Notes under the pieces: model-generated
What the model saw: only the letters and a program-made list of their open reading frames with translations
What the model was told of the DNA's origin: nothing
Database searches by the model: none
Part shown: one piece after another, positions 1 through 64,000 of the stretch
How positions within the stretch are numbered: position 1 is the first letter of the stretch
How the letters are laid out: each line of letters starts with the position of its first letter
DNA from: Bacteroidales bacterium
Lineage (GTDB): Bacteria > Bacteroidota > Bacteroidia > Bacteroidales > Marinilabiliaceae
Direction of reading: 5' to 3'
DNA: 64,000 bases
Assembly: GCA_024401335.1 (NCBI GenBank)
Contig: JAKSLH010000009.1
Coordinates: 1 to 64,000 of the forward strand
Made by a program: the position numbers and the translations under genes

Positions 1-55
1 CCTTGAGGTCCAAGCCTTTCAAGTCGGCTGGTGACTGAATCTTTTCTATATACAT
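1..55 (-). CDS. N-terminal end of a probable 1-deoxy-D-xylulose-5-phosphate synthase (partial)
   Basis: Only the first 18 codons are inside the window; the gene runs off the left edge. The visible start reads MYIEKIQSPADLKGLDLK. The pattern 'I.SPADLK.L' at the very N-terminus is what I expect of Dxs, the thiamine-diphosphate enzyme that joins pyruvate and glyceraldehyde-3-phosphate in the MEP isoprenoid pathway. A purine-rich stretch (AAGGAAAA) directly precedes the ATG. So little protein is visible that another thiamine-dependent enzyme cannot be excluded. Confidence 0.45.
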   Translation of the reverse strand, partial: MYIEKIQSPADLKGLDLK

Positions 56-75
56 TTTTCCTTTTTTTTCTGAAT

Positions 76-84
76 GCAAAAATA
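76..84 (-). promoter_or_regulatory. -7 element upstream of the dxs-like gene
   Basis: Read on the minus strand this is TATTTTTGC, a perfect match to the Bacteroidetes sigma-ABfr -7 consensus TAnnTTTG. It lies about 20 bp upstream of the start codon at 55. I see no convincing TTG -33 element at the usual 19-21 bp spacing. Confidence 0.5.
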
Positions 85-413
85 TTTCTTATTGCTAATA
101 ACATCACTACCATCATTAATGTTTTGATTACCATTTTTCAATTTCACCATGAGGCCACAATGATTTGTCTTGTTATTGCTACAAACATTGCATAATCTGC
201 AATTACTATCACTTGTTTTGGGGAATTCAGATAAAAAAAGCTCTTATATCATGCTTTTCCCGCAAAAAAAACATACATTTACACATATATCAACAAATAA
301 GTATTTGAAAGCATTATCGACATCTACTTCTATAATAACCAATTCATCGGGAAGATTGTCTTTTGAGAAAGATTATGACACTTGTCGTTTGTGAGCAAAA
401 CACCACTCGTATC
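85..413. other. AT-rich intergenic region between divergent genes
   Basis: About 330 bp separate the dxs-like gene from the lipoprotein trio. Short open frames exist here (for example 170-394, plus) but they lack a ribosome binding site and protein-like composition, and I do not regard them as genes. The promoter of the plus-strand trio must be here, but I cannot point to a clean -33/-7 pair. Confidence 0.4.
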
Positions 414-929
414 ATGAAACAACATTATCATATGTTATTGATTATTATAACGTTGTTTATAACCTCATGTTATCGACCTTCTAACTCGAATCTTTTCGAC
501 GAAAAATTCGAATGGGACGGGAAAACTGTATGGCTGGAACACAAACATGACAGTTTACATGTCATTCATCTTTATGAAAATGAAGATGAGTTATCTCAAA
601 TGGTTCTCCCATGGAAAATCTACAGATTCGACTACGGGGATCTCGACGGCGATAGCATTCCCGAAATTGCTGTTGGGGTTATTAAAAAGACTGTTTACGA
701 CCCAATACTCGAGAAACGACTATTCCTCTACCAAATTGCAGGTGGCCATGCCATAATACGATTATGGATGGGCTCCAGAGTGATACATAGAGTTCAGGAT
801 TTCTATATTGATAGGGACAAAACGCCTGCTCTTGTCCATACATTCGAGAAGGACAAAAATGGCATCATGCACGAAGGGGAATATAAATTGGGTAAATTTG
901 GCTTACGACTTAAACAGTTTTTACGATAA
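414..929 (+). CDS. Small lipoprotein with FG-GAP-like stretch, first gene of the DUF3160/CapA trio
   Basis: About 171 residues. I chose the ATG at 414 because it begins directly with a lipoprotein signal: Met-Lys, a hydrophobic stretch, and a lipobox ending ITSC; an earlier in-frame start at 363 would bury that signal. After the lipid-anchored Cys the chain contains 'DYGDLDGDSIPEIAVGV', an acidic Gly/Asp motif like those of FG-GAP/VCBS beta-propeller blades that bind calcium. I recall similar small proteins next to DUF3160 and CapA-like genes in Bacteroidales. The next gene starts about 20 bp downstream, so the three are probably one operon. The specific function is unknown; a periplasmic or surface role is inferred from the lipobox. 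Confidence 0.7.
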   Translation: MKQHYHMLLIIITLFITSCYRPSNSNLFDEKFEWDGKTVWLEHKHDSLHVIHLYENEDELSQMVLPWKIYRFDYGDLDGDSIPEIAVGVIKKTVYDPILEKRLFLYQIAGGHAIIRLWMGSRVIHRVQDFYIDRDKTPALVHTFEKDKNGIMHEGEYKLGKFGLRLKQFLR

Positions 930-950
930 CTATTGAAAACACTCTTAAAT

Positions 951-3521
951 ATGAAATACACAAAAATCACTACTGGCTTTTTGCTCTCTTTATCGCTTTC
1001 ACTGGCTGGATGTTCTTGCTCGGGCAATGACAAGAGTAACTCGTCAACCGACGGGAATCAATCTGACAATGAGGAGTCAGGAAGCAACAACGGCTACTTT
1101 TCTGGTGCTGCATACGAATGGTCGTTTGATAAAATCACCAAAGATTGCGCTGCTCCTAAGGGCACATTCGGATTGTCTTTTAATCTGGATAGTCTTTACA
1201 GTAACATCAGTTATGACATTGCCATAGATCATTATAGTTACGAAGAGTTACGAGTGCTTCGTAGCATCCCTTATGCAAAGCACGGACATTGGTTTAAGGA
1301 GGCCGATCTGTATGAGAAATTTAATGGCATCAACGAATATATCGAGACAACAAAGCCTATTATCAAACAATATGCAATAGACGAAAGAAACAACCAAAAA
1401 AGTGACTATTGGAAGCTCTGGGAATCTAACTATCCTCAAACATACAAGACTGTAAATCTGAACGATGAGGAGATTTCTTTTGTCAAACGTGTTGACGCTG
1501 AGATTGAAAAACGCTTAAAGAACAGATATATTGAGAGAGATGGACTGATGTTGCTAAATATTGATCTGGCAGAAAACATTAACTATCTGTGCCGTCCTAG
1601 TCAAGCTGCTATTAATATGCTACGTGACAACAGTTTCTGCATATCGGAAACTGGCGCAGAGCAGATGTATAATCCTTATGAGTATTATCATAAATTGCCT
1701 CACTACATAACTACCGACCTCTTCCTGTCTGCATACAATGCTTATCTGGCTTGGATGATACAAACTGTCGAAGAAGAAAACATATATCCATTGATATGTA
1801 ATTTCACAAACATGATGTATGATCAAAGTGTTAACGAACTAAACTCTTGCACCGACGAATCTATAATGAAACTGGCCCAACATGCCGTCGTCTATTACGC
1901 AATAGCATGCAGATTGGCTACGGGCATTGACAAGGTATTGCCTGATGATTTGCAAGACATCTATAACGAAGAAATAGGGAAAATAGAAAGCTTCTCTGAT
2001 GACAAATCTGAATTGTTTGGCTTGTTCATGTCTTATTCCACATTTAAACCTAGAGGTTTCTATACAAGAAACACTAACACTCAAAACTACTTTAAGGTGA
2101 TGATGTGGCTCCAAAGCGCAAAATACAGAATCAACACAGACGATAACATAGTTTACCCTCTCTTCTTGTCTTTACAGTATGAGAGGGCTAGCTATTCCTT
2201 AAAAGCAGAAATAAATAAGGTCAACAATTTGCTGACTTACTTGATAGGCGAGAATGACAATTGTTCAATGATAGATATTTCCGAAAAACTTGCTGCTGAT
2301 TTTGATATCACTAATGATTCTGACCTCAAAGATTCTGACAAACTGGCTTCTGTAAGAGATTATCTGCAAAATGAAAACGAACGATGCAATAGAATATTCA
2401 ATAGAACAGAAGGCACTGAACCTATTGCTGAAGTCAATTTCATGCCGCAACGATATACTCCTGATGCAGAGGTCTTGATGTGGATGTGCGACATCGATAA
2501 AGAAAGTAGCAGACCATTCCCTGACGGTCTTGACGTACTGAATAGCTTTGGAAACAGGGCCGCTGAAAGAATATTGAATGAGACTGATCCCGGAACTGCA
2601 AAATGGAGCGATTACAATGCTTCAAGCGCAAGAATGAAGGCTAAGTTCGAGAACTATCCTGATTTCAACAAGTCTTTATACAACAAGAACATTGAGGCTC
2701 TTGTGTCTTTGCAAAATAATAAGAAAAAGCCCGACTATATGAATACTGATGCCTGGCAGAAGAAAAACGCCAATACGGCTCTGGCTTCTTGGGCTGAACT
2801 AAAACATACAACAATATTGTATGCTGAAATACCTGGCGCAGCAGAAGGCGGTGAAGGTGGTGAGGTCATATACATGCCTGAACCTGACGAATATTCAGAT
2901 ATAGTAGAACCCAATATTGAGTTCTGGGAAAAGTCTATCGAACTGCTCCACCAGACCCAAGGGGTGTTTATAGATAATGAGATTGATACTGACTACAATC
3001 ACAGATGGCTCCTTTCTCATGCTGAGAAATATCTTGAGGCTACAAAAAAGGAATTGGCTGGCGAACCTGTCAAATTGAATCTACATACTGGCGAAGACTA
3101 TGAATACTTTTGTAACTCACTGAATTTTGAAGATGGTACTAAGATCAACAATACTGACATTGCAAAAATCGCTGATGTCTATACGAGATTCGTAGATGGA
3201 GCTCCTGATAATGGTATTCTTCACGTGGGTCTTGGCCTTGTCAATAGCATCTTCGTGTTGGTGGAAAATAATGGTAATATATATCTGACAGAGGGTGCTG
3301 TCTACGATTATCGTTCCGCTGTTTTGAAAAACAGAACTAATGATGAAGAATGGAGAGAAATGTTGAATACAGATTACGGCTTGGGACGACCAAAATGGAT
3401 GGAACCATATATCCTTTTGGATAATGACAGGGTCTGGATTAATCAAAATGTCGGAAATCGAAGTGTAAGAGGTTACGAGTTCGATGAAACTTCTACAGAT
3501 AACGAAGGATGGTTTTATTAA
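951..3521 (+). CDS. DUF3160 family lipoprotein
   Basis: 856 residues from the ATG at 951; a TTG at 933 is in frame, but 951 leads straight into the lipoprotein signal (…SLAGC). After a Ser/Asn/Asp-rich linker the protein shows the landmarks of DUF3160: 'LPHYITTDLFLSAYNAYL' (about residue 245), 'MPQRYTPDAEVLMWM' (about 500), 'FPDGLDVLNSFGNRAAE' (about 527), 'ANTALASWAELKHTTILYA' (about 610), and near the C-terminus 'IADVYTRF' and 'ILHVGLGLVNSIFVLVE'. The family has no assigned function that I know of. The stop codon lies inside the start region of the next gene (13-bp overlap), which suggests translational coupling to the CapA-like protein. It is probably lipid-anchored in the outer membrane. 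Base composition resembles that of the rest of the trio. Confidence 0.85.
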   Translation: MKYTKITTGFLLSLSLSLAGCSCSGNDKSNSSTDGNQSDNEESGSNNGYFSGAAYEWSFDKITKDCAAPKGTFGLSFNLDSLYSNISYDIAIDHYSYEELRVLRSIPYAKHGHWFKEADLYEKFNGINEYIETTKPIIKQYAIDERNNQKSDYWKLWESNYPQTYKTVNLNDEEISFVKRVDAEIEKRLKNRYIERDGLMLLNIDLAENINYLCRPSQAAINMLRDNSFCISETGAEQMYNPYEYYHKLPHYITTDLFLSAYNAYLAWMIQTVEEENIYPLICNFTNMMYDQSVNELNSCTDESIMKLAQHAVVYYAIACRLATGIDKVLPDDLQDIYNEEIGKIESFSDDKSELFGLFMSYSTFKPRGFYTRNTNTQNYFKVMMWLQSAKYRINTDDNIVYPLFLSLQYERASYSLKAEINKVNNLLTYLIGENDNCSMIDISEKLAADFDITNDSDLKDSDKLASVRDYLQNENERCNRIFNRTEGTEPIAEVNFMPQRYTPDAEVLMWMCDIDKESSRPFPDGLDVLNSFGNRAAERILNETDPGTAKWSDYNASSARMKAKFENYPDFNKSLYNKNIEALVSLQNNKKKPDYMNTDAWQKKNANTALASWAELKHTTILYAEIPGAAEGGEGGEVIYMPEPDEYSDIVEPNIEFWEKSIELLHQTQGVFIDNEIDTDYNHRWLLSHAEKYLEATKKELAGEPVKLNLHTGEDYEYFCNSLNFEDGTKINNTDIAKIADVYTRFVDGAPDNGILHVGLGLVNSIFVLVENNGNIYLTEGAVYDYRSAVLKNRTNDEEWREMLNTDYGLGRPKWMEPYILLDNDRVWINQNVGNRSVRGYEFDETSTDNEGWFY

Positions 3522-4393
3522 GTAAATATTGTCATGTCATCACAGCTATTATATTCTTCGTACTGACAACTACGTCTTGCAACTCCGATAATGATGAAGA
3601 GCTGAGAGTTTTTATTGGTGGCGACGTGATGTTTGACCGAGGTATCGGAAGGGTAATCGACAACGAAGGTGTAAGCTTTCTTTTCAATGGTATAAGAGAT
3701 GATCTTAAATCGGCGGACGCCGCCATTGTCAATTTGGAGTGTCCGCTGACTGATACTATTATCCCTCAGAGGAAACTTTACCAGTTCAGAGCTTCTCCTT
3801 CACTTGCTGACAGCTTACGGGAAAATGGAGTGACTCACGCTTGCCTAGAAAACAACCATACCCGAGACCAAGGCGAAAAGGGATATCAGCAGACAATCGA
3901 CGTCTTGTCACGTGCTGGAATAGTAGCTGTAAGCTCTAATCCACTGGCCCCTACGGTAATAGAAAAGGGCACAAACAAAATAGCACTATTCAATGCCAAC
4001 ATGCTAGGCCCTAATCAATATGTGACAAACTGCCTATCTCTATTGATCAAGGCTATCGAAGATCACAAGAGATCTAATGATGAGGATAAGATTGTTGTCA
4101 TCTTGCATTGGGGAGACGAATACGAACCCACTCATTCCCCAAGTCAAGAGAAAATAGCAGAGGAACTTGCTAATGCTGGTGCCGACGTGATAGCAGGACA
4201 CCACCCCCATGTAGTTCAGGATACTATGTCCATAGGAGAATGTCATGTCTACTACAGTCTAGGCAATCTAATCTTTGACCACAACAAAATGGCAAGACAT
4301 AAGTCGTCTTTACTCGAGATATCACTTAATGAGGGGACTCTTAATACAAAACTACATGATTTGAGGATCTTGCACTATAGACCTACACACTGA
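3509..4393 (+). CDS. CapA family lipoprotein (PGA_cap metallophosphoesterase fold)
   Basis: 294 residues. The N-terminus is a lipoprotein signal with lipobox ending at Cys24. The calcineurin-like fold of the CapA family follows: 'GGDVMFDRG' (37-45), 'NLECPLTD', 'ENNHTRDQG' (usually ANNHxxDxG), 'ILHWGDEY', 'GADVIAGHHPHVVQD' and 'YYSLGNLIFD'. These supply the Asp, His and Asn ligands of a metal centre. CapA of Bacillus is needed for poly-gamma-glutamate capsule formation; here there are no capB or capC homologues nearby, so polyglutamate synthesis is not implied. The gene overlaps the DUF3160 gene by 13 bp and has an SD-like AAGGA just before its ATG, so the two are likely made together. It is unusual for a CapA protein to sit with DUF3160, and the substrate is unknown. 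Confidence 0.82.
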   Translation: MVLLSKYCHVITAIIFFVLTTTSCNSDNDEELRVFIGGDVMFDRGIGRVIDNEGVSFLFNGIRDDLKSADAAIVNLECPLTDTIIPQRKLYQFRASPSLADSLRENGVTHACLENNHTRDQGEKGYQQTIDVLSRAGIVAVSSNPLAPTVIEKGTNKIALFNANMLGPNQYVTNCLSLLIKAIEDHKRSNDEDKIVVILHWGDEYEPTHSPSQEKIAEELANAGADVIAGHHPHVVQDTMSIGECHVYYSLGNLIFDHNKMARHKSSLLEISLNEGTLNTKLHDLRILHYRPTH

Positions 4394-4547
4394 CTGTATT
4401 CTTGGTTCAACGGTGGAGGAACCTTGACAATGATATCTTATTGCGCAAAACGACAGACGTATTATTATTCAAAAAACAAAAGCACTCTTGCATACTTTCA
4501 AAATTTGTATAATATTTGCGTATGTCTTCAATTTAACACCCTTATCA

Positions 4548-5468
4548 ATGAGACTCTCAAACGGAACTATAGAAATCGAAATCGCCGACCATGGCGCAGA
4601 ACTGACATCTATCAAAAAAGACGGCCTGGAATATCTATGGCAGGCTAACCCAGAATACTGGAAGCGTCATTCACCTGTCCTCTTCCCTATCGTCGGTAGC
4701 GTGTGGAACGGAGAATACAAGTCCTCTAACGGCAAGACTTACAAACTCGGACAGCACGGATTCGCCCGCGACATGGACTTCAAGCTCCTCGGAACAACAG
4801 GCAACAGCATACTCTACGCTCTTGAGAGCTCACCTGCAACAAAGGAACTGTACCCATACGACTTTCGCCTAGAAATAGGATATACCTTGCGCGACAATGA
4901 GATAGAAGTGCTCTGGAAAGTCATCAACCCTACTCAAAAACCAATATCATTCCAGATAGGCGCACACCCTGCTTTCTACTGGCCAATGCTAAGCGACATC
5001 AGCCGCAACGACCTCCCTGCCATGGAGGAGAAGCTACGCCAGACCGACAAACGTGGCTACTTCACCTTCGGCAAAAAGACTAAAGAGGCCTACGTGAACA
5101 CTCTCATAGGAGCCAAAGGATGCGCGAATACTAAGGAACATACTCTCATCGTGACCAACAATAAGGGACAACTCCCATTGACTACAGAAACATTCGACCA
5201 CGACGCTCTCATTTTCGAGGACCAGCAGGTCAACCAGGTCACCCTCTGCTCACAAGACGGAAGCCCTTACTTGACACTCCGCTTCGACGCGCCTCTAGTA
5301 GGTCTCTGGTCACCACCAACCAAGAACGCGCCATTCGTATGTATCGAACCATGGTACGGACGTTGCGACAGAATGGAATACGACGGACTTTTCGAAGACA
5401 AGGACTGGATACAGCACCTCAACGGAGAAACATCGTTCGAGGCTCGATACACTATTGTAATTGAATAA
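4548..5468 (+). CDS. Aldose 1-epimerase family protein (LacX-like)
   Basis: 306 residues from the ATG at 4548; a longer frame starts at 4488 but its extra 20 residues look like untranslated leader. Galactose-mutarotase-type enzymes interconvert the alpha and beta anomers of sugars in the cytoplasm using a His/Glu pair. Landmarks here are 'HGAELTSIK', 'RHSPVLFPIVGSVWNG', 'LGQHGFARDMDF' (catalytic-type His), 'IGAHPAFYWP' and 'CIEPWYGRCD' near the C-terminus. The pattern fits the LacX-like branch, whose sugar is often undefined. It stands alone between the CapA trio and bamD with about 150 bp upstream. Codon usage shifts to C/G-ending codons compared with the AT-rich trio, as expected for a native housekeeping gene. 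Confidence 0.82.
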   Translation: MRLSNGTIEIEIADHGAELTSIKKDGLEYLWQANPEYWKRHSPVLFPIVGSVWNGEYKSSNGKTYKLGQHGFARDMDFKLLGTTGNSILYALESSPATKELYPYDFRLEIGYTLRDNEIEVLWKVINPTQKPISFQIGAHPAFYWPMLSDISRNDLPAMEEKLRQTDKRGYFTFGKKTKEAYVNTLIGAKGCANTKEHTLIVTNNKGQLPLTTETFDHDALIFEDQQVNQVTLCSQDGSPYLTLRFDAPLVGLWSPPTKNAPFVCIEPWYGRCDRMEYDGLFEDKDWIQHLNGETSFEARYTIVIE

Positions 5469-5511
5469 AGGCATACATAATATAAAGCAGACGAAATCAC
5501 AATCATATTTC

Positions 5512-5543
5512 TTGCACATTCAATAACAAAACACTAACTTTGC
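5512..5543 (+). promoter_or_regulatory. Promoter of bamD-rpoZ
   Basis: A TTG (-33) at 5512-5514 and TAACTTTGC (-7) at 5535-5543 are separated by 20 bp. This is the canonical Bacteroidetes arrangement TTG-N19/21-TAnnTTTG. Transcription would start near 5550, giving a short leader before the bamD ATG at 5569. Confidence 0.75.
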
Positions 5544-5568
5544 ACGTCAAATTGTGCGACAACAGAAA

Positions 5569-6495
5569 ATGATATATAAGATTCGTCATATAATAGCCAT
5601 AATAATTGCAACTATCGCATTGTCTTCGTGCAGCGAATACCAGATGCTTCTCAAGCAGCACGACAACGAATTATGGTACAAGAAGGCACTTGAATACTAC
5701 GCTCAGCAGGATTATGCTAAAGCAGCCAATCTCTTTGGAGGCATATTGACAGCATACACAGGTACTTCAAGAGCCGACACAATAACTCTTGCATACGCTA
5801 ACTGCTTGACAAAGATTGGCGACTACTACTCAGCAGCTCAATACTATCAAACTTACGTCAAGACATTCCCATCAAGTGAAAACTGCGAAGAATGCCAGTA
5901 CATGTCTGGCTATTGCTACTATATGCTCTCACCTAAATTCGAGCTCGACCAGGCCGACTCACAGGAGTGCATCAACGAACTTCAGACGTTCATGAACCTC
6001 TACCCTAACAGCAACAAGATTGGTGAAGCAACTCGCATGATGAAGGAGATGGAGGACAAGATTGCCTACAAGGCATACAAGAGCGCAAAGCTCTACTTCG
6101 ACCTCGGCAACTACATGGGCAACAACTATAAGTCAGCTGTCATCGTTGCACAAAACTGTCTGCGTAAGTATCCTGACACTAAGCACCGCGAAGAGCTTTC
6201 ATTCCTGATACTCGAAGCGAAGTTCATACAGGCAGAGAGTAGCGTCATCCAGAAGCAGTGCGAACGTTATCGCGACACAATAGATGAATACTACACGTTC
6301 GTCAACGAATACCCACAAAGCCAGTATTCAAGACGAGCAAACAGCATACTTGAAGCATCTGAAAAGGGACTCAAGGCTGCAGAGAAGATAGCGCCACTTA
6401 GCGAGGACGATCTTGACTACTACCGTAACTACGGTAACGAGATCGACCGCAAGCGCCTGTTCGAAGCAGAACACAAAAACGAATTCAACGATTAA
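5569..6495 (+). CDS. bamD: Outer membrane protein assembly factor BamD
   Basis: 308 residues from ATG 5569; an upstream GTG at 5554 is in frame, but the ATG gives a normal lipoprotein signal with lipobox LSSC. BamD is an inner-leaflet lipoprotein of the BAM complex that folds beta-barrels into the outer membrane. The mature part carries TPR-like helical repeats typical of BamD: 'LWYKKALEYYAQQDYAKAANLF', then 'AYANCLTKIGDYYSAAQYYQTYVKTFP', with paired helices to about residue 260. Length and the adjacent rpoZ match the conserved Bacteroidetes arrangement. A strong promoter precedes it. The C-terminal 35 residues are acidic and charged. Confidence 0.9.
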   Translation: MIYKIRHIIAIIIATIALSSCSEYQMLLKQHDNELWYKKALEYYAQQDYAKAANLFGGILTAYTGTSRADTITLAYANCLTKIGDYYSAAQYYQTYVKTFPSSENCEECQYMSGYCYYMLSPKFELDQADSQECINELQTFMNLYPNSNKIGEATRMMKEMEDKIAYKAYKSAKLYFDLGNYMGNNYKSAVIVAQNCLRKYPDTKHREELSFLILEAKFIQAESSVIQKQCERYRDTIDEYYTFVNEYPQSQYSRRANSILEASEKGLKAAEKIAPLSEDDLDYYRNYGNEIDRKRLFEAEHKNEFND

Positions 6496-6523
6496 GAAGA
6501 AAATAGTAATAATACAAAATATT

Positions 6524-6901
6524 ATGCCAGTAGATTTCAAGAAGAGCAACGCTCCACAGAACACATTGACCCAGAATGTGGTCGAGATGTCAGAAAAGAC
6601 AGGTAATGTCTACGAGATGATCAACATCATCGCTAAGAGAGCAAACCAGATAAGCGTCGAGATGAAAGACGAGCTCAGCAAGAAATTGCAGGAATTTGCT
6701 ACTTACACAGACAACCTCGAAGAGGTGTTTGAAAACCGCGAGCAGATTGAGATATCTCGTTTCTACGAGCGTCTTCCAAAGCCTGTAAGCATCGCTACAC
6801 AGGAATTCAACCAGGACAAGATCTACTTCCGTCGTCCAACAGCTCAGCAGCAGCCTAAGCACACTGCTCCTGAAGAGCCAACAAAGACTACAGAGGAATA
6901 A
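6524..6901 (+). CDS. rpoZ: RNA polymerase omega subunit, Bacteroidetes type
   Basis: 125 residues from ATG 6524. 'GNVYEMINIIAKRANQIS' (about residues 26-43) matches the Rpb6/omega core, where omega clamps the beta' subunit and helps assemble RNA polymerase. The N-terminal extension (MPVDFKKSNAPQNTLTQN) and C-terminal 'FYERLPKPVSIATQEF' are features of the Bacteroidetes form, which is longer than proteobacterial omega. It lies 28 bp after bamD and ends in a terminator, so the two form a two-gene operon. A longer in-frame start inside bamD (6413) is not credible. Confidence 0.85.
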   Translation: MPVDFKKSNAPQNTLTQNVVEMSEKTGNVYEMINIIAKRANQISVEMKDELSKKLQEFATYTDNLEEVFENREQIEISRFYERLPKPVSIATQEFNQDKIYFRRPTAQQQPKHTAPEEPTKTTEE

Positions 6902-6925
6902 TCTTACTCCCAAGCATAAAAAATC

Positions 6926-6956
6926 AAGGAGGCACCATACCAGTGTCTCCTTTTGT
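6926..6956. terminator. Bidirectional intrinsic terminator
   Basis: Stem AAGGAG…CTCCTT, strengthened by CAC/GTG, with a T-rich run after it on the plus strand (TTTTGTTGTTT) and on the minus strand (GATTTTTTA). It sits between the converging rpoZ and SpoIID-like genes. Confidence 0.7.
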
Positions 6957-6985
6957 TGTTTCTGCATATATACGCTATATCTTCT

Positions 6986-8407
6986 TTATTTCCACCACTT
7001 TTCAACCATAGCACAACGGAAATAATGAAGTAATATACCCTTATAGCTGAATCCTCTCTCATCCATCACAGCTGCACCTATCTGACACATTCCTACACCA
7101 TGTCCCCAACCTGCACCACGCAGTACAAAGCCATCCTGTGTCTTCTCAACAGTAAAGGCTGAACTATATAAATGCGACTCCGACAACGTACGTCGTATCT
7201 CTAGCTCTTTACCTATAACCATCCTCATCTTGCTACCGACAATCTCTAGACGCATTATACGCCCCGACATGCCTCGCGTAAGAGGTATAAGTTCTTTTAT
7301 CTCACCAAAATCAACTCCTGATCTGCGACGAACAAGATCCGACAGTTCTGCAGTGGTATACTTCACAGTCCAACGATAAAAATCCGATGTTTCCTGATCA
7401 TACGAATTGAGCACTTGACGTAGCACCTTAGCATCCTGCGTATTGCAGAATGCATCCGGCGATGTCTCTATCCATCTGCGAGCATCTCCTTCTACCCTGA
7501 GGTCTATCTTATAGCCCGATGGCTTATGAGTATAATCTACAAACGACTGCAGATATCTATGCTCTGTCGCATCCCAACAGGTGTCATACGTCTCCGTCAC
7601 GCCACCACAGCACTTCGAGAATCGCGCATCACATATCTCCCCATCCGACACCAACATCATGCCTCGAGTCTCGTCTATCGCCCTTCTTACTGCTGTCTTG
7701 CCTCTTTCTCCTTCTCCATTATTCGCCAATACATGTATCTTCTGAATAGTGTTTTCATACGCTCTCTTCAACACATCAGTATATGAATTCTTCTCTTTTC
7801 CACCTTCACCTTGCTTCACCGTCATCAGTCGTGTCAAGCCCTGATATCTCTGGCAATGATCGTCGGCACACACATCAAACAGGTGATGGTCGTCTCTGTC
7901 ATACCATTTGACAAGTTCTCCTGGCGTTCTATATTCTATTCTACTTTCTGAATTCTTTCTCTGAAGCTGCGCAACAAGCCAGGAACGAGACACAATGGCG
8001 TGCGCCTTGAGGAGTTCCAGTCCCGACGTCGCACTCATCTCCGACGCGATAACGCAATAGAGATAATCCTCTATAGGCAACCTGTTCACAGCCCATATCT
8101 TGTCCCCATCAACAACGATACTCAATGAACCACTAAATGTCTGTTCCTCATTACGCTGCCAATGGAAATTCACTCCAATAACCACATCATGCAACGTAAA
8201 TGTCGCATCTTCTGTCAAGGGTTCAAAAGTGAGCTCTCTACGTCTCTCTCCTTCCCACATCACATGCCCGCAGTCTATCACTGCCTCATGCTCTCCTGTA
8301 ACCTCTCTGCCATCCAACGAGAAACGGCCGTTAAGGGCGAAACGCACCTTTTCGGACTTCATTATACCTACAGAAATAATAGGTTCAGTATTCTTGACCA
8401 TCTCCAT
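6986..8407 (-). CDS. SpoIID/LytB domain protein
   Basis: 473 residues. SpoIID-type enzymes are lytic transglycosylases that cleave glycan strands lacking stem peptides; in sporulating Firmicutes they drive engulfment. Landmarks are 'PIEDYLYCVIASEM' (111-124), where the Glu of ASEM matches the catalytic position, 'LKAHAIVSRSWL', 'TRGMMLVSDGEICDARFSKCCGG' region with paired Cys, and the C-terminal 'GAGWGHGVGMCQIGA'. The N-terminal ~90 residues form an extra beta-rich region. I see no signal peptide, which is odd for a wall enzyme. It is the last gene of mltG-ftsE-upxY-GT2-DUF4922-SpoIID and begins 21 bp after the DUF4922 gene. The organism shows no sign of sporulation, so the role must differ from engulfment, perhaps glycan processing. 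Confidence 0.85.
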   Translation of the reverse strand: MEMVKNTEPIISVGIMKSEKVRFALNGRFSLDGREVTGEHEAVIDCGHVMWEGERRRELTFEPLTEDATFTLHDVVIGVNFHWQRNEEQTFSGSLSIVVDGDKIWAVNRLPIEDYLYCVIASEMSATSGLELLKAHAIVSRSWLVAQLQRKNSESRIEYRTPGELVKWYDRDDHHLFDVCADDHCQRYQGLTRLMTVKQGEGGKEKNSYTDVLKRAYENTIQKIHVLANNGEGERGKTAVRRAIDETRGMMLVSDGEICDARFSKCCGGVTETYDTCWDATEHRYLQSFVDYTHKPSGYKIDLRVEGDARRWIETSPDAFCNTQDAKVLRQVLNSYDQETSDFYRWTVKYTTAELSDLVRRRSGVDFGEIKELIPLTRGMSGRIMRLEIVGSKMRMVIGKELEIRRTLSESHLYSSAFTVEKTQDGFVLRGAGWGHGVGMCQIGAAVMDERGFSYKGILLHYFRCAMVEKWWK

Positions 8408-8428
8408 GATTATCTGCCATTAAACTGT

Positions 8429-9292
8429 TCAGAAACAAACCTGCTCAAATATTGATTTTATGTCGCATTCACAAATCTTCCTAAAGTGTTCTTCTACAGG
8501 AGTGATAAACACGCCTCCCACTTCTACCGATGCCGGACTGACCATCAACTGCCTGTCGTCTTCTGCACTATACTGCCATGGTCGGAACAACTTGCGTGGA
8601 ACAACATACACGTCTTCTCCATGCATCATTACATTCACCATGTCATCTTTGCGGTCATGCAACTCCAGTATTCCCTTTATGGCTTGCTCTAAGGCTTCAT
8701 TGCTCTCTGTCCTTACTCTATATACCAGTCGTCCGATATTGTCACACATGTCAACCTCTGCGCCATCACAAACTGCCACCGCTCTCTTCTGTCCACGCTC
8801 ATAATCACCTAACATTGGCCAGCAAGAGGCCTCCGACGCCTGAAAATGCAGGTGATCAGGAGCCGACGCCCCACTGTGTGCCCCATTGAAGAACACTACC
8901 ATCTGAGGCATCATACGGGCACATCTTCGCATATTATCCAGATATGGATATACACTCTGCGGCTCATGCCTCTTAAGCACTATCGTAAGATGCTTGGGGA
9001 ATATAGGGAAAGGATTGACGAGGATACTGAAGTCGTCATCGACATCAAAGGCAAACTGCTCCTTAGGGCGGTTCTTCTCACACAGGAAACATGGTCGCTC
9101 AGCAATGGCCTTGCTCGACATGTTAGCTCCCGTAGATACCTTGCGTGCTGGGTTAAACTGCACTGCTATATGATACCCGTCTATGCAGAAATCTTTTCGT
9201 TCAACGCTCTTCAAGGCCTCATAGTTAGCACATGCCATAGGCCATACTTCCAACTGCCTTGCAACGAAATCATCTACATCAAACGACATCAT
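8429..9292 (-). CDS. DUF4922 protein, HIT-like nucleotidyltransferase/phosphorylase fold
   Basis: About 287 residues from ATG 9292, whose ATG overlaps the TGA of the upstream glycosyltransferase (ATGA), so translation is probably coupled; a frame start at 9328 would overlap more. Visible motifs are 'RPCFLCEKNRP' with a CxxC-like pair, 'LVNPFPIFPKHLTIV', 'GAHSGASAPDHLHFQAS' containing the H-x-H of the histidine triad, and a final 'FRPWQYS'. This matches the GalT / ATP adenylyltransferase / GDP-galactose phosphorylase branch of the HIT superfamily, enzymes that move nucleotidyl groups to or from sugar phosphates. The specific reaction is unknown. Setting between a GT2 and a SpoIID-like enzyme suggests production or recycling of an NDP-sugar for an envelope glycan (inference). 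Confidence 0.82.
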   Translation of the reverse strand: MMSFDVDDFVARQLEVWPMACANYEALKSVERKDFCIDGYHIAVQFNPARKVSTGANMSSKAIAERPCFLCEKNRPKEQFAFDVDDDFSILVNPFPIFPKHLTIVLKRHEPQSVYPYLDNMRRCARMMPQMVVFFNGAHSGASAPDHLHFQASEASCWPMLGDYERGQKRAVAVCDGAEVDMCDNIGRLVYRVRTESNEALEQAIKGILELHDRKDDMVNVMMHGEDVYVVPRKLFRPWQYSAEDDRQLMVSPASVEVGGVFITPVEEHFRKICECDIKSIFEQVCF

Positions 9293-10674
9293 CTCTGCTG
9301 CTCCATGTTCATAGCTACTCGTGCACACACCTCTATCGTACGTACAGAGTCCTTATAATAGTTGTTACAGTTCACATGCTCCTGATCGAGATGGGAATCG
9401 CTGTTACCACGCCAACGGCGGCAAAGATACAAAGGTTCAAATATCCTTCCTATATGATATGATCTTGCAAATAGAAGTCCTTGGGCATAGTCTTCACCAT
9501 AGCTCACATTTGCAAACTGGTTCTCCCTGACAAGATTTGTCACAAAAGCACGTGGAGCACCAAGTCCATTCACTCGCAAAGCATTGTTTCTTCCGTTCTC
9601 ATCAGTCCATTCCTGATGATCTATAGTTCCCGGAGGCAGTGGCTCAAGGTTAAAGTCTACCATATTATATGCCCCAATTACCATAGCACTATTCTCCTCA
9701 CGGAACTTGTCAACAATCTGCTGCAATGTATTCTCACTTATATATAAATCATCCGAATCAAGCTGCACGACAAATCGACCGCACTTCGCATGATTAATGG
9801 CCTCGTTCCAGCATCCTCCTATACCAAGGTCATGACGCTCTGGCACAACATACACGACTCTCTCATTGGCATCGGCAAGGGCCTTCAATATCGACGATGT
9901 GTTATCTGTGCTGTAATTATCTACTACAATGACATTAAAAGGGAAATCCGTCTTCTGCGCTATAGCAGAGCCTACAGCGTCAGCTATCGTCGATTCACGG
10001 TTAAAGACAGGAATGACAACCGACGCCTCTACAGGGAAATCACCTTCGTATGAGCATTGCTTGACCTGACTTGGTGCGATATATCCGCCTATCGACTTGA
10101 GGTACTCTGTACACGCCTTCTCCATCTCAATCTGAACGATGCGGTTGCGCGGATCAACATAGTCAAACTGCTTCACTCCAGAACTTCTCAAGTCGCGCTC
10201 TGTCTTTGTATAAAGCATCTCTGGGAGGTGATATATATGACCGAAACGCGACAGCTTCAAGCGCATATCATATAATGCAGCATGTTCATACTGTACTTCC
10301 ATAAGTTCAGCGGCTATACGTAAAGCAGATGATTTGACGACATACATGGAGCCAAAATCAAAATCATCTCGCAAGCTGCCTGCCTGATATATGATAAGTC
10401 TATGCGAATTGAGGATGCCACTCTTGAGCTCATGATAGTCCGAATAGACCATCACCGAACCGGTCTGCTGTGCAACGCTGACCAGTCGCTCTATATCCGA
10501 CTGCTCTATTGTCACTTCATCGACGGTAGGTACTATGAGCGCATAGTCTTCTGCAACCATGGCCGCAGCCTTCATTATTCCCTTTGTCGATAGCATGTCC
10601 GGAGCTACAATATGATGAGAAGCTCCAGGTATCTGTGTTTGAGTCAACGATATGACATCATACTTACAATTCAT
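9289..10674 (-). CDS. Glycosyltransferase family 2 protein with an N-terminal extra domain
   Basis: 461 residues. The C-terminal half (from about residue 217) is a GT-A fold: 'ASVVIPVFNRESTI', 'VIVVDNYSTDNT', 'GGCWNEAI' and the metal-binding 'VQLDSDDLYI'. It would transfer a sugar from an NDP donor on the cytoplasmic side. The N-terminal ~210 residues also look like a degenerate GT-A-like half ('IVPTVDEVTI', 'SVMVYSDYHE'), so this may be a tandem or scaffold domain. It is 47 bp downstream of the UpxY-like gene and coupled to the DUF4922 gene by an ATGA overlap. It probably builds a polysaccharide or glycoconjugate with its two downstream partners. Confidence 0.85.
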   Translation of the reverse strand: MNCKYDVISLTQTQIPGASHHIVAPDMLSTKGIMKAAAMVAEDYALIVPTVDEVTIEQSDIERLVSVAQQTGSVMVYSDYHELKSGILNSHRLIIYQAGSLRDDFDFGSMYVVKSSALRIAAELMEVQYEHAALYDMRLKLSRFGHIYHLPEMLYTKTERDLRSSGVKQFDYVDPRNRIVQIEMEKACTEYLKSIGGYIAPSQVKQCSYEGDFPVEASVVIPVFNRESTIADAVGSAIAQKTDFPFNVIVVDNYSTDNTSSILKALADANERVVYVVPERHDLGIGGCWNEAINHAKCGRFVVQLDSDDLYISENTLQQIVDKFREENSAMVIGAYNMVDFNLEPLPPGTIDHQEWTDENGRNNALRVNGLGAPRAFVTNLVRENQFANVSYGEDYAQGLLFARSYHIGRIFEPLYLCRRWRGNSDSHLDQEHVNCNNYYKDSVRTIEVCARVAMNMEQQR

Positions 10675-10721
10675 AGTCGAATATATTTATATATCACTTC
10701 ATTATTGCCAATGGCAAATAT

Positions 10722-11312
10722 CTATTCATTCTCTTCTTCCTCAACGTCATATACAGTTTCAAACTGCACATCTTCATTAAGATCTACTATCATGGTCACC
10801 CCGATAGCCGACAAGACGATGTTTACCTTCTTTGAACTCAACGATTCTACTATTCCAACAGAACCTGCCATCGGTCCTGTGAGTATCCTCACTTTCTTTC
10901 CCTCACGAAGCAACCTGTTTTCTACTTCTATGGCAAGCATACTGTCTACAGTCTTACGCATGAGGTCTATCTCACTCTGAGGAATAGGAACAGCTACTCG
11001 GTTGTGACAGACAAAGTTCACAAAGCCCGGAGCTGCAAACACTTTTGCTCTCTCATTCTCCCAATCCACTTTTACAAAGCAATAGGAATGTATCAAAGGC
11101 ATCTCTACTACCTTCTTACGGTCACTCCACCTATGAACTTCTCTTCTTATAGGAACATACGACTCCAGACTCACCTCTGTCAGATAGTCGAGCATCTTCT
11201 TCTCACATCTGCTCTTGGTATATACGGCATACCATTTTCTATCTATAGTCAGCGGCTTGACAACGTCGCCCGCCCTTCGCGATATAATAGTGCCTTTTAT
11301 CTCTTTTATCAT
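10722..11312 (-). CDS. UpxY-like NusG-family transcription antiterminator
   Basis: 196 residues. An NGN domain starts around 'RKWYAVYTKSRCEKKMLDYL' (residues 26-45), followed by 'SYVPIRREVHRWSDRKK', 'YCFVKVD', 'VRHN-like' FVCHNRVAVPIP, and a C-terminal KOW motif 'VRILTGPMAGSVGIVES'. NusG paralogues of the UpxY type load onto RNA polymerase and prevent early termination within their own capsule operons in Bacteroides. Here the gene lies 6 bp behind ftsE and 47 bp before a three-gene glycan cluster, not at the head of the large polysaccharide locus 13 kb away. It may therefore serve the GT2-DUF4922-SpoIID genes (inference). Confidence 0.85.
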   Translation of the reverse strand: MIKEIKGTIISRRAGDVVKPLTIDRKWYAVYTKSRCEKKMLDYLTEVSLESYVPIRREVHRWSDRKKVVEMPLIHSYCFVKVDWENERAKVFAAPGFVNFVCHNRVAVPIPQSEIDLMRKTVDSMLAIEVENRLLREGKKVRILTGPMAGSVGIVESLSSKKVNIVLSAIGVTMIVDLNEDVQFETVYDVEEEENE

Positions 11313-11318
11313 AAAGGG

Positions 11319-12053
11319 CTAATTCATAAAGTCAAACTCAAAAGGCTCATCACGATATTCACCTATCATAGAGTTTTCACACTTCAGTGTTCTCGTAGGA
11401 TAATTACGCACTACGTTGTAGTTGTGTGTGGCCATCACTATTGTCTTGCCATCCTTATTTATCTGCACCAGCAGCTGCATCAATGCGTCCGTCGTGTCTG
11501 GGTCAAGATTACCGGTTGGCTCGTCGGCAAGAATCAGTTCTGGACTATTAAGCAAGGCTCTCGCTATGGCCACTCTCTGCTGCTCACCGCCAGAAAGCTG
11601 ATGAGGCATCTTATAGCCTTTATGCACCATATCTACCTGCGAAAGCACTTCACGAATTCTTCTGTCGATATCGTTCTTCGACTTCCATCCTGTTGCCTTA
11701 AGCACAAAGGTCAAGTTGTCATAGACATTACGGTCCGACAACAGCTGAAAATCCTGGAACACAATGCCCATCCTTCTACGCAGATAAGGTATCTCTCTAC
11801 TGCCTATATTGTTCAAGTCATAACCGACTACATAGCTGTCATCACCACTGAAAGGCAGTTCCGCATATAGGGTCTTAAGCAGACTCGACTTACCACTGCC
11901 CACTCTACCAATGAGGTATACAAACTCTCCCTTTTTAATGTCAATGTTAACGTCGCGCAACACGATATTTTCCTCCTGCATGACAAGAGCACCACGCAAC
12001 TCAACGATATTGCCGTTCGCATTAACGGCTGGTATATCTTCCAAATTAGCCAT
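11319..12053 (-). CDS. ftsE: Cell-division ABC ATPase FtsE
   Basis: 244 residues. Walker A 'GRVGSGKSS' (about 49-57), Q-loop '[11 protein letters not shown]', signature 'LSGGEQQR', Walker B 'LILADEP' and switch His in 'VMATHNYNV' are all intact. FtsE pairs with the membrane protein FtsX to control septal peptidoglycan hydrolases during division; in Bacteroidetes ftsE and ftsX are frequently separated, and no ftsX is visible here. '[16 protein letters not shown]' is typical of this subfamily. It starts 11 bp after mltG, in the same direction, and is followed after 6 bp by the UpxY-like gene, so cotranscription is likely. Confidence 0.85.
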
Positions 12054-12064
12054 AGCTAAGCGTA

Positions 12065-13126
12065 TTATCTGTAAATCTTCCGTTTATTTAGTTCCTGCTG
12101 ATATATCGCCGCGTTACGTGCATGTTCTGCATTTGTACGGGCAAAATTATGTCTTCCCGATCCGTCGGGCCTTGCACACATGAAGAGATATTCATGATCT
12201 GCTGCATTTAGCACCGCATCAAGAGCTGTTATCGACGGTATTCTAATTGGCCCAGGAGGCAATCCTGCATATTTATATGTGTTATATGGCGATTCAACCT
12301 CCTGATCTTTCTTTAGTATGCGTCGTAGCGTAAAATCTCCTAAGGCGTACTTCAACGTCGGACATGCCTGAAGCAACATACCCTTGCGCAAACGATTTAT
12401 ATATATGCCCGCAATTATCGGAAGCTCATCGACCTTGTTTGTCTCCTCTTCTATGATTGACGCTATTGTTGCCACCTCTACCTGATTGAGCTTAAGCGAA
12501 TCGGCCTTGTGCATTCTCTTCTCGTTCCAGAAATGACGATACTCTCTGTTCATCCTCTCCATCCACTCCTCGCCCGAGGTGTTCCACATGAACTCATACG
12601 TATTAGGGATAAACATCGCTGGCAGTGTCTGACTGTTAAAGCCATACTTTCTCACCAAAGCCGTATCGGTCATCGCAGAAAGGATCTCTGCCGAATCGGC
12701 CTCAAGATTACGCGCTGCATATGAAGCTAGTTGTGGCAATGTACGCACATTGTTGAACGTCACCTTGACAGGCAACTGATTACCGCTTCGCAGACGGTTA
12801 ATGAGTTCATTGGCCGTCATGCCGTCCTTTATAGCATAACGCCCAGCCTTTACCTTGCCCGTATAATGCTTGAAGCCGGCGATCATCCTCAACTGTGCCT
12901 CGTCAGTGAGCCACCCGTCAAGATTGAGCAACTGACACACATCATCGAAGTCCGACCCTGTAGGTATATACAACAAAGCATCCTGCTGACCGCGCAAGTC
13001 GATCACAGGACGCTTTATATATCTCAACGCCCACACTCCCAAGGCCACTATCACAACAGCTGTCACCGCTGCAATGACAAGCAATTTGCCACTAGGACGA
13101 GACGTGTTAAACTTTTTGATTGACAT
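12065..13126 (-). CDS. mltG: Endolytic peptidoglycan transglycosylase MltG
   Basis: 353 residues with one N-terminal TM helix (about 14-34) placing the enzyme on the periplasmic face. MltG cuts nascent glycan strands and so sets their length. A LysM-like region precedes the YceG domain; the catalytic Glu is in 'ATIASIIEEETN' (about residue 225), and the typical 'GIYINRLRKGMLLQACPTL', 'SPYNTYKYAGLPPGPI' and C-terminal 'HNFARTNAEH' blocks follow. First gene of a minus-strand cluster with ftsE. Its promoter overlaps an inverted repeat just before the start codon. Confidence 0.92.
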   Translation of the reverse strand: MSIKKFNTSRPSGKLLVIAAVTAVVIVALGVWALRYIKRPVIDLRGQQDALLYIPTGSDFDDVCQLLNLDGWLTDEAQLRMIAGFKHYTGKVKAGRYAIKDGMTANELINRLRSGNQLPVKVTFNNVRTLPQLASYAARNLEADSAEILSAMTDTALVRKYGFNSQTLPAMFIPNTYEFMWNTSGEEWMERMNREYRHFWNEKRMHKADSLKLNQVEVATIASIIEEETNKVDELPIIAGIYINRLRKGMLLQACPTLKYALGDFTLRRILKKDQEVESPYNTYKYAGLPPGPIRIPSITALDAVLNAADHEYLFMCARPDGSGRHNFARTNAEHARNAAIYQQELNKRKIYR

Positions 13127-13128
13127 TA

Positions 13129-13159
13129 CTACGTTCTTGGTTATAACGTAGCAAATGTA
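13129..13159 (-). promoter_or_regulatory. mltG promoter with overlapping inverted repeat
   Basis: TACATTTGC (minus strand, 13151-13159) fits the -7 consensus. Immediately downstream CTACGTT and AACGTAG (13129-13135 and 13145-13151) form a perfect 7-bp inverted repeat with a 9-nt spacer. It ends 3 nt before the mltG ATG. The repeat would cover the transcription start and ribosome binding region, as a repressor operator or a hairpin in the leader would. No clear -33 TTG is present. Confidence 0.45.
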
Positions 13160-13196
13160 ACACTTTTTAATCTCTTTTTGAGCGTTATCGGCAAAT

Positions 13197-13670
13197 TTAA
13201 TACTTCACCTTGAAGACAATCTTCTTGACCGGCTTCTGATCACCTATCATCATACATGGAGCATGAAGGTCTGATGGTTCAAGAACCGCAGCATCGCCTG
13301 CTCGCAAGATGACATTTGTCTGATGATCTGCCTTTGTGAAATAGATATCTTTCTCGGCGTTGTATTCAGCATCACCTATCATGTCTTTGGCATCACAATA
13401 GCCTATCATCTCTTCTCCTTCATAGATATACTGGACATCTGCATAGACTCTATGGCCCTCTAGACGAGCATTCTCATGCAACTTTGTCGTGTATGTCTGA
13501 AATATGGCATACACATCTCTGCCCTCCAGCTCAACAACCTGATTATTGCCTGGTGTGACTTTTGCAAATACCGAAGCTAAATCAGCTGTCTTAAGGTATT
13601 CTATCACTTTACCATATTTCTTTGGACAAGCCTGCTTCTCAAGCGTTGCCACTGTTCCAAATATTGCCAT
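13197..13670 (-). CDS. YhcH/YjgK/YiaL family protein
   Basis: 157 residues from ATG 13670; an upstream TTG at 13691 is in frame but the ATG begins the usual 'MAIFGTVATLEKQ'. The family (DUF386) is a small beta-barrel (cupin-like) often found in operons for sialic acid, galacturonate and other acid sugars, and thought to help anomer or sugar-acid handling. Here 'GHRVYADVQYIYEGEEMIGYCDA' and 'DLHAPCMMIGD' carry the family's conserved His/Glu residues. It is the last gene of uxaC-kdgK-eda-exuT-yhcH, 68 bp after the transporter, supporting a role in hexuronate use. Confidence 0.82.
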   Translation of the reverse strand: MAIFGTVATLEKQACPKKYGKVIEYLKTADLASVFAKVTPGNNQVVELEGRDVYAIFQTYTTKLHENARLEGHRVYADVQYIYEGEEMIGYCDAKDMIGDAEYNAEKDIYFTKADHQTNVILRAGDAAVLEPSDLHAPCMMIGDQKPVKKIVFKVKY

Positions 13671-13738
13671 ATAATAATTCTGTAATTTCAAAACTGCTAA
13701 AGGCTTTACCCCCCGAAGCAGTCTACGAGTTCACTAAA

Positions 13739-15181
13739 TCAAATATCTATTGTTTTCTGCTTTGGCACCAATGTCTTCATTATAGTCCATGCTAGCAGAT
13801 ACGACATTGCACATCCACAGAATATTACCATATATCCTGCTGGCTTACCTGTCAGTCCACCAAAAACGAATGCATCACCTTGTGCCTCAGAATACGTAAA
13901 GAGCAATCCTGCCGACTTCTGTATGAGCATCGAGCTCACTCCTCCTGCCATGGTGCCAATACCTGTAATTGTGGCCACTGTCGATTTAGGAAACATATCG
14001 CCTATAGTCGAGAATAGGTTTGCCGACCACGCCTGGTGTCCTGCACATGCGAAACCGATGATAATGGCTGGCCACCATGCCGAATACGATCCTAGTGGCT
14101 GCGCAAATAGAGCAAAGACGGGCATGAAAGCAAACATAAGCATAGCCTTCATACGGCCCTGATATGGTTCCATACCTTTCTTCTCTACAAAATACTTGGG
14201 CAGATAACCTCCCAATATCGACACTGCTGTCACAATGAGATAAAGGGTGAATATCAGTATCTGTCCCATGCCAGATGATGAGGTATATCCAAACTGATCC
14301 GAGAAATATGCAGGTGTCCAGAAAAGGAAAAACCACCATACTCCATCGGTAAAGAACTTACCTGCTATAAACGACCATGTCTGCTTATATGTCAAACACT
14401 TCAGGAATGGTATCGTTTGTGCTTCTGTCTCTGCCGACTTGGCTTTGCCTGGCTGCTGGCTGTCCATCTGGATATATTCTCTCTCTGCCTGGTTCACATG
14501 TTTTGAATTCTCTGGCTTATCATACATGAATACCCAGAAGAACACCCAAACAAAGCCCAAGGCACCTATAATCACAAACGACATTTCCCAGCCATACTGC
14601 TCGGCTAATGTCGGTATTGTCAAAGGAGCAACAAGTGCACCTACCGATGCCCCGGCATTGAATATCGATGTAGCAAGCGCACGGTCTTTCTTAGGGAAAT
14701 ACTCCGCAGTCACCTTTATCGCCGCAGGGAAGTTTCCACTCTCTCCCAATGCAAGGACGGCTCGGCACGCAAGGAACAGATATACACTCAGCGTTGCCAC
14801 TGCTGTAGCTGCTGCCGATCCTTTCTCCAACGCCTTCAACGCCTCTACATTGTCATAGCCTTCAATATGCATGGTGAGCCAGCCACATGCTGCATGCATA
14901 CATGCACCGACCGACCACACTACTATAGCAACGATATATCCCTTTTTGGTACCCATCCAGTCAATAAACTTGCCCGCAAACAGACAGAACACCGCATAGA
15001 GAATGGTAAACACCGAAGTTATATTGCTGTAGTCATTGTCATCCCAGTGAAACTGTGGAGCGATAAAGTCTTTCCACGTAAGCGAAAGCACCTGTCGGTC
15101 CAAATAATTGACAGTGGTAGCCACAAACAGCAACATACATAGCCACCATCGCCAGTTTGTCATAGTTGATGTAGATTTCAT
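13739..15181 (-). CDS. exuT: MFS hexuronate transporter (ACS family, ExuT-like)
   Basis: 480 residues with about 12 predicted TM helices. The N-terminus 'WRWWLCMLLFVATTVNYLDRQVLSL' is the hallmark of the anion:cation symporter family that includes ExuT and GudP, which import galacturonate/glucuronate or glucarate with protons. 'ALGESGNFPAAIKVTAEYFPKKDRALATSIF' (in two parts) is also characteristic. Its place between eda and yhcH, downstream of uxaC and kdgK, points to galacturonate or glucuronate as substrate. There is a longer than usual cytoplasmic loop near residue 250 ('QQPGKAKSAETEAQT'). Confidence 0.85.
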   Translation of the reverse strand: MKSTSTMTNWRWWLCMLLFVATTVNYLDRQVLSLTWKDFIAPQFHWDDNDYSNITSVFTILYAVFCLFAGKFIDWMGTKKGYIVAIVVWSVGACMHAACGWLTMHIEGYDNVEALKALEKGSAAATAVATLSVYLFLACRAVLALGESGNFPAAIKVTAEYFPKKDRALATSIFNAGASVGALVAPLTIPTLAEQYGWEMSFVIIGALGFVWVFFWVFMYDKPENSKHVNQAEREYIQMDSQQPGKAKSAETEAQTIPFLKCLTYKQTWSFIAGKFFTDGVWWFFLFWTPAYFSDQFGYTSSSGMGQILIFTLYLIVTAVSILGGYLPKYFVEKKGMEPYQGRMKAMLMFAFMPVFALFAQPLGSYSAWWPAIIIGFACAGHQAWSANLFSTIGDMFPKSTVATITGIGTMAGGVSSMLIQKSAGLLFTYSEAQGDAFVFGGLTGKPAGYMVIFCGCAMSYLLAWTIMKTLVPKQKTIDI

Positions 15182-15205
15182 AAATTGAATATAATATTTT
15201 TTTGA

Positions 15206-15874
15206 CTATCCTCTGGCTGCTTTGATGATGTCTAGGCACTCTTTACATTTATTTGTTACATATGCCCAGTCTCCTGCCTTCACAACATCACTAGGGAACA
15301 GCTTCGAACCCATACCTACACAGAATACACCTGCCTTAAACCACTTCTCCAAGTTGTCTTTCTCTGGTGCTACGCCACCAGTGACCATAATCTTCGACCA
15401 TGGCATAGGAGCTTTCAATCCCTTTACCATGTTAGGTCCATACACATCTCCTGGGAAGAGCTTCGTAAGGTCGCAGCCCAACTCCTGTGCCTTGCCTATC
15501 TCACTCACTGTGCCACAGCCTGGACAGTAAGGCACAAGACGACGGTTGCATACTGGTGCGATATCTTCATTAAACAATGGCCCAACGACGAAATTTGCGC
15601 CAAGCTGTATATAGAGTGCTGCCGTTGGTGCATCAACTACAGAGCCTATACCTAAAGCTAATTCCGGACACTCTTTGGCAGCCCACTTTACGAGTTCACC
15701 AAATATCTCATGAGCGAAGTCTCCTCGATTTGTAAACTCAAACGCACGTACTCCACCCTCATAACATGCCTTTACGACATTCTTACATACTTCAAGGTTG
15801 CCATTATAAAACACTGGCACCATACCTGTCTCGCCTATCTTGGCGAGAACCGCTACTTTGTCAAATCTGCTCAT
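15206..15874 (-). CDS. eda: KDPG/KHG aldolase
   Basis: 222 residues. A class I aldolase that splits 2-keto-3-deoxy-6-phosphogluconate into pyruvate and glyceraldehyde-3-phosphate. The TIM barrel shows '[10 protein letters not shown]' (general acid/base Glu), '[11 protein letters not shown]', '[13 protein letters not shown]', 'VPYCPGCGT' and '[12 protein letters not shown]', where the Lys in TKLFPG matches the Schiff-base residue, and '[10 protein letters not shown]'. It lies 37 bp after kdgK and 24 bp before exuT, completing the lower exuronate pathway. Confidence 0.92.
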
Positions 15875-15911
15875 ATTTAAATTCTATTCTTGTTTTATTG
15901 CTCACACGTCG

Positions 15912-16952
15912 TTATCTCGACACTCGGCCTGAACCATCACCGCCCATCAATGTCTCTACCTCTGCTATCGACACGAGGTTATAGTCACCATAGATGGTAT
16001 GCTTCAAGCATGATGCTGCTACCGCAAACTCTAGAGCTTTCTGGTCATCTCCAACATATGTCAGCAAGCCATGAATAAGGCCACCCATAAACGAGTCTCC
16101 TCCTCCTACTCGGTCTACAATATGTGTTATATCATAACGCTTGCTCTGCTTAAGTGTGCCATCAGAGTACAACACACCACCCCATGTGTTATGGTTGGCA
16201 TTGATAGCGCCACGGAGTGTGATAATCATCTTCTGGCAATTTGGGAACTTAGCCATCATCTGCTTGCATACTGATTCAAACTGAGCCGCGTCTACCTTGC
16301 CGTTTGTTGCTGCCACATCAAAACCTTCTGGCTTGATGCCAAATACTTTTTCACAGTCTTCTTCGTTGCCAAGGATTACGTCACACAGCTCAACAAGGGC
16401 TGGCATCACTTCACTGGCTTTCTTGCCATACTTCCACAGATTCTTGCGGTAGTTAAGGTCACATGATACCTTCACACCCATCTGACGAGCAACCTTGATC
16501 GCCTCAAGACATGCATCTGCTGCGCCCTGAGAGATCGCCGGAGTTATACCTGTCCAATGGAACCATTCTGCACCTTCTAGCGCCTTCTTCCAGTCTATCA
16601 TGCCTGGCTCTATCTCTGCTATCGACGAGTTTGCTCGGTCATATACTACCTTCGAAGGTCGTGCACACGCTCCTGTCTCTAGGAAATATATGCCCAGACG
16701 GCTGCCACCAAATACGATGTCTTTCGTATCTACATTATGTGCTCGCAGATCCATGATGCATGCCTGAGCTATATCGTTCTGTGGCATTCGGGTCACAAAA
16801 CTCACCTCATGACCATAATTTGCAAGTGATATGGCTACATTTGCCTCACCACCGCCAAACGTAGCATTAAACTCTTTAACTTGAGAGAATCTCAAATATC
16901 CTGGTGTCGCTAGGCGAAGCATTATCTCGCCAAATGTCACAACCTTTGCCAT
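15912..16952 (-). CDS. kdgK: 2-keto-3-deoxygluconate kinase (PfkB family)
   Basis: 346 residues. Phosphorylates 2-keto-3-deoxygluconate to KDPG with ATP. PfkB signatures are 'GEIMLRLATPGYLRFSQ' at the N-terminus, 'FGGGEANVAISLA' (about 33-45), and the C-terminal 'DRVGGGDSFMGGLIHGLL', where the catalytic Asp lies in GGGDSF (usually GAGDAF). 'EWFHWTGITPAIS' and 'SCDLNYRKNLW' are typical of KdgK. It sits between uxaC and eda in the same orientation. Confidence 0.92.
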   Translation of the reverse strand: MAKVVTFGEIMLRLATPGYLRFSQVKEFNATFGGGEANVAISLANYGHEVSFVTRMPQNDIAQACIMDLRAHNVDTKDIVFGGSRLGIYFLETGACARPSKVVYDRANSSIAEIEPGMIDWKKALEGAEWFHWTGITPAISQGAADACLEAIKVARQMGVKVSCDLNYRKNLWKYGKKASEVMPALVELCDVILGNEEDCEKVFGIKPEGFDVAATNGKVDAAQFESVCKQMMAKFPNCQKMIITLRGAINANHNTWGGVLYSDGTLKQSKRYDITHIVDRVGGGDSFMGGLIHGLLTYVGDDQKALEFAVAASCLKHTIYGDYNLVSIAEVETLMGGDGSGRVSR

Positions 16953-17069
16953 ACTTTTTATTTCGTTTTATGTTATTATCAATCTATTTCTTTATCCAAG
17001 AAAACATGCTTCTTTTTTATCCTCATAGCCACGTCTATCATCGTAGCTTTTCAACAGTTTTCTCAAATA

Positions 17070-18485
17070 TCAAAAATCAAAGAATCTCTTTGCATTATAA
17101 TAGCTGATATCTTCTATCATCTGATTCATTCGTTCTGCCTCATATCCGCTATAAGGGAGTTCTCCGTTCTCTATGTCCTGACCTACGAGGTTGCATAGTA
17201 TACGACGGAAATACTCGTGACGAGGATACGAAAGGAACGAACGCGAGTCTGTCAACATGCCGACAAATCGACTCAACAGTCCGAGCACCGACAGGGTGTT
17301 AAGCTGCTTCTGTATTCCATCTTTCTGATCTAGGAACCACCAGCCCGAACCCCACTGTATCTTGCCTGGCACACTGCCATCCTGGAAATTGCCAAGCATG
17401 GTCGCTACCATCTCGTTTGCACTCGGATTAAGATTATAGAGTATAGTCTTTGCCAACTTGCCTCTGCTGTCAAGACGATCAAGATACTTGGCCATGCTCT
17501 GGGCTGTAGCAAACTCGCCTATCGAGTCAAAACCTGTGTCCGGACCGGCACTCTTCATCATGCGGCTGTTGTTGTTGCGTATCGTGCCATAGTGGAACTG
17601 CTGCGTCCAACCTGCCTCATGGTCCTGCTCTGCAAAGACTACGAGCATGGCACTCTTAAACTTGAGCACCTCTTCCTTTGTCAATGCCTTGCCACCATAT
17701 ACCTTGTTGAATATTGCCTTTATCTCTTCTTCCGTATAATCCTCTGCATAGAACTCCTCCAGCCCATGATCCGACAACTTAGAGCCCATCTTTGCAAAGT
17801 AGTCATGACGGTTCTGCAGAGCATCAATGAAGTCATTATAGTTCGATATATTCATCTTTGCTGCCTCTGACAGTTTCTCTACATACATCCTGAAAGCTTG
17901 AGCATTCTCCACTCCCATAGCCTTGTCCGGACGCCATGCTGGCAGCATCTTCACATCAAAGCCGCTCTCTGCCACCTGCTTGTGATACTCTAGCGTGTCT
18001 ATAGGGTCATCTGTGGTACAAACCACCTCTACATTATATCTCTTCATGAATCCGCGTGCGCTATACGAAGGATCATTCTGCAACTTGTCATTACACTCTT
18101 CATATATCTCACGCGCTGTCTGAGGATTAAGCAGCTTATTGATGCCAAAGCCGGTTGATAGCTCCAGATGGCTCCAGTGATAGAGCGGATTGCGGAAGCA
18201 GTATGGCATCGTCTCTGCCCATTTCTCAAATTTCTCCCAATCCGAAGCATTGCCCGTGATATACTTCTCGTCAACACCGTTCGAACGCATAGCACGCCAC
18301 TTATAGTGGTCACCACCAAGCCATAGCTCCGTGATCGTTTTAAACTTATGGTCTTCTGCCACCATCTGAGGATTCAGATGGCAATGATAGTCAATAATAG
18401 GGAGATGTTCTGCATGCTCATGATATAGCTTCTTGGCTGTATCATTTGTCAAAATGAAGTCACGATTGATGAAAGATTGGCTCAT
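17070..18485 (-). CDS. uxaC: Glucuronate/galacturonate isomerase
   Basis: 471 residues, the usual size. UxaC converts D-glucuronate to fructuronate and D-galacturonate to tagaturonate. 'LPIIDYHCHLNPQMVAED' carries the amidohydrolase-like H-x-H metal site; 'TTDDPIDTLEYH', 'LPAWRPDKAM', 'HYGTIRNNNSRM' and 'RFVGMLTDSRSFLSYPRHEYFRRILCN' (in parts) are family landmarks. It is the first gene of the exuronate operon, 117 bp upstream of kdgK. The next enzymes (UxaB/UxaA, UxuB/UxuA) are not in this window. A weak -7-like element (TAATTTAGC) lies upstream. Confidence 0.93.
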   Translation of the reverse strand: MSQSFINRDFILTNDTAKKLYHEHAEHLPIIDYHCHLNPQMVAEDHKFKTITELWLGGDHYKWRAMRSNGVDEKYITGNASDWEKFEKWAETMPYCFRNPLYHWSHLELSTGFGINKLLNPQTAREIYEECNDKLQNDPSYSARGFMKRYNVEVVCTTDDPIDTLEYHKQVAESGFDVKMLPAWRPDKAMGVENAQAFRMYVEKLSEAAKMNISNYNDFIDALQNRHDYFAKMGSKLSDHGLEEFYAEDYTEEEIKAIFNKVYGGKALTKEEVLKFKSAMLVVFAEQDHEAGWTQQFHYGTIRNNNSRMMKSAGPDTGFDSIGEFATAQSMAKYLDRLDSRGKLAKTILYNLNPSANEMVATMLGNFQDGSVPGKIQWGSGWWFLDQKDGIQKQLNTLSVLGLLSRFVGMLTDSRSFLSYPRHEYFRRILCNLVGQDIENGELPYSGYEAERMNQMIEDISYYNAKRFFDF

Positions 18486-18538
18486 CGTATTTTATAGTTT
18501 TGGTTTCAATCTGCTAAATTAAATAAATAATCTTCATT

Positions 18539-18952
18539 TTACATCAAAACATCAAACTCAAAATCCTCTTTCATTCGATATCCCAACCCCGTTGCTGCTG
18601 CTATCAGCTCACCGTCCTGGTTGGTTACGCGTATGTCGCAATATGGCAATTTCTTGTGGTTGATCACTTCTTTGCACTCTGCTAGCAACTTGTCACCTAG
18701 CTTGGCCGACTGAATGAAGGTTATTGTGTTCTGTATTCCAAGCGAAAGCGTACCATGGCAGTTGGCTACTGCTGCGAAGGTGAACTCTGCCAATGTATAT
18801 ATAACTCCTGCCTGACACACTCCTGCTATGTTTATATGGTTCTCACCCACTGTGAGTTCTGCACACGCATAGCCCTCAAACACTTCTGTTAGCTGGGCTC
18901 CTATGCTCTTGGCGAACTTGTCGCCTTCATTGAATTTATCCTTTAATGTCAT
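18539..18952 (-). CDS. Hotdog-fold thioesterase, PaaI/YiiD-like
   Basis: 137 residues from ATG 18952; a longer frame begins at 19000 inside a terminator and is rejected. A single hotdog domain is seen: 'GYACAELTVGENHINIAGVCQAGVIYTLAEFTFAAVAN' (in parts) is the N-terminal half with its central helix, and 'GDKLLAECKEVINHKKLPYCDIRV' gives the beta-sheet. Such enzymes hydrolyse acyl-CoA thioesters in the cytoplasm, with substrate unknown. It follows a terminator and has its own -7-like element. It is not part of the exuronate operon by function, though it precedes it on the same strand. Confidence 0.75.
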   Translation of the reverse strand: MTLKDKFNEGDKFAKSIGAQLTEVFEGYACAELTVGENHINIAGVCQAGVIYTLAEFTFAAVANCHGTLSLGIQNTITFIQSAKLGDKLLAECKEVINHKKLPYCDIRVTNQDGELIAAATGLGYRMKEDFEFDVLM

Positions 18953-18974
18953 GATTATATTATTTGCAATACAC

Positions 18975-18982
18975 AAAAATAC
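18975..18982 (-). promoter_or_regulatory. -7 element upstream of the thioesterase
   Basis: TATTTTTG on the minus strand matches TAnnTTTG and lies 22 bp before the start codon. No clear -33 element is seen because the terminator of the upstream gene occupies that stretch. Confidence 0.4.
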
Positions 18983-18989
18983 AAATAAA

Positions 18990-19022
18990 AAAATCCCCAT
19001 CTCTAAATGACGGGGATTTCTT
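18990..19022 (-). terminator. Intrinsic terminator after the adhesin operon
   Basis: The stem AAATCCCC…GGGGATTT with a 12-13 nt loop is followed, on the minus strand, by a run of T residues (TTTTTTTA). It ends the transcript of the 1482-residue secreted protein and the 127-residue gene. Confidence 0.75.
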
Positions 19023-19097
19023 TATCCTACCTTTTGTCTCTGCAACACGTCGGCCGCATCGCATTGACTGGTATCTATTGTTCTTAAAGTGATCTGA

Positions 19098-19481
19098 TTA
19101 CAGATATTCTGCTCTTAGGGCCTCCAGGTCCGCATCTGTGTCCGGATCATTGAATGCATCCTCTGGCATATATTTCTGTATATGTTCTGGCAAAACATAC
19201 AACAGATCGAGAGGGATATATGTCTCTAGATTCACCTTGTAGTCCGATATGTCACCATCCACATGGTTACGAGCGTCATCTATAGCCTCACCTAATATCT
19301 TGTCGAGCACTGTAGCTGGTATGTCCTGAAATAGGCCATTCTGATTCTCTCCTTTCTCGAGCAACGCATCGACGATTATCTTCAAATCAGGATCAGTGAG
19401 GTCAAAATATGTCTCGCGTGTGTCAATAAGATCTTCTCCCTGATGTATCTCATAATGGAAATTAATAACATGTTTTGCCAT
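19098..19481 (-). CDS. Small acidic protein of unknown function
   Basis: 127 residues, ATG at 19481. No signal peptide and no domain that I recognise. It is strongly acidic (many Asp and Glu, for example 'DPDTDADLEALRAEYL' at the end) with 'YFDLTDPDLKIIVDALLEKGENQ' in the middle. It starts 37 bp downstream of the large secreted protein and ends before the terminator at 18990-19022, so the two are likely one transcript. A cytoplasmic chaperone or regulator for the secreted protein is possible, but this is only position-based inference. Confidence 0.7.
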   Translation of the reverse strand: MAKHVINFHYEIHQGEDLIDTRETYFDLTDPDLKIIVDALLEKGENQNGLFQDIPATVLDKILGEAIDDARNHVDGDISDYKVNLETYIPLDLLYVLPEHIQKYMPEDAFNDPDTDADLEALRAEYL

Positions 19482-19518
19482 AGATATATCACATTTTAGT
19501 TATTATCTCATTTCATTC

Positions 19519-22500
19519 CTAGAACACTCTCATCTTCGCCTTCTGGCTCTTGTCGCCGCATATTGCTTCTACAATATATACGCCTTTCTGGTCGCCGAGT
19601 GCAACGACGGTCTTCGTCTGCTCTATGTTCTGCTTCTTCACGAGTCGGCCAGACATGTCATATACATTGACCATCGAAGCATTGCCGAGCATATCTGCCG
19701 ATACGCTTACTACAGCGTCTCTGTCGTCATTCTGGCATATCATGATCACACCATTTATGACATTGCCAATAGCCGTTGCACTTCCCTGCTCTGGCTCTCC
19801 CTCTCCTTCTTCTGACTTAAGGTTCTTGAGGCCTATCGCAAAGCGGTCGTTGATGCGCATGCCTGCAGGGGCTTCAAACTGATACTCATCAACATCACGC
19901 AAGTTAACTGCCCTATCTGCAACGAAGTCATAGAGCACAACCTCATCTGCTTCGCTGAACTCATCTATGTTTGTGGCCTTTATTACTCCTGCTGTAGCGC
20001 CTGCGGCCAACTGCACACCAAATGGCACGAGTTCTTCGCCTACTTCTTCACTACGAGGGTACACTGCGATGGCTTTGGCATTCATAGCATCCTTGAGCGA
20101 ATAGATCTGGTTATATTGTTTTGTCTCAAAACGCTTCATAGCGTCGCGCTGTATCGACTCGAGTGAACCTCCTTCGCGGAAGAGCATTGCTGTCTCATCC
20201 GAGAGGCCTATTTCCGATTCTACAGTAAGTCGAAGCACATCTCTCACCGCCTTGACTGCCTTGAGGCTAGTGCCTGCAGCAACAACTGTCGATTCAGTTG
20301 GCTGTTTGAACACTATCTTTGGTGTAGCATATTGACTTGTCGTTCTCACGAAGAAAGCCTGTTGAGGAGCAATAGCAGTAACACTCTCACATGGCTTCGA
20401 TGCCTGACTAACCTGCACTCCATCGCTCACACTGTATGTAGTATACTTGTATGAACCTGAGTCAAAGCTTCTGAACCACATTATAGGCTCAACATGATCG
20501 AATGACGCAAAATCCGATTCAAGGTCTAGAGCTGCCTGATATGGATTCGAGAACATATGCCATGCATACCACTTACCTGTCATCAATGGAGCTGACATCG
20601 TCACATCACCTGTGGCTATTGTACCTATCTGAGTAATAGTCTTACTTTCGACATTAGCATCAATCATGCCTACTGTCGAGCCATGTATGCCGTCAGCAAA
20701 CCTACCTGAAGCCGATGAATTATATTTCTCAGTATTATAGTCATAAAGTCCAAGATAATCAGAAGGGTTCCAGTTCTCTATTGTTCCTTCTGTCGTTGCC
20801 GAACCCACATAGTTCAAGATATTTGTCTTGAGAGTGCGATTGACAGTGAAGTTACCATTGTAATTAGTAGAGCCGAAGATCAAGTTCGACGACTGGTCAT
20901 AACGCTGATTGATGATCACATGACCAGGATTAGTGTTGTCAGTAACTGTGAGGGCGTCAGTATTGAGAGTACCGCCATTGATAGTCAGAGTAGCCTGATT
21001 ACCATCGACAACGACAGAAGTCAAACCTACGTTATCGGCAGTGCCAATCACAGGATAGTTATGAGCACCAGCGCCGAGGCTAGGAATGAAAGCCATGACA
21101 GAAGGAACTAGGCCACCAGACCAGTTGTCATCGTCGGACCAAGCAGAAGACTTCGAGCCAGTCCATCTATCAACTCTCTTTGTATAGCCAAGAGTGAACA
21201 GATGAGCATAAGGTCCATCATTATTAACAGAGATGCCAGTCTTGTAATAAACAAGTTTGTTAACAGCATCAATGCCAGCTTTATTATTAGCCTCATCGCG
21301 GTCATAGACAGTCCATCTCATACCATCGTAGTGAGCCAAAGAGTAGTAATCGGCGAGAGCAGGTTCGAAGTTATCGCTATTATCATAGTTCAAAGTGATA
21401 TAGACATTACCAGCCTGTTCACCAGACTTAGTGACCACCTTCCAATATTCGCTACTGAGATTACCATAGAGTTCGCTACCGCTACCTTGTGTAGGCTTAA
21501 CATTGAAATATTGAACACCGACAACATCACCAGACTTATTAGGTCCAATCTTAGCATAGCTATAGACTCCGTTATTGCCGACAGGGAAAAGATATTGCTT
21601 AGTGATGTCAGTCTTATTCGCCGCAGAAGGCAATGTTCTATAGAGCATACCGTCAACATAACCATTCGTGCGATTGAGAGTGTTGCCTTTGAGCCAGAGG
21701 TGATTATTGTTGGCCAAAATGACAACACCATTTTTCAAATTCAGTTCATTAGAGACTTCAACGCAACCATTGGTAACATTCACACCATTGCTATTATCCA
21801 CAACAAGATTACCAACGACAGTTGTGCCAACAGTATTGCTGAGCAATTGAAGACCAGATGTTCCAGTAAACCTCAAAGTTCCATCGACAATGCTAAAAGA
21901 ACCACCATTGTTGTTCTCGATATTGCCTTTCACTTCAAGAGTTCCAGTAGGAGCGAAGTTGCCACCATTGTTCAATATGGCAAATGCGCCAGCATCATAG
22001 GCTGTAGATATAGTTGTACCACTACCTACAAACGATGACGTAGAGCTCAAAAAAATATTATTACCCAAAGTCAGAGTACCATTATTGATGACATCACCAA
22101 AGACTTCAGAATACTGCAAAGAAACACTACCATTGGCATCAATCTCAAGTGATCCTTTTTGAGGATCATCTTCATCTTTTATGAATGAATTGCTCACTAC
22201 AGATAGCTGACCATTTACATGAACAGAACCACTATGCACCCTCAGCAAATTTTGCACATTAAGATTACCACCATCCATGATTGTCAACATAGCAGGTGAT
22301 TCTAACAATGTTGATTTCAAATCTATATCATACGCCTTAGCTTCGCCAGAACCAGCAGACACTACTGGATAGTTACCATTACCGACATTGAACCAGAAAA
22401 CAGTATTATTGATAGTCACATTATAGTTACTTTCAATCTTGACAACCGATCCTGCATCAGGGACCTGTCCGTTGAGCCAGTTTGCAGGATTCTCCCATTT

Positions 22501-23967
22501 CTGGTCATTAGCCTTACCAGACCATTGCTGGCCAAGATTCTTTAGTTTAGCTTTTATTTCTTCTATCTGAGTTTCCTTAATACCATAGGTAAACATCCAA
22601 GGCGAATCGTTTGTCGGTTTAAAAGTAGAACCAGTGCCACTACCCTCATCTTCATTGATAACGGCGAATTCACCATTAAATTTACCTTCCTTTTTGGCAT
22701 AAGCATCTTTCATCTCTGTCCAACCAGTATTAGAACTACCATCGTACTTAAAGATACCTGACAGGATACCTTTTTTACCCGAGTCACTCAGTTCAAAATC
22801 GACAAGATTTCTATCAACTCTTGCTTGAATTTGAGCACCATAACCAGTTGAATATCCATTGTTTTTTACTTCCCAATACTCTTCTGCGAGATACTGGTAT
22901 ATATCAGAATTAGAGCCTTCAACGTTTGACTTATGATTATAGTATCTTGCTTCCCACTGGGTATTCGTGCCATTGCCCTTACCATACGATCCCAACCTCT
23001 TATTTCTTACCTTTACAGTACAATACCCAGACCGAGCACCGTCACCTATAGGCATAAGAGTCACTTCATTGGTTCTAACGTATCTGATAAGCCTTCCATC
23101 GATATAGCAGTGCAACTGATTAGCTAAAGCGCCACCAGCGTCACTTCCTGGAGTAGCGACAGCTGTTTGCTCATCAACGCCAGATTTTGTAACGGAGACA
23201 TAGTTGTTGGCACCAATATGAAGAACGCCATTGGTCATTGTCAATTTGTTAGAGACTTCTATGTTGATGCCATCGGCAACATGGACGCCTTGATTATTGT
23301 CTATGACTGTGCCATTTGTTCCGCAGGAGGTGTTATTCAACACTAGATTATTAACCGAGATATTTTTGTAAAAATTCACTTTCTGCATTTTATCGCCGTT
23401 AAATGTCAGGCTTCCATTTATAGTTCCATCAGCAAGACCTTTCACATCTACATCACCTCCCAAAACCACAGATGAATTATTCCCCTTTATCGTAACAACA
23501 GACGAACCTAACGACACAAAATCCCCCTTGACAACAAGTGTATTATTGCTTCTATTCGGACTACCACCCATTGCCATATTCTTATTGTTGATGAAATCTC
23601 CTCCGACAGTAAGCGACAATTGCTTCCCTGCAAAATACACACCATTGTTGTTTTCGAAACTACCGCTAACCACCAAAGCTCTGTTATCCTCTTCGTTGCC
23701 AACATATAAAGTTCCACTCGCTCCAACAACAACACTTTTTGCCTTGCAATCACTTGCATTTAGTGATATTATGTGATTAATTTTAACGTCATCCCTTTCA
23801 TCTGGATAAGTTCTACCTTGGGGGTTAGTCACATTAGTCCAAACATCTCGATTGCCAACGACCCAACGTCCATTTGCCTTGGAAACAAACACATCCGCAT
23901 ATACAGAATCATTGATAATAAACCCAATAGAGACCAACACCATTATATATCTTGCAATACTCTTCAT
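19519..23967 (-). CDS. Large secreted repeat protein with T9SS-like C-terminal sorting domain
   Basis: 1482 residues. An N-terminal signal peptide (about 1-24, ending VYA) is followed by beta-rich repeats with many Asn, Gly, Ser and Val and evenly spaced turns such as 'SGSFENNNGV' and 'NIENNNGGSFSIVDGTLRF', resembling a right-handed beta-helix. Three module heads share a W-x-G…W…NW…G-x-VP pattern: near residue 33, near 478 ('WSGKANDQKWENPANW') and near 934 ('WTGSKSSAWSDDDNW'). The last ~75 residues ('VYDMSGRLVKKQN…KGVYIVE') resemble the type IX secretion A-type sorting domain, so surface attachment is expected. Cargo function (adhesin or glycan binding) is not evident. Cotranscribed with the 127-residue gene; it lies just downstream of the polysaccharide locus. 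Confidence 0.8.
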   Translation of the reverse strand: MKSIARYIMVLVSIGFIINDSVYADVFVSKANGRWVVGNRDVWTNVTNPQGRTYPDERDDVKINHIISLNASDCKAKSVVVGASGTLYVGNEEDNRALVVSGSFENNNGVYFAGKQLSLTVGGDFINNKNMAMGGSPNRSNNTLVVKGDFVSLGSSVVTIKGNNSSVVLGGDVDVKGLADGTINGSLTFNGDKMQKVNFYKNISVNNLVLNNTSCGTNGTVIDNNQGVHVADGINIEVSNKLTMTNGVLHIGANNYVSVTKSGVDEQTAVATPGSDAGGALANQLHCYIDGRLIRYVRTNEVTLMPIGDGARSGYCTVKVRNKRLGSYGKGNGTNTQWEARYYNHKSNVEGSNSDIYQYLAEEYWEVKNNGYSTGYGAQIQARVDRNLVDFELSDSGKKGILSGIFKYDGSSNTGWTEMKDAYAKKEGKFNGEFAVINEDEGSGTGSTFKPTNDSPWMFTYGIKETQIEEIKAKLKNLGQQWSGKANDQKWENPANWLNGQVPDAGSVVKIESNYNVTINNTVFWFNVGNGNYPVVSAGSGEAKAYDIDLKSTLLESPAMLTIMDGGNLNVQNLLRVHSGSVHVNGQLSVVSNSFIKDEDDPQKGSLEIDANGSVSLQYSEVFGDVINNGTLTLGNNIFLSSTSSFVGSGTTISTAYDAGAFAILNNGGNFAPTGTLEVKGNIENNNGGSFSIVDGTLRFTGTSGLQLLSNTVGTTVVGNLVVDNSNGVNVTNGCVEVSNELNLKNGVVILANNNHLWLKGNTLNRTNGYVDGMLYRTLPSAANKTDITKQYLFPVGNNGVYSYAKIGPNKSGDVVGVQYFNVKPTQGSGSELYGNLSSEYWKVVTKSGEQAGNVYITLNYDNSDNFEPALADYYSLAHYDGMRWTVYDRDEANNKAGIDAVNKLVYYKTGISVNNDGPYAHLFTLGYTKRVDRWTGSKSSAWSDDDNWSGGLVPSVMAFIPSLGAGAHNYPVIGTADNVGLTSVVVDGNQATLTINGGTLNTDALTVTDNTNPGHVIINQRYDQSSNLIFGSTNYNGNFTVNRTLKTNILNYVGSATTEGTIENWNPSDYLGLYDYNTEKYNSSASGRFADGIHGSTVGMIDANVESKTITQIGTIATGDVTMSAPLMTGKWYAWHMFSNPYQAALDLESDFASFDHVEPIMWFRSFDSGSYKYTTYSVSDGVQVSQASKPCESVTAIAPQQAFFVRTTSQYATPKIVFKQPTESTVVAAGTSLKAVKAVRDVLRLTVESEIGLSDETAMLFREGGSLESIQRDAMKRFETKQYNQIYSLKDAMNAKAIAVYPRSEEVGEELVPFGVQLAAGATAGVIKATNIDEFSEADEVVLYDFVADRAVNLRDVDEYQFEAPAGMRINDRFAIGLKNLKSEEGEGEPEQGSATAIGNVINGVIMICQNDDRDAVVSVSADMLGNASMVNVYDMSGRLVKKQNIEQTKTVVALGDQKGVYIVEAICGDKSQKAKMRVF

Positions 23968-24129
23968 TTTATATATAGTTTAATCTTCATGTCTTTTATA
24001 GAGTCATTCATTTTAGTCTTAATTATTTTGTAAGGATATACAAAATATATAATCAATACGATGAGCACTCATTTTTGTTGCGTAATATAGTGTTAAATCA
24101 CGACTGATAATTGCAACAATTCTTTCAAA

Positions 24130-25041
24130 TCATTTAACATTAAAAGATTCCAAGAAATTTTGCTTGAGGTACTCTTTTATCTTGTTTTCGTCGAAACCGA
24201 GCCGTTTTTTCACCTCATAAATCTTCGAGTCAACGAGGTATCTATACCAGAAACATTGCAAGACATACCAGCGGTGGTTTCTATCGAGGAAGCCTCCGTA
24301 TATAATATAACGGCCAAAGAAATTAAGGAACGGCCTGATATATAGTGGCATTCTAGCATATTTCATCTTAAACCAGCGTTTACGTTGCACTGCTGTACCC
24401 CAGAACTTAGGTTCTACCTCATAACTCTGATCACCAAGTCCATACGCCATTGAGAGCATATTGAGAGCTTCCCTGTCAGCATATTTGTTGTGCTTCTCGA
24501 TCCACCACGACAAGCTATTGAGGTTATCATCCACCTGATCGCCCTTTACCTTAGTTGTTCGTCCATCAGTTATCACCAGATGTTCATCCATAGGTTTGTT
24601 CTCGCTACGCCCATGCCCCTTGCGAATAAGCTTTAGCTGAGGGGCCGGGTGCCAGCTTCCATGATAGAGTGGCTTGCCTAGGAAGATAATGAGTTTGTCG
24701 ACATAGATGCCGTTGACATCACTCGGGATGCTCGGCAAAGCATCGGCTACATTGTTGGCTAGCTCGCTAGATATATATTCGTCAGCATCGACGCGCCAGA
24801 TCCATTCGGTGCTGATGTCGAGGTTGTCAATGGCCCAATTGAACTGCTGCGCCTGGTTCTTGAACCCATGCTGCACCACACGAGCTTCCATCTCCTCAGC
24901 ATATTGACATGTCCGGTCGGTGCTGTAAGAATCAACTACAAGCACATATTTACACACCTCCTTCACAGAATGGATGCATCGCTTGATATGCTTCTCCTCG
25001 TCCTTAGTAAGTATAATAGCTGTTATATCTAGTTTCTCCAT
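24130..25041 (-). CDS. Glycosyltransferase family 2, WaaE/KdtX-like
   Basis: 303 residues. The GT-A domain begins immediately: 'ITAIILTKDEEKHIKRCI', 'VLVVDSYSTDRT', and the metal site 'WRVDADEYI'. 'NQAQQFNWAIDN' and the later 'HGRSENKPMDEHLV' and 'WWIEKHNKYADREA' match the WaaE/KdtX subfamily, which adds glucose or a related sugar to LPS core or surface glycans. Codons are richer in G and C than in the glycosyltransferases further upstream. It is the last gene of the polysaccharide locus, 3 bp from the preceding acetyltransferase. Confidence 0.85.
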   Translation of the reverse strand: MEKLDITAIILTKDEEKHIKRCIHSVKEVCKYVLVVDSYSTDRTCQYAEEMEARVVQHGFKNQAQQFNWAIDNLDISTEWIWRVDADEYISSELANNVADALPSIPSDVNGIYVDKLIIFLGKPLYHGSWHPAPQLKLIRKGHGRSENKPMDEHLVITDGRTTKVKGDQVDDNLNSLSWWIEKHNKYADREALNMLSMAYGLGDQSYEVEPKFWGTAVQRKRWFKMKYARMPLYIRPFLNFFGRYIIYGGFLDRNHRWYVLQCFWYRYLVDSKIYEVKKRLGFDENKIKEYLKQNFLESFNVK

Positions 25042-25044
25042 ATA

Positions 25045-25578
25045 TCATCTTATCACTTTAGCAGGGTTACCACCGACAACAGCTCCCTGCTCGACATCTT
25101 TATACACCGAAGCCGTGGCTCCAACAATGGCTCTGCTGCCTATCTCAACACCCATACCTATGTAGGCTCGGGTACCTATCCATGCGCCTTCACCTATTGT
25201 GATGTCGGCTACTATTAGTCCGGCATCGGCAGTGTTGAGGCTGTCGGTGCGATGGCCTGCGGTGCAGAGATAGGAGTATTGTGAGACGATGGCGTTTTTC
25301 TGAAGGATGACGCGAGCCTGATTGTAGCAGATGACATCGGGACCTAGGCAAGATCCTTCAGCCATCTGGAGGTTCCAAGGAGCCCATATCTTGACGGAAG
25401 GATAGACATTAGCACCACGAACTATCTGAGCGCCGAAGAGGTTGAGAATCATACGACGCCAACCAGAGAAGATGTTGGTGACAAACGGCTTGAAGAGGAA
25501 TATGGATGCGATGATCCAGATAGCCCTGCGCATCTTGCAACCAATCGTCACATTCTCAATATCTTGAATTGCGTTCAT
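25045..25578 (-). CDS. Hexapeptide-repeat acetyltransferase, WcaF-like (second copy)
   Basis: About 177 residues from ATG 25578; a longer TTG-initiated frame (25632) would overlap the previous stop. The left-handed beta-helix shows the hexapeptide pattern: 'GANVYPSVKIWAPWNLQMAEGSCLG', 'ITIGEGAWIGTRAYIGMGVEIGSRAIVGATASV' (in parts) and 'VVGGNPAKVI'. A catalytic-type His lies in 'LCTAGHRTDS'. It would O-acetylate a sugar or sugar-lipid intermediate. Next to another acetyltransferase of the same type, so the polysaccharide may carry two acetyl groups. A hydrophobic N-terminal stretch ('IWIIASIFLF') suggests membrane contact. Confidence 0.78.
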   Translation of the reverse strand: MNAIQDIENVTIGCKMRRAIWIIASIFLFKPFVTNIFSGWRRMILNLFGAQIVRGANVYPSVKIWAPWNLQMAEGSCLGPDVICYNQARVILQKNAIVSQYSYLCTAGHRTDSLNTADAGLIVADITIGEGAWIGTRAYIGMGVEIGSRAIVGATASVYKDVEQGAVVGGNPAKVIR

Positions 25579-25624
25579 TTTTTTCGGAGTACAAAAAATA
25601 TCATGGAATGGGAGAATATTCGCG

Positions 25625-26176
25625 TCACTCAATAACTCTTTCGCGAATCTTGACTGCAGGATTCCCTTGGTATATTCCCCATGCCTCCATATTCTTAGTT
25701 GCTACACTTCCTACGGTCAATATAGCATGAGACATAACGGTGACGCCAGGGCACACAACGCTTTTTGCTCCTATCCAAGCACCATCTTCGATGGTTATAG
25801 GTGCATTGCGATAGTCGAACGACGATGACTTATAATCGTGGTTGCCAGTAAGAAGCATAGCACCTTGAGAAAGACAAACGTCATTACCTATCGCAACTCT
25901 ATCGAGATTGTCAATCCACACGCCCTCACCTATCCACACATCGTCGCCAGCGACAAGGTTCCATGGTGATTTTACAATAACATTGTTCTTAATAACCATA
26001 CGAGCACCAATCTTAGCACCGAATAGCTTCAGAAGAAATATCTTAGGGGCCGCGAAAGGATTCCATGAAGCACGGACAAATAGTGCATTGACAAAATACC
26101 ACAGGGTACGCTTGACCAGCGAAGCACCTTTTTCGTAATTGCCAGTAGAGAATGTGTTCAGTTTCACATGCGTCAT
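25625..26176 (-). CDS. Colanic-acid-type acetyltransferase WcaF-like
   Basis: 183 residues. N-terminal 'LWYFVNALFVRASWNPFAAPKIFLLKLFGAKIG' region (read in parts) is the WcaF signature, followed by left-handed beta-helix repeats: 'IVKSPWNLVAGDDVWIGEGVWID', 'LTGNHDYKSSSFDY' with the catalytic-type His, 'ITIEDGAWIGAKSVVCPGV' and 'YQGNPAVKI'. It transfers acetyl from acetyl-CoA to a sugar hydroxyl of the growing surface polysaccharide. It precedes the second acetyltransferase by about 47 bp and follows a GT4 gene. Confidence 0.85.
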   Translation of the reverse strand: MTHVKLNTFSTGNYEKGASLVKRTLWYFVNALFVRASWNPFAAPKIFLLKLFGAKIGARMVIKNNVIVKSPWNLVAGDDVWIGEGVWIDNLDRVAIGNDVCLSQGAMLLTGNHDYKSSSFDYRNAPITIEDGAWIGAKSVVCPGVTVMSHAILTVGSVATKNMEAWGIYQGNPAVKIRERVIE

Positions 26177-26222
26177 AATCGGTAATGAAGATTTAGAGTT
26201 TTATAGTAACGTGTTCGAAATG

Positions 26223-27365
26223 TCACATCAAAAGTTTATTATACATATCCACAAACTGTTCTGCGACAACATTTGTAGAATACTTTCTTTCGACAAGCTC
26301 TCTTCCATTTCTTCCCATTGTTTCAAGTTCCCCATCACTTTTCCCAAAGAAATCTCTCAAAGCATTAACAAGCGGTTCTGTACCTATTTCAGTCCACCAC
26401 CCACAATTTTCAGTCTCTAGTTCTTGCCAAGGAGTACCCTTAGTGGTAATCACAGGTGTTCCACAGGCTAGAGCTTCTGCCACAACGATACCGAAGTTCT
26501 CAGAGTATGTAGGAAGAACTAGAACATCGGACTCGCGAATAAGATTGTACTTTTCTTCACCATATACACCACCTATAAAGCGAACCTTATGTTCGAGTCC
26601 ATGCATCTTCGTATAGTCCATGAGTTCTTCTTTGTAATGGGGAGTATTGACGTCGCTTTCGCCTGCTATAACTAGTTCGCATGGAAGCGTTGATTCCATA
26701 AATGTTACAAACAGGATATGTTTATTATTGCAGAACAATTCGAAAGCATCAATTAGATGTTTGATACCTTTTTTCTCATGCAACCTACCCAAATATAAGA
26801 TGCGGTGTCGTCGATTCCCGTATTCTTTAGCTACAATTGCAGATATATCTATACAGTTAGGTATAACGCATACATTAGTGTTATAACCAAGCTTTAGCAG
26901 GTTCTGCCTCTCCCCCTCCGATGTAGCATGCAGCACATCTGCTATTTCAAGCGCTTTACGTTGAAACAATTTAAGAGCCCAGAACTTTTTCATCCAGTAG
27001 TGTCTCTTCATTATCCAAGGCTCCATCATACCATGTGTGGTATATACAACACGATATCCAGCATCCTTAGCCCAGATCGCAGTCATCGCGCATGTCGGTA
27101 TCCAACACACGTTTGTGTGATAGACATCGGGATACACCTCATTGAGAATCCGCAAGAACTCATTTCTTGTCCCTCTTTTGGGGATATACCTCACACTAAG
27201 ATAATGCATCACACAAGGGATCTCAATACTCTCTTCATCTTCAGTATGCGCAGTGAGCAGATGCAACTCGATCTTGCCATACATCATACGCGCATACGAC
27301 TGAACATAGCTCAGAACGCCTGCACTTGACCTGTCAAGATCTGGGAGATAGAAAAGGATACGCAT
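26223..27365 (-). CDS. Glycosyltransferase family 4 (GT-B)
   Basis: 380 residues. The N-terminal half has 'RSSAGVLSYVQSYARMM' and 'YHTNVCWIPTCAM'; the donor-binding half has 'RILYLGRLHEKKGIKHLIDAFELF', 'VRFIGGVYGEEKYNLIRESDVLVLPTYSENFGIVVAEALACGTPVI' (in parts), with the EX7E-type motif ENFGIVVAE. A retaining GT4 that adds a sugar to the lipid-linked repeat unit. Its ATG lies 5 bp from the next upstream gene's stop. Substrate unknown. Confidence 0.88.
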   Translation of the reverse strand: MRILFYLPDLDRSSAGVLSYVQSYARMMYGKIELHLLTAHTEDEESIEIPCVMHYLSVRYIPKRGTRNEFLRILNEVYPDVYHTNVCWIPTCAMTAIWAKDAGYRVVYTTHGMMEPWIMKRHYWMKKFWALKLFQRKALEIADVLHATSEGERQNLLKLGYNTNVCVIPNCIDISAIVAKEYGNRRHRILYLGRLHEKKGIKHLIDAFELFCNNKHILFVTFMESTLPCELVIAGESDVNTPHYKEELMDYTKMHGLEHKVRFIGGVYGEEKYNLIRESDVLVLPTYSENFGIVVAEALACGTPVITTKGTPWQELETENCGWWTEIGTEPLVNALRDFFGKSDGELETMGRNGRELVERKYSTNVVAEQFVDMYNKLLM

Positions 27366-27369
27366 AATG

Positions 27370-28455
27370 TTAAAACTCTTTGAACACCTTTCTCATTGAT
27401 TCAACATACTGTTCTTCAGTATACAAATCACGAGATTTTTGATAATTATCGCAACCTATTTGCACCATCTTCTCACGATCCTTATCAAGAGAGCATATAA
27501 ACTGATACACCTTATTTAAATCTATACTGTTCTTATCTATCACAAGACCAGTGCTACTGTCTGCTATATCTGGAATTCCAGCGTGATTCGTGGTTACGAC
27601 AACCTGGCCGTTTCCATAGGCTTCCAAAATAGAGATAGGTTGGCCCTCATTAGGGTATCTTGTAAGAAGAACAAACACATGACAAAGTTTGAGCAGTTCT
27701 CTCTTCTTTTCACCGCCAACAACACCATGATAAGTCACGTAGTTCTGAAGCTGATACTTCTCTATATAATTGTTGAAATACTCTTCTTCTTGAGCATATA
27801 AAGGCAAAAACTTACCAGCAAAGTTAAAATGGATATTAGTATTACACTCTTCCTTAGCGATACGCGCCAACTCAAGGACTTCTCGGTATCCTTTTGCTTC
27901 TATAAAGTTACTGAGATACATTACCTCAATTATTCCACCTTCTTTAACACCACGGACTTTCTCTTCTATCTCAGACTTCGTCAATGTGAACTCATCGTCC
28001 ACACAATTCTTCACAACATATATCTTTTCTTCTGGCACCAACCCACTAAATATCCATTTCAACGAATCCCCCAATACTATAGCACCATCAATTTCCTTCA
28101 TTGCACTATAATTAAGCTTACGTTGCAGACTTCCACAATGTTCATCAATCAAAGTTCGATAATAACCACCATGCAAATGTATTATCACTTTTGCTTCTTT
28201 CCATTTAATGACTTTAAATAAAAGAAGATCTCTCCAATTACCTCCAACAGTCTGTGATATGGTAAAATAAAAGATATCAGTCTTAGCTCTCACAATTCTC
28301 CATATCGTCTGTAAAATATTCTTATTATCGCTTATGTCGATCGCCGACAATTCGAAATCCACGCCAATAGAAGAACGATATAAAGTCTGTACGGCTTTTG
28401 TCAAGCCATGCATAGGAGGTGGAAACTGAGCTAAAAAATGTATTTTCTTGATCAT
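27370..28455 (-). CDS. Glycosyltransferase family 4 (GT-B)
   Basis: 361 residues. 'IHFLAQFPPPMHGLTKAVQTLYRSS' at the N-terminus, 'IIHLHGGYYRTLI', 'EVMYLSNFIEAKGYREVLELARIA', 'YHGVVGGEKKRELLKLCHVFVLLTRYPNEGQPISILEAYGNG' (parts) identify the GT4 fold; the usual E-x7-E motif appears as EGQPISILE. AT-rich composition, low in G/C-ending codons, differs from the window's housekeeping genes. It fits a repeat-unit glycosyltransferase in the locus. It is 10 bp from the next gene upstream. Confidence 0.86.
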   Translation of the reverse strand: MIKKIHFLAQFPPPMHGLTKAVQTLYRSSIGVDFELSAIDISDNKNILQTIWRIVRAKTDIFYFTISQTVGGNWRDLLLFKVIKWKEAKVIIHLHGGYYRTLIDEHCGSLQRKLNYSAMKEIDGAIVLGDSLKWIFSGLVPEEKIYVVKNCVDDEFTLTKSEIEEKVRGVKEGGIIEVMYLSNFIEAKGYREVLELARIAKEECNTNIHFNFAGKFLPLYAQEEEYFNNYIEKYQLQNYVTYHGVVGGEKKRELLKLCHVFVLLTRYPNEGQPISILEAYGNGQVVVTTNHAGIPDIADSSTGLVIDKNSIDLNKVYQFICSLDKDREKMVQIGCDNYQKSRDLYTEEQYVESMRKVFKEF

Positions 28456-28465
28456 GCATTGTCAA

Positions 28466-29539
28466 TTAAGACCAGGCTACCAAATGAGCCTTTACCATAT
28501 ATTCAATAGTATGTTCTCTTATTTTTTGTAAATTTCGTTTACTCACGTTTAGAGACAACATCTCATCTTGCATTAAAGCCTCTATTTTAATTTTCAATTG
28601 GTCAGGGCTTTCTGTGTTAACAATCCATTCTTTGTCAACAAGCTCCACTCCTGCAACACATTTATTGGTTGTGATAACAGGAAGTCCAAAGGCCATTGCC
28701 TCATTAACAACTAATCCCCAGATATCCTCGCGCGTTGGGTGAACAAACAAATCTGCAGCTTTGAAATAATCTGACAGTTCTTCTTTCGTTTTGAATCCTT
28801 CAAAATGAACTTGAGTAAGCCTTAGCTTTTCTTGAATATCCAAATAATCGTCAGTAGGAGTTCCTCCAACAATATAAATGCCAATATTCTCATCCATATG
28901 CTCTGCTGTTTTCAACAACACATCGAACCCTTTTCTGTGAATAAATTGTCCTACTGCCAGTATCATCTTTTCTTCTTTTATACCAAGTTTCTTTCGAATT
29001 GTTTTTTTTTCTGAAGGCATAAGAACACATTCAATAACATCTTCATCTTTCAACGAACTAAACGGATAACGATAGATAGAATCAGACGCACCATAATAAT
29101 TCAGATATTCATCAGACCCCGTACTTGGACTAAAATAACCTATCGCACCTCCAATAAAGAATCTTTTAACATATCGTGCAATGAAACTTTCATTATATGA
29201 TATCATACCACCGTCCGTTTCAAACCAATATGGTAGTCCTTTTAGCTTGAGATATAACAAAGCCAACAATCCAGTATAGGTATGATATGCGGAAATAACA
29301 ACTTTATCATATCCATCAAGCATCTTTAAAACATTCCAATTAATTCGCTTTTCATCAAGTTGTTGGTCGTTTAAATATATTAACTCAAATGCTAAGTCTT
29401 TATCATCATTATAATTGAAACAAAGTGATGAAGAACGCTTAGACTCAACAAGTACTGTTAAGTTGACGTGCTTACCTAATTCATTATAAAAATCGACTCT
29501 ATAAGGAGTTGGTAGGTTAGTAAGAAACAGTATTTTCAT
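28466..29539 (-). CDS. Glycosyltransferase family 4 (GT-B)
   Basis: About 357 residues from ATG 29539 ('MKILFLTNLPTPYRVDFYNELGK'); a GTG two codons earlier is possible. The N-terminal motif 'PTPYRVDFYN' is common in capsule GT4 enzymes. C-terminal landmarks are 'ILAVGQFIHRKGFDVLLKTAE', 'VHFEGFKTKEELSDYFKAADLFVHPTREDIWGLVVNEAMAFGLPVI' (parts), with the E-x7-E-type EDIWGLVVNE. It starts a few bases from the stop of the FrhB-like gene, so it is in the same transcript. Confidence 0.87.
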   Translation of the reverse strand: MKILFLTNLPTPYRVDFYNELGKHVNLTVLVESKRSSSLCFNYNDDKDLAFELIYLNDQQLDEKRINWNVLKMLDGYDKVVISAYHTYTGLLALLYLKLKGLPYWFETDGGMISYNESFIARYVKRFFIGGAIGYFSPSTGSDEYLNYYGASDSIYRYPFSSLKDEDVIECVLMPSEKKTIRKKLGIKEEKMILAVGQFIHRKGFDVLLKTAEHMDENIGIYIVGGTPTDDYLDIQEKLRLTQVHFEGFKTKEELSDYFKAADLFVHPTREDIWGLVVNEAMAFGLPVITTNKCVAGVELVDKEWIVNTESPDQLKIKIEALMQDEMLSLNVSKRNLQKIREHTIEYMVKAHLVAWS

Positions 29540-29544
29540 TTTCA

Positions 29545-30666
29545 CTATAAATGAAGAATTCGCAAAATTTTATTTACTCCCAATATAAGTACAACCAAAT
29601 ATTTCAATTTTACTTTCCCATGATATTTATAAAAAAAATCATGGAATCTATGTTTAGGGACACTTATATAAATACTCTTATTATAACTTGCAACCTTACT
29701 GAAATCTATGGTACGGAATTGATATGGTACCAACTCAATAAATCTACTTCCTCTATTGGTGTTTACAATCAAAGTAGAACAACCTGTATCATCAACGTAA
29801 TCGGGATAGATAATAGCTCCCCCCCAAGTATCTGCACATGTCCAATCGCTCCCACTACTTAAGTTTTTAGCCTTACAGTTGTTACAAGATTGTCGCAAAT
29901 ACAAATCATGAATAAATCCTCTTAAAAAAGGATTGGCGTCCAAAGTTTCAGTTATATTTTGTTTTGAAGTCTTTATATCAAAACTATACTTTGACCAACC
30001 ATAGGTTTTGTCTCTGAAAGACACATTCTTAATTTTGTTTTGTTCATTTGTTTTTAACTTTGTTTTCAGCTCATCCAAGTAATTCTTCCAAACCATAGGA
30101 CTTGGAACACCATGACAAACAAAATCCAAACAATATAAGTGTTCATAATCCTTTCCTAAGAACAACTTCAGTCCTCTAACTTGACAAGGAGTTCCTGAAA
30201 AAAGGACTATTTTTCCCTCTTTTAAAAACTTTTCAACCAAAACAAAAGAGTTTCCCATTACACTCTGTACATATTTGCTTCCCCTAAACTTGTCAATATC
30301 CTTATAATCTTCAATATAACCATGTATTACATTCCAATTTTCATCAAACATTGCCCCAAAAACAATTCCACCTAACGAAAGTATTCTTTCAGCAATAACA
30401 GAAAAAACCCCTCCTGATGTACTACATCTACGAACTTCCAGATCAGGGTGTTTGAAAGCCAAAGTTTTTAACGGAATAGCTGATGTACCTACATTTTTAA
30501 TGGGGCAAGAAGCCTCGCAAATGTTACAGTTTACACATTTTTGTAAATCTACTGAAGGGTACAAAAAACCTTCGTAATTACTTTTCAGATCAATACAATG
30601 TAAAGGACATTTCTGTACACATGCACTGCAACCACAGCATTCATCCTCTTTTTTGATTTCTATCAT
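29545..30666 (-). CDS. FrhB/FdhB-like protein with two 4Fe-4S clusters, capsule-associated
   Basis: 373 residues. The N-terminus has two ferredoxin clusters: 'CCGCSACVQKCP' (about 10-21) and 'CVNCNICEASCP'. FrhB_FdhB N- and C-terminal domains follow, with 'RRCSTSGGVFSVIAERIL', 'FRGSKYVQSVMG', 'LFSGTPCQVRGL' and 'CHGVPSPMVW'. The family is named for coenzyme F420 hydrogenase beta subunits, but Bacteroidales do not make F420. Homologues sit in many polysaccharide loci next to pyruvyltransferases; a flavin-dependent reductive step on a sugar or polyprenol is a reasonable guess only. Its ATG overlaps the pyruvyltransferase stop by 4 bp. Confidence 0.85.
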   Translation of the reverse strand: MIEIKKEDECCGCSACVQKCPLHCIDLKSNYEGFLYPSVDLQKCVNCNICEASCPIKNVGTSAIPLKTLAFKHPDLEVRRCSTSGGVFSVIAERILSLGGIVFGAMFDENWNVIHGYIEDYKDIDKFRGSKYVQSVMGNSFVLVEKFLKEGKIVLFSGTPCQVRGLKLFLGKDYEHLYCLDFVCHGVPSPMVWKNYLDELKTKLKTNEQNKIKNVSFRDKTYGWSKYSFDIKTSKQNITETLDANPFLRGFIHDLYLRQSCNNCKAKNLSSGSDWTCADTWGGAIIYPDYVDDTGCSTLIVNTNRGSRFIELVPYQFRTIDFSKVASYNKSIYISVPKHRFHDFFYKYHGKVKLKYLVVLILGVNKILRILHL

Positions 30667-31709
30667 AATTCAAGAGAATCTTTTATAAACTGTAAAGAAT
30701 CTACTCTCATGGCATCGATTTTCTCGTCGATTTTTTTCCAGTCTATCTGTTGTTTAGAATGATTAATTTTATCATCGGAAACCATTCTCCCTTCAAGTCC
30801 AAATATATTCAACAACATTTGAATCCTTGCGTTTCCAGCCTTTTCATTAGACATGACGTAAAAGTTTTTATGAAACAAAATCGAAAAGACACATCCATGG
30901 AAAGAATCTGTAATGAAAATATCACAATAATATATCGAAGCTAACCAATCTTCAACACCAATTGAACGACTAAAATACCTCTTCAAAACATTTTTCTCCA
31001 CCTTCGAAAAAATGATTTCTGAATCTACTGGCAACATGTTATTTAGCACGTTAATTTTCTTCTCATTATTATGATCAAGTAAATAAACAAATGAATGCTT
31101 TTTGTTTGTTTTATAAGGAATCCCCCCTATTATTCTTTTATAAAAAAAGGAGTCAAACAACAAAGTAGGATCTAGTACACATTTGACATTCTTATTTCCC
31201 AGATATTTATGATACAATGTAATACCTGTATTCTCTCTTACTGAAATACTATGAAAATCCTTTACAAGTTCTCTTGCGATCACAGTTTCTGAATCTGTAA
31301 AATCCCAATAATCTACCCCAAATGATGCTGCGTAAGCAATTTTCTTTACTCCTCTATTATTATTAGTTTTTAGAAAATACCTATTGACATTATATACTCT
31401 ATCCTCTCCCATTGATGGTCTCCATACTTGGTCACTTCCTACAATCAACACATCAATTTCATACTTATCAAGATCATCTTTTGAAAAAGGAGATTCAGAT
31501 TTAACACAATTAATATTACGAGTAACGAATCTATAGTTTTTAGATAAAGAGTATAATGTTTTTTTTATAAAATCTTTTATTGATTTGCATGGCAAAGTCA
31601 TTACAACAGTATCACAACCTATTTTTTTTATGGCATTCTGAAGGGCATAAGCTTGTAATATGCCACCAAAATTGTAATGAAACGGCAAAGTGACAATACC
31701 TACTCTCAT
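30663..31709 (-). CDS. Polysaccharide pyruvyl transferase family protein
   Basis: 348 residues. The motifs 'PFHYNFGGILQAYALQNAI', 'LIVGSDQVWRPS', 'IAYAASFGV' and 'IFITDSFHGCVFSILF' define PS_pyruv_trans. Members transfer pyruvate from phosphoenolpyruvate onto a hexose as a ketal, adding negative charge; CsaB and WcaK are relatives. It overlaps both neighbours by 4 bp (ATGA type), so the GT4-pyruvyltransferase-FrhB block is tightly coupled. The surface polymer probably carries a pyruvate ketal if the enzyme is active. Confidence 0.88.
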   Translation of the reverse strand: MRVGIVTLPFHYNFGGILQAYALQNAIKKIGCDTVVMTLPCKSIKDFIKKTLYSLSKNYRFVTRNINCVKSESPFSKDDLDKYEIDVLIVGSDQVWRPSMGEDRVYNVNRYFLKTNNNRGVKKIAYAASFGVDYWDFTDSETVIARELVKDFHSISVRENTGITLYHKYLGNKNVKCVLDPTLLFDSFFYKRIIGGIPYKTNKKHSFVYLLDHNNEKKINVLNNMLPVDSEIIFSKVEKNVLKRYFSRSIGVEDWLASIYYCDIFITDSFHGCVFSILFHKNFYVMSNEKAGNARIQMLLNIFGLEGRMVSDDKINHSKQQIDWKKIDEKIDAMRVDSLQFIKDSLEL

Positions 31710-32956
31710 ATATTTAGTATTTTTTTTATTTCTGATGAATATTTCTGATGATAATCATTCCATGTGAAATTCAAAGCAGATTTTCGCGCATTTTCAGACA
31801 TACTATCTAACATGTCTTTGTTATTAATAATTAATCTGATTAAATGTTCTAATTCTTTTTCGGACAATGCATCATATATGAAACCATTTTCACCTTGTTC
31901 GACTGCCAAGTCACCACCTGAAAGGTTTGATATTAAAACAGGTGTTCCAGTACTTAATGCTTCTAAAATCACCATAGCAAACCCTTCGCCTAAACTTGGC
32001 AAAACAAATAGGTCGGATTTCTGATATTCTTTAGCAAGAACATCTCTTGTTGCGAAACCAATAAAATGAATATTAGAGCTACCTCCATATTGTCTAACAA
32101 TGCTATTGTCTGCTTTATAAGATCCTGCCAACGTTATGTCAACTTCCTTCTCCATCTTCGAAACCACATTCAATATGTGATGCAATCCTTTTCTATACGA
32201 AATTTGCCCTACAAACAACAGATGCAATCTTTCGTCTTTTTCCCTTTTTGTTTTTTTTGCATAATCAAATTTATCGGTATTAACACCATAAGGGACTTGA
32301 ATGATTTTCGACTTATCAATACCACAATACATTATGCTTTTCGAAACTATCTCAGAAGGCGAGAAAAAGTAATCAACATATTTCAATTCATTCCTGATAA
32401 CTTTTTCATATTTAGCATTCCACAAATAGCGTTCCTCGACATAGAACCAATCATGGTGATAAATGGCCATATCAGTCTCAAAGTTTTCCTTCATAAAAGG
32501 ACGCATAGAAATTGAAACATCCATTATTGTCTTAATTCGTGGAGCCTTTTCTTTTATCCTTTGTAATCCTTTTCTTGATATTCCGTCATACACTATTATT
32601 GCATCAACATCTTCACTAATTGCAATCTGAGCTACTTTATCTGCAAAATGATTACTCAAAGAGAGATTTAGCCTGAAAGACAGCCAAGATAAAAAAGGTA
32701 TTCTCGATATCAATAATACCAACAAACCCCATATTTCGTAAATCTGTAACACATCGTCATCTAACAACATGCTACAGCGCCTATCATTGGCTTTTTTCAA
32801 ATTACTATTGCCAAGCAAACATTTAAATCTCCCTGTAATAGAAGTTGGCTTGTCATATACTGTTGTAATATACTTATGAAGAACTCCTATCCTCTTTAAA
32901 GCTATAGCTGTCTCAAATGAATGTTGCTTACCTGGATGAGCTAATAATACCTTCAT
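31706..32956 (-). CDS. Glycosyltransferase family 4 (GT-B)
   Basis: 416 residues. 'HPGKQHSFETAIALKRIG' at the start, then 'DAIIVYDGISRKGLQ', and in the donor domain 'LHLLFVGQISYRKGLHHILNVV', 'IHFIGFATRDVLAKEYQKSDLFVLPSLGEGFAMVILEALSTGTPVLIS' (parts), with EGFAMVILE as E-x7-E motif. Very low G+C with many A/T-ending codons. It overlaps the wzy-like gene by 29 bp at its 5' end and the pyruvyltransferase by 4 bp at its 3' end. Confidence 0.88.
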   Translation of the reverse strand: MKVLLAHPGKQHSFETAIALKRIGVLHKYITTVYDKPTSITGRFKCLLGNSNLKKANDRRCSMLLDDDVLQIYEIWGLLVLLISRIPFLSWLSFRLNLSLSNHFADKVAQIAISEDVDAIIVYDGISRKGLQRIKEKAPRIKTIMDVSISMRPFMKENFETDMAIYHHDWFYVEERYLWNAKYEKVIRNELKYVDYFFSPSEIVSKSIMYCGIDKSKIIQVPYGVNTDKFDYAKKTKREKDERLHLLFVGQISYRKGLHHILNVVSKMEKEVDITLAGSYKADNSIVRQYGGSSNIHFIGFATRDVLAKEYQKSDLFVLPSLGEGFAMVILEALSTGTPVLISNLSGGDLAVEQGENGFIYDALSEKELEHLIRLIINNKDMLDSMSENARKSALNFTWNDYHQKYSSEIKKILNI

Positions 32957-34232
32957 GCTTTCCTAAACTAACATTAATATATTTTAGATGTATGTATTTT
33001 ATCAATAATGGCATGCAAAATAGTAAGAATATTTCGATTTGGCCAAAAATATAGCTAAATCCATGTGACGACAAATTAGGTAGATTGTATACAAAGCACA
33101 TATATATTATCATATATAGTGTCGATACCTTTGCTCTATTCCATATGAAACCAATGAGATAACCAGTAAAATAAAAAACAACGAACCCAAAATAGCCAAA
33201 TGCAGAGAATGCTTGAAAATAACCAGTTTGTGTTGTCACACCATGAGTGATCTTCTCTATATAATCATTATTATAATCAAAAACCATTAGTGACTTCTTA
33301 CCTTGCTCTCCAAATATAAATTTAGGGAAATACCATGTGACTATATCATTCCAAAGAAATAAGCCATAGTTGTAGTTCATATTGTCTTTACAATACTTTA
33401 TTAACAAAGCACCATTACCTAAATCCATTCCATGAATCAAATCAACATCATAATACGACGAAAGATAATTATCAATGTAGTTGATTTCAATTTTTTCATC
33501 ATCATTTCTATGTAAATTTCCCCTTACAATTCCAATACTCGCTTGACCAATAGTTCCAACAATAAAAAAAAGTACAATTAATTTTTTAATAATAGATTCG
33601 TATTTAGGTTTTAGCAGAGTCAAAAACAGCCCAGTATTTAAGATCAACTGAACAGTCACTGCTCTTCTAGCATTAAAAATAATCCTATATAAATAATAGA
33701 CAGTCCCCAGTATTAATATCACATATGCAATTCTAGAATTCTTATAACGTCTCAACAAATAGTTAAGTGCAAAATAAAAAGAAACGTCTAAGTAAATGAC
33801 AAAAAAATTAAGTACCTGAAACCTTGAATTCTTTCTAAAGTCTGTTGCGATATTTTGGTAATGTGATTCGATTTCAATATAACTATAATAAGCACATATA
33901 ATACCTATCACAAACATGACAACAAACAACCACTTTGATTTCTTCAAACTAACATCATAGCAACAGATAAAATGTTTGAATTGAGCCCGATCGAACCCCT
34001 TAGCAAAAGCGATTGTTCCAGTTATCATGCAAAAGGACAGGTCCCACAAAAGATATGAATCATAGTAAGAATCAATTGCAATAAATGACATTTGAGGCAA
34101 CATCATTAACATACTTGATAACGTAAAAATAAATGGCGCTTGAAAAACTCCATTTTTACGTCTGTAAAAATCAAATAATATGAAGAAACAGATAACAGAA
34201 AACAACAAAGGGAAGACAAGATACCAATTCAT
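32928..34232 (-). CDS. O-antigen/oligosaccharide repeat-unit polymerase (Wzy-like)
   Basis: 434 residues with about ten to twelve hydrophobic segments and a large central periplasmic loop (around 'IVRGNLHRNDDEKIEINYID' to 'GEQGKKSLMVFDYNND'), as in Wzy proteins, which join lipid-linked repeat units in the periplasm. Wzy sequences are too diverse for a firm call; topology, size and position between an acyltransferase and glycosyltransferases support it. It starts about 40 bp after the acyltransferase and overlaps the GT4 gene by 29 bp. Low G+C. Confidence 0.75.
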   Translation of the reverse strand: MNWYLVFPLLFSVICFFILFDFYRRKNGVFQAPFIFTLSSMLMMLPQMSFIAIDSYYDSYLLWDLSFCMITGTIAFAKGFDRAQFKHFICCYDVSLKKSKWLFVVMFVIGIICAYYSYIEIESHYQNIATDFRKNSRFQVLNFFVIYLDVSFYFALNYLLRRYKNSRIAYVILILGTVYYLYRIIFNARRAVTVQLILNTGLFLTLLKPKYESIIKKLIVLFFIVGTIGQASIGIVRGNLHRNDDEKIEINYIDNYLSSYYDVDLIHGMDLGNGALLIKYCKDNMNYNYGLFLWNDIVTWYFPKFIFGEQGKKSLMVFDYNNDYIEKITHGVTTQTGYFQAFSAFGYFGFVVFYFTGYLIGFIWNRAKVSTLYMIIYMCFVYNLPNLSSHGFSYIFGQIEIFLLFCMPLLIKYIHLKYINVSLGKHEGIISSSR

Positions 34233-34272
34233 ATTACTAATTGTTAATCCCCAAAAAGTTCACAACTAACAA

Positions 34273-35232
34273 TCACAAAGCTAATAGTCTATTCAAAGAC
34301 TTTTGAATATATCTGTTTAAATAAAAAAGAATTACAGAAATGAAAAAAGACAAAGCAATTAGTATAAATGTATTATCCAAATGTCCATTATTAAAACGGT
34401 ATAATTGTATATGAATCAAATAGATTTCGTATGAAAGATTTCCCGACACATATAGAAAAAGACTTCTATGAATGATTTTTATATATGAAAAGAATATAAT
34501 AAAAAAAACAGCGTATGAAAGCTTGATTCCTAGTTGCACAACATTAAAGAACGGCGTGTCAAGCTCTCTAACAAATGGAAACTGTTTGAAACGAAGTAAA
34601 AATGTCCCTATTGCTAATGCACCCAATGCAATAGTATATTTATTTCCAAGATGGGAACCTAAAACCATTCCTCTTTGAGACAAAACAACCCCTAAAAAGA
34701 AACTTAATCCTTGCTCTGCCTGTAGAGGGAATGGAAGGAAAACAGAAATAGTTCCCAACACCCCAATCATTATCAGTCTATATCTATAAAAATATTTAGT
34801 TGTGAGCCAAAAAACAAAATAACAATACACAAGATAAGACACATACCAGTATACTGTTTTTATACAAGTAACTGTCAAGAATAGATCTTTATAGGAAATT
34901 ATGTCTAAACATTTTAAAGACACCGCCACAATAATATTGGGGATAAAAATCCTAAAAAACCGCTTCTTCCAAAAGTTGTCCAACCCATTCTTTTTGTATG
35001 ATTCATTTAACCCATAACCAGACATCAATAGGAATATTGCGACACCTGTTCCACCTAGTGGAGTCAATATATTACTCCATTTCCCACAAAAATGATGTGC
35101 AACAACCATTATTATTGCAAATCCTCTAAGACTATTGGTATATATCCTATCCCCAAATTCTTGGACGTCCATTTTTATAGTTACTATAGATAGTATCAGA
35201 AAAAAAATTATAACAACAAAAACCTCTATCAT
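34273..35232 (-). CDS. Acyltransferase family 3 membrane protein
   Basis: About 319 residues from ATG 35232; a longer TTG frame (35283) adds residues that look non-coding. The family motif 'NSLRGFAIIMVVAHHFCG' with its His is seen after the first TM helix, then 'GTGVAIFLLMSGYGLNESYKKNG' and 'FWKKRFFRIFIPNI'. About ten TM helices. OatA-like proteins move acetyl groups across the inner membrane onto O-antigen or capsule sugars. Together with two cytoplasmic acetyltransferases, this suggests a heavily acylated polymer. About 195 bp separate it from the flippase. Confidence 0.83.
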   Translation of the reverse strand: MIEVFVVIIFFLILSIVTIKMDVQEFGDRIYTNSLRGFAIIMVVAHHFCGKWSNILTPLGGTGVAIFLLMSGYGLNESYKKNGLDNFWKKRFFRIFIPNIIVAVSLKCLDIISYKDLFLTVTCIKTVYWYVSYLVYCYFVFWLTTKYFYRYRLIMIGVLGTISVFLPFPLQAEQGLSFFLGVVLSQRGMVLGSHLGNKYTIALGALAIGTFLLRFKQFPFVRELDTPFFNVVQLGIKLSYAVFFIIFFSYIKIIHRSLFLYVSGNLSYEIYLIHIQLYRFNNGHLDNTFILIALSFFISVILFYLNRYIQKSLNRLLAL

Positions 35233-35323
35233 ATCACTTAGTAAGTTAAGATATCTGTAAAAAGCCCTAACTATTATTATCAATATAGCCTATTTAACGT
35301 GAGTTCGATGAAAATCTGTATTT

Positions 35324-35431
35324 TTATATTGAATTAGGCAAATGCAAACTATTATTAAACCCATGAGATCTTAGTTCTAAATTATTTCCCAAACAAAAGA
35401 ATTTGTATGGCACAACACAAAACAATTTCAT
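35324..35431 (-). CDS. Possible 35-residue ORF coupled to the flippase stop
   Basis: The ATG at 35431 overlaps the TGA of wzx (ATGA), the typical coupled arrangement, and opens a frame of 35 codons (begins MKLFCVVPYKFF, ends HLPNSI). It looks like the start of a gene that has lost its rest, or it is a chance frame in an AT-rich gap. No domain seen. Confidence 0.2.
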   Translation of the reverse strand: MKLFCVVPYKFFCLGNNLELRSHGFNNSLHLPNSI

Positions 35432-36726
35432 AATCGTCTAATGACATTTATACCTAACAAGCCAAAGGCTTTAGGGACTACTAAGAACACCATCAATATA
35501 TCCAATACCACATACCCTATTGTAGCACCTATCATTCCCATTTCACAAGACAGATAATAAGAAACTAGTGTTGATATACATGCGGATACTGTTCCGCATA
35601 TGGTGAACCTGTATGGTTTGTTCATTGCTCTATATACTATTTCGCTTGTCCACCAAACGGCATTAAATAAAACCCCTATCATAAATACGCACCAAACGTT
35701 ATCAGATACAACCAATTGATCTTTGGTCCACCATGCATATACTCTTGGTCCTACTAAACATAAAAAAACAACACCGAAAAATGCAGCTACTAAAACTATC
35801 TTCATAGAATTGTTAAACATCTTTTTTGCCTTATGAATATCTTTTGCTCCCACAGCTATCTGAAATTCAGGGAAAACAGATTGGTTTATCAGATTGTATA
35901 TCTGGTTTACTGATCTGCATAATGTTCTGACAGTGTTAAAAACAGCGACAGCCTCCGCACCTAGAGCTAACCTAACAACAAAAGTTGACCCTTGAAAATA
36001 TATGGCCTGCCATATAGGAGACAAAAGAAATCCAAACCCCTTTTTTAATATATCTTTTGCAAGCTCCTTTGAAAAAGAGGCTTTATCCATTACACCTATA
36101 AGTTTCAAACCCACTATAGCATAAACAATTTTATAAACGAAGGAAACAACCATAATTGATGATGCATACGCAACAACACCTCCACCTTTTTGTAAAACAA
36201 ATATGCCAACTATTATACAAGTCAAACTTTCAAGAGTACCTATATTTATCGCAGATGCCGCCCTTTCTTTTGCTCTATAAAACGCTTCGAATATTTGATT
36301 GTAGAAATTCACCAACTTGCTTCCCATCATAAAAACAAGAGAAGCGATAGCATCAGAAGGGGGAATCAATGATTTGTTCAAAAAGCCACCATAATAGGCC
36401 AATATCATAACAAAAAAACTAAGAACAATTCCAAACAGAACCGCCCAAGACACAATCGTTAAACCTGTTTTAAAAACAACAGCTGCCTTTTGTTTATCTC
36501 CTCCTGTATAAGCTAAAACAAAAGAATTAGAAGCTGCAGTTCCTAGTCCAAGATCTGAAAAAGCAAGTACACTCGGTATAATAGCCAACGTAAGCCATTC
36601 ACCATAATAAGCGGCTCCCCAAGCAGAAAGGAAGAAAGGCACAAGCAAAAGTTGCTCAGCGACACGTACTCCCTTAGATCCTACAGAGGCTATTCCGTTA
36701 AATATTATGTTTTTCTTAGTTGACAT
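35428..36726 (-). CDS. Polysaccharide flippase (Wzx-like, MOP superfamily)
   Basis: 432 residues with about twelve TM helices. The opening 'FNGIASVGSKGVRVAEQLLLVPFFLSAWGAAYYGEWL' (parts) and 'AFSDLGLGTAASNSFVLAYTGG' are typical of Wzx/PST exporters that flip undecaprenyl-linked repeat units to the periplasm. It is the first intact gene of the polysaccharide locus as transcribed. Its ATG overlaps by 11 bp the end of a gene fragment (36716-36865), so the original upstream gene has been lost. AT-rich like its neighbours. Confidence 0.85.
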   Translation of the reverse strand: MSTKKNIIFNGIASVGSKGVRVAEQLLLVPFFLSAWGAAYYGEWLTLAIIPSVLAFSDLGLGTAASNSFVLAYTGGDKQKAAVVFKTGLTIVSWAVLFGIVLSFFVMILAYYGGFLNKSLIPPSDAIASLVFMMGSKLVNFYNQIFEAFYRAKERAASAINIGTLESLTCIIVGIFVLQKGGGVVAYASSIMVVSFVYKIVYAIVGLKLIGVMDKASFSKELAKDILKKGFGFLLSPIWQAIYFQGSTFVVRLALGAEAVAVFNTVRTLCRSVNQIYNLINQSVFPEFQIAVGAKDIHKAKKMFNNSMKIVLVAAFFGVVFLCLVGPRVYAWWTKDQLVVSDNVWCVFMIGVLFNAVWWTSEIVYRAMNKPYRFTICGTVSACISTLVSYYLSCEMGMIGATIGYVVLDILMVFLVVPKAFGLLGINVIRRL

Positions 36727-36865
36727 TCTGGTTTTTATCTATTCTCTCGACAAATTTGTCAATCAAATCTTTATCATCATCTTCTCGCACTTTAATAAAA
36801 GATATATCTGTTTGAAACAGATCTAACCTATTAATTCCTTTATCATTATAAGGTGATGATATGCA
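36716..36865 (-). pseudogene. C-terminal remnant of an unidentified gene upstream of wzx
   Basis: Between the membrane-protein stop (36874) and wzx an open frame of 49 codons has protein-like content ('NRLDLFQTDISFIKVREDDD', 'DLIDKFVERIDKNQ') and ends with a TAA that overlaps the wzx start by 11 bp, as neighbouring genes in this locus do. The frame is bounded by a TAA on its 5' side and has no ATG, so its 5' part is missing. I read it as the tail of the gene that used to precede wzx. The original function is not recognisable. Confidence 0.5.
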
Positions 36866-36873
36866 TTATTATT

Positions 36874-37638
36874 TCACCCACCTAAATACTTTTCTAAACT
36901 TAGAGCATTGTAATTCTCTTCATATTGTGCAAAATCACTGTACATCTGCTTCCATTTTTCACTACGACCAAGACTCTTCGCAAGATTATTCATACAAACA
37001 GTAAACTCATCGACAATTGGCGTGATGTCACAGATCAATTTATCGACAGTTCGTTTTGTATAATATGAATTATAAGTCGGATTAATTGATTTGCCAGTTT
37101 CTTTCAATTCCAATAGTTTATCATAAATGACAGCCTGTTCAATGAATTTGACATCCCAAAAGAAAGGAGAGATGCTATTGGTTAATAGTTCATTTGTTTT
37201 TATAAATGCTTCCTTGGTTTTATCACTACCCCAAATAGGAATATAGTGTATATTTTGTAATGAGGTTTGAATTTGTCCGCAAATTGACAAAGGGATATCA
37301 AAGGCTTGTGGTGAAACAATATTGTCAGGTTGTTCCTTAATCCTTAACAACGTATATTTAATAACAGAAAACTCATCATAGAGCAAAGCCGAGTTTTTGA
37401 ATATCTGATCCTTTGCACTAATCTTGTTTAACCTATATTGTTTTATTTCCAATAACAAAGCAATGACAGCACTTGCCAAACCTCCACTAAAAATCGCAAA
37501 CAAAAAATCATTGGATATCCAAGGGCTATTAAGTACAAGGATATTCATCTCTATATTTAAATGAACGGCGTACGTTAACAATATCGTCAATACCAATATC
37601 AATAGCAGAAATTTGATCGTTTTTACATTTTCTTCCAT
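36874..37638 (-). CDS. Two-TM membrane protein of unknown function
   Basis: 254 residues. Two TM helices near the N-terminus ('FLLLILVLTILLTYAV' and 'FLFAIFSGGLASAVIALLLEI') place the remaining ~190 residues, helical and charged, in the cytoplasm. An SD-like AGGTGAT precedes the ATG. No family recognised. It lies between remnants of a flippase and of another capsule gene, and next to the DUF4365 gene, so it belongs to the accessory island. A membrane-bound effector or sensor is a possibility but nothing in the sequence proves it. Confidence 0.7.
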   Translation of the reverse strand: MEENVKTIKFLLLILVLTILLTYAVHLNIEMNILVLNSPWISNDFLFAIFSGGLASAVIALLLEIKQYRLNKISAKDQIFKNSALLYDEFSVIKYTLLRIKEQPDNIVSPQAFDIPLSICGQIQTSLQNIHYIPIWGSDKTKEAFIKTNELLTNSISPFFWDVKFIEQAVIYDKLLELKETGKSINPTYNSYYTKRTVDKLICDITPIVDEFTVCMNNLAKSLGRSEKWKQMYSDFAQYEENYNALSLEKYLGG

Positions 37639-37671
37639 ATATCACCTATTATATAGCAAATGAAGTATACC

Positions 37672-37785
37672 CTAAAATTCCTCCACACAAAAACTATTCA
37701 AATCCCCATTGAAGCATGCAAACCCACCACCATCATACCAATCATCCGCAAATATAGCAGCAGGGTGTTCTTCGCTATTCGTTTG
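37672..37785 (-). pseudogene. Possible C-terminal fragment of an unknown protein
   Basis: In a frame different from the wzx fragment, 37 codons reading '…EEHPAAIFADDWYDGGG' and '…FNGDLNSFCVEEF' end in TAG. The amino acid content (aromatic, acidic, Gly) looks like a real protein end rather than noise. No start codon is present. It could be the tail of a gene joined to the wzx N-terminus by recombination near 37745. Confidence 0.3.
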
Positions 37786-37808
37786 CTATTTGATGAATTA
37801 TCGGACAT
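37698..37808 (-). pseudogene. N-terminal fragment of a second Wzx-type flippase
   Basis: ATG 37808 opens 36 codons. The first ~23 residues, with 'NSKRIAKNTLLLYLRM', match the well-conserved N-terminus of a Bacteroidales oligosaccharide flippase subfamily (pattern KRIAKNTLLLYxRM). After that the homology breaks and the frame stops with TGA. The ATG is 8 bp behind the DUF4365 stop. The intact flippase at 35428-36726 belongs to another subfamily, so this is a relic of an earlier or alternative capsule locus. Confidence 0.6.
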
Positions 37809-37816
37809 CTTTTTTA

Positions 37817-39553
37817 TTAATCAAATAAAAGCTTAGATAATACAGTAGCCGTTTCATTCAAAAGATTGCCATCCATTTGGGAGACAAAGCATTTTACAAT
37901 ATATCTATAACCTTCCTCTGGGTTAATTTCCTTGATAGAAGCAATTATTAAAGTTTGATAAATATCGTCAGACATATTGTATGCCGAAATAAAAGCATCA
38001 CACAAAGCTTCTAAATCACTATCATTCAAGCGCCATGATATAAGAAAGTTCCACATGGCATCTTGATGATTATTATATTCAGCTGCAGAAAGAGCTGAAT
38101 TATAAAAAGCATTAGAATGCCGAATATGTATATTGTTATCTTTAAGACGCTCTGTTACTTTCATTTTTAATAATAAAGACGCAGACATATTCTTGATTTT
38201 ATCAACATACATGTTTTCGAACTTCTGGGCCTCTTCGTATTTGCCTTGACTAACAAGACAATCTGAAATAAGAATATCTATGTTTTCGCAACATTCAACA
38301 TTTAATCTTTTTGCCTTTTTGTAGAACAATTCTGCGAAGTAATAACGTCCAACTAAATAACAACATCCCGCAACCTCTTGATTCCAATAACATTGATCCT
38401 TATAAACAGGGAAGAACTTTGATGAAACTTTATAATGTTGTAAAGCCACTGCAAGATCATAGCATCTAAGTCTGTTTGCAAGATTATAGTACATGTGACC
38501 TTTTGTCTCATTGTCATTTACTGTTTCTAAATATCTATTTAGAAAACTCTCATATAACGTTTTGTCATTATCCTTAGTTGAACTAATAAAAAGTGCGAAG
38601 ACAATATATTGAGACAACTCAATTCCATTTACTATAGAACAATCAAATAGTTTGTTGAGGTTTTCAAGATTTTCGTTTTGTAGAGGCAAATCCATTATAA
38701 AGTCACGCCAGCAATCGGTAGGCACGATACCGAAATTACCATCATTCACATTCTGCAAAAGATACTTTGGAGCAGAAGTAACTACCTTACGTGACAGCAT
38801 AGCAATGACAAATACACTATTCAGCAACTCTTGAGGGCAATCATAATCCCTTAATTTCCTATAATATAAAAAATCCTTCTGTGATATTGACAATGGTATT
38901 TTTATGTTGTATTCATTACTCTCAAGAAACATAGAGCCTTCTGTAAGACTTCCTTCATAATTGATATGAATCTCAGAAACTGCTAAAGGATCATCAATTT
39001 TCACTGGGCCCTCTAACAATGTTGAAGATAGGCTCGCAAGATGTGCATTGAAATGACTGTGCTCAATTGAAGAATCCGAACACTGAAGACTGACACATCT
39101 CGTTAGCGTGACATCTATTTGCAACCCTATATTTGTTAGATAATCTCTATCAATTTCATTGGCATCAGTAAATGTCATCGTGATAGTCTGTTGGCTTTTT
39201 TCTTTCTCTGAAAGAGTATCGTATAGAGCATTCATCCACCGTCCCCAAAATCTTTTCTGAGTATTACTGTAATATACGAAAAGAACTGGCAAGTCAACTT
39301 TACTATAATCCTTGATGCGCTCGACAGACATTTGATATTTGATCAGACCATTCTCTGACAAGTCTTTTGTACCTTTTGATTGAATAAAAAAGAATCTTCC
39401 TGTTGTCTTATTATTATCAACGACCTCTATCAGCATATCAAGGCCATAATCAGACTCAGGGCGACTAATTGTCCACTCTTCTGGTATTAACTTAGCAGAA
39501 ATTTGCCTTACTGCATTATCGCCTGTAATATGATTATCTGGTCTAATTGCCAT
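37817..39553 (-). CDS. DUF4365 domain protein with C-terminal TPR-like repeats
   Basis: 578 residues. The N-terminal ~150 residues match DUF4365: 'ITGDNAVRQISAKLIPEEW', 'PESDYGLDMLIEVVD' and 'GRFFFIQSKGTKD', with an Asp (39) and Q-x-K (58-60) in the arrangement of a PD-(D/E)XK-type nuclease fold, Gln replacing the usual Glu. The rest is helical with TPR-like units ('HMYYNLANRLRCYDLAVALQHYK', 'AGCCYLVGRYYFAELFYKKAKRL', 'SDCLVSQGKYEEAQKFENMY'). DUF4365 proteins are frequent in defence islands. Ends 8 bp before a relic flippase start. Likely a nucleic-acid or protein-sensing effector (inference); no partner gene is obvious. Confidence 0.75.
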   Translation of the reverse strand: MAIRPDNHITGDNAVRQISAKLIPEEWTISRPESDYGLDMLIEVVDNNKTTGRFFFIQSKGTKDLSENGLIKYQMSVERIKDYSKVDLPVLFVYYSNTQKRFWGRWMNALYDTLSEKEKSQQTITMTFTDANEIDRDYLTNIGLQIDVTLTRCVSLQCSDSSIEHSHFNAHLASLSSTLLEGPVKIDDPLAVSEIHINYEGSLTEGSMFLESNEYNIKIPLSISQKDFLYYRKLRDYDCPQELLNSVFVIAMLSRKVVTSAPKYLLQNVNDGNFGIVPTDCWRDFIMDLPLQNENLENLNKLFDCSIVNGIELSQYIVFALFISSTKDNDKTLYESFLNRYLETVNDNETKGHMYYNLANRLRCYDLAVALQHYKVSSKFFPVYKDQCYWNQEVAGCCYLVGRYYFAELFYKKAKRLNVECCENIDILISDCLVSQGKYEEAQKFENMYVDKIKNMSASLLLKMKVTERLKDNNIHIRHSNAFYNSALSAAEYNNHQDAMWNFLISWRLNDSDLEALCDAFISAYNMSDDIYQTLIIASIKEINPEEGYRYIVKCFVSQMDGNLLNETATVLSKLLFD

Positions 39554-39702
39554 ATCGAGATAATACGGTTATGTATTCCTTCATCATTATACAAATGGTA
39601 TATTTATATCCATCGACAATATTATTACCCACCATAATCCTCAATTCTTCAAAAGGATTTAGGTCTTACTTAGTCTTTATTGAGTACATAAAAAACTGTA
39701 TC

Positions 39703-39882
39703 TCACAACACATCCTTCGATATCAAATACACATATACCTCTTCATCAAGAAAGAACAAGCCTCGTGATTCTAAAATATCATTGAGACCATCTTGTGTGA
39801 GTCCTGTTTTTGACAAACAATTCTTAAACTCAGTTTCGTAATCTTACCATCTTTCATCTGCCGAAACGCTTCGTTCAAGCAT
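39703..39882 (-). pseudogene. Interrupted small ORF downstream of the nuclease-like gene
   Basis: From ATG 39882 the frame gives 59 codons with one internal TAA (39844-39846). Before it are 12 residues (MLERSVSADERW), after it 'DYETEFKNCLSKTGLTQDGL' and then 'NDILESRGLFFLDEEVYVYL'. The composition on both sides of the stop is protein-like, and the frame extends upstream without stops to just past the end of the nuclease-like gene. It may be a third gene of the AAA/nuclease module inactivated by a point mutation, or a sequencing error. Confidence 0.45.
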
Positions 39883-39941
39883 GATAATACGATGACGTGT
39901 TTCTTGTTCACAACCGCTATATTGTCTTATTACTTATCTGT

Positions 39942-40454
39942 TTAGTTTTGCACCTTATCCAACAATGCATCATAAACTATCTCTCGACTCTTTAATTTTA
40001 AATATATTCCTCGTCCAAACTTACTTCCCCATTTTTTCTTCAATTTAGTTTCCGCTGTCCTATATGAACCATTATTATTTGGATGACATGATGAAACAAC
40101 AAAACATCTAACCTCATCATTATCTGATAATATTTTGGCACTATATAATTTTTCTATTGTACTATCCAACTGCTGTACCGCCTTTCCTACTTCTGTTCCC
40201 TTTAATTCTACAAACAAATACCGACAGCCTTTATATACAAACAAGTAATCACAACGAGACACTTCTGTCCCTTGGAACAGGACACCGTCAACCTTTATTT
40301 TTTCGGTATTTTCAACCGTGCCACTTCTCAGTCGGAAACTTTTGCCCATTTCACTTACATCAAAGCGCGAATTACAACTACACTTTGAGAGTTCAAACCT
40401 CTGGCGCAAATCTGTACCTGTGATTCTTAATTCATCAAAACATCTACAACTCAT
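39942..40454 (-). CDS. PD-(D/E)XK nuclease-like protein coupled to AAA ATPase
   Basis: 170 residues. The ATG at 40454 overlaps the ATPase TGA (ATGA); a TTG at 40466 is also in frame but the overlap start is preferred. The core 'VSRCDYLFVYK' then 'YLFVELKGTEVGKAVQQLD' gives D69…E83-L-K85, the D-x(n)-E-x-K pattern of restriction-endonuclease-like folds, with a following helix. An N-terminal 'CxC' and 'CSC' cluster could bind metal. The family is not one I can name. Translational coupling to an AAA ATPase suggests a two-protein complex, as in several anti-phage systems (inference). Confidence 0.7.
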   Translation of the reverse strand: MSCRCFDELRITGTDLRQRFELSKCSCNSRFDVSEMGKSFRLRSGTVENTEKIKVDGVLFQGTEVSRCDYLFVYKGCRYLFVELKGTEVGKAVQQLDSTIEKLYSAKILSDNDEVRCFVVSSCHPNNNGSYRTAETKLKKKWGSKFGRGIYLKLKSREIVYDALLDKVQN

Positions 40455-41590
40455 TTCTTGTGGCAATATAGGATATCGGTCAATGAGTCAGTTATTGCCA
40501 GTGTATTTTCTGACACACTGTCAAGATGCTCTGCACCAACATTTCGCAATTCCTCATTTCTAATGTCTTTCGCTACGCCATCAGAAGAGAAATAATAAGA
40601 ACTAACATCTTGAAAATCTATTAGCCATTCACCTTTCAATGGACTAACATCAAATGGCAAATCATTCTTTCTAATAAATTCATTGGCATCATAGCCCATC
40701 ACAAGATTGTCTACCGCAGTCAACACATACGGACTATGAGTAGTAAGAACCAAACTCTTATTTTGATACTTATTGAAAACCTCAGCTAACCAATTGATCA
40801 TTTCAACCTGATTCTTTGGAAAAAGGTTTTGTTCTGGCTCTTCAATAATAAATAAATTTTCTCTCTTTTTCTCAATATTCGACAACAATACTGCGACGAG
40901 TGGACCAGACGACTGTACTCCACTTGAACCTAACCTTAATGGCATTATCTCATTCTGTCCACCCATAGAGAATGATGGATTATCTCCATTCAGATAAAAC
41001 AATGCCCCATTGAGGAAAGGTGCACTATAGCTCCGATTCTCTTTGCGCGCTTTATCATACAAACTGCCAAAACGTTTAATACATTCTGACATATTAATTT
41101 TGTCGCTCTGAAGTGCCATCATACTGCCGTATAACTGGGTCATCAACATACGCTCTGTGGCAATATATACCGATGATCCGTAATCCTCCATATTCGACAA
41201 TATCTTCAAGAGATTTTCAAGCGTTTCGCTATCAAGTGTCTTTTCACGAAGTTTCTCTATTACACTTGAATCAGACAACGCCCTATAATCGGGAGGAAGA
41301 TTGTTTGTATCAATTTTCCCCTTTGTTATTCGCCAGTATTTCTTTCCGTTAGAATAATCAATATATGTGTTATTTAAAAGCTCATAATCTACGTCGTACT
41401 TTCTCAGCATATCGACAAACAATTCATATCCTTCGCTTCCAATCATCGAAATCTCAGGACTATTCATTATCGCCAATAATTTTGCAGCAGTACTCTTTCC
41501 AGCTGACGTATCACCGATAAAAATATTAACCCTTCTGATGTCAAGTTCAGCACTCTTTATCGGACCGAAATTCTTAATTATTAACCTCAT
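40451..41590 (-). CDS. AAA (ABC-like) ATPase of OLD/RecF type, partner of nuclease-like gene
   Basis: 379 residues. Begins 'MRLIIKNFGPIKSAELDI', the usual start of SMC/OLD/RecF-like ATPases. Walker A 'GDTSAGKST' (26-34), signature-like 'LGSSGVQSS' (220-228), Walker B 'LFIIEEPEQNLFP' (246-258) and switch His in 'TTHSPYVLT' (283-291) are intact. A ~180-residue helical insertion separates Walker A from the signature. No TOPRIM domain follows, unlike OLD or GajA; the nuclease role would be on the coupled downstream protein. Resembles the ATPase halves of Septu, PARIS and related systems in layout, but the partner differs. The promoter is probably upstream of 41590. Confidence 0.85.
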   Translation of the reverse strand: MRLIIKNFGPIKSAELDIRRVNIFIGDTSAGKSTAAKLLAIMNSPEISMIGSEGYELFVDMLRKYDVDYELLNNTYIDYSNGKKYWRITKGKIDTNNLPPDYRALSDSSVIEKLREKTLDSETLENLLKILSNMEDYGSSVYIATERMLMTQLYGSMMALQSDKINMSECIKRFGSLYDKARKENRSYSAPFLNGALFYLNGDNPSFSMGGQNEIMPLRLGSSGVQSSGPLVAVLLSNIEKKRENLFIIEEPEQNLFPKNQVEMINWLAEVFNKYQNKSLVLTTHSPYVLTAVDNLVMGYDANEFIRKNDLPFDVSPLKGEWLIDFQDVSSYYFSSDGVAKDIRNEELRNVGAEHLDSVSENTLAITDSLTDILYCHKK

Positions 41591-41625
41591 AAAAATTTAC
41601 TGGTTATGAGTTTATATTATGTATA

Positions 41626-41817
41626 TTATACATTCCTTATTAATTTTCCCGTAACGCTATAGTGTTTGCTGATCTTTGTTCCACAAATATTTGTCGCGAA
41701 GATACTGGCGTGTTCGTGGCTTATGGCCTGGTCGTCGATCTCGGCCCCGTTGATGAAGCCATATAGTTCGCACCAGAAGCAGTCGAGCAAGGTCAAACAT
41801 CCCGTCTTCTTCAACAT
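41626..41817 (-). CDS. Small ORF of uncertain status between fic and the ATPase gene
   Basis: 63 residues from ATG 41817, which is 12 bp after the fic stop; an in-frame TTG overlaps the fic stop. Third codon positions are clearly G/C-biased in this frame, as in native coding sequence, for about 45 codons. The protein ('CELYGFINGAEIDDQAISHE', 'CGTKISKHYSVTGKLIRNV') matches nothing I know. It could be a small partner of Fic, or the remnant of a larger gene. Confidence 0.35.
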   Translation of the reverse strand: MLKKTGCLTLLDCFWCELYGFINGAEIDDQAISHEHASIFATNICGTKISKHYSVTGKLIRNV

Positions 41818-41828
41818 ACCTATCTCTC

Positions 41829-42647
41829 TCAATAGCGCGTGAGAATATCATCTTCTCCGACAGACGTAATATATGCATCAATATCACTCTTCAGATGTCT
41901 GCAATGTAATTCCGTCATGCAATTGACTATCACCTCCATGCCTTCTTTCTCGCGCGTATCTATCAGTGCTTGTATATATTCTGCCTTGTCTTCCTTGAGC
42001 ACCTTCATCGGCAACATGCCAAACTCCATCTGCAACAGGTTCATCAATAGTCTGCATGTGCGGCCATTGCCATCTGCCCACGGATGAATGGTTACAAGCT
42101 CGAAATGTGCCCAGAAACTCAGTTCATATATTGATGCAATATCACCAGGGTCAATGGATTTTCGACGACGATTCAACTCGTCGCAGAAAGCGGCAACCTT
42201 CATCGGCACCTTTGTGAACGACATATACGATTTACCGCCCAAACCAGCAGTGACATTTACCTTACGGAACTCACCCCTAGCCGCCGAAAAATCTCCCACT
42301 ACAGTATGGAATTCGGCACCTGTTCGCGCCATCACCTTTGAAGCCAATAGCACTAGCCATTCGGGGGTTATCGCCTCATGACGCATTATCCACTGACGAC
42401 CATAGTCGTAAGCTGTCTTGAGGTCGAGATTCATATTATGCTCAATAATGGAACGCTTGCTGGACGTAATGCCTTCATCAAACAGTAATTGCGCTTCAAC
42501 TTCTGTTACCGTTGATCCCTCTATTGCTGTAGAGTGAGTGATTATGGAGTAGAGATAAAACTTCTCATAGTCAATCTGCTCCCATATCCCCAGACTCTTG
42601 TGTCTCAACACCAACTCCTGCAAATTCTTCCTATTTTCCTCCTTCAT
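41829..42647 (-). CDS. Fic family protein, class II (N-terminal inhibitory helix)
   Basis: 272 residues. The Fic motif 'HPWADGNGRTCR' (188-199) carries the catalytic His188 and the Asp, Asn and Arg residues that bind ATP/Mg. The motif 'STAIEG' (39-44) is the S/T-x-x-x-E-G/N inhibitory helix, with Glu43 able to block the ATP gamma-phosphate site. So it is a self-inhibited class II Fic enzyme, expected to AMPylate proteins on Ser/Thr/Tyr once the inhibition is relieved. 'GDFSAARGEFRKVNV' before it is the usual flap region. No separate FicA antitoxin is needed. Between a RelA/SpoT gene and a candidate defence pair. The start at 42647 lacks a good SD and lies just behind a 13-bp palindrome. Confidence 0.88.
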   Translation of the reverse strand: MKEENRKNLQELVLRHKSLGIWEQIDYEKFYLYSIITHSTAIEGSTVTEVEAQLLFDEGITSSKRSIIEHNMNLDLKTAYDYGRQWIMRHEAITPEWLVLLASKVMARTGAEFHTVVGDFSAARGEFRKVNVTAGLGGKSYMSFTKVPMKVAAFCDELNRRRKSIDPGDIASIYELSFWAHFELVTIHPWADGNGRTCRLLMNLLQMEFGMLPMKVLKEDKAEYIQALIDTREKEGMEVIVNCMTELHCRHLKSDIDAYITSVGEDDILTRY

Positions 42648-42650
42648 CGC

Positions 42651-42663
42651 GTAACAGTGTTAC
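42651..42663. promoter_or_regulatory. Palindrome next to the fic start codon
   Basis: GTAACA-G-TGTTAC is a perfect 6-bp inverted repeat with one central base. It begins 4 bp from the fic ATG, covering the ribosome binding position, and could be an operator for autoregulation or a small hairpin that blocks initiation. Confidence 0.4.
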
Positions 42664-42778
42664 AGTTTTTTCTGCTCCCTACTCTCCCCTTTCAACCTAT
42701 CAACTATATTCCAAACACTTTGCACCTTCTCTGGTCGAGGTATTCGAGATAGAATTGGCGCTGTAGTTCAGCGATTAT
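42660..42778 (-). pseudogene. Frameshifted gene tail between the RelA/SpoT and fic genes
   Basis: Two short frames abut here. The first (42704-42778) reads 'AELQRQFYLEYLDQR'; the second (42660-42767) continues plausibly with 'EKVQSVWNIVDRLKGESREQ' and ends with TAA. A one-base shift near 42731 would fuse them into one helical C-terminus. The second frame is in the same phase as fic, separated only by that TAA and four codons. Possible relics of a gene fused to or preceding fic. Confidence 0.35.
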
Positions 42779-42787
42779 TCAGTTTTT

Positions 42788-43807
42788 TTACCTTATAAAT
42801 TTTTCAATTGCTTCAATAAACTCCTGAGAGTCGAGGAAGTAGCTCGGATATGCTTCGCGAAGCTCTATCATCTTAGCTACAGACGTGAGTAATACTGCCG
42901 TTGTGTTGTTGTCTATCTTACCTTCCATACTGGTGAAGAGATCCGTCGCCTTCTGTATGTCTTTTTTGCCATATACCTTATATGTCAATCGACTCTTGCT
43001 ATAGTCAATATATAGCACACAGAGCGCATTGTCCTCATTAACAATAGAGTCGGTTATTGCAGTTACACGAAGTGCCTTCAACTTGTCAAGAAATTTGCTC
43101 GATGCGTCAAGACTGTGATATTCTGCCAAGAAACGGTTTTTATCGTAATCTACAAATGCTTCATTGACATTGCAATTCTCTGTTCTCGCCAATATAGCAC
43201 TAACAAGTTTGAAAAAATGACGCCACTCTGGATTGTCATCCGTGTTTGCCTTGAGACTTGTTTTTACTATCACACCTGCAGTCTCTACAGCCATCGCCCA
43301 TGAATGTTGCAGTCTGGTGCGTATTTGTAGCTCTATTTGTAATCCATCGTAGTTATTGTCTTCAGAATGATACTTATATACAAAATGAATACTACGATAA
43401 CCGCTGCATTTAGGCGAAGATATGTAGTCATTAATCTTTGTCAATTCAAAGCCTTCAAATGTTGACTTGCTGATAGCTTCTTCTGCGGCATGCACACTAT
43501 CGACAGAAGCAAACACATATCTGATGCCGCCTATGTCTTGCAGTCCTCCTAGACGCATCTGCGGATTAACCTCTAATTTTCCAAGTATAGAAGTCATACG
43601 CTTGATACGCTGTGAACTAAATTCAAATGCTATATTATGGCTGGCAAATAATGCATTGAGCTGCGCTTCAAGTTCCTTAAGTGGATGGAAATGCAACATA
43701 CGCCAGTCATTGACACGAGCTAAAGCCTCTTCGTGAGAAAAGAATTCTGCCTCTTTATCGCATAGAATTACTCCATCTTTATTCAACGAACTTCGAGTGT
43801 ATTTCAT
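42788..43807 (-). CDS. Stand-alone RelA/SpoT-domain (p)ppGpp/nucleotide pyrophosphokinase
   Basis: 339 residues. The synthetase fold is complete: 'QRIKRMTSILGKL' (66-78, ATP-binding Arg/Lys), 'LQDIGGIRYVF' (metal Asp91), 'NDYISSPKCSGYRSIHFV' (G-loop Tyr137) and 'LQIELQIRTRLQHSWA' (Glu159). No HD hydrolase, TGS or ACT domain, so it is a small alarmone synthetase-type protein. The C-terminal ~150 residues are an additional domain of unknown role. Some relatives make (p)ppGpp or ppApp; others (ToxSAS) pyrophosphorylate tRNA CCA ends; fused CapRel senses phage capsid. No antitoxin is obvious beside it. Its island setting beside Fic and the AAA pair favours a stress or defence role (inference). 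Confidence 0.82.
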   Translation of the reverse strand: MKYTRSSLNKDGVILCDKEAEFFSHEEALARVNDWRMLHFHPLKELEAQLNALFASHNIAFEFSSQRIKRMTSILGKLEVNPQMRLGGLQDIGGIRYVFASVDSVHAAEEAISKSTFEGFELTKINDYISSPKCSGYRSIHFVYKYHSEDNNYDGLQIELQIRTRLQHSWAMAVETAGVIVKTSLKANTDDNPEWRHFFKLVSAILARTENCNVNEAFVDYDKNRFLAEYHSLDASSKFLDKLKALRVTAITDSIVNEDNALCVLYIDYSKSRLTYKVYGKKDIQKATDLFTSMEGKIDNNTTAVLLTSVAKMIELREAYPSYFLDSQEFIEAIEKFIR

Positions 43808-44188
43808 ATCTAATGAAGAATCTTACTTTGTACACTACCGCTTATGTGTCCCCCAAAATCCATCACCTCCCTCCGGGTATAGCTTCGCCACTTCAGTCCC
43901 AATCAAAGGGAATGAAGGCGGGAGAAAATGATTGTTTATGCAAATATACGTTATTTGTGGTTTTCGTGTTATATATTTTAAGGGTTTATTTGCTTTATTC
44001 CACTTGCCCTTTTTCAAAATCTACTAGAATATGACTGACGCTGACGTCTATGGTCTGTCAACAACGCTGTCAGTAATCTATTGGCTGTTCTTGCAACATA
44101 TAACTGCTATAACACAAAAACATGCTTCGACAAGATGTTTACATCAATAACATTCTGTATCTTAGCAGACACAAACATTCTTTGAAAA
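43808..44188. other. Intergenic region between divergent RelA/SpoT and CotH genes
   Basis: About 380 bp without a convincing gene. A 60-codon minus-strand frame here (43835-44017) is not supported by any start signal. A stretch around 43865-43920 rich in CTCCC/GGGAG looks like a repeated intergenic element common in Bacteroidetes, but I cannot confirm copies elsewhere. TATCTTAGC at 44158-44166 is one mismatch from the -7 consensus and may be the promoter of the CotH gene. Confidence 0.4.
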
Positions 44189-46078
44189 ATGAAACACCTC
44201 ACTTCTCTTTTTCTTGCTCTTTGTGCAGCAAACGGCTGGACAATGGCACAGGACGCTGAAAAATTGACCGGCACCGTTATCGGCTCTGCCGAGAGCGTCG
44301 ATTACAGCACGGGACTGTCTTCTACTACCGTCAACACATGCGCTGACGCTCTTGACGGCAATCTCGAGACTTTTTTTGCAAGTTATGACCGCTCTTTCAC
44401 CTGGGTGGGCTACGACCTGCTGACTCCTCACGTCATAACTCGTGTGGGTTGGTCGCCCCGCAATGACGGACTTGGCGAGGACCGCGTGGTGCTGGGTATG
44501 TTCGAAGGCGCCAATAACGAAGATTTCTCCGACGCTCTTCCTATCTACATGATCAAGGAGAGGGGCTCTATAGGCTCTATAAGTTATGCCGACATCGACG
44601 TGACGAGGGCTTTTAGATACGTGAGATATGTAGGCCCTAACGACGCTCGCTGTAACATTGCCGAGATAGAGTTCTATGGCTATGAAGGCGAAGGGTCTGA
44701 CGATAAGCTCTATCAGCCAACTAACCTGCCGGTGGTGGTTATCAACGTGGAAAACGCTGCCATGCCACAGGACAAGGTAAACGACCTCGTGGCGAACATC
44801 AACATCATAAGCGACAATGGTACCAACGTGCTCTCTAAGCCAGGAACAGTGCGCCTGAGAGGTAATGCCTCGATGTCGTTTCCAAAGAAGCCTTTCAGAA
44901 TAAAATTTGACAAGAAGCAGCAGGTGCTCGATGCACCAGCCAAGGCAAAGAAATGGACGCTCATAAACAACTATGGTGACAAGACGCTCATGCGTAACAT
45001 CATAGCATTTGAGATAAGCCGTCGCCTGGGCATGGAATATACTCCATACTGCCAGCCTGTTGACGTGATTGTGAATGGCGAATATCAGGGATGCTACCAG
45101 CTGTGTGACCAGATAGAGGTGAACAGCGACCGTGTGGACGTGGAGGCACTGGACAAGGAGGTGACCGACGCTGAGGATATAACAGGAGGTTATCTGATAG
45201 AGATAGATGCCTATGCATACGAAGAGCCAGAGGGAGGTTATTTCTGGTCGAACAGGAACACACCTGTGACCATCAAATATCCGGATCCTGACGATGACAT
45301 ATCGGACGATCAACGCACCTATATCAAGACGCACTTCAACAAGATGGAGTCGGCAGTGTATAGCAACAGCAAGGACCTTTTCGACCTGCTCGACATAGAC
45401 AGCTTCCTGAAGCATTTCATTGTGGGCGAGATATCGGGCAACACGGACACCTACTGGAGCACTTACATGTATAAGCACAGAGGTGACGATCATTTCTATA
45501 CCGGCCCTGTATGGGACTTTGACATCGCTTTTGACAACGACTACCGCACATATCCGCTGAGCAGCAAGAAGGGCTACATATATGACTGCGGCAGTGCCTC
45601 GTTTGCCGGCGACATGAAGACGTTTGTAGATAAGATTGTGAAGTATAACACAGAGGCTATGACAGCACTCGAGAAGCTATGGGCTGATGCTCGCAGGGAC
45701 AATGACCTGAGTGGCGAGTCGCTCTCGGAGTATATCAGGGAGATGGCAACTGTGCTCGATGCCTCACAACAGCTTAACTTCAAGCGATGGAACATAATGA
45801 AGGAGTCAGTACACATGAATCCTGCCGTCTGGGGCTCATACGACAATGAGGTGGCGCATGTCATCGACTATATCTGCAAACGCTTCGACAAACTCGATGC
45901 TATTCTTAAGTACTTCCCTACTCCTATTGCCAACATCACTGTTGACAACAATGACATGCCGACAGTGATATATAACATGTCGGGTGTCGTCGTAGGACAA
46001 GGGTCGGTGGATAACTTGCCAAAGGGCATATACATCATGCGTCGTGGTAGCGAGGCTCACAAGATCATCGTCAAGTAA
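44189..46078 (+). CDS. Secreted CotH-kinase family protein with discoidin-like domain
   Basis: 629 residues. A signal peptide (about 1-21, ending TMAQ) leads to a discoidin/F5-8 type C-like domain (about 30-165; 'ALDGNLETFF', 'VRYVGPNDARCNIAEIEFYG'), usually a glycan-binding fold. The CotH kinase domain follows (about 180-530): 'LRGNASMSFPKKPFRIKFD', 'LINNYGDKTLMRNIIAFEISRRLG' (parts), 'GGYLIEIDAY' and 'GPVWDFDIAFDND', where acidic residues bind metal/ATP. CotH of Bacillus phosphorylates spore coat proteins. The last ~45 residues ('VIYNMSGVVVGQG', 'PKGIYIMRRG') look like a T9SS-type tail, so export to the surface is likely. Found alone with no PUL partner. Confidence 0.85.
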   Translation: MKHLTSLFLALCAANGWTMAQDAEKLTGTVIGSAESVDYSTGLSSTTVNTCADALDGNLETFFASYDRSFTWVGYDLLTPHVITRVGWSPRNDGLGEDRVVLGMFEGANNEDFSDALPIYMIKERGSIGSISYADIDVTRAFRYVRYVGPNDARCNIAEIEFYGYEGEGSDDKLYQPTNLPVVVINVENAAMPQDKVNDLVANINIISDNGTNVLSKPGTVRLRGNASMSFPKKPFRIKFDKKQQVLDAPAKAKKWTLINNYGDKTLMRNIIAFEISRRLGMEYTPYCQPVDVIVNGEYQGCYQLCDQIEVNSDRVDVEALDKEVTDAEDITGGYLIEIDAYAYEEPEGGYFWSNRNTPVTIKYPDPDDDISDDQRTYIKTHFNKMESAVYSNSKDLFDLLDIDSFLKHFIVGEISGNTDTYWSTYMYKHRGDDHFYTGPVWDFDIAFDNDYRTYPLSSKKGYIYDCGSASFAGDMKTFVDKIVKYNTEAMTALEKLWADARRDNDLSGESLSEYIREMATVLDASQQLNFKRWNIMKESVHMNPAVWGSYDNEVAHVIDYICKRFDKLDAILKYFPTPIANITVDNNDMPTVIYNMSGVVVGQGSVDNLPKGIYIMRRGSEAHKIIVK

Positions 46079-46106
46079 AATTGTCTAATCATTATAAATA
46101 AAAGAC

Positions 46107-46451
46107 ATGATTACAATCGAAGGAATAGACCCAATGATGATAGCGAACAATCTGACACCATCAGACCCTATACATCCTGGTGAACTAATAAAGGACGAAA
46201 TAGAGAGCCGAGGATTGAAGCAAAGATCTCTTGCTCAAAAGATGGGTGTATCATATAGTGTGTTAAACGAAATACTGAATGGGAAACGTCCGGTATCAAC
46301 GGAATACGCATTAATGTTTGAAGCGGCATTAGGCATAGATGCCAATATATGGTTGAAAACACAAGCCGACTACAACCTGCAAATGGCAAAACGCAACATA
46401 TTGTTTGTAGAAAAACTAAAGGAAATACGTAGAGCTGTAGCAGTGCTCTAA
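46107..46451 (+). CDS. higA: HigA-like antitoxin (XRE family), apparently orphan
   Basis: 114 residues. 'HPGELIKDEIESRGLKQRSLAQKMGVSYSVLNEILNGKRPVS' (parts, about 27-67) is the HigA helix-turn-helix, followed by 'GIDANIWLKTQADYNLQMAK', a close match to the chromosomal HigA family. It normally follows a higB RelE-like toxin gene; here only 28 bp separate it from the CotH gene, and no RelE-type frame is present on either side. It may be a solitary regulator, or the toxin has been lost. A strong terminator follows. Confidence 0.88.
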   Translation: MITIEGIDPMMIANNLTPSDPIHPGELIKDEIESRGLKQRSLAQKMGVSYSVLNEILNGKRPVSTEYALMFEAALGIDANIWLKTQADYNLQMAKRNILFVEKLKEIRRAVAVL

Positions 46452-46483
46452 TAACAGTCAAGTAAACATTACCCCATAACAAA

Positions 46484-46520
46484 CAGAGAGAGCCCCCGGA
46501 AGGAGGCTCTCTCTTTATTT
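46484..46520. terminator. Bidirectional intrinsic terminator
   Basis: AGAGAGAGCC…GGCTCTCTCT stem, with TTTATTT after it on the plus strand. It separates the converging higA and GH94 genes and would also serve the minus-strand transcript, though the T-run there is weaker. Confidence 0.75.
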
Positions 46521-46534
46521 AATGTATATGGGGT

Positions 46535-49027
46535 TTATCCCATGATGACTTCAACGGTATGCTTGCCTTCGGCATGCTTCACGATAGTGCCGCTGACAGC
46601 TTTGCCATCGACAACAACACTCTTGACGCCTTTCTGAACTCCCTGTGGGTTCTTGATAGTGATGTCGTATTCTGCTCCACGAAGCACTCGCTTGATCTTA
46701 TACTCCTTCATTGAAGAAGGAATACATGGATCGATCATGATACCATCGTAAGTAGGCTTAACGCCAAGGATGAACTGAGTGATTGTGTACCAGTTCCAAG
46801 CTGCTGTTCCAGTAAGCCAAGAGTTCTTTCCTTCACCTGGCTTAGCAGCATCTTTGCCGGCTACCATCTGCGAATATACGTATGGTTCAACCTTATGGAG
46901 TGTCTGATCTTTGATAAATGCTGGACAGATCTTTGTATAGTGTTCCCACGCATCGTTACCACGGCCGGCTACTGTCTCACCGATGATGACCCAAGGGTTG
47001 TTGTGGCAGAAGATACCTGCATTCTCCTTGTATCCTGCAGGATATGATGATATCTCACCCATCTCTACGTGATATGTTGTGTATGCTGGCCAGTTGAGAA
47101 CCATACCATGCTCACAGTCAAGATATTTCTTGCAAGAGTCAAGCGCCTTGTCTACAAGGCCTTCCTCGAGACCGATACCGGCCATTGTGCAGAAACCCTG
47201 GCTCTCGATGAAGATCTTGCCTTCTTCATTCTCGTTAGAACCTATCTTGTTGCCATAGTAGTCGTATGCTCGGAGATACCATTCGCCGTCCCAGCCATGC
47301 TTCTTGACAGCCTCGACCATTGAGTCGATGCACTTCTGAGCACGACCAGCCTCGTCGGACTTCTTGAGAACATTGCAGAGCTCAACATAGTCGCGTCCGC
47401 AGAGCACGAAGAGACCAGCTATCATGAGCGACTCTGCTTTTGTGCCTTCTGTCTTGTTCTCTGTCGTCTGGAAACTCTCATTTGGATCCCATGAGAAGCA
47501 GTTGAGGTTAAGACAGTCGTTCCAGTCTGCTCGCCCGATAAGTGGAAGCATGTGAGGACCGAGGTTCTCTACTACATGATTGAATGATATGCGGAGGTGA
47601 TCGAAGAGGCTAACCTCTGTGCCAGGCTGATTGTCCCATGGTACCATCTCATCGAGGATAGTGAAATCACCTGTCTCCTTGATATAGGCTACTGTTCCGA
47701 AGATGAGCCACATTGGATCGTCGTTGAAGCCGCCACCGATATCGTTGTTTCCTCGCTTGGTGAGTGGCTGATACTGATGGTAGCAACCGCCGTCAGGGAA
47801 CTGTGTTGAGGCTATGTCAATGATGCGCTGACGTGCTCGGCTTGGCACCTGATGAACGAAGCCTACAAGGTCCTGGTTGGAATCACGGAAGCCCATACCT
47901 CGACCGATGCCGCTCTCGAAGAATGACGCTGAACGAGAGAAATTGAAAGTGATCATACACTGGTACTGGTTCCAGATGTTGACCATACGGTCGAGACGCT
48001 CATCGCCTGATACAACTGTATACTTATCAAGAAGAACATCCCATGAAGCGCGGAGCTCAGCAAATGCAGCATCAACAGCAGCCACTGTAGAGAACTTCTC
48101 GATAACAGCCTTAGCCTTCTTCTTGTTGACAAGAGTGCGGTCGGAAGCCTGTGACGAGATGAGAGCGCCACTCTTCTTGCGAGCGATCTCAGCATCGTCG
48201 AACTTCTCATCCTGCTCGTTCTCGACATAACCGAGGAGGAAGATGAAATCTTTGCTCTCTCCTGCCTTGAGTTCTACTTCGATATAATGCGAAGCGATAG
48301 GGCTCCAACCATGTGCAAGGCTATTAGAAGGCTTACCAGCCATTACACACTGAGGAGCAGCGAACTCATTGTAGAGTCCAATGAAGCTCTCACGATCGGT
48401 GTCGTATCCTTGCACTGGCACGTTGACTGAATAGTAGGCATAGTGATTGCGGCGTTCCTTATATTCTGTCTTATGATAGATGACGCTACCGTCGATCTCA
48501 ACTTCACCAGTAGAGAAGTTACGCTGGAAATTCTCCATATCGGTAGCCGCGTTCCAGAGACACCACTCCTGGAAAGAGAAGAGCTTGATCTTCTTAGTAG
48601 CGCTTGTAGTATTCTTGAGAGTAACCTTCTGAACCTCAGCCCATGTCTTGAGAGGAACGAAGAAGAGAACAGACGCCTCGATGCCATTCTTGGCACCTGT
48701 GATGCGTGTGTAGTTCATACCATGACGACACTCGTAGGAGTCAAGCGGTGTCTTACATGGCTTCCAACCTGGCGACCAGACTGTACCATTGTCATTGATG
48801 TAGAAATAACGGCCACCATTGTCCATTGGCACACCATTATAACGATAACGAGTGATGCGGCGGAACTTAGCATCCTTGTAGAATGAGTAACCACCTGCGG
48901 TGTTGGAAATAAGTGAGAAGAAATCCTCGTTGCCAAGATAGTTGATCCATGGCCATGGGGTCATCGGGTCGGTGATGACATACTCTCGGTTCTTATCGTC
49001 AAAGTGACCGTAAATCTTGTTCTCCAT
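46535..49027 (-). CDS. GH94 phosphorylase, probable cellobiose phosphorylase
   Basis: 830 residues, the size of cellobiose phosphorylase. It splits a beta-linked disaccharide with inorganic phosphate into alpha-glucose-1-phosphate and a sugar, saving ATP. The N-terminal domain has '[31 protein letters not shown]' (parts), '[18 protein letters not shown]', and the (alpha/alpha)6 barrel has '[13 protein letters not shown]' and '[12 protein letters not shown]' (about residue 500) with the general acid Asp. '[14 protein letters not shown]'-like C-terminal part is typical. No signal peptide, so cytoplasmic. Substrate is likely cellobiose, but cellodextrin or laminaribiose is possible. It stands alone with G/C-ending codons. 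Confidence 0.87.
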
Positions 49028-49123
49028 TTATATTAAATTAATGTGTTCCTGAATAGATAAATATATCATCTTTTACGGACGCTAAAATAGAGAAAAAAGA
49101 AAACCGATTCTACCGAAAAACAA

Positions 49124-49891
49124 TCATAATGTAATACTATTCTGCCAATCCTCTTTATAGGTTAGCTTAAGATGACGCCCCTGTGTCTCCATCTCGTCCA
49201 TTGACCTGTTGATGTCTTCTACCTTAGCAACGGCTTCATCTATCTTCTCCTTGAACGATGAATGTTTTACGGTTATCATGTATTTCATACCCCAGTGAAG
49301 ATGAAAATAGACCTCAACGACGTTCTTACGGTCTACGGTGTAATAGGAGACCGACGTCTCTTTTGTTATTAGCTTGAGATATGCATCGATAGCACTCTCG
49401 GAAAGCTGCTTGAGCTTTGCTGTCTTACGGCATTTGAGATATACTTTGTTCCACTCTTTCATCCATCCTTCATACTGAACTGATGCTTGAAGGAGCAAAT
49501 CGACGACCTCCTCGGGTGTCATGAAGACTGCATTGAAGAGATATCGACTATAATAAAAGAACTCTCCCGTATGACACTCCTCGCCCTGACGAAGGTTCAT
49601 GCAGAAACGCACTTCAAGTGAGGATACCTTGATGCGATAGTAGATGTTGCTAGAATAGACCTGCTGAGGCTCCTTCTCGATGACCTCGCAGCACGCCTTG
49701 TCGCACAGCAGGTCTATAACATCTCGACCGTCGAGACGATATTCGGAGATGCCGATATTCATCTGACGATGGAGTTCGCGTATGTTGTTTGCAATATATT
49801 CAATACGCAAGTCGTCGGCGCTGCCTGTTTGCTGCAGAGCGCCGACGATTCGTGTAGCTAATGCTGAGTTTATGTCGATACGATTATTCAT
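49124..49891 (-). CDS. Unknown protein coupled to the outer membrane barrel gene
   Basis: 255 residues from ATG 49891, which overlaps the barrel's stop by 8 bp; a longer frame at 49951 begins inside the barrel gene and is rejected. No signal peptide or TM segment and no domain that I know. It is rich in helices, with 'DLLCDKACCEVIEKEPQQVY' and 'FFYYSRYLFNAVFMTPEEVVDLLL' segments and a charged C-terminus. Translational coupling to a TonB-family barrel is unusual for a cytoplasmic protein. Function unknown. Confidence 0.7.
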   Translation of the reverse strand: MNNRIDINSALATRIVGALQQTGSADDLRIEYIANNIRELHRQMNIGISEYRLDGRDVIDLLCDKACCEVIEKEPQQVYSSNIYYRIKVSSLEVRFCMNLRQGEECHTGEFFYYSRYLFNAVFMTPEEVVDLLLQASVQYEGWMKEWNKVYLKCRKTAKLKQLSESAIDAYLKLITKETSVSYYTVDRKNVVEVYFHLHWGMKYMITVKHSSFKEKIDEAVAKVEDINRSMDEMETQGRHLKLTYKEDWQNSITL

Positions 49892-52475
49892 CGCCTCCCA
49901 TGCCGCCGCCCATTGAGCCGCGCTGACCTTCGCCTTCATCCTCGCCACCATTCTGGCCAGGACCGCCTTCGCCTGGACGCCCCTTCATCTTGTCGTTCTT
50001 CATGTTACCGAAACTCCAAGCGATCTGTATCATACCACGACGGCCACCTCGCCACGACTCGCTATCTTGTCTGAAGCCAGCACCGCTAGTCTTGCTACGC
50101 CACTTGCGTGAATCGAGAAGGTCGCGACCGTTGATGGCAAGAGTGAGCTTGCGGTCGAAGAAAGTCTTGCGGAGACCCATGTCGAGGTTGTAGTTGGCCT
50201 CACGCTTACCCTGAGTGATGACCTTGGCAGCGTTGTAGTTGAAAGTTGTCTGGAACGAGATCTCCTTTGGCAACATAATAGAAGCAAGCACCTTAGCATT
50301 CCATGAGAAGTCGTCGTCGCTGTTGACAACAACAGGATATGTCTTTCCATCGGAGAGCTTATAGTCGAATGTGCCACCCTCGAGCTTATAGTAGAAGAAG
50401 TTGAGCGTAGTTGTAAGATCAAGACGTGTAAATAGTCGGTTCTTCACGATAATCTCGAGACCAGAGTTGAGGTCCTTAGACATGTTCTCAGATGTAGTAT
50501 AGCGCACACCATTGTCCATATAGCTGATACGCTGCATGACATCTGTCGATGGACGATAATATGCCGAGAGAGAGAGTGTGTGGTTGTCCCATGTCTTGAT
50601 ATAGTTGAACTCGAGGGAGTTGCTATATGTAGGTGTCAACTCTGGATTACCAAATGAGATATTCGTAGAGTCTGAGATGTTCTTGAAAGAATTGAGCTGA
50701 CCACCCCATGGACGACGCAAACGACGAGTGTAGTTGAGCTGCAGCTCCTGGTTCTCATCGATATGATAGCTCAGATAGGCAGTAGGGAACATCTTGAAGA
50801 AACTCTTGGAGAAAGTCTCGGATGCGCCTCCCTTGAACTCGGCAGCGTAATCCTTGCTCTCTGCATCTACAGTCCAGCCCTCGCCACGGAGACCAAGCTG
50901 ATAGCCGAAAGTCTCGTTGATGCGGTGCTGCCAGTTGAAATAGACGGCATGCACATTGGAGTCGTAGATGAAGCGGTTGTAGAGCTTCTCATTGAGAGCG
51001 AGATCGGAATCGCTAATGTTCATTGCTCCTACAGAAGAGAAGTCGAAAGTAGTTGTTGGAGAGTTCTGATGAGAGAAGTCGCCCTTGTAGCCTGTCTCTA
51101 TCTTAACAGCGTCGGAGATAGGCTGCTGATAGTCGAGCTGAACCTCCCAGTCGTTGTGCTTATTGTCCATCTGCTGCTTCTGAACAGAATAGGACTCTGA
51201 CATGCCGACAAATTCAGAAGAGAAGTCACTGCTATTAGGAATATAGCTAGATAACTGATTGTATTTAGTATCACCCTCCATGTTGAACTGGCCGCGTGAC
51301 ACAGTAAGGTCGATATCATGACCAGTAGCCCACTCATGACGATAGCCAAAGTTGACATTGATCATGCGCATATTGTTGTCGCTAGTATTAACACGGCTGC
51401 GCTCCATAGAGTAGCCCAGAGTGTTGAAGCCAGGATAGTCGGCGCTCTTATAGATGTAAGTAGTCTTATTGTCGCCATCACCGTTCATGCCCATGAAGCC
51501 GACAGTGAGGTCGTCGTGCTGAGTGATATGCCAAGTGAGACCGGCGCGACCGAAGAGGTTCATGCCGTTGTTCTTACCTTCGTTAGTAGAATTCAAGAAA
51601 GACAAAGCAACGCCATTGTCGTCGAGGTTGTCGCGATCGGAATAGCCACCGCTCTTCATCTTACGCTTGCCGACACCAATGTTGGCATAGGCGTCAACGA
51701 TGCCGCTAGAGAAGTTGATGTTGGCACCCAAACGGCCACCGCCAGTAGTGCTGGCATTAGCCTGAACACCGCCGTAGTAGCCTGCCTTGCGGTCGCGCTT
51801 GAGGACGATATTGATGATACCAGCCGAACCCTCGGCAGAATATTTAGAAGATGGATTGCTAATAACCTCGATATGGTCAATGCTCTCGGCTGGCAACTGC
51901 TGAAGGATATCACCGCGGTTGTCACTTGTCATACCCTGCGCCTTGCCGTTGATCCAGATCGTTACCGACGATGATCCACGCAACGATATGTTTCCCTCTG
52001 CATCTACTTCCACCGAAGGGACATTCTCAAGAACTTCTGATGCTGAACCGCCTACAGACGCGATATCCTGATCGACATTGAAAACCTTCTTATCGATATC
52101 GAGCTTCATAGACTGCTTCTGTGCTACGACAGCCACCTCAGCAATCTGCTCTGAGTCGTCTTCCAAAGTTATAGCCTTAAGACGTACAGTGTGGTTGTTG
52201 GCAGAAGAGACAGTAACATTTCTGGTCACCGTCTTGTAGCCCATGAACTGGACGTTTAACACATAGGAACCATCCTTGACATTAGCCAACTGAAAGGCAC
52301 CATCGAGATCGGTAATCGTACCTTTTACCATTGTTGTGCCGTCTGTCTTATACAAAATAACATTCACATATTCAAGAGGCTGATTGGCGCTATCAACAAC
52401 GCGACCCTCAACCGAACCTGCCATTGCCATTACACTAACTGCAAACAAGGCAAGCAAAAGAAAGAGTTTTCTCAT
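49884..52475 (-). CDS. TonB-family outer membrane beta-barrel protein
   Basis: 863 residues. A signal peptide (1-19) is followed by a carboxypeptidase-regulatory-like domain (about 22-105, 'SVEGRVVDSANQPLEYVNVILYKTDG'), a plug ('KKVFNVDQDIASVGGSASEVLENVPSVEVD', '…RGSSSVTIWINGKAQG') and a long barrel with alternating Tyr/Phe strands. The family is outer membrane beta-barrel type 3 (OMP_b-brl_3); unlike SusC it lacks a lipoprotein partner. The C-terminal ~35 residues are Gly/Glu-rich and look like an extended tail. Substrate unknown. Its promoter carries two palindromic sites. Confidence 0.85.
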   Translation of the reverse strand: MRKLFLLLALFAVSVMAMAGSVEGRVVDSANQPLEYVNVILYKTDGTTMVKGTITDLDGAFQLANVKDGSYVLNVQFMGYKTVTRNVTVSSANNHTVRLKAITLEDDSEQIAEVAVVAQKQSMKLDIDKKVFNVDQDIASVGGSASEVLENVPSVEVDAEGNISLRGSSSVTIWINGKAQGMTSDNRGDILQQLPAESIDHIEVISNPSSKYSAEGSAGIINIVLKRDRKAGYYGGVQANASTTGGGRLGANINFSSGIVDAYANIGVGKRKMKSGGYSDRDNLDDNGVALSFLNSTNEGKNNGMNLFGRAGLTWHITQHDDLTVGFMGMNGDGDNKTTYIYKSADYPGFNTLGYSMERSRVNTSDNNMRMINVNFGYRHEWATGHDIDLTVSRGQFNMEGDTKYNQLSSYIPNSSDFSSEFVGMSESYSVQKQQMDNKHNDWEVQLDYQQPISDAVKIETGYKGDFSHQNSPTTTFDFSSVGAMNISDSDLALNEKLYNRFIYDSNVHAVYFNWQHRINETFGYQLGLRGEGWTVDAESKDYAAEFKGGASETFSKSFFKMFPTAYLSYHIDENQELQLNYTRRLRRPWGGQLNSFKNISDSTNISFGNPELTPTYSNSLEFNYIKTWDNHTLSLSAYYRPSTDVMQRISYMDNGVRYTTSENMSKDLNSGLEIIVKNRLFTRLDLTTTLNFFYYKLEGGTFDYKLSDGKTYPVVVNSDDDFSWNAKVLASIMLPKEISFQTTFNYNAAKVITQGKREANYNLDMGLRKTFFDRKLTLAINGRDLLDSRKWRSKTSGAGFRQDSESWRGGRRGMIQIAWSFGNMKNDKMKGRPGEGGPGQNGGEDEGEGQRGSMGGGMGGDE

Positions 52476-52520
52476 CTGTCTATATCTGTCGATTAATCAA
52501 TTATTATAATTTTCGCAGTC

Positions 52521-52552
52521 GCAAATATATACATAATAACATTGACCGGCAA
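52521..52552 (-). promoter_or_regulatory. Promoter of the outer membrane barrel gene
   Basis: On the minus strand TTG (52550-52552) and TATATTTGC (52521-52529) are 20 bp apart, an ideal Bacteroidetes promoter. Transcription would start near 52514, about 40 bp before the gene. Confidence 0.75.
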
Positions 52553-52557
52553 CCCCG

Positions 52558-52590
52558 TTTGTCGACAAAAGACGGCTTTTTGTCGACAAA
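52558..52590. repeat. Tandem palindromic operator-like sites, 21-bp period
   Basis: TTTGTCGACAAA, a perfect 12-bp palindrome, occurs at 52558-52569 and again at 52579-52590. The repeat distance is 21 bp, two turns of DNA helix. Both sit directly upstream of the -33 element of the barrel promoter (centres about -49 and -70), as expected for two activator dimers bound on one face. Confidence 0.6.
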
Positions 52591-52630
52591 TAGACATATT
52601 CCGCATCCAACTAAAACAATACTTCCTCAC

Positions 52631-52667
52631 AAAAAAAAGCAGGCCTCCCCAAAACGGGTAGCCTGCT
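52631..52667 (-). terminator. Intrinsic terminator of prs
   Basis: AGCAGGC…GCCTGCT stem with an inner CCCC/GGGG pairing, followed on the minus strand by eight T residues. It is located about 30 bp after the prs stop. Confidence 0.8.
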
Positions 52668-52694
52668 ATATCATTTGTCGCAGAACGACGTCTC

Positions 52695-53639
52695 TTACTT
52701 TCTAAATACGAAATGCTTAGCGATAGTCTCGTTGTTATAGACACATGCCAATGTCTCAGCGAACATATCGGCAACAGAGAGGATCTTGATCTTCTTGCAC
52801 TCTCTCTTCAATGGAATAGAGTCGGTCAGGATAACCTCAGTGATCTTAGAGTTCTCGATATTGTCGTAGGCAGGACCAGAGAGAACGCCATGAGAAGCGA
52901 ATGCTCTAACTGAGAGAGCGCCCTCGTCCATCATCTTATCTGCAGCGGCAGTAAGAGTACCCGCAGTATCGATCATATCGTCCATGAGGATTACATTCTT
53001 GCCCTTAACATCACCGATAACACGCAACTCGCCAACGACGTTAGGACGTGGACGATACTTATGGCATATAACCATTGGTACTCCAAAATGCTTTGAGTAG
53101 TTATGTGCTCGCTTAGAACCACCGGCATCAGGAGAAGCGATAACCATATTCTCAAGATTCAAGCTCTGGATGTATGGAGCATAAATAGTAGAAGAATAGA
53201 GGTGGTCGACAGGGATATTGAAGAAACCCTGAATCTGATCAGCATGGAGGTCCATTGTGATAACACGGTCAACACCTGCTGCAGTAAGAAGGTCGGCAAC
53301 AAGCTTTGCACCGATAGCCACACGAGGCTGATCCTTACGGTCCTGACGCGCATAACCGAAGTAAGGCATCACAGCGATAATCTTAGCAGCAGAAGCTCTC
53401 TTAGCTGCATCAATCATCATCAACAATTCGAAAAGGTTGTCGGCAGGTGGGAATGTACTCTGGATAAGAAATACGTGTGAACCGCGGATAGTCTCATCGA
53501 ACTTTACAGTATACTCTCCATCGCTGAAGTCTATCTTGTGAACTTGTCCGAGCTCCTGTCCGAATGACTGAGCTATTTTTTCTGCGAGGTAACGGCTGTT
53601 CGTACCTGAGAAAATCTTGATGAATGACTGTGGTTGCAT
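52695..53639 (-). CDS. prs: Ribose-phosphate pyrophosphokinase (PRPP synthetase)
   Basis: 314 residues. Makes PRPP from ribose-5-phosphate and ATP for nucleotide, His and Trp synthesis. Class I landmarks: 'FSGTNSRYLAEKIA' at the start, 'DGEYTVKFDETIRG', the flexible loop 'FGYARQDRKDQPR', 'VITMDLHADQIQGFF', and the PRPP loop 'VILMDDMIDTAGTL'. Length and motifs are standard. It has its own promoter and terminator, so it is monocistronic. Confidence 0.93.
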   Translation of the reverse strand: MQPQSFIKIFSGTNSRYLAEKIAQSFGQELGQVHKIDFSDGEYTVKFDETIRGSHVFLIQSTFPPADNLFELLMMIDAAKRASAAKIIAVMPYFGYARQDRKDQPRVAIGAKLVADLLTAAGVDRVITMDLHADQIQGFFNIPVDHLYSSTIYAPYIQSLNLENMVIASPDAGGSKRAHNYSKHFGVPMVICHKYRPRPNVVGELRVIGDVKGKNVILMDDMIDTAGTLTAAADKMMDEGALSVRAFASHGVLSGPAYDNIENSKITEVILTDSIPLKRECKKIKILSVADMFAETLACVYNNETIAKHFVFRK

Positions 53640-53679
53640 TTGTGATGCTATAGTTTTTGGTTTGTTTTTTGTTTCTGTG

Positions 53680-53688
53680 GCAAAGGTA
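53680..53688 (-). promoter_or_regulatory. -7 element of prs
   Basis: TACCTTTGC on the minus strand matches TAnnTTTG, 41 bp upstream of the prs ATG. No TTG at the expected -33 distance is visible. Confidence 0.6.
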
Positions 53689-53785
53689 GTAATTATTACA
53701 TTCTGTGTATCGCGTCCCTATCGAAATATCTGTTAAAATACACGCGTTTATAGCCACAAAAGTTCACAATTATGCGGGTGTTCTG

Positions 53786-54793
53786 TTATGGTCTGTACTT
53801 TGCATCGATAAGGAACTGCTGAGCGTCGGACATATCAAAAAGGTCGGCTATGGTAGCATCCTTATGGTTATCCATATAGCTGCACACAATGTTATATCCG
53901 CAATATAGCGCTGCGCGACCCGGAGACTTGTCGCCAAAGAACACCGTGAATGGAGCCTCGTTGACGAGCTTATTCTTATCGAGAGGGTTTATGCTATAGA
54001 GGAGCTTCTGCTCTGCCATGAATCCCCACATGTTCTTCTCAGCCAATTCGCACCATTTCCTTTCGTCATCGGTGAAACCCATTATAATCCACTCCTTCTC
54101 CTTTGGGAAGCAAGCGGCAGTGGCATACATCACCTTTGCCTGATAGATCATGGCCGACAAGACATCGTCTTTCTCGCTCAAGTCGGGCTTGTTGGCATAG
54201 ATAAGGGCTTTGACAAGGTCTATTGACATATTCTCGGGATTCTTGTTCTTGCATGCATATACCGGCATCTCAAGCCATGGATAATATCGACAGTCACTAC
54301 CAAGATAATGTTCTATACTTATAGATATATAGGCACTGTCAACAAATATCTTATTGTTGAAGCCTGAAAAATGACAATAGAAATGTTCTGGGATAGTGAT
54401 ATCGGGCATGTAATAAGCAAGGCAGCTCACGGCATCACTAAGTCGCTCACTCTCTCTCTTCAGACTCTTCGCTGCTACACTGTCACATGTAGCTATCACC
54501 TCAATGTTCTCCTTTATACCCAAGAACTGATCAAGATTCTCAACAAACTCATCATCTCCTACATGGCCTATGCGTAGCTCACGTGCACAATAGGCATCAA
54601 AATAGTCTCCATACTTCTCCGAAAGACGGCTTATCTTTGCTTCTGTCGACGCATCCTGCTTGCTGAACAAGTCCTGATAGAAAGGCACTATCTCAACATT
54701 CCTACGACAACTGCTGGTATCGGGATGCTTAAAACGCGACTGGCAACCCGAGAGGGCAAGAACAATTATACCTATAAATAAAAAACGTTTCAT
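53786..54793 (-). CDS. Lipoprotein of unknown function
   Basis: 335 residues. A lipoprotein signal (MKRFLFIGIIVLALSGC) with Cys17 is clear. The mature part is mixed helical, with 'FCYH-like' segments, paired Cys ('SCRRN', 'DAYCAREL') and 'FFGDKSPGRAALYCGYNIVCSYMD' region near the end (parts). That end resembles gliding/DUF2268-type zinc proteins only vaguely; I do not assign a family. A perfect promoter precedes it. Bacteroidales carry many such lipoproteins of unknown role; this one stands alone as a single gene. Confidence 0.75.
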   Translation of the reverse strand: MKRFLFIGIIVLALSGCQSRFKHPDTSSCRRNVEIVPFYQDLFSKQDASTEAKISRLSEKYGDYFDAYCARELRIGHVGDDEFVENLDQFLGIKENIEVIATCDSVAAKSLKRESERLSDAVSCLAYYMPDITIPEHFYCHFSGFNNKIFVDSAYISISIEHYLGSDCRYYPWLEMPVYACKNKNPENMSIDLVKALIYANKPDLSEKDDVLSAMIYQAKVMYATAACFPKEKEWIIMGFTDDERKWCELAEKNMWGFMAEQKLLYSINPLDKNKLVNEAPFTVFFGDKSPGRAALYCGYNIVCSYMDNHKDATIADLFDMSDAQQFLIDAKYRP

Positions 54794-54828
54794 ATAGAAT
54801 CATTCAATATTATGTTACTTCACATAGT

Positions 54829-54860
54829 GCAAAAATACAACTTTTAGCAACAACTATCAA
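54829..54860 (-). promoter_or_regulatory. Promoter of the 335-residue lipoprotein gene
   Basis: On the minus strand TTG (54858-54860) and TATTTTTGC (54829-54837) are exactly 20 bp apart. This is a consensus Bacteroidetes promoter 36 bp from the start codon. Confidence 0.75.
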
Positions 54861-55072
54861 TCAATGAGATAGCTTGTTGTAAAATTGGAACATTTATACT
54901 CAAAAACTGCACGAAAACGAAGATATTACAAAAAATACAAGATTTTATTATGGAATATCGAAACTATATTGGTTACTTTGCGTAATAGAAAGCAACAAAG
55001 GGAAACCGTGACGGCGAAACTTTGTTTACGATTACTTAACATCTTTTTGATAGCAAGTAATGGTAAAAGCAG

Positions 55073-55182
55073 TACTTTTGCAAAGTAGATTTTTTTCATA
55101 GATTGGAATTTTGGTTAAGGGTCCCTGATAAAGATCTCGGATCCAAGGAAAGGGGACTGAAGTGATTTCAGACCCCTTTTTC
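55073..55182 (+). ncRNA. Candidate small RNA with own promoter and terminator
   Basis: TACTTTTGC at 55073-55081 is a perfect -7 element; a TTG lies 23 bp upstream (55047-55049). From about 55088 to 55182 there is no open frame, but there are paired G/C blocks (GGGTCCC, GGATCC, AGGGGACTG) and an intrinsic terminator at the end. A transcript of about 95 nt is implied. It lies about 275 bp before the GH127 gene, so it could also be an attenuated leader. No known RNA family is recognised. Confidence 0.45.
55149..55182 (+). terminator. Intrinsic terminator of the candidate small RNA
   Basis: AGGGG-A-CTGAA, loop GTGAT, TTCAG-A-CCCCT forms a ten-pair stem with one A·A mismatch, followed by TTTTTCT. 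It is a strong rho-independent signal in the plus direction. Confidence 0.75.
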
Positions 55183-55299
55183 TATTTATCCCCCCCTCCC
55201 CATAGTAATGCTTACCTCACAGTCTACCCCCCCCTTTTTCTCATCCCTTTTTTCTCATCACACAAAAGTCGTACTTTCGCTGTACCATCCCTGTAGGAA

Positions 55300-55343
55300 C
55301 ACGCATACATAACGTATACATAACGTATACATAACGCTTACAT
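55300..55343 (+). repeat. Four imperfect 11-bp tandem repeats
   Basis: AACGTATACAT occurs twice perfectly (55311-55321, 55322-55332), flanked by degenerate copies CACGCATACAT and AACGCTTACAT. The 11-bp period is one helical turn. It lies upstream of the GH127 gene in a stretch also rich in CCCCCC/TTTTT runs (55190-55260), where I find no gene. A binding site for a regulator or a slipped-strand element is possible. Confidence 0.5.
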
Positions 55344-55456
55344 AAAAACACCATATTTATTCCTTTATCCACCCAATTGAGACAAAAACACACCTTATAA
55401 TTATTATCATCTAAGGATTTTTACGATTATTTACATAACTTGCGTCTCGAAAACAA

Positions 55457-57871
55457 ATGACTACAAACATGAGACACAAATCACATGGTGCGTTACTCGC
55501 GCTCGCATTCTCCTTATTAACCTCGCAGCATTCTATCGCTCAGGACAAACTTTACCATGACGAATTTCCTATCAGCGACGTCAAACTGCTCGACGGACCG
55601 CTGAAGCATGCTCAGGACCTTAACGCTCATACTCTCCTAAGGTATGATGTCGACCGTCTCCTTGCTCCTTTCCGCAAAGAGGCCGGACTCAAAGAGATCG
55701 CTCCGCTCTTCCCTAACTGGGCCGGACTTGACGGTCATGTTGGCGGACACTATCTGAGCGCTATCTCTATGTATGCCGCTATGGGCAACAAAGAGTGTGA
55801 AGACCGCATGCTTTATATGATCAACGAACTGAAAACATGCATGGAAGCTGCCGAAAAGAGCTACCCCGACTGGGGCAAAGGATACCTCGGCGGTGTACCT
55901 AACAGCAACAAGATGTGGTCGGACTTCAAGAAGGGCGACTTTGGCACATTCAACAGCGCATGGGTGCCATTCTACAACCTGCACAAGATAGAGGCCGGAC
56001 TGCGTGACGCATGGCTCTATTGCGGCAACGAAGATGCCAGGACCCTCTTCCTTGCCACCTGCGACTGGCTCATTGACATAGCTGCCAACGTGAGCAACGA
56101 GAAACTTGAGGAACTTCTTGGCATGGAGCATGGCGGAGTGAACGAGGTGCTAGCCGACGCCTATCAGATGACAGGCGACAAGAAATATCTCGACGCGGCA
56201 AAGCGCTACTCGCACAAATGGATACTCAACCCAATGAAAGAGCATAACGGCAAGCATCTTGACAACATACACGCCAACACACAGGTGCCAAAGATTGTTG
56301 GTTTCGCACGTGTGGGCGAACTGGCCAACGACAATGACTACAAGGAGGCAAGCCGATATTTCTGGGACGAGGTGGTAAACCGACGCAGTCTCTCACTCGG
56401 TGGCAACAGCCGACGCGAGCATTTCCCTAGCAAAGAGTCGAGCATAGACTGGACGCAGGACATCGACGGTCTCGAGTCGTGCAACACCAACAACATGCTA
56501 AAACTCACAGAGGACCTGCACCGCATGGATCCTGACAACTCGCTCTACGCCGACTATTTTGAAAGAGCGACATTCAACCACATACTCTCAACACAGCATC
56601 CGGAGCATGGCGGATATGTATATTTCACATCGGCACGTCCTCGCCACTACCGCAACTACTCAGTGCCAAACGAAGCCATGTGGTGCTGTGTAGGTACAGG
56701 CATGGAGAATCATGGTAAATATGGACAGTTCATCTATACCCTAGCCAAAGAGAAGACACTGAGCGTCAACCTATACGCCGCATCGGAGCTTAACTGGAAA
56801 GCCAACGGCATAAAGCTGCGCCAGGAGACGAACTTCCCTTATGCAGAGACCAGCAAGATAACAATAGCCGAGGGTAACGGCAAGTTCACACTACGCCTCC
56901 GATACCCTAGCTGGGTCAAAGCCGGTGAGTTCGCAGTAAAGATCAACGGCAAGAACATCACCTCGAAGAAGTGGGTTCCAGGCACATACGTTGACATAGA
57001 GCAGAACTGGAAAGAGGGAGACGTTGTTGACATAGCATTCCCAATGCACGCCTCGATAGAACACATGCCTAATGTGCCTCAATACATATCGATATTGTAT
57101 GGACCTATCGTCATGGGCATGAAGACAGGTGACGAAGACCTCGCACTGCTCCTCTCAGACGACAGCCGTTTCGGTCAGCTCGCTGTAGGCAAGAAACTGC
57201 CTGTAGATCAGGCTCCATACCTCATCGCCAACAAGGTGGAAGACATAGCCAACGACCTCGTAGCAATAGAGGGCAAGCCACTACACTTCACGCTCAAGAC
57301 ACGCATGGAGAACAAGATAGACAACGAGCTTCAGCCATTCTTCGAGATACACGACAGCCGCTACATGCTCTATTGGCTGGCGTTGAGTGAAGACGGCTAT
57401 AAGGAGTACATCAGCAACCTCCAGAAAGAGGAGAAGGCACGCATGGAACTCGAAGCCAGCACAACAGACAAGGTGCAGCCAGGCGAACAGCAGCCAGAGA
57501 GTGACCATTTCATGGAGGCAGACGAGACTTCGACAAAGGGTGTCACCAACGACGTGCCATTCCGCGATGCACGCAACGGCGGCTCATTCAGCTATCTGAT
57601 GCAAACCAACGGACGCACCGACCTGAGCATCCGCGTTCGCTATTGGGGACAAGACGAATGGCGCACCTGCGAATACGATCTCTTCGTCGACGACACGCTT
57701 GTCGCCTCTATTAACAACTCACGCAAGTGGCGCAGCTCTCAATGGAAATACGAGACTTACGATATTCCTGCTGAGGCTCTCAAGGGCAAAACACAGGTTC
57801 GTGTCAAGTTCGTAGCTAAGCCACACCGTCAGGTGGGCGAAATATACGAAGTGCGTCTGATCAAGAAATAG
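55457..57871 (+). CDS. GH127 beta-L-arabinofuranosidase (DUF1680 family), secreted
   Basis: 804 residues. A signal peptide (about 1-29, ending IAQ) precedes the (alpha/alpha)6 barrel. 'DVKLLDGPLKHAQDLNAHTLL' and 'WAGLDGHVGGHYLSA' open it; 'GLESCNTNNMLKLTEDLHRM' (about 337) and 'WCCVGTGMENHGKYG' (about 408) carry the Glu and the Cys pair that form the Zn/catalytic cysteine site. These enzymes remove L-arabinofuranose from hydroxyproline-rich plant glycoproteins or pectin side chains. After the beta-sandwich there is a Glu/Gln-rich linker (about 650-690) and a second C-terminal beta domain (to 804), as in longer Bacteroides members. No SusCD pair is near. Confidence 0.9.
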   Translation: MTTNMRHKSHGALLALAFSLLTSQHSIAQDKLYHDEFPISDVKLLDGPLKHAQDLNAHTLLRYDVDRLLAPFRKEAGLKEIAPLFPNWAGLDGHVGGHYLSAISMYAAMGNKECEDRMLYMINELKTCMEAAEKSYPDWGKGYLGGVPNSNKMWSDFKKGDFGTFNSAWVPFYNLHKIEAGLRDAWLYCGNEDARTLFLATCDWLIDIAANVSNEKLEELLGMEHGGVNEVLADAYQMTGDKKYLDAAKRYSHKWILNPMKEHNGKHLDNIHANTQVPKIVGFARVGELANDNDYKEASRYFWDEVVNRRSLSLGGNSRREHFPSKESSIDWTQDIDGLESCNTNNMLKLTEDLHRMDPDNSLYADYFERATFNHILSTQHPEHGGYVYFTSARPRHYRNYSVPNEAMWCCVGTGMENHGKYGQFIYTLAKEKTLSVNLYAASELNWKANGIKLRQETNFPYAETSKITIAEGNGKFTLRLRYPSWVKAGEFAVKINGKNITSKKWVPGTYVDIEQNWKEGDVVDIAFPMHASIEHMPNVPQYISILYGPIVMGMKTGDEDLALLLSDDSRFGQLAVGKKLPVDQAPYLIANKVEDIANDLVAIEGKPLHFTLKTRMENKIDNELQPFFEIHDSRYMLYWLALSEDGYKEYISNLQKEEKARMELEASTTDKVQPGEQQPESDHFMEADETSTKGVTNDVPFRDARNGGSFSYLMQTNGRTDLSIRVRYWGQDEWRTCEYDLFVDDTLVASINNSRKWRSSQWKYETYDIPAEALKGKTQVRVKFVAKPHRQVGEIYEVRLIKK

Positions 57872-57894
57872 CTTGTCCCGTATGGACAACACAA

Positions 57895-57932
57895 TAAAGG
57901 GTGGTCACCAATAGATGACCACCCTTATTTTT
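57895..57932. terminator. Bidirectional intrinsic terminator
   Basis: AAGGGTGGTCA…TGACCACCCTT, an 11-bp perfect stem with a short loop, followed by ATTTTT on the plus strand and T-rich sequence on the minus strand. It lies between GH127 and the converging lysozyme-like gene. Confidence 0.85.
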
Positions 57933-57951
57933 ACATTCAACACAAGATACA

Positions 57952-58659
57952 TCAAAGCTTTTTCCGTTCTTTCCAATACTCAACGGCTATATCAGAATAG
58001 GAATAATAGGATGTGGCTTCCGAAGGAAGAAAGTCGGTATGAAACAACATCTCTGTTGACTTCTCTTCCAAGACATCTGTTTCTCCACTACCACCCCATT
58101 CACAACCGGCATTGTAGGCCGTTGCTGCCAATACGACTTGTTGCTCTTCAGTCAATCCTTCTATATGGTAGTCATATTGGAATAGTTTAATGAATATCGC
58201 CAGATAGACCGACTGCCAGAACCCGTCACTTAATCGCGACAGACGAGCCTTACGCGCATAGGATGTGTCATCAGTATCGAAAAAGGTCTCATAAGTTACT
58301 GCGAAGTCTGTCTGCATCCATCGCTTTTCTAGAGCCTCTGCAAACGACGGCTTCATCTGAAAACGACCTATCGAGAAGTTGAAGCCGGAACTACCAAGCG
58401 CCACATATGAACCATAGACAACTGCTGTCTCTATATAGTCTTGGCAGGCGCCATAACGCACAAGTTCAGGAAACACGACGGCCTCAGCCATGTCACCATC
58501 AACGCCATAGGCATCGAACACTGTCGTCCACCCCGCCCTCTGCCGCTCACAATAGGCAACGGCCGATGCCCATCCTTCAACATGATCTTCCTTAAACGAA
58601 ATGGCGTCCCCTGCAACAAGAGGAGACGCCATCACTATATATGTCAAACAACGAATCAC
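57952..58659 (-). CDS. Divergent lysozyme/lytic-transglycosylase-like exported protein
   Basis: 235 residues. The GTG start at 58659 overlaps the stop of the upstream gene (GTGA); the N-terminus is a plausible signal peptide (to about residue 17). Three blocks resemble the soluble lytic transglycosylase fold: 'VVFPELVRYG' (catalytic-type Glu65), 'FNFSIGRFQMKPSFAEAL' (like GLMQIxPxTA) and 'LAATAYNAG' (178-185, the AYNAG motif). If correct, it cleaves peptidoglycan in the periplasm. No catalogue family is named here with certainty. Cotranscribed with the 645-residue coiled-coil protein. Confidence 0.6.
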   Translation of the reverse strand: MIRCLTYIVMASPLVAGDAISFKEDHVEGWASAVAYCERQRAGWTTVFDAYGVDGDMAEAVVFPELVRYGACQDYIETAVVYGSYVALGSSGFNFSIGRFQMKPSFAEALEKRWMQTDFAVTYETFFDTDDTSYARKARLSRLSDGFWQSVYLAIFIKLFQYDYHIEGLTEEQQVVLAATAYNAGCEWGGSGETDVLEEKSTEMLFHTDFLPSEATSYYSYSDIAVEYWKERKKL

Positions 58660-60593
58660 AACTTATATGTGCACTTGCTGATTACCACAACATTAGGCTC
58701 CTTCTGTTCAATAGAGTACCACACCACAGCGTCGGCTGTCTTCTCTATACACATAGGAGTAACAACATCACCCTCTGGCAACATCAGACAACGACCCTTA
58801 GCGTTAAATACTACATTACGCTTGCCATCTTTCGACGCAATTACCTCATCCTTCGGAGCCTTAGCTGCCATATACTTGCCTACCTTATAGCCTGCAGGCA
58901 TCTTTTTCCAGTTGTTCTTTCCAACATACTGGTAAACAGATGTACCGTCGGTCTTAAAGAGACCAAGCGATTCATACACATTTGCACCAGTTACACCAAC
59001 AACCTCTGGCCACGCAAAAGACTCGCCATCGGCTATCTTGACAGTCTCCGCTATTGCCATATCATACATAGGAGGATAACCAGAAGGGAACTCCTGATAT
59101 GCCGACATAAGGACGTTGCCTGCTTCAATCACCTGGTTGTATGGTTCACGCATTACAGCACATTCTGGCAACACTTCATCCTTGACTGCCTTGCGATTGA
59201 GAGCTATCAGCTTAGGCATATTAGCCTTTATCTTGTCGAGATATTTCTGCAGATAACCAACCCAGCCTTGAGCAACACTCTCACGGCTCTTTGCTATCAA
59301 AGCCTCTGCCTCTGCAAAGAGAGCACTTGCGTCACCCTTACCTGAATAGATCTGCTTCTTCAAGGCTGCTATCTTCAAGTAATTTGCCTTAGCTGCATCC
59401 TGCATCTTAAATCGAGTATTATTGAACTCAACCAATAGACTCGTCATGTCGTCAATATACTTTTTCTCCTTCTCTTCGAAAGCACGCACATCAGCCATAG
59501 CGGCCTGACGACGCTTATTCTCTTCAGCAACCTTCTGACCATACTTTGAAGATTCCTTCATGTCAATAGCTGCCATAGCAGCCTGCTGCATTTCTTCACC
59601 AATCTGCTTGTCGAGAGCTTCTGCGGTCTTCCTGTCTGCAGACGAGAGTGTCTTACGGAACTTCTCTACCTTCTTCATGAGAGCATCATTCTTCTTTTCC
59701 ATCTCTCTCTCATCCTTAGCGTCAAAGGCAGAAACCATCTCTTCAATAGTCACACCACTATATTTCTTTAGCTCTGCTTCATGCTTACGCGCAACCTGTT
59801 CTGCCGCCTTCTGCATCTTCTTGGTTCTGTCTGCCATATACGCCTCTTCACCCATGCTGTTAATCGCCGCCCTGTTACGTTCAAGTTCCGCCATGACATC
59901 ATCACTCATCATGTTACTACCCATCTCGGCAGCTATCATCTTTGCACTTATCTTCTCGCGATCAGCATCTGTACCATTCTTGCCACAAAGGATATCCCAC
60001 TCATTGTCTGTCAATCCGTAAATATCCTTGTACATCTTCTTTACACGCTCATCATGCTTCTTTCTGAACGCTTCCTGATCGGCCTCTGAACAAGTGTTCT
60101 GATTGTCAAGTTGTTCTGCACGCATCGTAACAGCCTTGATGGCACGATAAAAGGCTATCTGATCATCTTCCGTTGGATTCGCAAGCTTAGCAGGTGATGG
60201 CAAAGCAGGTAGAGCATTCAGAAGAGCTTCTGGCTGTGATGCTTTGCTTGGCTCTACAGGATCATCCCAGTTGAGCTTGCTTATGCGACTGCCCTTGACG
60301 ATATCACTACCCTGAACCACACCATTACCGTAGCTCATGCGTGATTCGATATATTCTTCATCAGTCTCATCTGTAGCCGTATATTCATACGACGAATCTT
60401 CTGTAGTCTGATACTGTTCCTCTTCTGTTTGATTCTGATTAACACCGACAGCTTTGTTGACCGCTTCACCTGCCTTATTAACAGCCTCTTCTGCCTTCTC
60501 CTTTAGTTTCTTGAGAAAAGCCTGTGCATCGGCTTCTTGAGGGATTAGAAGTAATGCGCCAAACAGCGCAGCAATCATATACTTTTTATTCAT
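58656..60593 (-). CDS. Exported coiled-coil protein of unknown function
   Basis: 645 residues. A signal peptide (1-23, ending ADAQ) is followed by Glu/Lys/Ala-rich helices ('AFLKKLKEKAEEAVNKAG'), a Gln/Glu/Thr-rich low-complexity linker (about 50-80), then long predicted coiled coils through about residue 430 ('KMIAAEMGSNMM', 'AAEQVARKHEAEL', 'EEMQQAAMAAIDMK'). The last ~130 residues are beta-rich and more conserved-looking ('GESFAWPEVVGVTGANVYESLG', 'YKVGKYMAAKAP'). No family recognised. Its stop overlaps the GTG of the lysozyme-like gene, so they probably act together on the cell wall (inference). Confidence 0.7.
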   Translation of the reverse strand: MNKKYMIAALFGALLLIPQEADAQAFLKKLKEKAEEAVNKAGEAVNKAVGVNQNQTEEEQYQTTEDSSYEYTATDETDEEYIESRMSYGNGVVQGSDIVKGSRISKLNWDDPVEPSKASQPEALLNALPALPSPAKLANPTEDDQIAFYRAIKAVTMRAEQLDNQNTCSEADQEAFRKKHDERVKKMYKDIYGLTDNEWDILCGKNGTDADREKISAKMIAAEMGSNMMSDDVMAELERNRAAINSMGEEAYMADRTKKMQKAAEQVARKHEAELKKYSGVTIEEMVSAFDAKDEREMEKKNDALMKKVEKFRKTLSSADRKTAEALDKQIGEEMQQAAMAAIDMKESSKYGQKVAEENKRRQAAMADVRAFEEKEKKYIDDMTSLLVEFNNTRFKMQDAAKANYLKIAALKKQIYSGKGDASALFAEAEALIAKSRESVAQGWVGYLQKYLDKIKANMPKLIALNRKAVKDEVLPECAVMREPYNQVIEAGNVLMSAYQEFPSGYPPMYDMAIAETVKIADGESFAWPEVVGVTGANVYESLGLFKTDGTSVYQYVGKNNWKKMPAGYKVGKYMAAKAPKDEVIASKDGKRNVVFNAKGRCLMLPEGDVVTPMCIEKTADAVVWYSIEQKEPNVVVISKCTYKL

Positions 60594-60776
60594 AGCTTAA
60601 TTATTTGTTTGTTAGCGATGTAAATATATCGAATCCATGGGAAAATACAACACTTTTTATGTTAAAACGAATCATTTCACCATCAGAACAACTCGTTTTC
60701 AGTTTTTGCCGACATTAAAACCGTAATAGACCTACTAATGTGATTAACGTATATTTTCTTTCCCAACAATTTTCAT

Positions 60777-60785
60777 TATCTTTGC
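60777..60785 (+). promoter_or_regulatory. -7 element of valS
   Basis: TATCTTTGC matches TAnnTTTG and is 51 bp upstream of valS. At the -33 distance there is TTTTC instead of TTG. The leader between contains two AGACTAG direct repeats (in 60801-60815 region) without clear hairpin. Confidence 0.6.
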
Positions 60786-60836
60786 GCACGTTTAAGAAGA
60801 CTAGAACAGACTAGTCCCGTAGTAACTTAATTATTT

Positions 60837-63479
60837 ATGGAACTCGCAACAAAGTACACCCCAGCCGAAATCGAAGAGCGCTGGTATCAGTATTGGATAG
60901 ACCAGAAGCTTTTTGCCTCTAAACCAGATAACCGTCAACCTTATACCGTCGTCATTCCTCCACCAAACGTGACAGGAGTGCTCCACATGGGCCACATGCT
61001 CAACAACACCATTCAGGATATCCTTGTGCGTCGTGCGCGCATGATGGGAAAGAACGCATGCTGGGTGCCAGGTACTGACCACGCATCTATCGCTACTGAG
61101 GCTAAGGTTGTGAACCGTCTTGCTCAGCAGGGCATCAAGAAGACCGACCTCACACGCGACGAGTTCCTCAAGCATGCTTGGGACTGGACCAACGAACATG
61201 GCGGCATCATCCTCAAGCAGCTTCGCAAGCTCGGTGCTTCGTGTGACTGGGACCGTACAGCGTTCACAATGGACGAGACACGTTCGGAGGCTGTCATCAA
61301 GGTATTCTGCGACCTCTTTGACAAGGGTCTTATCTATCGTGGTGTGCGCATGGTCAACTGGGACCCTAAGGCACTCACAGCACTCTCTGACGAGGAAGTA
61401 ATCTACAAGGAGGAGCACAGCAAGCTCTTCTACCTCAAATATATGATTGCCGGTGAAGATGGCAAGCCAGACGGCAGCGGCAAGTATTGCATCGTTGCAA
61501 CTACACGTCCTGAGACTATCATGGGCGACGCGGCAGTGTGCATCAACCCTGCTGACGAGAAGAACCAGTGGCTCAAGGGCAAGAAGGTTATCGTGCCACT
61601 CGTAAACCGTGTCATTCCAATCATCGAAGACGAATATGTAGAGATAGGATTCGGTACCGGTTGCTTGAAGGTGACACCTGCTCACGACGTAGCCGACTAT
61701 ATGCTCGGTGAGAAATATAACTTGCCTATCATCGACATCTTCAACGATGACGCCACACTCAGCGAGGCTGCAGGTCTCTATGTTGGCCAGGATCGTTTTG
61801 ATGTACGTAAGCAGATTGCCATTGACCTTGAGGCAGCAGGCCTTATGGAGAAGACTGAGGACTATGACAACAAGGTAGGCTGTTCAGAACGTACTGGTGT
61901 GGCCATCGAGCCAAAGCTCTCTATGCAGTGGTTCCTCAAGATGGAGCACCTTGCTAAGCCAGCTCTTGAGGCTGTGATGAACGACGACATCAAGTTCTAC
62001 CCTGCAAAATACAAGAACACATACCGCTACTGGATGGAGAACATCAAAGACTGGTGTATCAGCCGTCAGCTCTGGTGGGGCCACCGCATTCCTGCATATT
62101 ATCTGCCACAGGGTGGATATGTAGTTGCTGAGACTGCAGAGAAGGCTCTCGAGCTTGCAAAGCAGAAGGACGCCAGCATCAAGATGGAAGACCTCCGTCA
62201 GGACAGCGACTGCCTCGACACATGGTTCTCATCATGGTTGTGGCCTATATCACTCTTTGACGGCATCAAAAATCCTAATAACGAGGAGATAAACTACTAC
62301 TACCCTACTTCTGACCTCGTAACAGGTCCAGACATCATCTTCTTCTGGGTAGCCCGCATGATCATGGCAGGTTACGAATACCAGGGCAAGATGCCATTTA
62401 AGAATGTATATTTCACAGGTATCGTTCGTGACAAGATCGGCCGCAAGATGTCGAAGTCACTCGGCAACTCGCCTGATCCACTGGAGCTCATCGAGAAGTA
62501 TGGCGCCGACGGTGTACGTATGGGTATGATGCTTTCTGCACCTGCAGGAAACGACATTCTCTTCGACGACTCACTCTGTGAGCAGGGACGTAACTTCAAC
62601 AACAAGATATGGAATGCATTCCGTCTCGTCAAGGGATGGGAAGTAGCCGACATAGAACAGCCAGAGGCTTCAAAGATAGCTGTCAAGTGGTTTGACGCAC
62701 TCCTCCGCAAGACATCGGCAGAGGTAGCTGACCTCTTCACAAAGTATCGTTTGAGCGAAGCGCTTATGGCTGTGTACAAGCTTTTCTGGGACGAGTTCTC
62801 ATCATGGTATCTCGAGCTCATCAAGCCAGCTTATCAGAAGCCTATTGACAAGGCAACATTCGACGCTACACTCGGCTTCTTCGATGAGTTGCTCAAGTTG
62901 CTCCACCCATTCATGCCATTCATCACTGAGGAGTTGTGGCAGCACATCTACGACCGCAAGGATGGCGAGAGCATCATGCTTGCACGAGTATCAGAGGCTA
63001 CAGTAAGCGAGGAGGATGACAAGTTTATCGAAGCATTCAACGCAGCGAAGGAAGTCATCTCTGGTGTTCGTACGATACGCAACCAGAAGAACATTGCACA
63101 GAAGGAGACACTTGTGCTCCAGGCACTTGCATCTAACCCATCTGAGGCATTCAACAGCTGTATCACAAAGATGGCCAACCTCTCGGCTATCGAAGTTGTC
63201 GCAGCAAAAGACGACACAGCCGCTACATTCATGGTAGGCACAGCGACATACAGTGTACCACTGGGCAACCTTGTAGATGCTGAGGCTGAAATACAGAAGC
63301 AGGAGGCAGAGCTCAAGCACCTTGAAGGCTTCCTCATGGGCATACAGAAGAAACTCTCTAACGAGAAGTTCGTTGCCAACGCTCCAGCAGCCGTCGTTGA
63401 GATGGAGAAGAAGAAGCAGGCAGATGCCGAAAGCAAGATTGCAGCTCTCAAAGAGAGCCTTGCAAAACTCAAGAAGTAA
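60837..63479 (+). CDS. valS: Valyl-tRNA synthetase
   Basis: 880 residues, normal length. Charges tRNA-Val; class I catalytic signatures are 'HMGHMLNNT' (about 48-56) and '[12 protein letters not shown]' (about 536). The editing domain between them ('[19 protein letters not shown]'), the anticodon domain and a C-terminal coiled coil ('[13 protein letters not shown]', '[16 protein letters not shown]') are present. '[14 protein letters not shown]' and 'LETWF-like' [11 protein letters not shown] are standard. High use of C/G-ending codons fits a highly expressed housekeeping gene. Confidence 0.97.
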
Positions 63480-63499
63480 CAGAGTATAATGCAATACGA

Positions 63500-63536
63500 C
63501 AAGGCTGTCGACCATTTTGGTAGGCAGCCTTTTTTA
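63500..63536 (+). terminator. Intrinsic terminator of valS
   Basis: AAGGCTG…CAGCCTT stem followed by TTTTT in the plus direction, about 25 bp after the valS stop. Confidence 0.8.
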
Positions 63537-63568
63537 GATAAAACAGACTCAACCCAAACCCAACCCAG

Positions 63569-64000
63569 ATGAAAACTAATTATCGCTGGCATATTCTAGG
63601 ACTTCTTACAGCATGCCTATGGGGCAGTACGTTTGTAGCAAGCAAAGTGCTGCTTAATGCCGGTCTGACACCAGCCGAAATAATGTGCCTACGCTTTATC
63701 ATAGCATGGGTACTCATGCTGCCGTTCTGCAATCAGCACATAAGGACTAACATGCGAGATGAGCTGCTGTTCGTTGTTCTAGGCATGAGTGGCGGATCAC
63801 TCTATTTCCTAGCAGAGAACACGGCAGTAAAGATATCGAGCGCGACAAGTACCGTAGCTTTGCTAGTATGCACAACACCAATAGTCACCGCGTTGCTCAA
63901 CCGCATTGTCTATCGTTCAGAGCATCTGTCATCACGCTTCCTCATCGGTTCGTTTGTAGCCCTGATAGGAGTTTCACTCGTTGTGATGAACGGCGTCTTT
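63569..64000 (+). CDS. EamA/DMT family transporter (partial, 5' end)
   Basis: 144 codons are visible from ATG 63569 before the window ends. 'WHILGLLTACLWGSTFVASKVLL' and 'LTPAEIMCLRFIIAWVLMLP' (parts) are the EamA/RhaT N-terminal repeat, followed by further TM helices ('FVVLGMSGGSLYFLAENTAV', 'TSTVALLVCTTPIVTALL'). The whole protein should have ten helices and export or import small metabolites such as amino acids. Substrate unknown. It begins 33 bp after the valS terminator. Confidence 0.85.
   Translation, partial: MKTNYRWHILGLLTACLWGSTFVASKVLLNAGLTPAEIMCLRFIIAWVLMLPFCNQHIRTNMRDELLFVVLGMSGGSLYFLAENTAVKISSATSTVALLVCTTPIVTALLNRIVYRSEHLSSRFLIGSFVALIGVSLVVMNGVF

Follow-up and report, generated by a model that had tools for sequence, protein, structure and literature searches.

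WonAB, a system of the WASA-1 prophage described in Nature Microbiology in 2025, consists of an OLD-type ABC ATPase and a PD-(D/E)xK nuclease; according to the report the system depends on both genes and on both active sites, and the toxicity of the nuclease requires the ATPase (PMC12137116). The same report describes that translation appears to stop with the host DNA intact and with phage DNA replication nearly normal (a 2.7-fold defect), and proposes RNA of the translation machinery as the target of WonB (PMC12137116). Its authors place WonAB in a larger, uncharacterized family of ABC-ATPase sensors and nuclease effectors, and cite a survey in which operons of an OLD-ABC ATPase and a novel REase, all detected WonAB included, are found in 0.96% of bacterial genomes (PMC12137116). 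PD-T4-4, recovered from E. coli in 2022 by functional selection (PMC9519451), is listed as an AAA_15 ATPase with a PD-(D/E)XK nuclease (PMC10952713). The effector of PARIS, AriB, is reported to be of the TOPRIM type (PMC10568477) and that of Septu, PtuB, to be an HNH protein (PMC10952713), and PD-(D/E)XK and P-loop domains occur in validated systems described in the DefensePredictor paper (PMC13092281).

The gene pair analyzed here lies in a window of 64,000 nucleotides, the whole stretch of DNA under study, from contig JAKSLH010000009.1 of a Bacteroidales bacterium. Both genes are on the minus strand: the first encodes an OLD/Rad50-type ABC ATPase of 379 residues (40451..41590; identified from its ORF and sequence motifs) and the second a partner of 170 residues (39942..40454), which its ORF, its PADLOC match and a structural model lead us to predict to be a PD-(D/E)XK nuclease and the effector of the pair. 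The ATPase gene ends at 40451 and the ATG of the partner occupies 40454-40452, placing stop and start in an ATGA overlap (40451..40454, minus strand); the coordinates, strand and reading frames that the sequence-only reading had given for this ATGA-joined pair proved exact throughout. A 4-base overlap is also the commonest spacing between the two genes among the relatives (seen in 19 of the 49 pairs as scripted, or in 20 once the window is counted from its ATG). Promoter and terminator scans remained at chance level. Upstream of the ATPase, between it and a Fic gene, the interval 41626-41887 contains short overlapping ORFs, perhaps left over from the end of a gene.

The ATPase possesses a Walker A motif (residues 26-34, G26xxxxG31-K32-S33; 41489..41515), an ABC signature-like motif (residues 222-227, S222-S223-G224-V-Q226-S227; 40910..40927), a Walker B motif (residues 246-251, FII-E250-E251, followed by P-E253; 40838..40855) and a switch or H-loop histidine (H285 of T284-H285; 40736..40738), all read on the minus strand. 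In an alignment of 72 rows G26, G31, K32, S33, G224, E250, E251, P252 and E253 are invariant, and S222, S223, Q226, S227 and H285 are conserved in at least 90%. The protein ends in a helix assigned by DSSP on the model (residues 353-378; 40457..40534, minus strand) with three further invariant positions, D357, S360 and L370, and by analogy with the WonAB model this helix is a candidate docking surface for the nuclease. Pfam recovered AAA_15 (E = 5e-22), AAA_21 (4.9e-9) and, weakly, AAA_23 (0.011), with no match to a TOPRIM domain anywhere in the 379 residues; the earlier description of an ATPase with intact motifs and without TOPRIM thus agrees with both sequence and Pfam. The best matches in a structural comparison include Rad50, and a sequence search of solved structures gave a weak match to EcfA2. 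From the model we predict a fold of the Rad50/PtuA type, and for the protein a role as sensor or regulator.

The partner had been said to belong to no nameable family, which is true of Pfam, where all matches are weak (best E = 0.12), and of NCBIfam, where there is none, but not of PADLOC, as described below. Its structure prediction, a check that the sequence-only reading had proposed, is confident (pLDDT 90.9, pTM 0.89) and has the PD-(D/E)XK layout: D69, E83, K85 and Q95 are predicted to be arranged as in the nucleases of this fold. The predicted catalytic D69, part of a C68-D69 motif (40248..40250, minus strand), directly precedes strand 70-74; the predicted catalytic E83-L84-K85 (40200..40208, minus strand) is at the end of strand 78-84; and the conserved Q95 (40170..40172, minus strand) falls within helix 89-105, which follows the E-x-K strand. 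In a close alignment of 73 proteins, the window's own included, E83, K85, Q95 and C68 are identical in all and D69 is present in 72, and hence the D69...E83-L-K85 pattern first noted in the sequence is conserved above chance. The broader nuclease alignment (56 rows, 55 distinct) retains E83 and K85 in every row and Q95 in 53. Structural neighbors of the partner are weak matches, mostly to nucleases, presumably of the PD-(D/E)XK family, and include EndoMS, EcoT38I and BsmI; a sequence search of solved structures with the nuclease profile found none. The N-terminus additionally displays a C3-x-C5...C25-x-C27 pattern (40374..40448, minus strand), with cysteines at these four positions in 64, 63, 64 and 68 of the 73 aligned proteins, a putative metal site that the close subfamily possibly shares.

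Comparison with PADLOC-DB 2.0.0 showed that the pair is already catalogued. The best match of the ATPase is PDC-M29A (E = 1.3e-28, first of 125 at E <= 1), followed by matches that include AriA (2.4e-25), PD-T4-4_A (8.9e-17) and PtuA (2e-13), and the sole match of the nuclease at E <= 1 is PDC-M29B (E = 6.3e-8, 30.9 bits), which is partial and covers residues 61-144. We take PDC to be the PADLOC label for phage defense candidates. A canonical PDC-M29 member (locus L003) has the same gene order and 4-base overlap; however, it matches the two models at 1.7e-179 and 7e-71, with 595 and 211-235 bits as against 98 and 31 bits for the window pair, and unlike it the window nuclease bears the CxC...CxC N-terminus. 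As the canonical member scores far higher, the window pair represents a divergent branch. The nuclease of L003 also weakly matches a model of Cas4 (6.2e-5), which we take to be a member of the PD-(D/E)XK family.

In its architecture the window pair resembles WonAB, being an OLD-type ABC ATPase without TOPRIM next to a separate gene for a nuclease with a predicted PD-(D/E)xK site. Judged by role and order rather than by alignment, K34, R182, E300 and H333 of WonA plausibly correspond to K32, R147, E251 and H285 of the window ATPase, and K71 of WonB to K85 of the window nuclease. The two differ in the distance from the arginine to Walker B (118 residue numbers in WonA, 104 in the window ATPase) and in setting, WonAB being on a prophage and the window pair in an island next to genes of polysaccharide type. 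In domain content PD-T4-4 equals the window pair, and the ATPase matches PD-T4-4_A, whereas the window nuclease has no PD-T4-4 match at E <= 1 in a PADLOC library whose content of the corresponding B models was not checked. Operons of an OLD-ABC ATPase and a novel REase, the subject of an in silico survey that is reportedly Krishnan 2020, share the described architecture and are likened to the window pair by description only. Unlike in PARIS, neither Pfam nor PADLOC gives the window nuclease a DUF4435/AriB match, and the model has the PD-(D/E)XK layout instead; unlike in Septu, the same libraries give no HNH match and the pattern is D...E-x-K...Q; and unlike in Gabija and OLD, the 379-residue ATPase has no fused TOPRIM. 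The earlier view that the nuclease is of a type distinct from HNH, DUF4435 and TOPRIM-helicase partners agrees with these comparisons.

The sequence-only reading had singled out the pair as its strongest candidate for an undescribed system and had suggested a search of defense collections with HMMs. That search does return a named candidate, and because of the PDC-M29A/B match and of the published descriptions of WonAB (PMC12137116), whose architecture has been tested, and of PD-T4-4 (PMC9519451, PMC10952713), we reject the claim that the system is undescribed; the other elements of the reading, namely an ATPase paired with a predicted PD-(D/E)XK nuclease in an accessory island, hold. In published literature, preprints being outside the search, we found no paper using the name PDC-M29 and none on the window pair. 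The pair itself is catalogued and its architecture was known before; new here are the divergent branch, whose N-terminus has a conserved CxC...CxC, the near-strict pairing of its genes and the link to a tested mechanism.

The pairing was surveyed from both sides. The nuclease profile matched in 21 of 393 genomes of the order, at 24 places, and at 23 of these, the window included, the ATPase lies upstream on the same strand (split over two open frames at L037 and L056). The sole unpaired place, L050, is a nuclease fragment, and stop codons interrupt the nuclease match at L036, L039, L040 and L043. The PADLOC PDC-M29B model recovered 29 places, 22 of them, again with the window, clearly having an adjoining ATPase. 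The other seven comprise two matches at contig ends (L014, L015), a degenerate fragment that has an ATPase on the opposite flank (L016) and four weak matches without this ATPase (L027-L030; E = 6e-5 to 9e-4), two of which (L027, L030) are 525-residue proteins combining a P-loop-like N-terminus with a C-terminal D...E-x-K stretch. A genome-contig scan yielded two loci, one carrying the pair (L031) and one with the nuclease at a contig edge (L032). Starting from the ATPase, strict searches covered 295 genomes of the order (E <= 1e-15), of which 9 had it, at 11 places, and 395 genomes of the phylum (E <= 1e-30), of which 13 had it, at 16 places; a nuclease of the same family adjoins all 27 matches (25 distinct loci). 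The training set of the broad nuclease profile shared some of these loci, but apart from the window it contained none from the phylum search. None of 712 ORFs in control regions was matched by the profiles. Moreover, ATPase and nuclease protein distances are correlated across 49 non-redundant pairs (r = 0.62, host kinship not controlled for), whereas 5000 permutations gave at most 0.15. The pairing is near-strict across the sampled genomes: the co-occurrence that the sequence-only reading had asked about is found, and homologs of the small protein are not mostly without the ATPase.

The module is accessory. Fifteen genomes of the genus were searched, 7 of them at least 90% complete; the ATPase is present in the window's own genome alone, and the neighboring RelA/SpoT gene in two. 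The pair is also mobile: a related ATPase with an adjoining nuclease is present on two plasmids, one of Bacteroides finegoldii and one of a Muribaculaceae bacterium, and the pair is on a 4.7-kb scaffold labeled as phage, the label being unverified (L033). A plasmid search with the window nuclease returned none, that with the canonical nuclease returned one plasmid, and viral contigs searched with patterns of the close subfamily returned none. Named relatives of the pair are from Bacteroidota. On the B. finegoldii plasmid (L119) the same pair is found among annotated glycosyltransferases. When the flanking gene at 46535-49027 was sought in the 15 genomes of the genus as a guide to an empty site, the seven adjoining stretches that were read contained none of the other 13 window genes tested, and no insertion boundary was found since three of the seven end at contig ends. 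There are no tRNA genes in the window and no convincing repeats at the edges.

Around the pair, the Fic, RelA/SpoT and DUF4365 genes that had been named as island neighbors were confirmed by Pfam. The RelA/SpoT-type synthetase (42788-43807) very strongly matches the PADLOC candidate PDC-S33 (3e-95) and the Fic gene matches PDC-S04 (1.1e-19). A second copy of the synthetase in the genus, 93% identical, has a Fic gene, truncated where the contig ends, at a distance of about 1.4 kb (L137). A 578-residue protein with an N-terminal DUF4365 domain (37817-39553) has a weak match to Aga_REase-PNTD1-PNTD2 (8e-8) and may be a defense protein, and 46107-46451 encodes a HigA-family antitoxin (TIGR02607, 8e-20). 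The island is at the edge of a long polysaccharide locus (24130-36726, the genes being read as such from their translations), and such loci may be a hotspot for the module.

We compared 119 neighboring proteins from 16 loci (17 were fetched, and L087 was set aside since no nuclease had been called there) with 123 control proteins (131 minus L104) using PADLOC at E <= 1e-15. The neighbors matched 98 families and the controls 9, a contrast due mostly to two loci, L100 and L093 (10 of the 119 proteins were scanned singly): at L100 two type I RM proteins alone match 76 and 18 families, and at L093 a Cas13b effector (8804-12307; 3.6e-255, 2 families) lies near one of the pair's relatives. Named defense systems were placed at 2 of the 16 loci; a further type I methylase match among the 119 was not placed to a locus. 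Two proteins in each set match mad3, and the control matches (mad3, mad8, IetA and an RtcR-type CARF regulator) are themselves to models of defense-linked proteins. Pfam scans of neighbors and controls found no family common to more than four neighbors. With the PADLOC excess coming mostly from two loci, dense defense islands are weakly supported as a general rule: the pair in the window is in an accessory island, and defense neighbors are clear here and rare elsewhere.

Taken with the described behavior of WonAB, we consider it probable that the module is an ATPase-gated abortive-infection defense against phages, of the WonAB/PDC-M29 kind, composed of the ATPase and the predicted PD-(D/E)XK nuclease. 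By this analogy we infer sensing, a nuclease target that is likely RNA and phage protection by the window pair. The ATPase would dimerize with ATP held between the subunits, and the nuclease would be held on its C-terminal helices. A phage-made signal would be answered by the ATPase, which would then switch the nuclease on; the latter would cut a nucleic acid needed by the cell. This target would more probably be an RNA of the translation machinery, the proposal made for WonB, than the chromosome, and its loss would stop the infected cell before the phage matures. A more particular version, in which the pair is a separate branch with a putative metal-binding Cys4 N-terminus on a PD-(D/E)XK core, the latter cleaving one particular tRNA or rRNA when a Rad50-like sensor has activated it, is possible but rather doubtful.

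A restriction-type action is rather unlikely; here DNA of a phage or plasmid would be recognized by the ATPase and the invader cut directly by the nuclease with the cell surviving, as in Gabija and in part Septu. PD-(D/E)XK enzymes usually cut DNA, the fold neighbors EndoMS, EcoT38I and BsmI are in keeping with this, and Rad50, which the ATPase fold resembles, binds DNA ends; yet none of the ORFs of the island looked, on inspection by eye, like a modification gene, and the architectural relative WonAB is reported to leave phage DNA replication nearly normal and host DNA intact while translation apparently stops (PMC12137116). An addiction module of the toxin-antitoxin sort for plasmids or islands, with the ATPase neutralizing the nuclease and defense as a side effect, would fit the near-strict pairing, the gene overlap and the occurrence on plasmids, but is improbable given that the ATPase of WonAB is reported as needed for toxicity rather than for neutralization (PMC12137116). 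That the pair is a housekeeping DNA-repair complex of the Rad50-Mre11 (SbcCD) type is hardly credible in spite of the structural match to Rad50, for none of the genus's 14 other genomes yielded the ATPase, the nuclease profile is confined to the few genomes of the order counted above, and the partner has the D...E-x-K pattern, not one of the Mre11 type.

With abortive infection by an ATPase-gated nuclease as the preferred reading, the uncharacterized catalogue entry PDC-M29 is now tied to the tested mechanism of WonAB, and its two genes are seen to be nearly inseparable. If the nuclease does cut RNA, the pair would add a further branch to the PD-(D/E)XK effectors that stop translation; and if its reading as a Cys4 RNase were true, a fold familiar chiefly from DNA cleavage would have been turned into an immune RNase that stops translation.
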